Shown here: piece after piece, positions 1 to 35,082 of the stretch | How positions within the stretch are numbered: the stretch's first letter is position 1 | Layout of the letters: each line of letters starts with the position of its first letter | Source: Candidatus Poribacteria bacterium | Lineage (GTDB): Bacteria > Poribacteria > WGA-4E > GCA-2687025 | Length of the DNA: 35,082 nucleotides | Reading direction: 5' to 3' | NCBI GenBank assembly: GCA_016866785.1 | Contig: VGLH01000029.1 | Span: 1-35,082, forward strand | Notes under the pieces: generated by a model | Told to the model about the DNA's origin: nothing | Seen by the model: the letters and a program-made list of their open reading frames with translations, nothing else | Databases searched by the model: none | Translations under genes and position numbers: made by a program

Positions 1-748
1 CCAGCGATCCGGCGCGTTTGACCGTTTCGACCGTCGCCACGGGGATGTACAGGTACGCCGCCATCTGTGTCACGAGTCCGCCGACGAATCCCACGGTCAC
101 GATGAGCAGCCACGGAAGCTGCCGCCGAATCGCGCCGAAGTCGGGCAGCAACCGGAGCGACACGAGCACGTACCCTGCGGAGATGCCGACCGTCAGGAAC
201 CACAGGTGCCAAGCGATGCCGACGAAGCCGGGGATCGTGTCCGCCGCGCGCTTGTCGAACACGGCGCACCAGCTCCAACTGAACGCCGTCGCGAGCATGT
301 ACGCGCTCCCTCGGTCCAACCGGCCGATGCGCCGCCATCCCGATCCGGCGCTCGTCAGCCAGAGCGCGCCGATCGTGACGCAGCCGATCCCCAGCGCGGC
401 GATCAGCGACGGGCGTTGATGGACCACCGCCCAACCGCCCAGTGCGGTGAACACCGGCGTGAACGCCATGAAGGGCATCACATGCGAGTAGGGCGTGAGC
501 TGGAGCGCGCTCAGGAAGAGGACGTTCCCGACCAGGTTGAACGCGATCGTGCCGAACGCGGGAGCCCAATACGAGTTCGGAACGGAGGGAATGTCGAAGG
601 AGAGCAGACCTAGCGAGAAGAAGGGAAGCTGGAGCACGGCGAGCGCGAGGGCGAGATCGCGCGGCGACACGCTTCTGCCGATCACCTTGCGCGTCGCATC
701 GACGCCCAGCCATAGGAGCAGACTCACGACCGCAAGCATCCAGCCCAT
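1..748 (-). CDS. EamA/DMT-family membrane transporter (C-terminus cut by window edge)
   Basis: The reverse strand from an ATG at 748 reads open to the window edge, giving 249 residues of a multispanning hydrophobic protein (start MGWMLAVVSLLLWLGV). The visible part has about eight hydrophobic segments. Near the edge it carries the sequence PVATVETVKRAGSL, which resembles the conserved region of the second EamA repeat in drug/metabolite transporter permeases. Family members usually have ten membrane spans and about 290-300 residues, so the last one or two spans lie outside the window. The substrate cannot be told from sequence; relatives export or import small metabolites across the inner membrane. 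The gene is divergent from the monooxygenase at 821, with about 70 bp between the two starts, so promoters of both must lie at 749-820. Confidence 0.8.
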   Translation of the reverse strand, partial: MGWMLAVVSLLLWLGVDATRKVIGRSVSPRDLALALAVLQLPFFSLGLLSFDIPSVPNSYWAPAFGTIAFNLVGNVLFLSALQLTPYSHVMPFMAFTPVFTALGGWAVVHQRPSLIAALGIGCVTIGALWLTSAGSGWRRIGRLDRGSAYMLATAFSWSWCAVFDKRAADTIPGFVGIAWHLWFLTVGISAGYVLVSLRLLPDFGAIRRQLPWLLIVTVGFVGGLVTQMAAYLYIPVATVETVKRAGSL

Positions 749-820
749 GCGGCGAATCTATCGCCCGTCACCGCGCGAGTCAACGACGGGCTGACACCTG
801 CCGAGAAGGAGCCGACACCC

Positions 821-1129
821 GTGTTCGTCGTGTCGAACCGAATCCATGTTGCCGAAGGCTATGAGAGCGAGTTCGAGGCGCGCTTTTCCAGACGGCTGGG
901 AGCCATCGAGGGAACTCCCGGCTTCGTGCGCTACCTGCTGCTGAAGCCCGTCAAGGCGACGCACTACGTCGTCAACGTCTACTGGGAGAACCGCGAGGCG
1001 TTCGAGTCGTGGGTCGGCAGCGAGTCCTTCCGCAAGGCGCACGCCGACCGTCCGCCCGAGGCGATGTTCGCCGGACCCAATCAGGTGGAGCAGCACGAGG
1101 TCATCCAGCAGTCGGGTGCGCCATCGTGA
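821..1129 (+). CDS. Antibiotic-biosynthesis-monooxygenase (ABM) fold protein, IsdG-like heme oxygenase candidate
   Basis: This 102-residue protein starts at a GTG preceded by AAGGAG (806-811), nine bases upstream. The length and pattern fit a single ABM ferredoxin-like domain: a first strand FVVSNRIHV, a GFVRYLLL strand, a YVVNVYW strand, then a helix FESWVGSESFRKAH. Asn6, Trp64 and His74 sit at the spacing of the catalytic Asn-Trp-His triad of IsdG/IsdI heme-degrading oxygenases. A heme-degrading role is therefore a reasonable inference, but many ABM proteins act on other substrates. The protein is cytoplasmic, with no signal peptide. Its stop codon overlaps the GTG start of the next gene (GTGA, 1126-1129), so the two are translationally coupled. 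No heme-uptake gene is visible nearby. Confidence 0.8.
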   Translation: MFVVSNRIHVAEGYESEFEARFSRRLGAIEGTPGFVRYLLLKPVKATHYVVNVYWENREAFESWVGSESFRKAHADRPPEAMFAGPNQVEQHEVIQQSGAPS

Positions 1130-2154
1130 AAGCCGCGCTCTTCCACACCCAGGGCGGGCCCGAAGTCCTGCGCGTCGAGGACGTGCCGACTCCAGAGCCC
1201 GGCGAAGGAGAGGTCCTCGTCCACGTCCGCGCCGCCGCGCTGAATCGGCTCGACCTGAAGGCGCGGGAGGGCAGACCCGAAGTCGATCCGATGCCGCACA
1301 TCGGCGGCTTGGATGTCGTCGGCGAGATCGCGTCGTTGGGCCCCGGCGTGACAGGATGGAAGACCGGCGAACGGGTCGTCATCGTGCCGCTGGTCTCGTG
1401 CGGCGAGTGCGCGCTCTGTCGGAGCGGGGACACGGCGCTCTGCCCGGAGCAGCGCGTCTTCGGGTTCCAGACGCAGGGCGGGTTTGCCGAATACACCGTC
1501 GCACCCGCCGCGAACTTGGTACGGGTTCCCCAGGGCGTCGCGGATGCCTCGCTCGCCGCCGTGCCGACCGCGTACCTCACTGCCTGGCGGATGGTCGTCA
1601 CGCGCGGCGGGCTCAAGCGCGGCGAGACGGCGCTGATCCACTCGGTCGGCGGTGGCGTCGCCAGCGCGGCGCTGCGGATCGTCAAGCGCTTCGGTGGGCG
1701 CGCCATCGTCACGGCGAGCGCGGACGACAAGCTGGAACGCGCGCGACAGCTCGGAGCTGACGCGACCGTCAACTACCGCGAACGCGACGTCGTCGCAGCG
1801 GTACGCGAATGGACGAACGGGCGCGGCGTCGATCTCGTCCTCGAAACCGTCGGCGCGAGCACGTGGGAGACGAGCCTGGCGAGCGTCGGCATCAACGGGC
1901 GCGTCGTCACGTGTGGCGTCACGAGCGGTTCCGTCGCCCCGACGAACATCCGCCACCTCTACCAGCGGCAGACGACGATCCTGGGCTCGACGTTGGGGAA
2001 CCGGTCGGAGCTCGAGAGCGTCGTCGCGCTCGTGGCGCAGGGGGCGTTCGAGCCGGACATCGCGGCGGTTCTACCGCTGGACGACATCCGCGCCGCTCAT
2101 GAGATGCTCGAAGCGCGCGCCGTCTACGGCAAGATCGTCCTAAGCGTCGCGTGA
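1126..2154 (+). CDS. Zinc-binding MDR-family alcohol dehydrogenase / quinone oxidoreductase-like
   Basis: The 342-residue protein starts at the GTG that shares GTGA with the preceding stop; upstream in-frame codons fall inside the previous gene. It opens with the GroES-like domain typical of the medium-chain dehydrogenase/reductase family (MKAALFHTQGGPEVLRVEDV). It carries the four-cysteine structural zinc lobe (Cys92, Cys95, Cys98, Cys106 in SCGECALCRSGDTALC). The catalytic zinc positions look replaced: Asn in ALNRLD where Cys is usual, and GGLD where GHE is usual. That points to a zinc-independent NAD(P)H:quinone or enone reductase rather than a true alcohol dehydrogenase. The Rossmann half begins near HSVGGGVASAALRIVKRF. 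The substrate is unknown. It is probably co-expressed with the ABM protein and the epimerase. Confidence 0.88.
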   Translation: MKAALFHTQGGPEVLRVEDVPTPEPGEGEVLVHVRAAALNRLDLKAREGRPEVDPMPHIGGLDVVGEIASLGPGVTGWKTGERVVIVPLVSCGECALCRSGDTALCPEQRVFGFQTQGGFAEYTVAPAANLVRVPQGVADASLAAVPTAYLTAWRMVVTRGGLKRGETALIHSVGGGVASAALRIVKRFGGRAIVTASADDKLERARQLGADATVNYRERDVVAAVREWTNGRGVDLVLETVGASTWETSLASVGINGRVVTCGVTSGSVAPTNIRHLYQRQTTILGSTLGNRSELESVVALVAQGAFEPDIAAVLPLDDIRAAHEMLEARAVYGKIVLSVA

Positions 2155-2186
2155 TGATGGGCGAAGTCCTGTCGAGGGGGAGCACA

Positions 2187-3008
2187 ATGGAGCGCGCGCT
2201 GGTGATCGGCGCTCGCGGGTTCATCGGCGGCAACGTCACGCGGTTCCTGCGCTCGTCGGGCATCGCCGTCGATGAAGCCCTGCGGGGTACGCCGCTCGAC
2301 TCGTTGACCGGTGGGAGCTACGACGCCGTGTTCTTCTGCGCCGGAAACTCGAAGACGTTCGTCTCCGAGCGCGAGCCGATCATCTGCCTGACGGAAAACG
2401 TCATCGCCCTGCACGCCTACCTGACGTCGCTCCGGTACGGCGTGTGGGTCCACGTGTCGTCGTCGGCGGTTTATCCGCAGAGCGCGCCGGTCAAGGTCGA
2501 GACGATGCCGCTGGCGGTTCATGAGCTGTCGATGTACGGCGCGCACAAGCTCCTGTCGGAGCGGTATGTCACTCGGTTCGCGCCGAAGTGGGTCATCGTC
2601 CGCCCGACGAGTTTCTTCGGGCCCGGGCTCAAGAAGAACCTGCTCTTCGACGTGCGCGCGGGCAGGCGGGATGTCTATCTGACCCGCGATTCGGTGCTCG
2701 ACTACATCCCCATCGAGAGGTTCGCGGCGGTTCTGGCGACGCTGGCGCGTGAAGCCGGAAACGAGATCGTCAACGTCGGTTCGGGGCAGTCGCTGACCGT
2801 CGATGAGATCCTCTCCATGCGTCCCGCCGAGTACGTCTACCACGACGAGCGGTTCCACAGCGACGAGGGCATGTCGTTCGAGCGGCTGCGCCGCCACTGC
2901 CCCGACTCAATGACGCGCGACGAGCTCCGCGACGCCGTCCGCGCGTTCGTTCTCTCCTCCGCTGAGCAGGAACCCTCATCCCAACCTTCTCCCTTCATAG
3001 GGTGTTGA
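2187..3008 (+). CDS. NAD-dependent epimerase/dehydratase (extended SDR)
   Basis: I place the start at ATG 2187, after the ribosome-binding site AGGGGGAG (about 2175-2182). This yields 273 residues beginning with the dinucleotide-binding motif VIGARGFIGG; an in-frame ATG at 2151 lacks a site and would overlap the previous gene. The catalytic features of extended short-chain dehydrogenases are present: a Ser run at 91-93 (SSSAVYP), then Tyr117 and Lys121 in MYGAHK. Relatives epimerise, dehydrate or reduce nucleotide sugars, but the substrate cannot be assigned. The last dozen codons run through a repeat, and the TGA stop (3006-3008) lies inside the left terminal inverted repeat of the insertion element at 2992. 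The natural C-terminus may therefore have been replaced. The core is intact, so activity is plausible. Confidence 0.85.
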   Translation: MERALVIGARGFIGGNVTRFLRSSGIAVDEALRGTPLDSLTGGSYDAVFFCAGNSKTFVSEREPIICLTENVIALHAYLTSLRYGVWVHVSSSAVYPQSAPVKVETMPLAVHELSMYGAHKLLSERYVTRFAPKWVIVRPTSFFGPGLKKNLLFDVRAGRRDVYLTRDSVLDYIPIERFAAVLATLAREAGNEIVNVGSGQSLTVDEILSMRPAEYVYHDERFHSDEGMSFERLRRHCPDSMTRDELRDAVRAFVLSSAEQEPSSQPSPFIGC

Positions 3009-3471
3009 GGGAGAGTTGCCCCACCCGATATGCGTTGTTGAAACTGGGGTTGACGACTTCATCCTCAACAACGCGAAATGGGTGGGACGATGAGTCTACC
3101 GTATGATGCGCGGTTGCGTCGGCTCTTCTTGTATGTCGGTCTGTTCTGTCCGGCGTCTCCTCCGACCGGAAAGTGGGCGAAAACACCGGTCTTTCCAGAC
3201 TCTGTGTTGGTGGCTCTGTTGCTGTATCGCTCGCTGAGCGGATCGGACTCGAAGTATGTGCCGTCATGGATGCCGAAACGCCTTGTTGCCGCAGATTCTG
3301 GGCATTCCCAGAATGCCTCATCACAGCCTGTTTTCGCAGCAGCGACACGCGCGGATCGTGCATCTCGCATATCTTCTGGGAATCCTGCTCAACGCCCGCA
3401 AAGGCGCACCGTTGCGACATCTCAAACATCTCTTCAACTGAGTCCAATTCTCCTTCAACACCCTATGAAGG
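2992..3471 (+). mobile_element. 480-bp non-autonomous insertion element with 22-bp terminal inverted repeats
   Basis: The left end 2992-3013 (CCTTCATAGGGTGTTGA..., 22 bp) and the reverse complement of the right end 3450-3471 match at 21 of 22 bases. Between them lies sequence visibly richer in A and T than its surroundings, with the N-terminal part of a decayed transposase. I see no convincing target-site duplication. The size, the terminal repeats and the lack of a complete catalytic domain fit an internally truncated insertion sequence or MITE-like derivative that would need a transposase supplied elsewhere. The left end now supplies the stop codon of the upstream epimerase. Confidence 0.75.
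3090..3441 (+). pseudogene. Transposase N-terminal remnant (frameshifted)
   Basis: Two overlapping frames together read like the N-terminal part of an insertion-sequence transposase. The first, from ATG 3090, gives SLPYDARLRRLFLYVGLF and then PDSVLVALLLYRSLSG. The second, from about 3256 to the TGA at 3439-3441, gives LPQILGIPRMPHHSLFSQQRH followed by a hydrophobic helix (VHLAYLLGILLNA). The shift between frames falls near 3240-3290. The pattern of a helical N-terminal region with a 'P-H-S-F-R' type segment is reminiscent of IS982/IS4-like DDE transposases, but I cannot name the family firmly. No acidic catalytic domain follows; the right terminal repeat begins nine bases after the stop. The gene is non-functional. 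Confidence 0.55.
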
Positions 3472-3658
3472 CAGGACTTTCGCTTGTCACGTTATCGGAA
3501 GTTCCCTCCAACCGGGCAATGTAGTGTTCATGCGGTTTTGACGAAAGTGCTTTTCGTTGGGGAACGTCAATATGGCGCGTATTCGGGTCCAAAGCGAAAG
3601 CCCTGGAAGGGAGAAGGTCGGGTTGAGGGCCCGCCCGTCCGCCGAGACATCGTTCGCG

Positions 3659-4675
3659 TCAGGGGATCCGCTGCCACTTGGACGCGCGGCCGTCGGACAC
3701 CCACTCGACGACGTAGAGGTCGCCGCGCGAGTCGACGCACGCGGCGTGCGGCGAGATGAACTTGCCGAGAACCCGCGTCTCAGGCAGCAGGTTGGGCCAT
3801 CCCGACTGGTCCCACACGCCCGGGTTGTCGCCCAGGTGCGCCGCGACGTGGTTCTCGCTGTCGAGGATGGTCACGCGCCCGTGCAGGTCGGGGACGAACA
3901 TATCGCCGCCGAACTGGTAGAAGCAGCACGGCAGGCGCAGGTCATCGTCCACGATGTCCATCGGCTCGCCGTCCAGCGAGAACGCGTGGATCCGATGGTT
4001 CGACCGGTCCGCGACGCGCACGACCGGATCGTCCGACCGCGTATCGACCCAGATGCCGTGCGGTGTGTTCAGCTTGCCGATCTCGGAGCCCTTCCCGCCC
4101 CAAGACCGCACATACTCGGCGTCCGGCGAGTAGAGATGAACCCAGCTCTCGCCGTATCCGTCGCAGACGTAGAACCGTCCGTCCGGCGCGACGGCGACAT
4201 CCGTGGGACGGTACTTCGCCTCGGACTCGTAGAGGTCGGGGCGCGGGGGAACCCCCAGCCGCCAGACGACATCGCCTTCCAGCGTCGTCTTGACGACCGT
4301 GTGCCGGACGTAGTCGGACAGGTAGAGGTACTCCTGCCCGCTTTCCCGGTTCAGGTACATCCCGTGCGCGCCTGACGCGAACTCCTCGCCCCAAGACCGC
4401 AGGAAGTTGCCCTCCCGGTCGAACGCGACGACCGCATCCCGGCTCTGATTGTGGATATAGACGTTGTCCTCGAAGTCCACGACGACGCCGTGCGTGTAGC
4501 CGTACCGGATGCCATCCGGCAGCGGACCCCACGACTCGACGAGTTGGAACGTCCGCGAGCCGTTCCCCGCGACGATGGGCCCGTCGTCCGCGGCGCGGGC
4601 GCCCGGTATGAGCGGACGCACGAGGAACCCGGAGGCGGACAGCGTCAACCCCGCGATGAAATCCCGTCGGTTCAT
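3659..4675 (-). CDS. Exported NHL-repeat beta-propeller protein
   Basis: This 338-residue protein begins MNRRDFIAGLTLSASG, a twin-arginine signal, with likely cleavage after PGARA near residue 28. The mature part is a series of NHL-type blades. Examples are GYTHGVVVDFEDNVYIHN, KYRPTDVAVAPDGRFYVCDG, LNTPHGIWVDTRSDD and FISPHAACVDSRGDLYVVEW. Such propellers act as binding scaffolds or, in some families, as lyases or lactonases; no catalytic assignment is possible here. A perfect Shine-Dalgarno AGGAGG (reverse complement of 4681-4686) overlaps the stop codon of the upstream DUF1501 gene, and only nine bases separate the genes, so it is the last gene of that operon. Propeller proteins of this type commonly accompany DUF1501/DUF1553 pairs in planctomycete-like genomes. 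Confidence 0.85.
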   Translation of the reverse strand: MNRRDFIAGLTLSASGFLVRPLIPGARAADDGPIVAGNGSRTFQLVESWGPLPDGIRYGYTHGVVVDFEDNVYIHNQSRDAVVAFDREGNFLRSWGEEFASGAHGMYLNRESGQEYLYLSDYVRHTVVKTTLEGDVVWRLGVPPRPDLYESEAKYRPTDVAVAPDGRFYVCDGYGESWVHLYSPDAEYVRSWGGKGSEIGKLNTPHGIWVDTRSDDPVVRVADRSNHRIHAFSLDGEPMDIVDDDLRLPCCFYQFGGDMFVPDLHGRVTILDSENHVAAHLGDNPGVWDQSGWPNLLPETRVLGKFISPHAACVDSRGDLYVVEWVSDGRASKWQRIP

Positions 4676-4684
4676 TCCGCCCTC

Positions 4685-6181
4685 CTACGCCAGGATCTCG
4701 GTCACGATGCGCGGTTCGCCGACGACGCCGGTCAACGTCTGATCCAAACCCTGGAACCGGAACGACAGCCGCTTGTGGTCGATTCCCAACTGATGGAGGA
4801 TCGTCGCGTTCAGGTCGCGGATGTGGACGGGGTCCTTGACGACGTTGTAGCTGAAGTCGTCCGTCTCGCCGTGGACGACGCCTCCCCGGACGCCGCCGCC
4901 CGCCGCCCAGATGGAGAAGCACTTCGGGTGGTGATCCCGCCCGTAGTTCTCCTTGCTGAGCGCGCCCTGGCAGTAGATCGTCCGACCGAACTCCCCTCCC
5001 CAGAGAACCAGCGTGTCGTCGAGCATGCCCCGCTGTTTCAGGTCCTTGATGAGCGCGGCTGATGGCTGGTCGATGTCTTTCGCCTGCTTGGGCAGGTCGC
5101 CTGTCAGGTTCCCGTGCTGATCCCAGCCGCGATGGAATATCTGCACGAACCGCACGCCGCGCTCCATCATCCGCCGCGCCAGCAGGCACGACCGCGCGAA
5201 CGTCCCGCGCGTCTTCACGTCGGGCCCGTACATCTCCAAGACATGCTCGGGTTCGTTGCTCGTGTCCGTGAGCTCCGGCACGGAGCGCTGCATACGGAAC
5301 GCCATCTCGTACTGGGCGATGCGCGCCTGCGTCTCTGGATCGCCCGACGCCTCATACTGCATCTCGTTCAACTTCACGACGCCGTCCAGCATCGCCTTGC
5401 GCAGATCGGGGCTAACGCCGTCGGGGTTCGACAGGAAGAGCACCGGGTCGCCCTGCCGACGGAAGAGCACCCCCTGGTGCTGCGACGGCAGGAACCCCGC
5501 TCCCCACAGCCGGTTGTAGAGCGCCTGGGCGTCTTTCCGACCCGTCCACGACGGCGTCATCACGACGAACGCGGGCAGGTCTTCGCTCTCGCTGCCCAGA
5601 CCGTAGCTGAGCCAGGAGCCGAGGCTGGGTTTCCCCGGACGCTCCTCGCCCGTGCAGATGTAGGTGATCGCTGGGTCGTGGTTGATCGCCTCGGTGTGCA
5701 GCGACCGGATGATCGAGATGTCCTTGACGATCCCTGCCGTGTGCGGGAGCAACTCGCTGACCCATGCGCCGTCAGAGCCGTTGTCGTGCTGCTCGAACTT
5801 GTAGATCGACGGCGCGATGGGGAAGCGCGCTTGCCCGGACGTCATCGTCGTCAGGCGTTGACCCATGCGGACGGATTCCGGCAGGTCTTTGTCGAACCAC
5901 TCCGGCATCGTCGGCTTGTAGTCGAGCAGATCGATCTGCGATGGCGCTCCCGACATGAACAGGTAGATGGCGCGCTTTGCCTTCGGCGCGAAGTGAGGAA
6001 TGCCGGGCAAGCCGCCGTAGCGGACTCCGCCCGAAGCCGACGCCCCGTTGGCGGAACCCGTCGCCGCGCCGGCAACGCCGGGAAGCAGCGATGAGAGCGC
6101 CGCCGCGCCCAGTCCGTAGGCGCACTTCGAGAAGAAGTGCCGCCGCGTCTCCAGTTGCACGAATTCCTTCAGCGGGTCCAT
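4685..6181 (-). CDS. DUF1501 family exported protein (sulfatase/alkaline-phosphatase-like)
   Basis: The 498-residue protein starts [17 protein letters not shown], followed by a hydrophobic stretch ending GVAGA: a Tat-type signal. The body matches the DUF1501 pattern throughout: [18 protein letters not shown] near residue 73, [30 protein letters not shown], a central [11 protein letters not shown], then [11 protein letters not shown] and [19 protein letters not shown], which hold the conserved acidic and histidine residues. DUF1501 proteins share the alkaline-phosphatase-like fold, but their reaction is not established. The start has AGAGGTGA upstream. It lies 51 bp downstream of the cytochrome c/DUF1553 gene and nine bases before the NHL gene. 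The DUF1553-DUF1501 pairing is a hallmark of planctomycetes and related phyla. Confidence 0.93.
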
Positions 6182-6232
6182 GGGCTGTTGTCACCTCTGA
6201 TCGGATGCGAGCCGAGCGCGACGGGCGCGCCC

Positions 6233-9200
6233 CTACCCCTTTGTGATGACTTCGTCGAGGTTCAGGAGGATCTGCGCAATCATCGTCCATGTCGCCAGCA
6301 GGACGGGATCGGCGTCCTTCGGCGGCTCCGCGCCGACGGACACGATCTTACGCGCCGCTTCCACGTCGGCGGCTGCTTGGGTTCCGCACGACGCCAACGC
6401 CTCGGTCAGCGTGGCGAGCTCATCCTTGCCGGGCTTCCGACTGGTCGCCGTCTCGAAGGCGTAGCGGATGCGCTCGGGGTCGGTCGCGCCACCCTCCTTC
6501 AGGATACGCTCGGCGAACGCCCGCGCCGCCTCGAAGTATTGCGGATCGTTCATGAGCATGAGCGCTTGAAGGGGCGTGTTCGTCCGCTCACGGCGCACGG
6601 CGCACGACTCGCGCGAAGGCGCGTCGAGGATGCTCATCTCCGGTGGCGGCGACGTGCGCTTCCAGAACGTGTAGAGGCTCCGCCGATGGACCTTGTCGGA
6701 ACCCTCATCCGCCTTGAAGTTCGCCGTGTTCGACCCGACGTAGCCGACGGCTTCCCAGAGCCCGTCCGGCTGCGGCGGCTTCACGCTGGGACCCCCAATC
6801 TCCGGCTGCAGCAGCCCGCTCAGCGCCAACGCCTGATCGCGCACGGCTTCGGCGTCGAGGCGGAACCGGGGACCCCGCGCGTAGAGCCGGTTCCTCGGGT
6901 CCTTCTCGATGAGCTCCGGCGTCGCTGACGACGACTGGCGATAGGTCGCCGAGGTCACCATCAGTCGGAGCATGTGCTTCACGTCCCATCCCGATTGCAT
7001 GAACTCCGTCGCCAGCCAGTCGAGTAGTTCGGGATGCGACGGCTGATCGCCTTGGCTCCCGAAGTCCTCGGACGTGCGGACGATCCCGCGACCGAAGACC
7101 TGCTGCCATAGCCGGTTCACGGTGACGCGCGATGTCAGCGGGTGATCCTCGCGGAGCAGCCAGCGAGCCAGCGCCAATCGGTCTTGGGGAACCGACCGGT
7201 CGATGGGCGGCAGGACGCCGGGGGTTCCCGCTTCGACCGGGTCGCCCGGTTGATCGTACTGCCCGCGCTTGAGGAGGCGCGCGGGACGACGCTCGCCGGT
7301 GCGTTCCTCCATGACGAGCGTCGTAGCGATTTGCGCGTCCAGCTCGTTTCTGCGGCGCTGAATGCGGCTTCGTTCCATAAGCCATCGGCGGGTCTGCGGG
7401 TCGCGCGTGATCTGCTCGCGGTAGTAGGTCGTCAGGCGCGTCGCCTGCTCAGGCGTCCGCGCGTCGGACGACAGGGCGGCGATGCTCACCACGTCCAGCG
7501 GCGGGATGGGATCACCCGCCTCGATGCCGAACGCGAGCCCGGAGCCGCCGATGTCGTTGACCAGCTTGATGACGAGCTCGTTCCCGCCCGACTGGAGAAG
7601 CGCCTGAACGCGGTCGCGCGACAGGCTCCCGTCGGTGTTGGGACCGCGCGTCCAGACCTCCTGGCGGTTCACCCAGACGCGGACGGCATCCTCCGAGTCG
7701 ATAGTCAGCGTGACGCGCTGCCGCGTGTCCGACTGGATGTTGCGGTAGAGATAGGTCGCCGCGTGATCGGCGCTCTGGACGGCATGGAAGTCGCCGTCGA
7801 GCCAGTCTTCGTGGCGAATCCACTTGCGCGACTGGTCGCCGACCTTGAACTCCTGCCCCAGGTTGACGCCCTTGCCCTCCGGCTCGAACGGCTCATAGAA
7901 GGCGGCGATGGCGTCGTACCCCGCGAAGGGCCCGACTGAATGCCAGTCGGACAACGCGACGGGCGAACCGAGCGCTCCAAGACGCGCGTTGGTCGCCTCG
8001 AAGCGGAACCGACCGAACTGATGCTGGGCATGCGGCGACTCGAACTTGAGCCGGAGGCGCAGGCGCGTTGGCGCGTCGCCGCCGAAGGGCTCCGCCGCGA
8101 CGAAGACTGCCTGGCGATCCTCCTTGCGCTGATGCGCGCCGGTCGCCCAGCCGGTTTCCGCCTTGCCGTCGAGGACGTAGGCGATGGCGAAGTCGCCGCC
8201 GCCCGCCTGTTCGTAGTCCGCCCACGCCTGCACGAAGCGGAGTCTCGTCCACTCGTCGGGCTTCTCAGCGGAGGGCGTCTCCGCCTCGAACTCCGTGAGG
8301 ACGGCGTTTCCGCCGCTGCTACGTCCCGACGAGCCGTTGGGCAGCGACGCGTCGTTCAGCGCGTCGAGCCGAAGCGCCGAGAACCGTCCGGCGGGCACCT
8401 CGACGGTGACCTCGTAGGTCTCCTTCGCCGGGTTCTCGCCGCTCGCCAGGAGCGAGCCGTCGTCGAGCTTGTCGAGCTTCGCTCCGCCCTTCGAGACGAA
8501 CTCCTGCGGCGTGAGCAGCGTCCAGCTCGGAAGGCTTGCGGACCAAAGAGATTGCGCGGCTTCGAGGGGCGCGTTGGCGGAACGGATCCGACCGTTGACC
8601 TCGGCGATCTGTCCGTCGAACGCTGTCAGACCCGCCGTCTGCTCGTCCGTGGGAACCTTGACGACGGGCGCGGGGTTCTTAGTGTTCCCGTCCATCGCCT
8701 TCTCGGTCAGGTTGTTGAAGTAGGCGAAGAGTCCGTAGAACTCCTTCTGCGTCAGCGGATCGTACTTGTGGTCGTGGCACTGGGCGCACCCGGAGGTGAG
8801 CCCCAGCCAGACGGTCGAGGTCGTGTTCACCCGATCGACGGCGTATCGGACGTAGTACTCCTCGTCGATGGAGCCGCCTTCGCTGGTCGAGACGTTGCAG
8901 CGGTTGAACCCGCTGGCGATCTTCTGGGCGAGCGTCGCATCGGGCAGCAGGTCTCCTGCGAGCTGTTCAACCGTGAACTGATCGAAGGGCATGTTCTCGT
9001 TGAGCGCGCCAATGACCCAGTCCCGGTAGGGCCACATCTCGCGGTAGTTGTCGAGGTGGAGCCCGTGGGTGTCGCCGTAGCGCGCGGCGTCGAGCCAGTA
9101 GCGGGCGAGATGTTCGCCGTATTGCGGCTTGGCGAGGTAGTGTTCGACGAGGCGTTCGTAGGCGTCCGGCTTGTCATCGGCGAGGAAGCTGTTGACCTCC

Positions 9201-9829
9201 TCGCGGGTCGGCGGCAAGCCCGTCAGGTCGAGCGCGAGGCGGCGGATGAGCGTCCGGCGGTCCGCTTCAGGGGACGGTTTCAGCCCTTCCGCGTCGAGCC
9301 GGTTCAGGATGAACTGATCGATGGGGTTCCGCACTCGGGACGCGTCCTGAACGGTGGGAGGCTCGGGACGGACGGGCGCCTGGAACGCCCAATGCTCCGA
9401 CCACTGCGCGCCGGTCTCGATCCATTTGCGGATGGTCGCGATCTGTTCCTCGGAGAGGGTCTTGTTGGTCGACGCGGGGGGCATGTGGATATCGGCGTCG
9501 GTCGCCGTGATCCGCTGGTAGAGGTAGCTTTTGTCGGGGTAGCCCGGCACGACGATCTGGCGCTCCGGGTCGAAGACAGCCGATTTCGAGTCGAGGCGCA
9601 GGTCGGCTCGTCGGGCAGCGCCGTCGGGTCCGTGGCACGCGAAGCACGTGTCGGAGAGAATGGGTCGGACGTCTCGGTTGAAATCGACGAGGCGGTTTCG
9701 GGCGTCGGCGGCGCGCGACGTGACGCCGTGGGCGGCGCTCAGAGCCATCAGGAGGAACATCGCCCAACGCGACGAAGCGGCAGAACGCGGCTTCGGCGGG
9801 GGTCCGCCGACGAGCTGTATCATCTCCAT
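6233..9829 (-). CDS. Planctomycete-type cytochrome c / DUF1549 / DUF1553 protein
   Basis: The 1198-residue protein has an N-terminal export signal (hydrophobic MFLLMALSAAHG, likely cleavage near residue 40). Then comes a planctomycete cytochrome c (PSCyt1) domain with heme motif CFACH at 62-66 and a possible axial-ligand region HMPP near 116. A DUF1549 domain (about 168-372) holds a second CxxCH, CAQCHDHKYDP at 348-352. A middle part of about 380-880 includes a discoidin-like segment (GNAVLTEFEAE, LDGKAETGWATG) and a beta-rich segment (VTLTIDSEDAVRVWVN). DUF1553 follows, from about 890 (SRVTVNRLWQQVFGRGIV, TSATYRQSS, ANTPLQALMLMNDP-like RTNTPLQALMLMNDP). It is probably a periplasmic multi-domain heme protein; the reaction is unknown. 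It is the first gene of the DUF1501/NHL operon. The start could also be the ATG at 9823. Confidence 0.92.
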   Translation of the reverse strand: MEMIQLVGGPPPKPRSAASSRWAMFLLMALSAAHGVTSRAADARNRLVDFNRDVRPILSDTCFACHGPDGAARRADLRLDSKSAVFDPERQIVVPGYPDKSYLYQRITATDADIHMPPASTNKTLSEEQIATIRKWIETGAQWSEHWAFQAPVRPEPPTVQDASRVRNPIDQFILNRLDAEGLKPSPEADRRTLIRRLALDLTGLPPTREEVNSFLADDKPDAYERLVEHYLAKPQYGEHLARYWLDAARYGDTHGLHLDNYREMWPYRDWVIGALNENMPFDQFTVEQLAGDLLPDATLAQKIASGFNRCNVSTSEGGSIDEEYYVRYAVDRVNTTSTVWLGLTSGCAQCHDHKYDPLTQKEFYGLFAYFNNLTEKAMDGNTKNPAPVVKVPTDEQTAGLTAFDGQIAEVNGRIRSANAPLEAAQSLWSASLPSWTLLTPQEFVSKGGAKLDKLDDGSLLASGENPAKETYEVTVEVPAGRFSALRLDALNDASLPNGSSGRSSGGNAVLTEFEAETPSAEKPDEWTRLRFVQAWADYEQAGGGDFAIAYVLDGKAETGWATGAHQRKEDRQAVFVAAEPFGGDAPTRLRLRLKFESPHAQHQFGRFRFEATNARLGALGSPVALSDWHSVGPFAGYDAIAAFYEPFEPEGKGVNLGQEFKVGDQSRKWIRHEDWLDGDFHAVQSADHAATYLYRNIQSDTRQRVTLTIDSEDAVRVWVNRQEVWTRGPNTDGSLSRDRVQALLQSGGNELVIKLVNDIGGSGLAFGIEAGDPIPPLDVVSIAALSSDARTPEQATRLTTYYREQITRDPQTRRWLMERSRIQRRRNELDAQIATTLVMEERTGERRPARLLKRGQYDQPGDPVEAGTPGVLPPIDRSVPQDRLALARWLLREDHPLTSRVTVNRLWQQVFGRGIVRTSEDFGSQGDQPSHPELLDWLATEFMQSGWDVKHMLRLMVTSATYRQSSSATPELIEKDPRNRLYARGPRFRLDAEAVRDQALALSGLLQPEIGGPSVKPPQPDGLWEAVGYVGSNTANFKADEGSDKVHRRSLYTFWKRTSPPPEMSILDAPSRESCAVRRERTNTPLQALMLMNDPQYFEAARAFAERILKEGGATDPERIRYAFETATSRKPGKDELATLTEALASCGTQAAADVEAARKIVSVGAEPPKDADPVLLATWTMIAQILLNLDEVITKG

Positions 9830-10028
9830 CCCTATGTCATCGCTCCCGGATTGCGGACCGGCGCACCGACCGGGCCGCGCTAGGATCTTTTTCCGTTCGC
9901 CACGGGAACCTCACCAGCGGGCATGACGCCCGCGACGTTCATTATCGGATTAACCGAGGAACGAGTTCAATGGATTCATCGAATGGGCGAGATGGGTCTG
10001 GCGACGCGGCGTAACGGCGGATCGCGCC

Positions 10029-10057
10029 TTGCCAGCTTTCGGCGCGTCGTCTAGAAT
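10029..10057 (+). promoter_or_regulatory. Sigma-70-type promoter of the tRNA-Pro gene
   Basis: TTGCCA (10029-10034) and TAGAAT (10052-10057) are separated by exactly 17 bases and lie 25 bases upstream of the tRNA. Both hexamers differ from consensus at one or two positions. A start site near 10064 would leave a short 5' leader for RNase P to remove. Confidence 0.72.
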
Positions 10058-10082
10058 AGGACAGACAGCCGAAGCCGATTGT

Positions 10083-10159
10083 CGGGGCGTAGCGCAGCCC
10101 GGTAGCGCACCTGAATGGGGTTCAGGTGGTCGCTGGTTCAAATCCAGTCGCCCCGACCA
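10083..10159 (+). tRNA. tRNA-Pro(GGG)
   Basis: The 77-nt sequence folds as a complete cloverleaf. The acceptor CGGGGCG pairs with CGCCCCG, and the D stem is GCGC/GCGC. The anticodon stem CCTGA/TCAGG carries the loop ATGGGGT, so the anticodon is GGG, reading CCC. The variable loop is TGGTC, and the T stem GCTGG/CCAGT carries the loop TTCAAAT. G37 follows the anticodon, as expected in proline tRNAs. The 3' CCA is encoded. The gene has its own promoter upstream and a strong terminator downstream, so it is a single-gene unit. Confidence 0.97.
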
Positions 10160-10164
10160 ATGAC

Positions 10165-10195
10165 AAACCCGCATGAGCAATGGCTCTGCGGGTTT
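10165..10195 (+). terminator. Intrinsic terminator-like hairpin after tRNA-Pro
   Basis: AAACCCGC (10165-10172) pairs with GCGGGTTT (10188-10195). An inner GAGC/GCTC stem (10175-10178 with 10183-10186) closes on the loop AATG, giving about 12 base pairs with small internal mismatches. The 3' arm ends in TTT and is followed by CCGATTTCT. It sits five bases after the tRNA CCA end. The symmetric A-run and T-run could let it work on both strands, which would also suit the glnE operon ending just beyond at 10294. Confidence 0.8.
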
Positions 10196-10293
10196 CCGAT
10201 TTCTCGGTGTAGTTTCTGATAATCACGCTTTGTGCCGTTTGAGGTTCAGTTATCTTCTTCGGGAGGACGCACACTCGGTGAGACCGGGAATCG

Positions 10294-13200
10294 TCAGCGC
10301 GAAGGCACGCCCAACCGCCCGTACGCCTCCTCGAACAACTCGCGCGTCGTCCGCGTGCGCTGGTGGTACTCGTTCAGGAAGCGTTCCCGCGCCGACTCCC
10401 CCGTGACGGGCGCGTAGTCGAGCCGCCGGGCGAGCTTCTCCAGCTCGTCCTCGTCCTCCGGCAGGGCGGACAGGGGGCGGTTGTCGACGATCTGCAGCCG
10501 ATCCTCGACGAATCGCAGGAAGAGGTAGGTGTCGAGCAGCCACGACGCCTCGGCGGCGCTCAACGCGCCGTTGCGGCTGAGGGCGTGGATCGCCTCGCAG
10601 GTGTTCTGCTGCCGCAGCGTGGGATCGTCGGTTCCACCGCGGAGCTGGAGCGTCTGGACGAGGAACTCGATATCGACTAGCCCGCCATACCCGGACTTGA
10701 TGTTGTGGATGCGGCTCGTTTCAGCCGCCGCCTTGTCCTCTTTGCGCGATCGCGTGTGGTGTATCTCGGCGATCTCGTCGGTCGTCAGCGGCTTCGAGTA
10801 GGCGAAGGCATGGACGGCGTCGAGGAACGCCCGCCCCAGCGCCGGATCGCCCGCGACGGGACGCGCCTTGATGAGCGCCTGCCGCTCCCATAGCAGCCCC
10901 TGACGCTCGTAGTACGCCCGGTAGGCGTCGAGGCTGAGCGCCATGGGCCCCCCTCTGCCGTGCGGACGCAGGCGCAAGTCGAGGTCGTAAAGGCTGGAAC
11001 CCAGCGACGGCGCTTTGAACTGCGACACGAGCGTCGTTACCAATCGCTGGAAGAACCGCGCGTTCGGCTCCCCGCCTTCTGTCTGCCCGTCGCCCGAAAA
11101 GACGAAGAGCACGTCGAGGTCGGAGCTGAAGTTGATCTCGCCGCCGCCCAGCTTGCCCATCGCGATGATGGCGCACGTCGCCGGAGCGCCGTCGGCGTGT
11201 CGCGGCTCCCCCTTCTCGGCGCGCATCCGGTCGAGGATCAGGTCGGCGTAGAACCCCAGGACGGCTTCGGCGAGGCGGCTCAGTTCGCGCATCGTCGCGC
11301 GGGGCTCGCTCTCGCCGAGGATGTCGCGCGTGCCGATCCGCAGGAGTTCGCCATAGCGGAACCGCTGCAGATCGCGCAGAACGTCGCGGCTGCTGGGCGA
11401 GACCGCCTCCGCGATCCGCGCTCGGAAGGCTTCCGCGGAGTCGGTGCGCGTCGAGATCGAGTCGCCGTAGGTGAGCGCCTCGAAGCAGAGCGGGTCCTGG
11501 GCGAGGATGTCGCCGAGGAACCGGCTCGTGCCCAGGATCGACAGGAGGAGCTCGCGGATGCCGGCGTGCTCCTGCAGGATGGGATAGACCTGCGCCCTTG
11601 CGCCCGCCGCCGCGAGGAAGCGGTCGAGCTGCGCCAGCGCGAGCATCGGGTCAGCGGTCTTGGCGACGTCCGCAAGCAACGGCTGGGCGAACCGCAGGAA
11701 CGCCCGCCGAATGCGCGGCGAGAACCGGACGCGGTCGGAGCCCTTCGCCAAGCGGTTCAGGATGCGCGCCGCCTCGTGGGGATCGGACAAGCCGTAGGAG
11801 CGCAGGAACTCCGCCGCCGAGTCGGGAAGCTCCGATTCGTCGAGGATCGCGCTCAGCGCGGAGAACGCCGGGTCCTCCTCGCTGCGGAGGACGCGGTCGA
11901 ACTCCTCGCGGATCGTCCGGCGATGCCGCTCGTAGTCGTGCGTGAACCGTTCCCCGGCGGTGTGTCCGTCCTCGTCGCGGTATCCGAGGCGCAGGGCGTG
12001 CTTCTGTCGTTCGCTGGCGTCGCTCGACAGGGAGTAGAGCTGCCTGTCCGCGACGAGCTGCAAGAAGTTCTCGACGCGGCGCATGTAGCGGTAGGAGTCC
12101 GCCAGCGCCGACGCACCGTCGGCGGTCAGAATGCCGCATTCTACCAGGGCGTCGATGGTGTCGAGAGTCCCTATCTGCCGCAGACCCGGATCGCGCCCGC
12201 CGTGGAGGAGTTGCAGCGCCTGAACGACGAACTCGACGTCGCGGATGCCTCCGGGTCCCAGCTTGACGTGCAACGCGGGGTCGCCGTCCTTGGCGATGCG
12301 CCGCTCGATGGTTCCCTTCGTATGGGCGATCTCGGCGAGCGTGTCGTGAATCTCGCTGGCGTCGAGAGCAGCGCGGTAGATGAACGGTTGGATGCGGCGG
12401 ACGAACGCCTCGCCGAGCTCTGGGTCTCCGGCGACGCACCGCGCCTTGATGAGCGCCTGCCGCTCGAAGAGCTCGCCCCAGGCTTCGTAGTAGCCCTCGT
12501 AGCTGTCGAGTGAACGGGCGAGGGGTCCCGTCTTGCCGCCGGGACGCAGGCGCAGATCGACGCGGAAGACGTAGCCCTCGTGCGTCGGCTCGCTCATCGA
12601 CTGGACGACCGTCTCGGTGAGCCGCTGGAAGTACGCCGCGTTGTCGGTTCCCTGGGTCGTCGTGCCCTCATCGCTGTAGACCGCGAGGATATCGACGTCC
12701 GAAGAGAAGTTGAGCTCGACGCCGCCCAGCTTGCCCATGCCGATGATCGCGTAGCGCGAGGGCGTTCCGTCGGAGTCCCTCGGCTCGCCAAGCTGGGCGT
12801 CTATCTGCTCGCGCGCGATCTCGTAGGCGACCTGGAAGGTCACGTCGGCGACGTAGGCGAGCTCGCGGGTCGTCTGCTCGACCGGCGAGATGCCCAGCAG
12901 GTCGCGCATGCCGATGCGGAGCGTCTCGCGCCGCTTGAACCGTCGCAGGATGCCCAGCCGCGCCGGAACCGAGCGAAACGCCCGCAGCCACGTCCGCAGG
13001 TCTTGCTCCATCTCCTCGCGTGACTTCGACGTGTCGCGCGCATCGAGCTCGACGAACCAGGAGAGGTAGTGCGGGTTCCGAACGAGCACCTGGGAGAGGT
13101 AGTCGCTGGAACCGAGGATGCGCATGATGTCGCCGAGCAGCCCCGGAATGTAACGGAGCGTCGAGAAGAACGTGTGGGCGTCCACGCGGGCTTCGGCGTA

Positions 13201-13446
13201 GGCGGTGAAGTGGGACAGCGCGGCGTCGGGGTCGGGCGCGAGCGAGGCGCCGTCGAGGATGTAGGGCAGGGCGTCGGCGAAAAGCTCTCTCGACGGGTAC
13301 TGGTCGGCGAGCCGTTGGATGTCGCGGTCGGCGCGGGATGGGTCCTGGAAGCCGAACGGAGCCAGGATTACGGCGATGCGTTCCGCCGGAAGCTCCGAGG
13401 GGTCGAGCACGAGCGCGATGGCGTCCGCGACGTTGCGTTCCGTCAT
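10294..13446 (-). CDS. glnE: Bifunctional glutamine synthetase adenylyltransferase/adenylyl-removing enzyme
   Basis: GlnE covalently adenylylates glutamine synthetase to switch it off and removes AMP by phosphorolysis to switch it on, under control of PII. The 1050-residue length is slightly above the usual 950-1000. Both nucleotidyltransferase domains are intact. The N-terminal deadenylylase has IIGMGKLGGVELNFSSDVDI near residues 234-253. The C-terminal adenylylase has IIAMGKLGGGEINFSSDLDV near residue 765. Each is followed by its helical GlnD-linker-type bundle, with the family sequences LRLRPGGKTGPLARSLDSYE and LRLRPHGRGGPMALSLDAY. The start lies 24 bp after the kdsB stop, and the gene is last in a four-gene operon with sugar and hydroxyacid genes, an unusual setting. 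No glnA or glnB is visible in the window. Confidence 0.96.
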   Translation of the reverse strand: MTERNVADAIALVLDPSELPAERIAVILAPFGFQDPSRADRDIQRLADQYPSRELFADALPYILDGASLAPDPDAALSHFTAYAEARVDAHTFFSTLRYIPGLLGDIMRILGSSDYLSQVLVRNPHYLSWFVELDARDTSKSREEMEQDLRTWLRAFRSVPARLGILRRFKRRETLRIGMRDLLGISPVEQTTRELAYVADVTFQVAYEIAREQIDAQLGEPRDSDGTPSRYAIIGMGKLGGVELNFSSDVDILAVYSDEGTTTQGTDNAAYFQRLTETVVQSMSEPTHEGYVFRVDLRLRPGGKTGPLARSLDSYEGYYEAWGELFERQALIKARCVAGDPELGEAFVRRIQPFIYRAALDASEIHDTLAEIAHTKGTIERRIAKDGDPALHVKLGPGGIRDVEFVVQALQLLHGGRDPGLRQIGTLDTIDALVECGILTADGASALADSYRYMRRVENFLQLVADRQLYSLSSDASERQKHALRLGYRDEDGHTAGERFTHDYERHRRTIREEFDRVLRSEEDPAFSALSAILDESELPDSAAEFLRSYGLSDPHEAARILNRLAKGSDRVRFSPRIRRAFLRFAQPLLADVAKTADPMLALAQLDRFLAAAGARAQVYPILQEHAGIRELLLSILGTSRFLGDILAQDPLCFEALTYGDSISTRTDSAEAFRARIAEAVSPSSRDVLRDLQRFRYGELLRIGTRDILGESEPRATMRELSRLAEAVLGFYADLILDRMRAEKGEPRHADGAPATCAIIAMGKLGGGEINFSSDLDVLFVFSGDGQTEGGEPNARFFQRLVTTLVSQFKAPSLGSSLYDLDLRLRPHGRGGPMALSLDAYRAYYERQGLLWERQALIKARPVAGDPALGRAFLDAVHAFAYSKPLTTDEIAEIHHTRSRKEDKAAAETSRIHNIKSGYGGLVDIEFLVQTLQLRGGTDDPTLRQQNTCEAIHALSRNGALSAAEASWLLDTYLFLRFVEDRLQIVDNRPLSALPEDEDELEKLARRLDYAPVTGESARERFLNEYHQRTRTTRELFEEAYGRLGVPSR

Positions 13447-13470
13447 GGGGCTGTCCGCGTGTGCCGCTGC

Positions 13471-14226
13471 CTACACACCACGCGACCGCAGGATCGACGC
13501 GACCATCTCGAGCTCGTCGGGCGTGTCGACCCCGATCGTCGCGTAGGGCGTGACCGAGACGTGAATCCGATAGCCGTTCTCGACCGCGCGAAGCTGTTCG
13601 AGACCCTCGTGCTGCTCCAGCGGCGTCGGCGGCAGCTCGATGAGCCGCGCCAGGAAGTCCTGCCGATAACCGTAGAGCCCGATATGCCGCAGCGCGGGCA
13701 TCGCCGCCGACCACACGCTGCCGTCTCGGCTTCCCGGCATACTCGCCCGCGAGAAGTAGAGCGCGAGTCCGTTCTGTTCGCAAACGACCTTGACGACGTT
13801 GTGGCTCTCGTAGTCCGACTGCCGCACGATCTTCTCGGCGAGGGTCGTCATGACGAGCTCAGGGCGTTCCACGAACGGCTCGACGAGCGCGTCGAGCATC
13901 GCGGGTTCCAGCAGAGGCTCGTCGCCCTGGATGTTCAGGACGATGTCGTACTCCGGGTAGGCGGCGGAGGTCACGGCGACGCGATGGGTTCCGGTCGGGC
14001 ATTCGCCGGTGCGGTGCGCTTCGCCTCCGAACGCGAGAACGGCGTCGTAGATGCGGTCGTCGTCGGTGGCGACCAGCACGCGGTTGACCAGCTTCGCCCG
14101 CAGGGAGCGCTCGTAGACGTGCTGGATCATCGGCTTGCCGACGATGTCCGCCAGCGGCTTGCCGGGGAAGCGCGTCGATGCGTACCGCGCCGGTATGACG
14201 CCCAGCACGGAAGGTTTGCGGCTCAT
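13471..14226 (-). CDS. kdsB: 3-deoxy-manno-octulosonate cytidylyltransferase (CMP-Kdo synthetase)
   Basis: KdsB couples Kdo to CMP using CTP, activating the sugar for attachment to lipid A; it acts in the cytoplasm. The 251-residue protein has the expected length and motifs: VIPARYASTRFPGKPLADI at the N-terminus, ATDDDRI, the metal-binding NIQGDEPLL (Asp102), HIGLYGYR, and EQHEGLEQLRAVENGYRI near the end. The start is ATG 14226, whose ATGA overlaps the stop of the upstream Gfo/Idh gene; longer in-frame readings only run into that gene's sequence. Its presence indicates an LPS-bearing diderm. No other Kdo gene (kdsA, kdsC, waaA) is in view. The neighbouring Gfo/Idh dehydrogenase and hydroxyacid dehydrogenase might supply sugar chemistry, but no link is proven. 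Confidence 0.96.
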   Translation of the reverse strand: MSRKPSVLGVIPARYASTRFPGKPLADIVGKPMIQHVYERSLRAKLVNRVLVATDDDRIYDAVLAFGGEAHRTGECPTGTHRVAVTSAAYPEYDIVLNIQGDEPLLEPAMLDALVEPFVERPELVMTTLAEKIVRQSDYESHNVVKVVCEQNGLALYFSRASMPGSRDGSVWSAAMPALRHIGLYGYRQDFLARLIELPPTPLEQHEGLEQLRAVENGYRIHVSVTPYATIGVDTPDELEMVASILRSRGV

Positions 14227-15278
14227 GACGCGGAGCCGTTCGGGCGAAAGATCACCTCGGCGCCGGTGCGCGACGACTCGTAGATACCCGTGATGACCTC
14301 CAGCGCCTTGCGCCCCTCGCGCCCGTCGACGACGGGGCTGCGTCCCTCGCGCAGGGCGGCGACGAAGTCTTCGAGCAGGCGCGGGTGGCTCGTGCCGTAA
14401 TAGGTCTTTCCGTGGAACCGATGGTCGCCCGCGTCGAGATTGGGCGAGTCGGCGCTGTGTCCCGCGAGCTCGTGCCGGGCGATGAGTCCGCCTTCGATGG
14501 TGACGGTTCCGCGTGAACCGGCGAGCTCCAGACGTTCCGCCGTCTGCGGATAGGTCGTCGTGGACGCCTCGATGACGCCGAGGGCTCCGTTGGCGAACCG
14601 GACTGCGGCGGCGGCGGTGTCTTCGACCTCGATGTCGTGGGTCACCGTGTCGTAGTAGCCGGTGACGCGCGTCGCGTCGCCCATCAGCCAGCAGAGGACG
14701 TCGATGGCGTGGATCGCCTGATTGATGAGAGCCCCGCCGCCGGCGTACTGCCAGGTTCCGCGCCAGGAGCCGTCGCCGTAGTAGTCCTGGGTGCGGAACC
14801 ACTTCACGTAGACGCTCGCCAGGGCGACCTTGCCGAGAGCACCGTCTTCGATCAGCCGCTTCACGTACCGCGCGGCGGGGTCGAACCGGTGCTGGAACAC
14901 GACGCCCAGCGTGACGCCATTCTGCTCACAGGCTTCGATGAGCTGATCGGCGGCTTCGAGGGTGGTCGCCATCGGTTTCTCGACGAGGACGTGCTTGCCG
15001 GCCTGCGCCGCCTCCTGCGCGATCTGGGCGTGCAGGTAGTGCGGCGTGCAGACGCACACGGCGTCGATGTCGGGGTCTTCGATCAGCTTGCGATAGTCGG
15101 TGTGCGCCTGCCGGACGGAGAACTCCTTGGCGAAGTTCCCGACTCGGGAGGCGGACACGTCGGCGACGGCGACGAGGTCCGCGCCGTCGATCTGATTGAG
15201 CGCGACCGCGTGCGTCGGGGCGACGACGCCGCAGCCGACGATGCCGAATCGTAGCGTCTTGGATCGAGTGATCTTCAT
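14223..15278 (-). CDS. Gfo/Idh/MocA family NAD(P)-dependent oxidoreductase
   Basis: The 351-residue protein begins with a Rossmann motif, RFGIVGCGVVAPTH (glycines about 12-17). The family's EKP catalytic lysine motif is at 100-102 (HVLVEKPMAT), and GGGALINQAIHAIDVL holds His190 and Asp193 in the active-site helix. Members oxidise or reduce hydroxyl groups on sugars, inositols or related compounds, and the sequence does not reveal which. Both ends are coupled by ATGA overlaps: its start overlaps the stop of the hydroxyacid dehydrogenase (15275-15278), and its stop overlaps the start of kdsB (14223-14226). That overlap pattern suggests balanced expression of all three. It is cytoplasmic, with no signal peptide. 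Confidence 0.93.
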   Translation of the reverse strand: MKITRSKTLRFGIVGCGVVAPTHAVALNQIDGADLVAVADVSASRVGNFAKEFSVRQAHTDYRKLIEDPDIDAVCVCTPHYLHAQIAQEAAQAGKHVLVEKPMATTLEAADQLIEACEQNGVTLGVVFQHRFDPAARYVKRLIEDGALGKVALASVYVKWFRTQDYYGDGSWRGTWQYAGGGALINQAIHAIDVLCWLMGDATRVTGYYDTVTHDIEVEDTAAAAVRFANGALGVIEASTTTYPQTAERLELAGSRGTVTIEGGLIARHELAGHSADSPNLDAGDHRFHGKTYYGTSHPRLLEDFVAALREGRSPVVDGREGRKALEVITGIYESSRTGAEVIFRPNGSAS

Positions 15279-16258
15279 CGCGTCGTCGATTCTAGAACTT
15301 CGGGATTGACGATGTGGGCTGGCCTGCGTCCTTCGATCACGGCGATGGCGTTCTCGGCGGCGAGCATCGCCATCTTGGTGCGCGTCTCGACCGTCGCGCT
15401 GGCGATGTGCGGCGCGAGCACGACATTGTCGAGCTCCATGAGCCCGTCCGCCACGGCAGGTTCATCCTCGTAGACATCGAGCCCGGCTCCGGCGATGGTC
15501 CCATCGCGGAGGGCGCGCACGAGCGCCTTTTCGTCCACGATGGGCCCGCGCGCCGTGTTGATGAGGAACGCCGACGGCTTCATCAGAGCGAGCTCGCGGC
15601 TGCCGATGAGGTGGCGCGTTTCGTCGCTCAGCGGGACGTGGAGCGAGACGTAGTCGCTCTCGCGCAGCAGGTCGTCCAGCGGAACACGCTGCGCCCCGAA
15701 CTCGCGTTCGGCGTCTTCGTGAACCGTCCGGCTGGTATAGAGGATGCGCATGCCGAAGCCCATGGCTCGTCGCGCCGTCGCTTTGCCGATGCGTCCCATG
15801 CCGACGATACCGAGGGTCTTTCCGTAGACGTCGTATCCCAGCAGCATCATGGGTCCCCAGCCGACGAACCTCCCAGCTCGGGTCAGGCGGTCTCCTTCGG
15901 AGATGCGCCGGGCGGCACAAAGCAGCAGCGCCATCGCCAGGTCGGCGCTCGTTTCGGTCAGAACGCCCGGAGTGTTCGTGACCGGCAACCGGCGGGCGGT
16001 CGCGGCGGCGACGTCGATATTGTTGAATCCGACGGCGTAGTTGGAGAGGACGCGCAAGCGGTCGCCGGCGTCCATGATCTCCGCGTCGATCGTGTCCGTG
16101 AGGAGACAGAGCAGGGCGTCTTTGCCGCCGACGTGGTCGATGATCTCCCGTTTTTCGAGAACGCGGTCGTCCGGGTTGACCTCAACATCGAAGACTTCCG
16201 CGAGGCGATCCAGCGCCGGTTGGGGCAGGCGGCGCGTCACGTAGATCGTGTGCCTCAA
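15275..16258 (-). CDS. D-isomer-specific 2-hydroxyacid dehydrogenase (glyoxylate/hydroxypyruvate reductase-like)
   Basis: The 327-residue protein has the standard D-2-hydroxyacid dehydrogenase architecture. The nucleotide-binding motif is GMGRIG (153-158). The catalytic arginine is in NTARGPIVDE (Arg237), the glutamate in DVYEDEP (Glu266) and the histidine in APHIASAT (His284). The substrate-loop region SNYAVGFNNID matches glyoxylate/hydroxypyruvate reductases, often labelled D-glycerate dehydrogenase. After the second strand the sequence is ILYTSR rather than ending in an acidic residue, which favours NADPH over NADH. It is the first gene of the operon; a GGGAGG-type ribosome-binding site lies just upstream (reverse complement of 16265-16270). 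The physiological substrate is not certain. Confidence 0.92.
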   Translation of the reverse strand: MRHTIYVTRRLPQPALDRLAEVFDVEVNPDDRVLEKREIIDHVGGKDALLCLLTDTIDAEIMDAGDRLRVLSNYAVGFNNIDVAAATARRLPVTNTPGVLTETSADLAMALLLCAARRISEGDRLTRAGRFVGWGPMMLLGYDVYGKTLGIVGMGRIGKATARRAMGFGMRILYTSRTVHEDAEREFGAQRVPLDDLLRESDYVSLHVPLSDETRHLIGSRELALMKPSAFLINTARGPIVDEKALVRALRDGTIAGAGLDVYEDEPAVADGLMELDNVVLAPHIASATVETRTKMAMLAAENAIAVIEGRRPAHIVNPEVLESTTR

Positions 16259-16430
16259 ACGGTTCCCTCCTGCTGGTGGGCAGATGCCGATCCTGCCGCG
16301 TGGACACCGAAGGGGTGGGAGCTCGTCGAGGCGAATGTTAGCACAGGGCGCGCGAGGTCGTCCGACAAATGCCGGGCCCTGCCGGAGCGGCGATGGCGGT
16401 CGTAGGGGAGACCCGTCGCGTCGCCCTTGG

Positions 16431-16600
16431 CGTTGACAACGTGGCGCACGCGACGCATCGCGTTGGTGAAGTGAAAAACCCCATGCCGGCCTTCCCTAGA
16501 AGCGAGAAGGAGCCGTGCTCGTCCGGTTCCTCCCACTTCTTGGGGAGACTGGGTGAGAGTCCACATGGATACCTGCTTACTAGCGGAAGCGGCTAGCGCG
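16431..16600. other. Hairpin-rich gene-free stretch (candidate structured RNA)
   Basis: The region 16259-16680 has no convincing gene. Within it, a run of short perfect or near-perfect stems follows one after another. They are CGTT/AACG (16431-16441), CGCGA/TCGCG (16449-16462), CCTTC/GAAGG (16490-16510), GGAGCCG/CGGTTCC with one G-U (16509-16530), CTCCC/GGGAG (16530-16547), GACT/AGTC (16547-16561) and CTAGC/GCTAG (16580-16596). The GGAGCCG/CGGTTCC helix resembles the closing helix of group II intron domain V, but its apical part is much too short and no reverse transcriptase is present. I could not match it to any riboswitch. It may be a leader of the LamG gene at 16681, an intron relic, or chance in GC-rich DNA. 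Confidence 0.35.
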
Positions 16601-16680
16601 TCGTTCGATTGCGCGTGTTCCGTCGTGCCGCTAGACTGGAGATGAGCCGAGAGAGCTTGACACCAGAGCAGGAGACGACG

Positions 16681-17439
16681 ATGCACCGATCCGTCATGAT
16701 CTGTGTGGCTTTCTGCACGGCGCTCGCCTTCAGCGCGCAGGCGAAGATCGACCCCGCGACCCTCGTCGGGGCGTGGACGCTGGACGAGGGCAAGGGAGCC
16801 GCCTTCAAAGACGCTTCCGGCAACAACAACAACGGCGAAGTCGTCGGCGCGAAGTGGGTGGACGGCAAAGACGGCAAGGCTCTCGAGTTCGACGGATCCA
16901 ACCACGCCCGCATCCCTGCGAGCCCGACGACGGACGACTACCGCGACGGGTTCACTTATGCCCTGTGGGTCAAGCCCACCGCCGTGCCGGGCAACCCGAA
17001 CACGCGCGTCATGGAGCGGAACTGGCACAACCCGACCATCCAGATCGGCGCGACGGATTTCTACGCGAGCGTCGTCCAGGGCGGCGGGATCGGCAACGGC
17101 ATTCGCGGCGGCATCCACAAGGTCGGATCGTGGACCTTCGTCGCCCTGACCCACGACGGCAAGACCCTCAAGCTCTACGTCGATGGCGAACTCGTCAACC
17201 AGTCGGACGTCGGTCAGCCCGACATGACCCGCGACGCCGACGGCGGCTCCATCTGGTTCGCCCAATGGAAGGGCGGACCCGGATGGGACTTCAAGGGAGC
17301 CGTCGATGAGGTCTCGGTGCATAACGCGCCTCTCCCGGACGCCAACATCAAAGACCTGATGAAGGGCGGTTTGAAGGGCATTCTGGCGGTCTCTCCGGCG
17401 GGACGCATGGCGGCGACGTGGGGCAGCCTGAAGCGCTGA
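16681..17439 (+). CDS. Secreted LamG/concanavalin-like lectin-fold protein
   Basis: I choose ATG 16681, preceded by AGGAG (16670-16674); the 252-residue product then starts with a clean signal peptide, MHRSVMICVAFCTALAFSAQA. The mature part is one LamG-like jelly roll: LVGAWTLDEGKGAAFKDASG, NNGEVVGAKWVDGKDGKALEF, ALWVKPT, WTFVALTHDGKTLKLYVDGE and FKGAVDEVSVHN. Such domains bind carbohydrates or proteins outside the cell or in the periplasm. The chain ends ILAVSPAGRMAATWGSLKR; a matching tail occurs in the LamG protein at 30212, so the tail is a conserved extra element. It stands alone, 150 bp before pyrG and downstream of the hairpin-rich stretch. Confidence 0.87.
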   Translation: MHRSVMICVAFCTALAFSAQAKIDPATLVGAWTLDEGKGAAFKDASGNNNNGEVVGAKWVDGKDGKALEFDGSNHARIPASPTTDDYRDGFTYALWVKPTAVPGNPNTRVMERNWHNPTIQIGATDFYASVVQGGGIGNGIRGGIHKVGSWTFVALTHDGKTLKLYVDGELVNQSDVGQPDMTRDADGGSIWFAQWKGGPGWDFKGAVDEVSVHNAPLPDANIKDLMKGGLKGILAVSPAGRMAATWGSLKR

Positions 17440-17532
17440 AACCCGCTCCGCAGCCGGCTCCGAGCGTCACGGAACTCAGTACGGAAAGCATCCGAGGCGC
17501 GCGATCCTTGAGATGCCTTCGGCTGTCCCGTG

Positions 17533-17548
17533 TGGCACACTGGTAGCA
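17533..17548 (+). promoter_or_regulatory. Possible sigma-54 promoter upstream of pyrG
   Basis: TGGCAC (17533-17538) and TAGCA (17544-17548) have the GG and GC dinucleotides spaced 12 bases apart, as in -24/-12 promoters. The -12 part has TAGCA where TTGCA is preferred. A start site near 17559 would give a 30-base leader before the pyrG ATG. No activator-binding site or sigma-54 gene is visible, so this is a pattern match only. Confidence 0.3.
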
Positions 17549-17589
17549 GCGAGCGAACCGTTGCCGAAGACCTGCAGCGCGAGGAACCC

Positions 17590-19209
17590 ATGAAGCACAA
17601 GATGATCTTCGTGACGGGCGGCGTCGTGTCCTCCATCGGGAAGGGCATTACCACTGCCGCTCTGGGCAGGTTGCTGACCAATCGCGGCTATCGCGTCCAC
17701 GCGCTCAAGATCGATCCGTACATCAACGTCGACGCCGGCACGATGAACCCCTTCCAGCACGGCGAGGTGTTCGTCACCAACGACGGCGCGGAGACCGACC
17801 TGGACCTGGGCAACTACGAGCGGTTCCTGGGAACCGAGTTGTCGGGGCTCTCCAACTTCACCAGCGGAGCCGTCTACCGCTCCGTCATCGAGAAGGAACG
17901 CGAGGGGAAGTTCCTCGGTGAGACCGTCCAGCTCATCCCGCATATCACCAACGAGATCAAGGATCGCATCTACCGATTGGCTCGTGAAAGCCGCGCTGAC
18001 GTGCTCATCTGCGAGGTGGGCGGAACCATCGGCGACTTCGAGACACCGCCGTTCGTCGAGGCGATGCGCCAGGTCCGCATGGAGATGGGCATTCCGAACA
18101 CACTCCTGATGCATGTGACGCTCGTGGTCTCCGTCGCCTGGGGCGAGGTGAAGACGAAGCCGACGCAGCACAGCGTCCGCGAACTCCTCTCGCTGGGCGT
18201 TCAGCCGGACATGCTCATCTGCCGGACGAAGCAGCCGCTGTCCCGCTCCATCCGCGAGAAGATCTCGCAGTCGTGCGGCGTTCCACTCAACGCGGTCATC
18301 GAGGCGTGCGACGTCGATTGCATCGAGGAGATTCCGCTGATCCTCGAAGAGCAGGGCGTCGGCGAGCTCGTGGTCGAGCGCCTCAGCCTGCCTGCGACGC
18401 ATATCGCATCCGAAGACTGGGCGCGGATGGTACACCGGCTCAAGAACCCGGAGGGACACGCGCGGATCGCCGTCGTCGGGAAGTACACGACCCACGGCGA
18501 CGCCTATCTGAGCGTGCAGGAAGCCCTGAAGCACGGCGGCATCGCCAACGACGCCCAAGTCGAGATCAAGTGGGTCGATTCGGAATCGCTCACCGGAGAA
18601 AGCGATCTGGACGCCGCGTTCGCCGATGTGAGTGGCATCCTGGTTCCCGGCGGATACGGGATTCGCGGGATCGAGGGCATGATCGTCGCCGCCCGCCACG
18701 CCCGCGAGCGCCGAATCCCCTACCTGGGGCTCTGCCTCGGCATGCAGTGCATGGTGATCGAGTTCGCCCGAAACGTGGCAGGTCTCGAACGCGCCAACAG
18801 CCGAGAGTTCGACGAAGAGACGCCGCATCCCGTCGTCGATCTCATGGAGACGCAGGTTCGCCGCACCGAAAAGGGCGGAACCCAGCGGCTGGGCATCTAC
18901 CCGTGCGTGCTTTCCGACGAGAACACCATCGCCTACCAGGGCTACCGCCAGCCGATCATCGTCGAGCGGCATCGCCATCGCTACGAAGTGAACAACACCT
19001 ATCGCCAGCGGCTCCAGGCGCACGGGATCGTGTGGAGCGGGCTCTCTCCCGGCGAAGACCTCGTCGAGATCGCGGAGTTGGCGGACCACCCGCACATGCT
19101 GGGATGCCAGTTCCATCCGGAGTTTCGCTCGAAGCCACTGGAACCGCATCCGCTCTTCGTCGGATTCGTGCGAGCCGCGCTGGGGTACGTTCCCGCCAAG
19201 GAAGGCTGA
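17590..19209 (+). CDS. pyrG: CTP synthase
   Basis: CTP synthase converts UTP to CTP using ATP and glutamine-derived ammonia, the last step of pyrimidine nucleotide synthesis. I choose the start ATG 17590 with GAGGAA just upstream, giving 539 residues, the usual length. The synthetase domain opens FVTGGVVSSIGKGITTAALG and contains DPYINVDAGTMNPFQHGEVF. The glutamine amidotransferase domain has GGYGIRGIEGMI, the nucleophile Cys382 in LGLCLGMQ, and His509/Glu511 in CQFHPEF. The gene is complete and ordinary. It is followed after 22 bp by the giant secreted protein, so read-through is likely. CTP is also the co-substrate of KdsB, encoded on the other strand nearby. Confidence 0.98.
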   Translation: MKHKMIFVTGGVVSSIGKGITTAALGRLLTNRGYRVHALKIDPYINVDAGTMNPFQHGEVFVTNDGAETDLDLGNYERFLGTELSGLSNFTSGAVYRSVIEKEREGKFLGETVQLIPHITNEIKDRIYRLARESRADVLICEVGGTIGDFETPPFVEAMRQVRMEMGIPNTLLMHVTLVVSVAWGEVKTKPTQHSVRELLSLGVQPDMLICRTKQPLSRSIREKISQSCGVPLNAVIEACDVDCIEEIPLILEEQGVGELVVERLSLPATHIASEDWARMVHRLKNPEGHARIAVVGKYTTHGDAYLSVQEALKHGGIANDAQVEIKWVDSESLTGESDLDAAFADVSGILVPGGYGIRGIEGMIVAARHARERRIPYLGLCLGMQCMVIEFARNVAGLERANSREFDEETPHPVVDLMETQVRRTEKGGTQRLGIYPCVLSDENTIAYQGYRQPIIVERHRHRYEVNNTYRQRLQAHGIVWSGLSPGEDLVEIAELADHPHMLGCQFHPEFRSKPLEPHPLFVGFVRAALGYVPAKEG

Positions 19210-19231
19210 CAGCCACCGGAGAAGGGCGCGA

Positions 19232-22200
19232 ATGAACCCGATGTCTGACCGCCCGCACACGGCGTCGGCGCGGCTGACCAACGCTCGACTCCAGACTCGG
19301 TATCGCCATCGACAACCTCCGAATCGCTGCGCCGCGCTCGTTGCGCTGACGTTGCTTCTCGCCGTGCACGCCGGAGCCGCGTTCGCCGCGCCGGACACGG
19401 CGATCCTGAGCGGGCCCGCCGGACTCACCGACCGCGCCGACGTCGTCTTCTGGTGGGCAGGACTCTCCGACGACCCCGCCGCGCCGGTGCGAGGCTACCG
19501 GTACAGCCTCGACGGGTCTGCCCCCGTCTTCACCGAATCCTCGACAATCGCCCTCTACGCGTTGCCTCAAGGCGAGCACCGGTTCCGCGTCGCGGCGGTG
19601 AACGCCCGGCTGGAAGAGGACCCGACGCCCGCCGAAAGCCTGTTCACCGTCGGAGTGGCGTTCAGCGAGGAAGCCGAGTCGAACGACTTCGCCGTCGCCG
19701 CCAACGACGCCTCATCGGGCATCGAGGTGCGAGGCATCTCCGGCGGAGCGGTCGATATCGACTTCTTCAAGGTGGCGCTCTTAGGCGCGCCGAACCAGGT
19801 GACCGTCACCTTCCGCCGACCCGTCGGGGGGCTCGGCAAGACGACGGTTCAGCTCTATCGCGGCGATCCAGCCCTGAACGTCCTGCTGGGAACCGCGACG
19901 GCGTCGCCGGAGAATAGCCAGCGGGTCACGTTCACCGTCGGAACATCGCCTTCCGTCCACTACCTGCGCGTGCAGTCCGACGCGGCGGAGGCGGTCGCGT
20001 CGCAATACGTCGTCACGGTCACCGGCGCGGCGCTGGCTCCGGCGTACCACCGCGACATCGAGCCGAACGACTCCGAGGCGTCCGCGAACGTGCGCGAGCT
20101 GACCGCCGCCTCGTCGAAGCTCGGCATCGTCGGTTCCGCTGCCAGCGCGACTGATGTGGACTGGTACCGCATCCGCGCCAACATCACCACGACCGCCCTG
20201 CTGCGGCTGACCGTGTTCCGACCCGGTTCCGCTGGCGAGACGAAGGTCAGCGTCTACGCAGGGGCTCCGCCGACGACGGATCGGCAGATCGCCCGGCTTA
20301 CCGCTTCGGGAGCCAACGGGCAGTTCGCGACGTTCGAGACGGGCGTCACGCTGAGCGATGTCCTCGTGCGCGTCGAGCACCCCTCGACGCTGGCGGCGGA
20401 GCCGTACTGGCTGTTCTTCTCGCTGTCGGAGCCTGCAGGCGACGTCGAGGTGGAACCCAACGGAGCCGATCCGCGCGTCAACCCGCGTTCGCCAACGCGA
20501 TTGGCGCTCGACCGCCCGATGGACGGCACGAGCTGGGACGGCGGCGCGGACACCGACTGGTACGCCGTCGAAGCGCCTCGTGCCGGCGTGTTGACGATCC
20601 GGTTCACGCGCCCATCCGGCACGGGCTTGACGCGGGTGCGCGCGTTCAGCCCGAACTTCGCGCAGATCGGCGAGGCAACGGCTTCCGTCGCCGCGAGCCA
20701 GACGGCGACACTGAGCCTGTCCGTGAGCGCCGGAACCCACCATGTCGAGCTCACGCCGACCGGTGAGTCTTCAGCCGCCGGGTACCGGCTCAACGCCACG
20801 CTCGGCGCGGCGGGCGTGCTCGACGTGAGCCATTCCGCGACTCGACCGCTGCGGCGCGGCGAGGTGCTCCGCGTCACCGCGACGGCTCCGCCCAGGGGCG
20901 CGGCGAGTTTCGCCATCGGGACGGCGCGCGAAGGGATACCACTCTTCGACGACGGCGCGCACGAGGACGGTTCCGCGTCCGACGGCGTCTATTCGGGAAC
21001 CTACAGCGTCGGCGCGTCGGACGACCTGCGCGATCAGCCGGTGGTCGTCACTGTGCGCGACGAGACGGGCGGCGTCAGCACCAAGACGGCGTCGCAGACC
21101 GTGACGCTCGACGGTGTTCCCCCGGCTCCCATCACGGCTCTGACGGCGAGCGACCGGCCCGACGACGACGGCTATTGGCTGCGTCTGTCGTGGTCGGCAT
21201 CGCGGGCGGCGGACCTGGCAACCTATCGGGTCTACATCTCGCCGACGCCCATCCCAGCGACGTCAGGACTCGCGCCAGCGCTTTCGACGCACCTGACATC
21301 GCTGGACGTGCCCGTGTCGCAGAACGGCGTGGACACGTACATCGCCGTCACGGCAGTCGATCTCGCCGGGAACGAGTCAGCGTTGGGCGGTCTGTCGGTA
21401 TTCGGACCCATCCGCGCGCTGGACAACCGGCGTCCCGATCCGGTGTCGGGCGTGACCATCGCCGACACGCCCTACGACTACGGCGGATCGGTCACGGCGC
21501 GGTGGGACGCCGCGCTCGTCGAAGACTTCCAGGAGTACCGCGTCTATGTGGGCCCGGAGCCCATCGCATCGACCGAGGGACGGGTTCCCGGGGCGCGAGT
21601 CGCGAGCCAACGGGCGACCGTCGCGGACATCGGTTCCCTGCCTGTGGGCGCGCCGGTCTACGTCGCGGTGACGGTCGTCGATCTGTCGGGGAACGAGTCC
21701 GCCATCGGGCCCGGTTCGACGGCGGGACCCGCGACCCCAGCCGCGAACGCGACGCCGGACGCATCGCCGCTGCGCTTGACGGGACCCAGCGGCATCGTGC
21801 GGGGAACGTCCGCGACCTTCCTGTGGAACCGGTACGCGGCGGACGCGGGCGACCCGCCGTCGCGGTTCAGCGTCCAGTTGGATGGACGAGCTTCCGAGTT
21901 GACATCGCTGACTTCAGCGATGTTCTACGGTCTGTCGGCGGGCGAGCACACCGTCCGCGTCGGGATTCCGGGCGCGGCGACGGCGTCGCAGGCGACCTTC
22001 CGGGTCGAGCCCACGACCGTGCGGGAACGCGAACCGAACGAGGCGGAATCGACGGCGACCGAACTGACGCCGAACGTGACCTTCGCCGGTATCGCCGAAG
22101 CCGCTGGCGATCTGTACCGCCTGAACATCGAGAACCCCCGCGTCCTCGCCTTGACCGCCGAATCGTCGGGCGAAGCGACCGTCACGCTCTATCGCGGCAT

Positions 22201-25200
22201 CCGCTCGCCGGATACGGTGGCGTTCCAGAGCGTCTTGACGGCGGCGGCTCCGCGCCGCACGGCAACCGTCGCCGTGGCTCCGGGCGTCCACTGGATTCAT
22301 GTGACCGGCAGCGGCGATTACGCGCTCTTCGCGTCCCTGCTCGACCTGGGAGCCGGACGCGCCGCCGAGATGGAGCCCAACGACGTCGCCGACCGCGCGC
22401 TGACGCTCGATCTGTCCGCTCCGGCGCTGGTGCGCGGTTCGTCTCAGACGGCTCCCGACCGCGACTGGTTCGCGGTTCCCGTGCTTGCGGCGTCGCGGCT
22501 GGAGGTCGCGTCCTACCGTCCGGCGGGCTCCGGCACGACGACTTGGCGGCTCTACCGGGGCGACGCGCCGGTTGCCGAGTGGAAGCTGGACGGCGCGCGC
22601 CTGTCGAACCGAATCGCCATCGGCGCGGCTGCCGACCTCTATTTCGTGGAGATTGTCGGCGAGCAAGCGAGCGCGAGCGAGTACGAGGCACGCATCGCCT
22701 TGACGCCCGGCGCGGCGGGCATGGAGATCGAGTCGAACGACGTGATCGCGCGCGCGACGCCCCTGCCTCTGACGACGGCGTTCGCGGGCGACGCCTGGAA
22801 GTCGGGCGATGTCGATGCCTATTCCGTTCAGATCATTCGCCGGGGGACGGTCGCCGTCGGTTACGAAGCCGGCATGGGAACCGGAACCGTCGAGGTGCAT
22901 ATCCGCAACGCGGGGGGCGTGTCGCTGGCGTCGTCGCCGGCGAACCCATCGAATGGCGGCAGGACGTCCGTCCAGGCGGATGCCGTGCCAGGAGCCTACT
23001 ACCTTTCGGTGGAACCCCAGGGCTCCGCGACGGACTCCTACCGGACATGGGCGTTCTTCGTCGAGGAGTTGAGCCATTCGGCGACGCGTCCGCTCCGGTC
23101 GGGCGATCCTCTCGATTTGCGCGTCGTCTGGGTTCCGGGCGGTTCGGCGGCGGTTCGTCTGATCGACGTGGACGGCGCGGCGGTCGGTTTGCCGCTGACG
23201 CTGGGCGATGCGTCCAAGGCGGGCGTCTACACGGGTCGAGTGACGATCCCGGCTAGCGCCAAGGGCCCGCTGACCGTGCGCGCGGAACTGGCGATAAGCG
23301 CGATGCAAGCCACGGTCGCCTTTGCGCAGCCCGTCGCCGTGGACGCCTCGGAGCCCCAGGTCACGTCGGTCTCCATCGACGACGTTGCCGCCTTCGGGTT
23401 GGGAGCGGCCATCCACGTGCGCGCCGTGGCGGAGAAGGGCTTGTCGGCGTCCTTCGCGATCCTTCGACCCGATGGCACGCCGGTTCGCGCGGGTCTTCCG
23501 TTGGTGGACGACGGGACGAAGGGAGACGCCCAGGCGAACGACGGCGTCTATACGAGCGCGTACACGACGGTCGCGGGCGATGACGTACGCGGGGGCTCCG
23601 TCGCGGCGACGTTCCGGCGGGGCACGGGCCCGTCCGTCGTGGTTCCCGCGCCGATGCGCTTGACCATCGACACAGTTCCCCCACCGGGAGTTACCGGCGT
23701 CGCCGCGCAGGACGTTCCGGGCGACGAAGGCGGCTTCCTGCGCGTGACGTGGGACGCCAGCGCCGTCGAGGACTTCGCGCGGTACGCCGTCTATGCGGCG
23801 CAGACGCCCGTTGTGACGCTCTCCCGGCTGACGCCCATCGCGACGAGCGCCCAGCGGGATGCCACCTCGCTGATCGTCGAAGCGGAGAGCGGGGTTCCGT
23901 TTTACTCGGCGGTCGTCGCGGTCGATCTCGCCGGGAACGCCTCGCCGTTGATCGGCGGGCCGAAGGGCTCCGTCTCCGGCGCGGCGACCGCTCTGGACAA
24001 TCTCCCACCGGAGCCCGTTTCGGGCGTTCAGGCGGCGGACCGGCGCGGAGATCGCGGCGGCGTCTTGACCGTTCGATGGTCTCCCAGTCTCGCGCCGGAC
24101 TTCGGCGAGTACCGCATCCACCTGTCGGACCGACCTTTCGCGGCGGGAGTCGGCGGAACCATCGCCGGGCGCGTCCCGGTCGTCGGCGTCACGGTCGCCG
24201 ATATCGGAACGGCGGCGGATGGCGTCGATTGGTACGTCGCCGTGACGGCGGCTGACGCGGCTGGGAACGAGTCGCCAATCGGCGGTTCCAGCGTGTCGGG
24301 TCCCGTTCGGAGCGCCGCCGATGCGCCGCCCGGAAGCGACCTGGGAGCCGCGCTGTTGGCAGGACCCGTCGGGACGGCGCGTCAGGGCTCGGTCGTCGCG
24401 CGATGGAGCGCGTTCGCGCCGGATGGCTCAGCGCCGGGCTGGCGCGTGCGCCTGGACGACGGTCCCCCGCAACTTGCCGCCGTCAACGAACTTCTGTTTC
24501 CGAACCTGTCGGCGGGTTCCCATTCGCTCACGGTGGAACCCTCGGATGGGAGCCTTCCCGCAACCGTGCGAACCTTCGCCGTCGAGCCGCTGGCGCTTGA
24601 GGAGAGCGAGCCGAACGACCTCGGCGCTGCCGCGACCGCGTTGCCGGTTGGCATTCGCATGAACGGGACGACGGACGCGGCTGGCGATGTCGATTGGTAT
24701 CGCGTCGTCGTGTCGGAACCGGCGGCGCTGTCACTCCATCTGTCGCGCGGCAGCCCCAACGAGTCCGTCGTGACGCTCTTCCCGGCGTTCGCGCTGGGAG
24801 ACTTGGAGCGGATCGCGCGCGTGTCGGCGCGAGGCGGCGAATCGCGCGCGACGACGCTCGGAGTGGACGCGGGAGAGTACCTCGTCCGTGTGGACGGTGC
24901 TCCGGGGCAGTACCGTCTCGCCGTTGCCCTGAGCGCGCGCTTGCCCGGCTATGTGTGGGACGTCGAGCCGAACGGCGACCCGCTGCGCGCCACCCCGGTC
25001 GGGTCGGGGACCGCCGAGATCGCCGGATCGGCGAACTCCGCCGATGACATAGACTGGTATCGCTTCGACGTGGATCGAGCTCCGGGCACCGTCTTCGAGC
25101 TTCGGCTTCTGCGAGTCGGTTCCGCCGAGCTCTACCAGGGCGCTCCAGATGCTTCGAGCGCTCCCATCGCCGCCCTGACGAGTTCCGGTGGTTCGGTCGC

Positions 25201-28200
25201 AACGCTCCGAACTGGAGTCGCCGCGTCCAGTCTGTACCTGCGAGTGGCGGGCGTCGGCTCGGTTCCGTACGCGATCCAGCCTGCCATCGTCGCTCTGCCG
25301 GAGGGGGTTCAGTGGGAGGAAGAGCAGAACGGCGTCGAGGCGTTGGCGACGCGCGTGCCTCTCACGACACGCGAAGTGCGCGGGACGCTCCGTTCCGGCG
25401 AATCCGACTGGTTCCGCGTCACCGTGCCCGACGGGGCACTGCGGCTGCTGACCTGGCGTCCGACGGCTCCGGTCGGGTCGGTGGGCAAGGCGCGCGCGCT
25501 GCGTTCCTTCCCGTCCGCGTTGCCGATCGACGTGGGCGAGGTCGCACTGGGAGACGTCGCCTCGGGGGGTCTGACGATCCCGACGACCGGCGGGACGTAT
25601 CTCTTCGAGATGTCCGGCAACACCGGCGGCGATTTCGAGTACGCGGTCTCCGTGTCTCTGGAACCGGCTGCGGACGGCGCAGACTGGGAGCTGGAACCCA
25701 ACGGCGCAGCGCCTCGCGCCGGAGCTCTGCGACTCGGACGCCCGATGCTCGGGTCGATTTCCAGCGCGTCCGATGAGGACTGGTTCGTCGTGAACCTGGA
25801 TCCGGCACTGGAGGGAGCCCTGCTGCTGTCTCTGTCAGCGCCCACCGCGACGGGCTCGGTCAAGATGCAGGTGTTGAGTCCGGGTCTGGTGAGCCTCGCC
25901 GAGACCCTCGCCAGCCCGTCGGATGCGATGTCTGCAATCGTGCAGCTACCGTCTCCCGGTTCCGCCTACTACATGCGGATCAGCGGCTCCGGTCGCGGCG
26001 GGTATCGAGTCGGAGCCCTGCGCGTGCGTCGGGGTTCCCACGATGGGGTTCGTCCGTTGGGCGTCGGCGGAGTCCTGACGGCGCGCATCGAGGGCGATCC
26101 CGGATGGAGCGTGTCGGCGGAGCTCGGCTCGGGCTCCGTCGTGTTCCCGCTCGCTGCGACCTCCGGCGGTATCTACGTCGGGACGCACACGGTTCGGAGC
26201 GGAGAGAACGCCGCCGCCAGCGAGCTTCGCGCGGTCATTCGGACGGACAGCGGGATCGCCGCGTCGCTGACCTTGCCGCCCGTTGTGACCATCGACACGG
26301 CGGCGCCGGAGATCAAGGACGTGCAGCACAACGCGGCGAAGGCGCTCCGAGCCGACGATGTGCTGGTCGTGCGCGCGCGGACGGAGCCGCTCGCCGTCGT
26401 GACGATGGAGTTGGCTGCCGAAGGGTTCCGCGCGGTCGCGTCGCTATACGACGACGGCAAACACGAAGACGGCGGAGCCAACGACGGCGAGTACGCCGGA
26501 ACCTATCGCGTCGCGCTGGGAGACCAGGCGGCGGGGGCGACGGTCACCGTGGCTGCGACGGACGACCTGGGCAACCGCGCGACGCGTTCGGCGCTTCGGA
26601 AAGTGGATATCGACACGACGCCTCCGCGTATCGCGTCCATCGAACACGACGCCCGGAGCGTTCTGGCGTCCGGCGACCGAATGACGGTGCGCATCCGGGG
26701 CGAGGTCGGAGCCGTCGGGGAGTTCGCCATCGCCGGCGTTCGCGAGCATATCGCCCTTTCGGACGAGGGCACGCAGGGCGACGAAGTCGCGAATGACGGC
26801 GTCTACACGGGCTTCGTCGTCATCCGCGAGGGAGACAACGCGCTGAACGCGCTCGTGTCGGCGACGTTGACAGATCGCGCCGGGAACGTATCGCGCATCG
26901 TCGCGCCGCAGCCAGTCAGCATCGACACGACGAAACCGAGCATCAAGTCCGTGACGCACAATGCGACCAGATCCCTGCACGCCGGCGACAAGCTGATCGT
27001 CCGCCTCGTCGGGGAACCGGAGGGAACCGCGACGCTGGACATCGGGACGGCGTTGACGGGGCTTCCCCTGCTGGACGACGGCGCGGGCGACGACGTTGCA
27101 GCGGGAGACGGCATCTACACGGCGAGCTACATCGTCCGGGAGACGGATTCGGTCGTCGAAGCGCTCGTGACGGCGACACTGACGGATCGCAACGGAAACT
27201 CCGAGACGCGGAGCGCGTCGCGTCGCGTTTCGCTGGACGCGATCCCGCCGGAGCCGATCGTGAACTTGGTCGCCATCGATGTGCCTCAAGACGAAGGCGG
27301 GCGGATTCGGCTGACCTGGCAGCCGACGACCGACGTGCGCGACTTCCTGCGCTACCAGGTTTACCGGCAGTCGGCTCCGATCCGAAGCACGAAGGGGATG
27401 GTTCCCGTCGTGGCGGATCTCCGTGCGCCCGAAAAGACGACGCTCGACGTGGACGTGCCGGTGAACAATGCGGACCTCTGGTTCGCCGTCACGGCGGTCG
27501 ATGCGGCTCTCAACGAGAGCGCGCTGTCGCCGACGGGCGGCTCGACGGCGGGCCCGGTGCGGGCGACGGATGACATCGCGCCCGCGTCGGTCGTCGGCGT
27601 GAGCGCGTCGGACGCCCCGGATGACAACGGCTTGGCGCTGCTCGTCCGCTGGACGCCGTCCAACGCCGAACGCGATTTCGCCCACTACGCGGTCTACATT
27701 GGGCGCGAGCCGCTCGCCGGTGCGTCGCTGCAAGATGCGAAGCCGGCGGCGGTCTTCCCGGATCGTGCGATTCCGCAGGGCATCGTTCCGGTTCCCGAAG
27801 ACGGGATGGACCTCTACGTGGCGGTGGTCGCCGCCGACGTGAACGGGAACCGGTCGGCGATGGTCGCCGGGTCGTTGGCGGGTCCGGTGCAGTCGCACGA
27901 CGACATCCGCCCCGATCCCGTTGCGGGCGTCTCCGCGTCGGATTCGCCCAGCGACCGAGGCGGCGAGCTCGTCGTCTCGTGGAAACCCGACGAGGACGCC
28001 ACGATCCGCACGTACGAGGTCTACGTGACGACAGAACCGCGCGTTCTGCTGCGGTCGTCGGATGTCCCGGCGTTGGTCGTGGACCGCGCATCCCTGGCGG
28101 ACCCGAAGAAGCCGGTCGCGCTGGTTCCGGTTCCGCGTGACGACGTGCCGTACTATGTCGCGCTCGCCGCCGTGGACGGCGGCAGGAATCGCTCTCTGCT

Positions 28201-28966
28201 CGGCGAAACATCCGTGGCGGGCCCGGTGCGTTCGATCCAGAACATCCTGTCCGATCAGCGGGAATGGACCGTTCGAGGCGGACTGGACGCGCGCACGAGC
28301 GTCACGGTTCCGCAGTCCATCGCCCGACCGGGGATGCGGATCGACATTCTGACGGTGACGGATTCGGCTTGGCTGCGCCGGATCGAGGAGGCGAATCTCT
28401 CGCCGGACGAGGCGAACATCGATCCTGAGCCGGACACGCTCCTGCAGAGCACGACGCGGTGGTTCTCGTCGGATACCGAGGCGTTCCCACAGCCGATCAC
28501 GGTCACGATGGGGTTCCCGGCGCTCGACCCTCCAGACCTGGCGCAGGAGCTGCGGGTCTTCCGGCTGAACGCCTCGGCGGTTCCCGCGAGATGGGAGTTG
28601 GTGTCCGGCGTGCAGCGAGTCGATGTGAACCAGGGCGTCGTGACGGCGCAGATGCGGACGCTGGGCGTGCTGCGGGTGGCGCGGCTGGTGCTGCCTCGGC
28701 GGCTGGACCGCGTCGTGCTCTACCCGAACCCATTTTCACCGGAGACGCACGGCGTCTTGACGTTCCGCAACCTGACCGCCGACGCGGTCGTGGACATCTT
28801 CACCCTGGATGCCCGACGTGTGCGGACGCTCACGAGCGCCAACCCGGGCACGGCAACCTGGGACGGGCGCGACGGGAGCGGACATCTCGTCGCGACCGGG
28901 CTCTACATCTATCTCGTTCGGGGAGCCAACGCCCGACGTACGGGGCAGATCTTCGTGGCGCGCTGA
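19232..28966 (+). CDS. Giant modular secreted protein (3244 aa): Ig-like, PPC, anchor-X-like and FN3 repeats, C-terminal sorting-like domain
   Basis: Export is indicated by a long basic start and a hydrophobic core (LVALTLLLAVHAGAAFA, cleavage near residue 53). Three blocks follow. Block A: Ig-like about 55-140, three PPC-type repeats (from 147, 275 and 406), one anchor-X-like repeat (533), two FN3 (628, 733). Block B: Ig-like 847, PPC 932, 1047 and 1166, anchor-X 1280 and 1377, FN3 1482 and 1591. Block C: Ig-like 1707, PPC 1791, 1911, 2029 and 2153, anchor-X 2269, 2364, 2470 and 2573, FN3 2671, 2783 and 2893. PPC repeats show EPND/EPNG then DxDWY; anchor-X repeats show HNATRxL...DDGxxxD...DGxYxG. 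Residues 3162-3244 (VVLYPNPFSPE...TWDGRDGSG...ATGLYIYLV) match FlgD-Ig/type A sorting domains. No enzyme domain is visible, so a surface adhesin or scaffold is likely. GGAGAAGGG precedes the start. Confidence 0.9.
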   Translation: MNPMSDRPHTASARLTNARLQTRYRHRQPPNRCAALVALTLLLAVHAGAAFAAPDTAILSGPAGLTDRADVVFWWAGLSDDPAAPVRGYRYSLDGSAPVFTESSTIALYALPQGEHRFRVAAVNARLEEDPTPAESLFTVGVAFSEEAESNDFAVAANDASSGIEVRGISGGAVDIDFFKVALLGAPNQVTVTFRRPVGGLGKTTVQLYRGDPALNVLLGTATASPENSQRVTFTVGTSPSVHYLRVQSDAAEAVASQYVVTVTGAALAPAYHRDIEPNDSEASANVRELTAASSKLGIVGSAASATDVDWYRIRANITTTALLRLTVFRPGSAGETKVSVYAGAPPTTDRQIARLTASGANGQFATFETGVTLSDVLVRVEHPSTLAAEPYWLFFSLSEPAGDVEVEPNGADPRVNPRSPTRLALDRPMDGTSWDGGADTDWYAVEAPRAGVLTIRFTRPSGTGLTRVRAFSPNFAQIGEATASVAASQTATLSLSVSAGTHHVELTPTGESSAAGYRLNATLGAAGVLDVSHSATRPLRRGEVLRVTATAPPRGAASFAIGTAREGIPLFDDGAHEDGSASDGVYSGTYSVGASDDLRDQPVVVTVRDETGGVSTKTASQTVTLDGVPPAPITALTASDRPDDDGYWLRLSWSASRAADLATYRVYISPTPIPATSGLAPALSTHLTSLDVPVSQNGVDTYIAVTAVDLAGNESALGGLSVFGPIRALDNRRPDPVSGVTIADTPYDYGGSVTARWDAALVEDFQEYRVYVGPEPIASTEGRVPGARVASQRATVADIGSLPVGAPVYVAVTVVDLSGNESAIGPGSTAGPATPAANATPDASPLRLTGPSGIVRGTSATFLWNRYAADAGDPPSRFSVQLDGRASELTSLTSAMFYGLSAGEHTVRVGIPGAATASQATFRVEPTTVREREPNEAESTATELTPNVTFAGIAEAAGDLYRLNIENPRVLALTAESSGEATVTLYRGIRSPDTVAFQSVLTAAAPRRTATVAVAPGVHWIHVTGSGDYALFASLLDLGAGRAAEMEPNDVADRALTLDLSAPALVRGSSQTAPDRDWFAVPVLAASRLEVASYRPAGSGTTTWRLYRGDAPVAEWKLDGARLSNRIAIGAAADLYFVEIVGEQASASEYEARIALTPGAAGMEIESNDVIARATPLPLTTAFAGDAWKSGDVDAYSVQIIRRGTVAVGYEAGMGTGTVEVHIRNAGGVSLASSPANPSNGGRTSVQADAVPGAYYLSVEPQGSATDSYRTWAFFVEELSHSATRPLRSGDPLDLRVVWVPGGSAAVRLIDVDGAAVGLPLTLGDASKAGVYTGRVTIPASAKGPLTVRAELAISAMQATVAFAQPVAVDASEPQVTSVSIDDVAAFGLGAAIHVRAVAEKGLSASFAILRPDGTPVRAGLPLVDDGTKGDAQANDGVYTSAYTTVAGDDVRGGSVAATFRRGTGPSVVVPAPMRLTIDTVPPPGVTGVAAQDVPGDEGGFLRVTWDASAVEDFARYAVYAAQTPVVTLSRLTPIATSAQRDATSLIVEAESGVPFYSAVVAVDLAGNASPLIGGPKGSVSGAATALDNLPPEPVSGVQAADRRGDRGGVLTVRWSPSLAPDFGEYRIHLSDRPFAAGVGGTIAGRVPVVGVTVADIGTAADGVDWYVAVTAADAAGNESPIGGSSVSGPVRSAADAPPGSDLGAALLAGPVGTARQGSVVARWSAFAPDGSAPGWRVRLDDGPPQLAAVNELLFPNLSAGSHSLTVEPSDGSLPATVRTFAVEPLALEESEPNDLGAAATALPVGIRMNGTTDAAGDVDWYRVVVSEPAALSLHLSRGSPNESVVTLFPAFALGDLERIARVSARGGESRATTLGVDAGEYLVRVDGAPGQYRLAVALSARLPGYVWDVEPNGDPLRATPVGSGTAEIAGSANSADDIDWYRFDVDRAPGTVFELRLLRVGSAELYQGAPDASSAPIAALTSSGGSVATLRTGVAASSLYLRVAGVGSVPYAIQPAIVALPEGVQWEEEQNGVEALATRVPLTTREVRGTLRSGESDWFRVTVPDGALRLLTWRPTAPVGSVGKARALRSFPSALPIDVGEVALGDVASGGLTIPTTGGTYLFEMSGNTGGDFEYAVSVSLEPAADGADWELEPNGAAPRAGALRLGRPMLGSISSASDEDWFVVNLDPALEGALLLSLSAPTATGSVKMQVLSPGLVSLAETLASPSDAMSAIVQLPSPGSAYYMRISGSGRGGYRVGALRVRRGSHDGVRPLGVGGVLTARIEGDPGWSVSAELGSGSVVFPLAATSGGIYVGTHTVRSGENAAASELRAVIRTDSGIAASLTLPPVVTIDTAAPEIKDVQHNAAKALRADDVLVVRARTEPLAVVTMELAAEGFRAVASLYDDGKHEDGGANDGEYAGTYRVALGDQAAGATVTVAATDDLGNRATRSALRKVDIDTTPPRIASIEHDARSVLASGDRMTVRIRGEVGAVGEFAIAGVREHIALSDEGTQGDEVANDGVYTGFVVIREGDNALNALVSATLTDRAGNVSRIVAPQPVSIDTTKPSIKSVTHNATRSLHAGDKLIVRLVGEPEGTATLDIGTALTGLPLLDDGAGDDVAAGDGIYTASYIVRETDSVVEALVTATLTDRNGNSETRSASRRVSLDAIPPEPIVNLVAIDVPQDEGGRIRLTWQPTTDVRDFLRYQVYRQSAPIRSTKGMVPVVADLRAPEKTTLDVDVPVNNADLWFAVTAVDAALNESALSPTGGSTAGPVRATDDIAPASVVGVSASDAPDDNGLALLVRWTPSNAERDFAHYAVYIGREPLAGASLQDAKPAAVFPDRAIPQGIVPVPEDGMDLYVAVVAADVNGNRSAMVAGSLAGPVQSHDDIRPDPVAGVSASDSPSDRGGELVVSWKPDEDATIRTYEVYVTTEPRVLLRSSDVPALVVDRASLADPKKPVALVPVPRDDVPYYVALAAVDGGRNRSLLGETSVAGPVRSIQNILSDQREWTVRGGLDARTSVTVPQSIARPGMRIDILTVTDSAWLRRIEEANLSPDEANIDPEPDTLLQSTTRWFSSDTEAFPQPITVTMGFPALDPPDLAQELRVFRLNASAVPARWELVSGVQRVDVNQGVVTAQMRTLGVLRVARLVLPRRLDRVVLYPNPFSPETHGVLTFRNLTADAVVDIFTLDARRVRTLTSANPGTATWDGRDGSGHLVATGLYIYLVRGANARRTGQIFVAR

Positions 28967-28977
28967 GGAGCCGACGG

Positions 28978-29991
28978 ATGTCAACCCGAGCGATCCTACG
29001 TTACGCCCTGGTGTGCGCGATGGCGCTGACCGCGTTGAACCTGCGCGCGTCGGGGCGTGTCGGCGGCGCGTCGTTCGCGCTGAGCGCCGGGGCGCGCGCC
29101 GAGTCGATGGGCGGGGCGTTCGTTGCCGTCGCGGACGACGTATCGACGCTCTACTGGAACCCTGGCGGACTCGGGCTGGTGCGGGGTTCCCAGTTGACCG
29201 GCGTCCATACGGAATGGATCGGCGGCGTCCGCTACGAGTGGGTCGGGTTCGTCCAGCCCATCGGCAGGCTGGCGACGGTCGGGATCGGCGGCAAACTGCT
29301 GACCGGCGGCGATGTCCCACGTACCGTGATGACGCTGGGGGGCTACGCCGGCGAAGGAGTCTTCCGCTATTCGGCTCGACACGCGCAGATCGCGTTCGGC
29401 TCGACGGAGATCCGCAGCTTCCGGTTCGGCGGCGGGGTCGAGCTGATGCGCGAAGGGCTGGACATCTCCGGTTCGTCCGACGACGAGAGCCAGAGCGCCC
29501 GCAGCGGGACGACCCATGTGGGAGCGATCTACCAGACGCCGGTGAGCGGACTCCGTGTCGGAGCGGCGCTGCGGAACCTGGGAGGCTCGGCGTCGCTGCA
29601 CGGAGATTCGTCGCCGCTGCCGCGAACCCTCCAGGTCGGAGCCGCGTACACGCGACGGATTGAGCCCGTGGCTTCCGAGCAGCTTCCGGTGGAGCTGGCG
29701 ACGACGGACACGGCGAAGCCCTCGGCGGCGTCGGGCGTGTTGACGGCATCCACCGACCTTCTCTCGACGCGGGGCGAATCGCCGGCTTTGCGCGCGGGGC
29801 TGGAGTACCGGTTCAGCAACGGTTTGTCCGCCCGGGCGGGATATCGGACCGATTCGGCGTTCGATGCCGTCTCGCGGCTGAGCGGCGGACTCGGCTACGC
29901 GACGGACACGTACCAGGTGGACTACGCCTTCCTCCCCGTCGGCGATCTGGGGAACGCCCACCGCGTCGCCTTCACGCTGCTCTTTCGCTAG
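28978..29991 (+). CDS. PorV/PorQ-family (UPF0164-like) outer-membrane protein
   Basis: I choose ATG 28978, seven bases after GAGGAG, giving 337 residues with a signal peptide (MSTRAILRYALVCAMALTAL, ending near ASG). The mature N-terminus carries the family signature ARAESMGGAFVAVADDVSTLYWNPGGL. Amphipathic strands typical of a FadL-like barrel follow, ending in an aromatic residue before the C-terminal Arg (HRVAFTLLFR). In Bacteroidota, PorV shuttles type IX secretion cargo to the attachment machinery, and PorQ-like relatives occur widely in FCB and candidate phyla. The gene follows the giant protein by 11 bp. That protein ends in a type-IX-like sorting domain, so a dedicated export or anchoring role is an attractive inference. 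No other type IX gene is in the window. Confidence 0.82.
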   Translation: MSTRAILRYALVCAMALTALNLRASGRVGGASFALSAGARAESMGGAFVAVADDVSTLYWNPGGLGLVRGSQLTGVHTEWIGGVRYEWVGFVQPIGRLATVGIGGKLLTGGDVPRTVMTLGGYAGEGVFRYSARHAQIAFGSTEIRSFRFGGGVELMREGLDISGSSDDESQSARSGTTHVGAIYQTPVSGLRVGAALRNLGGSASLHGDSSPLPRTLQVGAAYTRRIEPVASEQLPVELATTDTAKPSAASGVLTASTDLLSTRGESPALRAGLEYRFSNGLSARAGYRTDSAFDAVSRLSGGLGYATDTYQVDYAFLPVGDLGNAHRVAFTLLFR

Positions 29992-30211
29992 CGCCCCACG
30001 GTCATGGATGCCGGCAACCTTCCCTCCCCGCTTCGCAGGTTGGGAGAGATCTGGGCGGAGGCGCACGGTCTGCCGTGGCTATTCCGCACGCTGTCGCGTT
30101 CCCGGTTCCCTTGTTCGGCTAGACCGAGGATTCGCGCGAACGCCGTGACGCGGCTATATACCTTACACAATCACTCGGCGCGCTTCTGCCGCCGCACGGA
30201 AGGAGAGCCCC

Positions 30212-31003
30212 ATGACGCGTCCTACCATTCGTCTTGCTGTCGGAATCACGCTTCTGTTCGCGATGCAGGCGTCGTCCTCGGCGAGGGAGGTCGCCGGATT
30301 GGTACTCGCGTTGCCGTTCGGCGAGGGTAAAGGGGCGACGGTCGCCGACGGGTCGGGCAACGGCAACGACGGGAAGATCAAAGGCGGCGTCAAGTGGACG
30401 ACGGGCAAGTACGGCGGCGGGTTGCAGTTCGACGGGAACGACGGCGTCGTCGAGGTTCCCGACAGCAAGTCGCTCCAGTTCACCGACGGACTGACGGTCG
30501 CCGTGTGGATCAAGCCGACGCTCAAGGGCGATGAGTGGCAGCTTCTCGGGTCGAAGGGAGCCGACGCCAAAGAGTTCTTCGAGGTTCTCCTGAGTCCGAA
30601 CGGGTTCCTGTGGATGGGATGGATGTTCCAGAACGCCCAGCGAATCGTGCCGGCGCAGAGCCCGAAGGAGGTGAAGCCTGACGTGTGGCAGCACGTCGCC
30701 GTCGCGTGGGACCCGAAGCAGTTCTGGACGGTCTATCTCGACGGGGAGCCGCTCATCGAATATCCGAAGCAGGACGACAAGCTCGTCCCCAACACCGATC
30801 CCGTGCTCATCGGCACGGAGCTCAACCTGAAGCGGTACTACAACGGCGTCATGGACGACTGGGCGCTGTTCAATCGCGGGCTGACCCAGAAGGAGATCAA
30901 GTCCGTGATGGGCGGACTCGACGCGCTGCTGCCGGTCGATCCGCTCGGGCGCTCCGCGACGACGTGGGGGCGCCTGAAGGCGGGCAGGGGTCCGAGAGCC
31001 TAG
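30212..31003 (+). CDS. Secreted LamG/concanavalin-like protein, paralogue of the 16681 protein
   Basis: The 263-residue protein starts after a good ribosome-binding site (GGAAGGAG, about 30199-30206) with the signal peptide MTRPTIRLAVGITLLFAMQASSSA. One LamG jelly roll follows: LPFGEGKGATVADGSGNGND, GKYGGGLQFDG, VAVWIKPTLKG, VWQHVAVAWDPKQFWTVYLDG and NGVMDDWALFNRGLTQKEIKS. The last residues, LLPVDPLGRSATTWGRLKAG, repeat the tail seen at the end of the 16681 protein. A TATATA box at 30155-30160 lies in the 220-bp gap upstream, but its -35 partner is poor. The stop codon TAG shares the tetramer CTAG (31000-31003) with the stop of the convergent DUF2283 gene. Confidence 0.87.
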   Translation: MTRPTIRLAVGITLLFAMQASSSAREVAGLVLALPFGEGKGATVADGSGNGNDGKIKGGVKWTTGKYGGGLQFDGNDGVVEVPDSKSLQFTDGLTVAVWIKPTLKGDEWQLLGSKGADAKEFFEVLLSPNGFLWMGWMFQNAQRIVPAQSPKEVKPDVWQHVAVAWDPKQFWTVYLDGEPLIEYPKQDDKLVPNTDPVLIGTELNLKRYYNGVMDDWALFNRGLTQKEIKSVMGGLDALLPVDPLGRSATTWGRLKAGRGPRA

Positions 31004-31239
31004 ACCGCGAGCGTCGATGACCCACTTTGGGCGGAACTCTCCGCCGCGCGCCGAAGCCGCTCATGGACGCTGCCGGGCAGCAGCGCCTTCGCGCCGAGGA
31101 ACTCCAGACCTGCGATCTGCTCCTTGGCGTTGAAGTCCACGACCAACCCCGGCAACACCTCTTCCGATTCGATGATGGGCTCGGTGTCGTCGAGCACAAT
31201 GGCGAAGGCGTCCGTTTCGGGATCGTAGCGGACTCTCAT
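31000..31239 (-). CDS. DUF2283 family small protein
   Basis: I choose ATG 31239, eight bases after AGAGGAA, giving 79 residues. The sequence MRVRYDPETDAFAIVLDD...ESEEVLPGLVVDFNAKEQIAGLEFLGA is a close fit to the DUF2283 pattern (VRYDPExDALYIxL...xESxEVxPGVxxDxDxxGxxVGIEIL). The function is unestablished. Members are often second in two-gene units behind a DUF4258-like gene and are suspected antitoxins. Here the ATG overlaps the TGA of a short upstream frame (ATGA), the usual coupling of such pairs, but the upstream partner is reduced to 21 codons. The C-terminal extension after residue 55 is longer than typical. Confidence 0.8.
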   Translation of the reverse strand: MRVRYDPETDAFAIVLDDTEPIIESEEVLPGLVVDFNAKEQIAGLEFLGAKALLPGSVHERLRRAAESSAQSGSSTLAV

Positions 31240-31301
31240 TTGCGGTTCCTCTGCGACCGGTCGAAGTACGCGATCACGACGCACCGGCGTTCCTGCTTCT
31301 C
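31236..31301 (-). pseudogene. C-terminal remnant of a lost partner gene of DUF2283 (DUF4258-like)
   Basis: In the frame overlapping the DUF2283 start by ATGA, 21 codons read EKQERRCVVIAYFDRSQRNRK before TGA. A hydrophobic strand followed by a basic tail is how DUF4258-type partner proteins commonly end (VVTVYW...R). Reading upstream, a TAG stop appears at 31302-31304, exactly at the edge of the REP-like palindrome starting at 31305. The rest of the gene is missing, so the palindrome marks the breakpoint. The family assignment is tentative because only the tail is left. Confidence 0.4.
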
Positions 31302-31304
31302 CTA

Positions 31305-31390
31305 CTCGTCATTCCCGCGCGCCCCGCCTTCGCGGGGCCAGGAAGCGGGAATCCAGAACCCTGGGCTCCCGCTTTCGCGGGAGCGACGAG
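31305..31390. repeat. REP-like palindromic repeat (CGTCATTCCCGCG family)
   Basis: The 86-bp unit begins CTCGTCATTCCCGC and ends GCGGGAGCGACGAG; the ends pair with two mismatches. Inside are two perfect 7-bp hairpins, GCCCCGC/GCGGGGC (31321-31338, loop CTTC) and CTCCCGC/GCGGGAG (31366-31383, loop TTTC), with a CCAG/CTGG stem between. The wording CGTCATTCCCGCG...GCGGGAATCCAG...CCCGCTTTCGCGGGA is that of a dispersed intergenic repeat seen in many bacteria. It separates the AbiGi gene from the DUF2283 gene and could act as a terminator for either. Confidence 0.8.
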
Positions 31391-31419
31391 GCCCCACCAG
31401 GGTAACAGCAGCGTACTGC

Positions 31420-32259
31420 CTAGAGGTTGCGGCACTCCTCAAGCGTCAAGAACGGGGGACACTTCTCACGCTCCTTGCCCATCCATTCGGTGATGAGTTC
31501 GTGGTGGTACAACATGAACCGCGTTCTTTCGTCAGGGAGGACAATGATAGCGACATCGTGGGGGAGTATTGGGATGCGATACGCCACTTTCACGTTGCCG
31601 TCGGCAACGAATTCCTCTTCCTTAGGCGCGGTGAAAGGCTTGGGCTGCACCCAATCCGGAGGCTCCACGATACGCCACTCGTTCTCTTCCATCAGCGAGT
31701 AGTCGTTCGGAGAGCTGTCGGACATACGCCTGACGAAGTAGGCGAGCCTCCAAACCTCATCCTTCACATGCGTCGGCGTCCGTAGACAGCTCACATCTCC
31801 TGGAACGTCGGGGACGCGCTCCTCTTCGCAGTGCTTGAGGGCTTCCCAGTGCTTGAGGGCTTCAACGATCTCGACAAAGGCATTCGCCACGAATTGCCCG
31901 TTGTCTTCACCGACGTAATGCACGGGCGCTCCGCCTCTGGCAATCGCCCAGTCACGGCGGACCCCGACTCCGAGACATCCATACTGCTTGGACAGGTGTT
32001 CCGCCTGTGACAGACGCGTCTCGGTGAAGCAGACGCGCGCAAGAATCTGCCGTATCCCGACATCTTTGCCAAACAGGTATTCCGGTTGTCCGATCGTTAC
32101 GCAGATTCCTTTTGCCACAATATCCGCTAGGAGTCCAACATACTTCTCGCGTTGCACCGCTGATATCCGCTCCCAGCGAATGGACCGTTTCGTACATTCA
32201 GCTTCCGTGTGAAGATGCTTGCCGACCCAGTGCACGAGGAAGTCAGATCGACCAGACAT
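31420..32259 (-). CDS. AbiGi-type abortive-infection antitoxin-like protein
   Basis: I choose ATG 32259, eight bases after GGGAGG, giving 279 residues starting MSGRSDFLVHWVGK; an upstream in-frame ATG at 32307 lacks a site. The first 120 residues match the AbiGi pattern: SDFLVHW at the start, then ARVCFTETRLSQAEHLSKQYG, GVGVRRDWAIARGGAPVHYVG. AbiGi is the antitoxin half of the lactococcal AbiG phage-resistance system. The C-terminal part holds the repeated ALKHWE/ALKHCE and conserved-looking EENEWRIVEPPDW and DVAIIVLPDERTR segments, seen in longer members. No AbiGii-like nucleotidyltransferase toxin is adjacent, so the gene is an orphan or works alone. It neighbours a REP-like repeat and a broken gene, which suggests an accessory region. 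Confidence 0.72.
   Translation of the reverse strand: MSGRSDFLVHWVGKHLHTEAECTKRSIRWERISAVQREKYVGLLADIVAKGICVTIGQPEYLFGKDVGIRQILARVCFTETRLSQAEHLSKQYGCLGVGVRRDWAIARGGAPVHYVGEDNGQFVANAFVEIVEALKHWEALKHCEEERVPDVPGDVSCLRTPTHVKDEVWRLAYFVRRMSDSSPNDYSLMEENEWRIVEPPDWVQPKPFTAPKEEEFVADGNVKVAYRIPILPHDVAIIVLPDERTRFMLYHHELITEWMGKEREKCPPFLTLEECRNL
31829..31863. repeat. In-frame tandem duplication inside the AbiGi-like gene
   Basis: The 17-base sequence CAGTGCTTGAGGGCTTC occurs at 31829-31845 and again at 31847-31863, an 18-base period. In the protein this gives two near-identical hexapeptides, ALKHWE and ALKHCE. The frame is preserved, so the gene stays open. Confidence 0.9.
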
Positions 32260-32549
32260 CTCGATTGCCTCCCACGCCCGTTGGCGCCAAAACGACGTAC
32301 GGCTCACGCGGTTCGTGACGAATCGCAGTAGGCTTCGGCAGCCCTTGCCATTGGATTGCCGACCTGTCCTGTTGCGACGACCTCACAGACGATCGCTGCG
32401 TCGGCTCGGCCCTATGGTAACGCCATGGACAACATCGACGCACGATGTACTACGGATCATCGACAAGATGCGGTAAGGTATCCTGTTGATCGCGGTTGCG
32501 AATAGGCGGATCGTTGCCAGTGGAGTCCGACGAGTCAGGAGTCAACGAT

Positions 32550-34148
32550 ATGCCACAACACCGACACCTTCTCGCCCTGCCACGCGGTAACCGACAGGTC
32601 TTCCTCTCGTGGCGGCTGCTGCCGTCCGACGCGCCGGACGCGCCGTTCCACGTCGAACGAGGACGCGGCGGGGCTTGGGAGCGCGTCTCGACGGCTCCCG
32701 TAACGGACTCGACAACTTACGTCGATCAGGCTCCAGCCGCCGAGCCGTACGCCTACCGCGTCGTGACGGGCGACGACACGGCGTCGGAGTCAGTGACCGT
32801 TGATGCCGGGGCGGAACCGTCGCTCGCGGCGCGTTCGGTTCCCATCGAGGACGCGGCGTCCGTTGGCGGGCTGATCATCGGCGACCTGACGAACGACGGG
32901 CGGCTCGGTTACGCGATCCGCTTCGTGCGCGGCGGGACGATCCGGGTCGCCGCCTACGACCACAACGGCGCGCATCTGTGGGAGCGCGACACGCGCCTCC
33001 CCGCCGCCGGCGGCTGGGACGGCTCGACGCTTCACGCGCCGTTCCTCTGCTGGGAAATCAACGGCGATGGCAGAAGCGAAGTCGTGTTCCCGTCTTTCCC
33101 GGGCAAGTACCCGACGGAGCGCTACGACACGGCGGATCCAAGGCAGCAGCTCACGGCGGTCGATGGCGAAACCGGCGAGACGGTGTGGAACACGTCGTGG
33201 CCCGCGACGCGCTCGCGGGTCATGATGACGGTCGGGCATCTGCGCGGGCTCGACGCCCCGGCGAGCGTCGTCGTCCTCGATGAGACGTACGGCGACGTCG
33301 TGCTGACCGCCATCGGCGGCAAGACCGGCGCGACGGAATGGCGCGTCGAGCAGAAGCGTCCCGCCGGGCACAATCTCGACATCGCCGACCTGGACGGCGA
33401 CGGGGTCCAGGAGATCATCTGCGGCGGCGTCTGCTACAACGGCGACGGCTCCGTGCGCTGGGAGGCGGAATCCTTCGGACACACGGATATCTCGAAGCCC
33501 GCCAAGATCGATCCCGATCGGCCGGGGCTTCAGATATGGTATGCCGTCGAGAGCGGAGGACCCGGCGTCTATCTCGTGGATCGAGACGGCGCGACGCTGT
33601 TCAAGGAGCCGTTCCGCCACGCCCACTATGGATGGCTCGCCCGCCACGCGCCCGGCGTTCCGGGTCTGCATCCGCACACGGCGGAGGACGCGCGGCACGA
33701 GTACGGCGGCGCCGGAGCCGGCATGCGCGAGGAGGGGCACTTCCCGATCTACCTGCCGGACGGTTCCCACTGGCTGAACCTGACGGACTGGCAGCGCAAG
33801 AACTTCGTGCCGGTGCATTGGGACGAGGGGCGCGAGGTCGTCTTCGTCATCCGCAAGGAGAACAAGCGAGTCGTGCGCCTGCTGCCTTCGGGCGAGATGG
33901 AAGACTTGGCGGACGGCAAGCTGCCGGAGGGCGGTCAGTACGGGCGGAACCTGGCGTGCGTCGACGTGCTGGGGGACTTCCGCGAGAACATCGTCACGGT
34001 CGATGTCGAGGGGAACCGGCTGATCGTCCTGGCGAACCCGACGCCGGCGGCGCGGCGCGCTGGGTCGCCCTGGGAGGACTTCGCCTATCGGCACGACCGG
34101 AGCCAGTTTGGATCGGGGTACTACATCTACCTCTCCCCGCCGGAGTGA
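32550..34148 (+). CDS. PL11 rhamnogalacturonan-lyase-like FN3 plus beta-propeller protein
   Basis: I choose ATG 32550, eight bases after AGGAG (32537-32541), giving 532 residues. Residues 8-85 look like the small N-terminal beta domain of PL11 lyases (ALPRGNRQVFLSWRLLPSDAPDAPFHVER...TYVDQ...YAYRVV). The propeller region has Ca-binding-style Asp/Asn-Gly loops: GDLTNDGRLG near 111, EINGDGRSEV near 171 and DLDGDGVQEIICGG near 287. Classical PL11 enzymes cleave rhamnogalacturonan I. Here the propeller is diverged, and a conserved-looking HYGWLARHAPGVPGLHPH segment is of unknown role, so the activity is not assured. There is no signal peptide from either candidate start, unlike most secreted polysaccharide lyases. 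It is convergent with the cyclase gene at 34173, with 24 bp between stops. Confidence 0.65.
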   Translation: MPQHRHLLALPRGNRQVFLSWRLLPSDAPDAPFHVERGRGGAWERVSTAPVTDSTTYVDQAPAAEPYAYRVVTGDDTASESVTVDAGAEPSLAARSVPIEDAASVGGLIIGDLTNDGRLGYAIRFVRGGTIRVAAYDHNGAHLWERDTRLPAAGGWDGSTLHAPFLCWEINGDGRSEVVFPSFPGKYPTERYDTADPRQQLTAVDGETGETVWNTSWPATRSRVMMTVGHLRGLDAPASVVVLDETYGDVVLTAIGGKTGATEWRVEQKRPAGHNLDIADLDGDGVQEIICGGVCYNGDGSVRWEAESFGHTDISKPAKIDPDRPGLQIWYAVESGGPGVYLVDRDGATLFKEPFRHAHYGWLARHAPGVPGLHPHTAEDARHEYGGAGAGMREEGHFPIYLPDGSHWLNLTDWQRKNFVPVHWDEGREVVFVIRKENKRVVRLLPSGEMEDLADGKLPEGGQYGRNLACVDVLGDFRENIVTVDVEGNRLIVLANPTPAARRAGSPWEDFAYRHDRSQFGSGYYIYLSPPE

Positions 34149-34172
34149 CGGGGCCCTTCCGAGCGCCGGGCG

Positions 34173-34970
34173 CTACGTCGTCACGTCGCCGGCCCGTCCG
34201 ACCACGGCGAACAGTGGTACCTTCTCCTGCTTGCCGCGTATCTCGACGGGCTGGAGTGGATCGAGGCGGAACCGCTTGTCGAGTGCCTGCGCGACGGCGT
34301 CGGAGATGATGATGTCCACGCCGAAGTCGCGTGTGAAGTGCTCGATCCGCGACGCGGCGTTGACGACATCGCCGATGACCGTGTACTCCATGAGCTCCTG
34401 GCTTCCGAGGACGCCCGCGACGACGGTTCCGCGGTGGATGCCGACGCCGATGGTGATCGGCGCGAGCCCGTCGGCTTCGAGCTCCCGGTTGTAGACGGGC
34501 AACGCCTCGCGCATGGCGAGCGCTGCCTGGACGGCGTCCATCGCCTGCCAGGGGTTGGGGTCAGGCACTCCAAACATCGCCATGATGCCATCGCCGATGA
34601 ACTTCCCAACGCGTCCGTTGTGGTCGGAGATAGCGCGCGTCATCGCGCGGAAGTAGCCGTTGAGCATGCGCACGATGGCGTCGGGTTCGATCCGTTCGCT
34701 GATCGTCGTGAAGCCGACGATGTCGGCGAAGAGGACGGTGACCTCGCGGCGTTCGCCGTGGATAGAGACGCCGCGCTGGATGATCTCTTCGACGACCGCC
34801 TGTGGCGCGAACTGATGGAACGCCTGCTGTAAGCCTTCCAGCTCCAGCAGCGTATGATCGAACGCCGACTGGAGACGCCGCTCGCGAGCGCTCGTGTTCC
34901 GCAGAAGAACGGCAACCCCTGCCAGGCTGAGCGTAACCATCGCCAGAGCGACCGGGAGCGCTAGGCGCAT
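34173..34970 (-). CDS. Membrane-anchored class III adenylate cyclase
   Basis: I choose ATG 34970, giving 265 residues; a GTG at 35003 is an alternative that adds 11 residues. One membrane span (about 4-23) is followed by a short helical linker and then the cyclase domain (about 73-258). Catalytic positions are complete: metal-binding Asp83 (VLFADIVGFT) and Asp127 (KFIGDGIMAMFG), adenine-recognising Lys123 and Asp201, and the transition-state residues Asn204 and Arg208 (VIGDVVNAASRIE). The Lys/Asp pair predicts ATP rather than GTP. There is no sensor domain beyond the linker, so control may come through the span or a partner. The start overlaps the end of the upstream gene by ten bases, indicating coupling. 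Confidence 0.88.
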   Translation of the reverse strand: MRLALPVALAMVTLSLAGVAVLLRNTSARERRLQSAFDHTLLELEGLQQAFHQFAPQAVVEEIIQRGVSIHGERREVTVLFADIVGFTTISERIEPDAIVRMLNGYFRAMTRAISDHNGRVGKFIGDGIMAMFGVPDPNPWQAMDAVQAALAMREALPVYNRELEADGLAPITIGVGIHRGTVVAGVLGSQELMEYTVIGDVVNAASRIEHFTRDFGVDIIISDAVAQALDKRFRLDPLQPVEIRGKQEKVPLFAVVGRAGDVTT

Positions 34971-35082
34971 ACGCCGGCTTCGGTGAGCACGCTGAGGCGG
35001 CACATCGCGTTGGCGACGGCGTAGACCTGGATCGCTTCGAGCACTTCCTCCGGCTGAAGCTGGCTGGCGAGCTCGCGGATAC
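34961..35082 (-). CDS. C-terminal end of an unidentified protein (cut by window edge)
   Basis: From the window edge to TAG at 34961-34963, one reverse-strand frame is open for 39 codons (IRELASQLQPEEVLEAI, then VYAVANAMCRLSVLTEAG). The composition is protein-like, with alternating helix patterns. I do not recognise the family. It is counted as real because it ends ten bases inside the cyclase gene, the usual arrangement of coupled genes, and no other frame here is better. Its start lies beyond the window. Confidence 0.5.
   Translation of the reverse strand, partial: IRELASQLQPEEVLEAIQVYAVANAMCRLSVLTEAGVCA

Follow-up and report, generated by a model that had tools for sequence, protein, structure and literature searches.

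Analysis of a 35,082-nucleotide stretch of DNA (the window, which makes up contig 29 in a Candidatus Poribacteria draft genome of 4.35 Mb, G000) indicates that a giant protein encoded on it is probably a T9SS-exported surface rod that is held by its own PorV/PorQ-family barrel, the gene for which lies just downstream. Most of the functional information on the giant is carried by its C-terminus and by this co-inherited PorV-family gene. A first-pass annotation had described the repeat anatomy, which stands up to residue 3004, but had left out the ZU5-like residues 3005-3157, the sorting-domain-like residues 3158-3244 and the downstream PorV-family gene.

The giant gene (19232..28966, plus strand, as are all features given with coordinate ranges of this form) is an open frame of 3,244 codons with no internal stop that encodes a cysteine-free protein of 3,244 residues. 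It is preceded at a distance of 22 bp by pyrG (17530..19209), which encodes CTP synthase (Pfam CTP_synth_N, 387 bits). Since pyrG also adjoins the giant gene upstream in G001, G003, G004, G005 and in G007, a member of another class, it appears to be an ancient neighbour. The protein begins with a leader (19232..19387) that contains a hydrophobic stretch and an AxA motif and that, judged by eye, resembles a signal peptide. A self-BLAST of the giant returned the trivial match alone, and its domains were then compared by profiles and pairwise domain scores. Repeat profiles made from the giant itself, and subsequently from its orthologs, place domains that are contiguous end to end in three blocks. 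Block 1 (19388..21748, residues 53-839) consists of an Ig domain (residues 53-133), three PPC, one anchor-X and two FN3 domains; block 2 (21752..24322, residues 841-1697) of an Ig domain (residues 841-929), three PPC, two anchor-X and two FN3 domains; and block 3 (24332..28243, residues 1701-3004) of an Ig domain (residues 1701-1788), four PPC, four anchor-X and three FN3 domains. Both the order Ig, PPC, anchor-X, FN3 and the copy numbers 3-1-2, 3-2-2 and 4-4-3 given by the first-pass annotation are thus recovered exactly with profiles of the giant and its orthologs. Curated models see less of this structure, with Pfam detecting PPC once and NCBIfam detecting choice_anch_X in five stretches, and a search of the whole protein against the PDB gave no match. 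No enzyme family was matched in Pfam and NCBIfam scans, in agreement with the earlier statement that the giant has no enzyme domain.

Beyond the repeats are two further domains. Residues 3005-3157 (28244..28702) form a ZU5-like domain for which an AlphaFold model (pLDDT 87) has ankyrin ZU5 as its best Foldseek match (4d8o, E 1.2e-4). Residues 3158-3244 (28703..28963) contain the motif YPNPF and, according to models and to a profile search of the PDB, resemble a T9SS type A sorting domain (CTD). For example, the CTD profile matches PorZ (5m11, E 1.1e-6) and also PorU (6za2), and the CTD of the window protein scores 42.9 bits with NF052228, the model of the PorZ C-terminus. In NCBIfam, the models for PorZ and for PorU both match the CTD in 12 of 12 aligned family members. 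The predicted structure is a beta-sandwich (pLDDT 87) with Foldseek matches that include PorZ 5m11 and the NucA CTD (8glk_D, TMt 0.69). The window CTD scores 17.6 bits against TIGR04183, below the cut-off of 23, which is missed also by the orthologs of G011 (22.9), G004 (20.6) and G025 (17.1 bits) and is passed by those of G016 (28.3), G007 (26.8) and G014 (24.1). Because the cut-off is missed in the window and passed in three orthologs, we term the domain type-A-like; by these scores it is not a certified TIGR04183 member.

The gene that begins 11 bp after the giant gene (28978..29991) encodes a predicted outer-membrane barrel of 337 residues, the proposed dedicated carrier and anchor. It passes the cut-off of the PorV/PorQ family model NF033709 (123.7 bits, cut-off 90) and remains below the equivalog cut-offs for both PorV (NF033710, 35.3 versus 250 bits) and PorQ (NF033711, 47.3 versus 220 bits). 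On these scores it would therefore be a family member that is neither PorV nor PorQ itself. A Pfam scan found no PorP_SprF match in the barrel, with UPF0164 as the sole match. PorV (6h3i, E 7e-10) is the only strong solved relative of the barrel profile, and a structural model with a moderate pTM of 0.72 is FadL-like, with the PorV chains of the T9SS translocon 8gl6_F (5e-10) and 6h3i_F as the top Foldseek matches, followed by FadL/TodX.

The giant and the barrel are also inherited together. Giant orthologs with the same domain order were found by profiles in 16 of 85 Candidatus Poribacteria genomes, spread over 7 of 10 families. The PorV lineage to which the barrel belongs is present in 15 of the 16 giant-positive and in none of the 69 giant-negative genomes, with the caveat that absence from a draft genome can be an artefact. 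The one exception, G005, is a genome that is 61% complete and in which the contig with the giant gene stops short of the gene's 3' end. The 15 lineage members form one clade in the tree (support 1.00), and the best hits in giant-negative genomes sit in other paralog clades, in which giant-positive genomes are represented as well. One family, f8, accounts for 59 of the 69 giant-negative genomes and lacks both the giant and the barrel lineage. Mapped on the PyrG tree, presence requires three changes by Fitch parsimony, or four joint losses if it is ancestral, and with so few, clumped events a simple Fisher test overstates the co-occurrence. The barrel gene adjoins the giant in G000-G004 and in G011 and is unlinked or distant in the other genomes; thus, linkage alone fails to explain why the two occur together. 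Additionally, distances among giant tails and among the PorV proteins remain correlated after the PyrG distances are removed (partial r=0.78, Mantel p 2e-4). The giant and the barrel therefore co-evolve beyond the PyrG tree. The source genome also contains four more sorting-domain-like genes with a PorV-family gene directly downstream, one of which encodes a PorU-like C25 peptidase (C27:13593-18789; the others are at C1:96924-98306, C7:2345-3740 and on C9, L072:7767-10069), and pairing of cargo with carrier may be a general plan of this genome.

Parts of the remaining T9SS machinery appear to be present in Poribacteria, as judged by model searches. A divergent SprA-like protein of about 2,200 residues is found in 69 of the 85 genomes. 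In the source genome its gene lies across the gap between two contigs, with the N-terminal 632 residues at the right end of C3 (L302) and the C-terminal 1,758 residues at the left end of C144 (L067), and these pieces match TIGR04189 weakly and SprA_N at 29.1 bits (cut-off 27). The poribacterial SprA profile gave no match in the PDB, solved SprA chains included, and is colinear with an over-cut-off SprA of G001, the one genome in which the TIGR04189 cut-off is met. That G001 protein (G001:C30:112-4146, L301; 508 bits) lies near the Bacteroidota model, unlike the divergent poribacterial SprA, and could reflect either gene transfer or contamination of the bin. The PorU model has about 40 hits in the source genome, most of which are CTDs only; two are PorU-like C25 peptidases that carry a CTD, the best stretch scoring 258.6 bits against a cut-off of 420. 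About a dozen PorV-family genes are present in the same genome, including a general one (C10) from a lineage that occurs widely in the phylum, also in genomes without the giant. For the GldL/GldM motor, model searches run with no positive control gave no convincing GldM match in the source genome and no credible GldL match across the 85 genomes.

Taken together, these observations suggest that the giant is a long extracellular rod whose 27 beta-sandwich-type domains form three blocks that were duplicated long ago. It would enter the periplasm through Sec and then cross the outer membrane after its CTD is read by the T9SS-like, SprA-like translocon. The rod would then be handed to its own barrel through binding of the CTD, and the barrel would anchor it at the cell surface rather than only shuttle it. 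Repeats of the PPC, Ig and FN3 types would be appropriate to an adhesin or a matrix scaffold, and the rod may act as an adhesin or a matrix-binding fibre. The first-pass annotation had viewed the chain as an extracellular fibre or ligand-binding scaffold without an enzyme; the absence of an enzyme is borne out, while the fibre or scaffold role is plausible and is contradicted by nothing in our data.

Two other readings of the C-terminus and the barrel have to be weighed against this one. The giant could be an ordinary T9SS cargo, with its CTD read by a general PorV and cut by a PorU-like sortase, the rod then being linked to LPS or released and the neighbouring barrel having some other task. 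Such an arrangement would follow the situation in Bacteroidota, where, according to a recent paper (PMC12618676), a single PorV recognises all type A CTDs, and the source genome does have the general PorV-family gene C10 as well as two PorU-like proteins. However, it leaves unexplained why the giant strictly co-occurs and co-evolves with one particular PorV lineage, even where the two genes are unlinked, and we therefore consider it unlikely. Less likely still, and in our judgement improbable, is that the C-terminal domain is no more than a structural, FlgD-Ig-like cap and that the giant exits by another route or stays periplasmic, with the adjacent barrel an accident of operon structure. The domain does resemble FlgD Ig-like domains (Pfam FlgD_ig, 17.2 bits, below the cut-off), and both the sub-threshold TIGR04183 score of the window CTD and the failure to find the motor genes (GldM in the source genome, GldL in the 85 genomes) are in keeping with a cap. 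Against it are the three orthologs that pass TIGR04183, the identity of the best solved relatives as the C-termini of PorZ and PorU, and the co-occurrence of the PorV lineage with the giant. Export by a T9SS and retention by a dedicated barrel is consequently the reading that we favour. A broader version of this reading is tentative, and we hold it to be possible rather than probable: Poribacteria would have a deeply divergent T9SS, perhaps with another source of power, that handles several type-A-like cargos, the giant included, each with a private, anchoring PorV-type carrier; such carriers would make up a third class beside the general PorV and PorP/SprF, ancestral to the phylum.

The repeat region has a history of its own. 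Scans of viral contigs and a first scan of genome contigs with single-sequence queries found no relatives of the giant, and relatives were recovered with an alignment query; close relatives of its tail are 38-56% identical and come from Candidatus Poribacteria. Domains of different blocks match one another in order beyond what permuted orders give, both in the window protein (permutation test, p=0.005) and in G003 and G007 (p=0.0005 in each), and G009 also exceeds permutation. The same test gave no significant result for G024 or for G014, where the older block relationships are accordingly blurred. In trees, FN3 domains cluster by position across blocks and species. This positional grouping and the order-preserving similarity argue that the blocks are true duplicates and that the triplication is old, and they support the block-level duplication proposed in the first-pass annotation. 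The last block has the composition PPPXXXXFFF (three PPC, four anchor-X, three FN3) nearly everywhere, including in G007 of another class; both this 3-4-3 block and the three-block plan are phylum-wide.

Comparison among relatives is hard to reconcile with the idea of a growing series. Within the window protein alone the counts do rise along the chain, as they would if a block had been duplicated twice and each new block had gained domains, the last being the youngest and largest. However, the last block is the one that is conserved over the phylum and it is blocks 1 and 2 that vary. For example, block 2 has four anchor-X domains in G001, G002, G003 and G005 of the same family, and the two in the window (23063..23689) are therefore the remnant after a loss of two; the first of them resembles the first copy of the relatives (G001 excepted) and the second resembles their copies 2-4. 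Block 1 has one anchor-X in the family of the source genome, against three to five in those other families whose assemblies include this block. In block 3 the window protein has gained one PPC, the third in the block (25310..25678), which is private to the source genome: none of G001, G003, G004 and G005 has a PPC at the corresponding position. The fourth PPC of G001 arose independently, as a copy of the second PPC of that protein. The loss in block 2, the conserved last block and the private PPCs together mean that the rank of copy numbers along the chain is not a time series, and we regard stepwise growth as very improbable. The sequences instead point to later losses and gains with no steady growth.

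The relatives differ in block number, with two, three or four blocks. The two-block protein of G004 has a chimeric first block: its Ig domain and first two PPC (PPC1, PPC2) come from block 1, whereas PPC3, the four anchor-X and the final FN3 come from block 2, a pattern that points to recombination between blocks with an in-frame deletion. An ancestral state of two blocks was considered and rejected because this protein joins block 1 and block 2 pieces. Four blocks are implied in G011 from two contigs with an exact 131-base end overlap. Repeat number thus moves in both directions, at least once via in-frame recombination between blocks. In G001 the coding sequence of the giant runs through several frames (L057, G001:C1:151000-170000), which would reflect either assembly errors or decay of the gene.

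Several other features of the window and genome were noted. A LamG-domain protein (window 30212-31003) and small proteins from other parts of the genome (L064:1-810 and L065:1871-3418) share a similar short end motif, about GKAATTWAxLK, and it is possible that this ending is an unrecognised C-terminal signal. Downstream of the LamG gene, window 31310-31395 contains short palindromic GC-rich repeats of the CCCGCTTTCGCGGG type. Window 4685-9829 has a DUF1501 gene beside a PSCyt1/PSCyt2/PSD1 (DUF1549/DUF1553) gene, a pair that is usual in planctomycete-like bacteria and that occurs here in Poribacteria.

The arrangement of giant and barrel can be compared with characterized systems. In SprB-SprF and other type B CTD / PorP-SprF pairs of Flavobacterium johnsoniae, a downstream FadL-fold barrel has been shown or proposed to be a private carrier and anchor (PMC12618676, PMC9143113). 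The giant is similarly a large non-enzymatic protein with a C-terminal sorting domain and a barrel gene directly downstream; it differs in that its CTD is type-A-like, its barrel belongs to the PorV/PorQ family with no PorP_SprF match, and its phylum is Poribacteria. In the PorZ-PorQ and PorU-PorV pairs of Porphyromonas gingivalis, each CTD protein has a PorV/PorQ-family barrel of its own that keeps it on the cell surface (PMC5562754). Among solved CTDs, those of PorZ and PorU are nearest to that of the giant, and the barrel of the giant is of the same family, yet the giant is a repeat rod and neither a sortase nor a beta-propeller LPS-binding protein. A 2014 single-cell genome study reported that many repeat proteins of Poribacteria carry Por_Secre_tail (TIGR04183), but it detected none of the Por structural genes and left the export route open (PMC3909097). 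Our analysis concerns the same phylum and the same kind of CTD on repeat proteins; it differs in the SprA-like, PorU-like and PorV-family genes detected here and in the tie of one cargo, the giant, to one barrel.

The locus offers a concrete candidate export route for poribacterial CTD cargo, comprising the cargo, a barrel, an SprA-like translocon and PorU-like sortases. The giant family also provides a comparative record of the loss, fusion and gain of repeat blocks in a giant surface protein. A cargo-specific PorV lineage, if true, would change the one-PorV rule for type A CTDs and would mean that type-A-like cargo, too, has acquired private carriers. These results suggest that in some bacteria a giant surface protein is provided with an exporter and anchor reserved for it alone.

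What the first reader, a model, noticed from the sequence alone, without database searches (positions are those of the whole stretch)
31420..32259. Orphan AbiGi-like antitoxin with an internal in-frame duplication
The N-terminal 120 residues fit the AbiGi antitoxin pattern, yet no AbiGii toxin is next to it and the protein has an extended C-terminal part. An 18-base tandem duplication (ALKHWE/ALKHCE) shows recent length change. It may be a stand-alone defence gene of a less studied type.
Basis: partly seen in the sequence, partly recalled or inferred. Interest (0 to 1): 0.5.

Follow-up and report, generated by a model that had tools for sequence, protein, structure and literature searches.

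The report
Stand-alone AbiGi-family protein, predicted ADP-ribosyltransferase fold
A bacterium carries a lone gene labelled as a phage-defence antitoxin, but its predicted shape and conserved residues suggest an ADP-ribose-transferring enzyme, so the antitoxin label is probably misleading here.

Summary
The gene is real: 279 codons on the minus strand, ATG at 32259, GGGAGG 8 nt upstream. It passes the Pfam AbiGi cut-off (29.2 vs 22.4 bits). No AbiGii is found in the 95%-complete genome. The 18-bp tandem duplication is real (0 of 300 shuffles match it). The C-terminus is not an extension: two homologs and a phage protein family align to it.

AlphaFold models of this protein and of a viral-contig relative (pLDDT 92) both match DarT best, then Tpt1, at moderate scores; sequence profiles do not show the link significantly. 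A 2018 paper already placed AbiGi in the ART fold.

What I did not find in print: among 57 relatives, the DarT-like first-strand histidine is present in all 41 proteins without AbiGii, this one included, and absent from all 10 encoded beside AbiGii. The AbiGii-linked proteins form one clade (100/100), so this is one evolutionary event.

Best reading: a probably horizontally acquired, stand-alone ART-fold protein of likely defence role, not an orphan antitoxin. Enzyme activity and phage defence are untested. It is a new member of a known family.

The parts
31420..32259 (-). AbiGi-family gene, 279 aa, stand-alone
   Evidence: Pfam PF10899 29.2 bits vs cut-off 22.4; PADLOC AbiGi 6.8e-7; two same-family homologs at 33% and 26% identity; AF2 pLDDT 76.4, pTM 0.74
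32268..32273 (-). Shine-Dalgarno-like GGGAGG, 8 nt before ATG 32259
   Evidence: upstream sequence printed
32224..32232 (-). H10-W11-V12 on predicted strand 1; counterpart of the HFT of most solo relatives
   Evidence: column of H10 is H in 46 of 57; strand 7-12. DarT1 H17-F18-T19 contact NAD+ (PMC11543638 section 10)
32026..32028 (-). F78, invariant aromatic residue in a predicted strand
   Evidence: 57 of 57; strand 73-79
31672..31686 (-). E192-x-E194-W195-R196, invariant motif; candidate catalytic glutamate
   Evidence: each of the four residues in 57 of 57; strand 194-197
31824..31863 (-). 18-bp tandem duplication (ALKHWE/ALKHCE) inside a variable helical insert
   Evidence: TRF; 0 of 300 shuffles

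Best explanation
A probably horizontally acquired, stand-alone member of the AbiGi (PF10899) family in a Poribacteria-like genome, with an ADP-ribosyltransferase fold closest to DarT and Tpt1. Shown here: family membership, absence of AbiGii, the predicted fold, and the conservation pattern. Inferred: it binds NAD+ through the first-strand histidine and aromatic residue and uses a glutamate of the ExEWR motif to move ADP-ribose onto a nucleic acid or protein, or to consume NAD+, when a phage or other element triggers it, with the variable helical insert possibly modulating activity. It is not an antitoxin that has lost its toxin; the AbiGi of true AbiGi/AbiGii operons is a derived lineage in which that histidine is replaced.
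For: Window model: the 10 best VIA-align rows are all DarT or Tpt1 (7omw Z 6.8, 3.8 A, 142 aligned; 7yk3 6.5; 8baq 5.7; 7yw4 5.5; the last three 4.2-4.3), the best unrelated row is 4.0. Relative L072 (pLDDT 92.0, pTM 0.88): the first 29 rows are ART-superfamily proteins (7omw Z 7.1, 4.1 A, 143 aligned; best other row 3.2; that the three Rhs-toxin rows among them are ARTs is recalled), and the top four Foldseek rows are all DarT (E 0.041-0.17, prob 0.44-0.66). The DarT-like expectation was noted before any fold search. HFT-type triplet as in DarT1 H17-F18-T19; H in 41 of 41 proteins without AbiGii and 0 of 10 with it. AbiGii is the most frequent recurring neighbour (6 loci). Solo relatives lie near Avs4 on two E. 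coli plasmids. Foreign composition. Prior statement that AbiGi and DUF4433 share the ART fold (PMC6192313, passage).
Against: Z is below 8, which the tool warns may be only a common arrangement; for the window model the lower Tpt1 rows tie with unrelated ones. Foldseek found nothing for the window model (best E 0.23) or among viral models; its DarT rows for L072 are above E 0.001, with TM 0.31-0.39 and rmsd 9.6-12.6. hhalign of AbiGi against Poribacteria DarT is not significant (E 0.026, probability 1.9). No Pfam DarT match. The window has V12 where most solos have T. A residue-by-residue superposition could not be made, so the counterpart of the DarT catalytic glutamate is assumed. I found no activity data.
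Confidence: 0.6

Rival explanations
1. Orphan antitoxin: the protein was once paired with AbiGii, lost it, and is a relic or an anti-addiction module against incoming AbiGii.
For: Database name; no AbiGii in the genome.
Against: The window groups with two other Poribacteria homologs without AbiGii (97/92), apart from the AbiGii-linked clade; 41 of 51 proteins with at least 300 nt of downstream DNA, the window included, lack AbiGii; no AbiGii was found in the genomes of L013 and L014; the frame is intact and the invariant residues are kept.
Confidence: 0.1
2. ART-fold pseudo-enzyme: the fold is kept as a binding or sensor module without catalysis.
For: The window has W11 and V12 where most solos have F and T; the AbiGii-linked clade shows that the first-strand histidine can be lost while the rest stays.
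Against: H10, F78, E192, E194, W195 and R196 are all retained in this diverged copy.
Confidence: 0.2
3. Part of a two-gene module with an unrecognised partner, such as the DUF2283 gene 31284..31000 on the same strand.
For: DUF2283 (PF10049, 51.6 bits) lies downstream on the same strand; in L013 an HTH_3 gene lies 163 nt upstream of the homolog; in E. coli plasmid L010 a 403-aa gene starts 27 nt downstream; a small co-directional ORF lies 33-108 nt upstream in three related viral contigs (L019, L023, L030).
Against: The candidate partners differ from locus to locus; of the 14 neighbour groups printed, none but AbiGii spans more than 4 loci, and the others look like shared phage or plasmid backbone; 135 nt with a dispersed repeat separate the window gene from DUF2283.
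Confidence: 0.1

Closest known systems
AbiGi family, PF10899 / PADLOC AbiGi / phrog_13416
   Same: Above the Pfam cut-off; PADLOC 6.8e-7; phrog_13416 8.1e-11 over residues 64-244; shares F78, P112, Y115 and ExEWR with all 57.
   Different: No AbiGii; HWV instead of HFT; 12-30% identity to the 19 other members of alignment A3.
AbiG system of Lactococcus (AbiGi + AbiGii)
   Same: AbiGi-family motifs.
   Different: AbiGii absent; first-strand histidine present, whereas 10 of 10 AbiGii-linked AbiGi, a Lactococcus one included, have N, R or K.
DarT (PF14487), DNA ADP-ribosyltransferase of DarTG
   Same: Best fold match for both models; H-aromatic pair on strand 1 as in DarT1.
   Different: No Pfam DarT match; profile comparison not significant; no DarG-like protein among the four neighbours scanned.
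DUF2971 (PF11185)
   Same: Local E-x-E-W-R motif (hhalign E 0.0011, probability 20, over 20 columns); 3 of 20 AbiGi members match it weakly, best E 0.16.
   Different: Not a significant family match; only the motif aligned.

Membership tests
AbiGi (PF10899) | Score above Pfam gathering cut-off | tested here: met
   29.2 vs 22.4 bits
AbiGi (PF10899) | Residues invariant in the sampled family (F78, P112, Y115, E192, E194, W195, R196) | tested here: met
   all present in the window and in 57 of 57
AbiG defence system (AbiGi + AbiGii) | AbiGii gene directly downstream | tested here: not met
   no PF16873 at E <= 10 in the genome; the next gene downstream is DUF2283
Antitoxin of a toxin-antitoxin pair | Neutralises a cognate toxin | not testable with these tools
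   no partner to test; lactococcal abiGi and abiGii singly did not inhibit E. coli growth (PMC3985639 passage)
ADP-ribosyltransferase superfamily | ART fold | tested here: met
   two AF2 models match DarT/Tpt1 best; Z 6.8 and 7.1, below 8, so met by rank, agreement and separation, not by score alone
ADP-ribosyltransferase superfamily | H (or R) on strand 1 and a catalytic E | tested here: inconclusive
   H10 and invariant E192/E194 present, but spatial equivalence to the DarT residues not measured
ADP-ribosyltransferase superfamily | NAD+-dependent transfer or NAD+ hydrolysis | not testable with these tools
   needs biochemistry
DarT (PF14487) | Match to the DarT profile | tested here: not met
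   no PF14487 hit at E <= 1; hhalign E 0.026
DarTG system | Adjacent DarG macrodomain or NADAR antitoxin | tested here: not met
   Pfam scan of the four main neighbouring ORFs between 30212 and 35003 shows LamG, DUF2283, rhamnogalacturonan-lyase-like and cyclase proteins

The most novel reading that the evidence does not exclude
Solo AbiGi proteins, including this one, are a widespread class of stand-alone, DarT-like ADP-ribosylating phage-defence effectors; the textbook AbiGi/AbiGii system arose once, when one lineage lost the NAD-binding histidine and became the non-catalytic partner of AbiGii.
Probability: 0.3. Interest if true: 0.65.

Novelty: new member of a known kind. Interest (0 to 1): 0.42.

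Why it matters
In the plasmid collection alone, 84 records matched an E. coli AbiGi protein, 59 of them Escherichia, Klebsiella or Salmonella, and most listed rows are annotated 'abortive infection system antitoxin'; the five Escherichia or Klebsiella records that I opened show no AbiGii beside the gene. If such solo proteins are ART-fold effectors, pipelines miscall a defence protein as an orphan antitoxin, and one conserved residue separates the two classes and can be tested cheaply. It would also make the mechanism of AbiG directly testable.

Tried and rejected
Led nowhere: single-protein scan of genome contigs (none); the viral structure library and Foldseek alone for the window model (top rows LAGLIDADG homing endonucleases at E > 0.2, TM about 0.1); PDB sequence search with A3 (nothing below E 0.74); the phages collection with L072 (no match); promoter and terminator scan (no promoter; one terminator-like site, chance level); one further phylum, 291 genomes (1 hit, L126, which has an H-F pair and no AbiGii-like ORF beside it by eye; not among the 57); AbiGii scan from an Enterococcus query (none).

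Attempt to break the histidine pattern: I searched from AbiGii instead of AbiGi. One search returned 5 viral contigs, all already in the set; one search returned 13 plasmid records, of which three were already in the set and I opened one more, L132. The AbiGi in L132 and in L127-L131 lacks the histidine. The other nine AbiGii plasmid records were not opened; their scores equal those of opened Lactococcus and Enterococcus records.

Dropped before the 57-row count: 22 of 71 AbiGi rows whose 60-residue core was identical to an earlier row; the window and seven plasmid proteins were then added. Near-copies remain (e.g. L010/L024; L071/L075/L092/L096), so 57 overstates independence. Six rows (L017, L023, L024, L027, L069, L092) end within 300 nt of the locus end and are in neither the 41 nor the 10; five have H, L027 has N and groups with the AbiGii-linked clade.

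Rejected: 'extended C-terminus'; 'DUF2971 member' (weak). In some searches my first DarT set, and the DUF2971 set, were partly read on the wrong strand; one search replaced them. By eye a 21-residue tail before the DUF2283 gene looked like DUF4258, but Pfam found nothing, so I do not claim it.

Full report
OBSERVATION. The ORF lies at 32259..31420 on the minus strand. Pfam AbiGi scores 29.2 bits against a cut-off of 22.4; PADLOC AbiGi E 6.8e-7; NCBIfam nothing; phrog_13416 E 8.1e-11 over residues 64-244. The Pfam match covers residues 75-202 of 279, not the first 120. The 18-bp tandem (31824-31863) is real. It falls in a helical insert of low model confidence (pLDDT 50-66 by block, residues 121-170), where the two nearest relatives also differ in length.

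WHERE IT IS. The window is contig C29 of a 4.35-Mb, 95.42%-complete genome. The nearest named homologs are in Candidatus Poribacteria MAGs (L013, L014), whose proteins read the same as those found in two genomes of the window's family code; so the host is inferred to be Poribacteria. Gene GC is 0.569 and GC3 0.679, while four larger neighbours have GC3 0.84-0.88 and the small DUF2283 gene 0.76; the dip spans about 31.4-32.5 kb. This suggests horizontal origin but does not prove it. A dispersed element whose first bases CGTCATTCCCGC occur 32 times in the genome (0 for the reversed control) lies just downstream at 31307.

NO PARTNER. No AbiGii profile match at E <= 10 in the genome, and none at E <= 0.01 in the genomes behind L013 and L014. 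PF10899 occurs above cut-off in 3 of 97 related genomes, this one included.

FAMILY. Scans of viral contigs, one genome-contig scan and plasmids, with annotated regions, gave 57 proteins after removing 22 repeats of 71 rows and adding the window and seven plasmid proteins. F78, P112, Y115, E192, E194, W195 and R196 are present in 57 of 57. The column of H10 is H in 46, N in 9, R in 1, K in 1. Of 51 proteins with at least 300 nt of downstream DNA, 41 (window included) have no AbiGii and all 41 have H; 10 have AbiGii directly downstream and none has H (8 N, 1 R, 1 K). Of six at a locus edge, five have H; L027 has N and groups with the AbiGii-linked clade. The column of V12 is T in 46, M in 9, V in 2 (the window is one of these).

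TREE. With the H-to-T columns left out, the AbiGii-linked proteins plus L027 form one clade (100/100). Loss of H needs one change and the AbiGii link one change. So the association is perfect in this sample but is one evolutionary event, not ten. The tree is midpoint-rooted for drawing; that this clade is derived rests on that root and on the moderate support of the nodes around it (88/92, 92/92, 88/78). The window joins L013 and L014 (97/92), and Sinorhizobium L012 on a very long branch. N, R or K could still contact NAD+; R does so in R-S-E transferases (general knowledge), so 'lost binding' is inference. Searching from AbiGii found no counter-example among the records opened.

NEIGHBOURS. 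In one search, which printed the 14 largest groups, AbiGii is the most frequent recurring neighbour (6 loci, directly downstream). The others span 3-4 loci and look like shared phage or plasmid backbone, among them a small co-directional ORF 33-108 nt upstream in L019, L023 and L030. Single cases: E. coli L010 has a 403-aa gene 27 nt downstream with a sub-threshold HSDR_N match; L013 has an HTH_3 gene 163 nt upstream; two E. coli plasmids have Avs4 nearby.

FOLD. Before any fold search I noted that HFT...E.EWR resembles DarT. The window model (20-row alignment; pLDDT 76.4, pTM 0.74) gave nothing in Foldseek, but in the VIA-align second look the first ten rows are DarT and Tpt1 (best 7omw, Z 6.8, 3.8 A, 142 aligned); the best unrelated row is 4.0, which ties with the lower Tpt1 rows (4.2-4.3) but not with DarT. 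A better model of relative L072 (39 rows; pLDDT 92.0, pTM 0.88) gave DarT as the four best Foldseek rows (E 0.041-0.17, so not significant alone; TM 0.31-0.39) and ART-superfamily proteins in the first 29 VIA rows (7omw Z 7.1, 4.1 A, 143 aligned; best other row 3.2; that the three Rhs-toxin rows are ARTs is recalled). Z stays under 8, so I rely on the agreement of two models, the one-superfamily ranking and the gap below it. Profile-profile comparison with Poribacteria DarT is not significant (E 0.026). DarT1 contacts NAD+ through H17, F18 and T19, and E152 is its ART glutamate (PMC11543638, section 10 read). Which AbiGi glutamate corresponds to E152 was not measured.

PRIOR WORK. PMC6192313 (2018; passages seen) states that an ART-fold family includes DUF4433 and AbiGi and predicts an anti-phage role for the protein it describes. 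The fold is therefore not new. PMC3985639 (passages) reports that of the lactococcal two-component Abi proteins expressed singly in E. coli only AbiEii inhibited growth, and that many abiE homologues are annotated abiG. PMC4012209 (passage) writes 'AbiGII-like nucleotidyltransferase (DUF1814)'; that DUF1814 is the AbiEii family is recalled. I did not find the link between the histidine and AbiGii pairing in print; searches: in open-licence PMC only, mostly seen as listings. One original AbiG paper that I asked for is not held.

MECHANISM. Most likely (0.6): a stand-alone ART-fold protein that acts on NAD+ and a cellular or phage target as a defence effector. Shown: family, solo state, fold by prediction, retained residues. 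Inferred: NAD+ use, target, trigger, defence role. A non-catalytic ART-fold module (0.2), an orphan antitoxin (0.1) and an unrecognised two-gene module (0.1) are the rivals.

VERDICT. A diverged new member of a known family. It is ordinary as a genome feature, but useful because it exposes a probably misleading 'antitoxin' label and a testable two-class split.

Noticed in passing
L002 (G000:C55) 975-1019, minus strand: A 15-residue stretch 73% identical to residues 4-18 of the window protein (E 0.16), read by eye to be followed soon by a stop: possible decayed paralog start; weak.
   Followed up: partly
31000-31284 (-): DUF2283 gene (PF10049, 51.6 bits), preceded by a 21-residue tail of an interrupted frame that Pfam does not recognise.
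   Followed up: partly
31307-31395: Dispersed element, palindromic by eye; its first 12 bases occur 32 times in the genome, reversed control 0.
   Followed up: partly
19232-28966 (+): Open frame of 3244 aa that by eye holds repeated modules and a C-terminus like a sorting signal; not scanned.
   Followed up: no
L016 3827-4711 and 4741-5583 (+): Two AbiGi-family genes in tandem on one viral contig, both with the histidine.
   Followed up: no
L010 4699-5910 (+): 403-aa gene 27 nt downstream of E. coli plasmid AbiGi, sub-threshold HSDR_N match; possible alternative partner.
   Followed up: partly
L105 and L133: AbiGi-family gene near Avs4 on two E. coli plasmids with IncN typing; in L133 an IS2 overlaps the gene's end.
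   Followed up: no
related genomes G000-G093: DarT (PF14487) occurs in 42 of 94 genomes but in none of the six of the window's own family.
   Followed up: no
L126 1354-2043 (-): An AbiGi-family gene (27.7 bits) overlapping tail to tail a gene that looks by eye like a DNA methyltransferase C-terminus.
   Followed up: no
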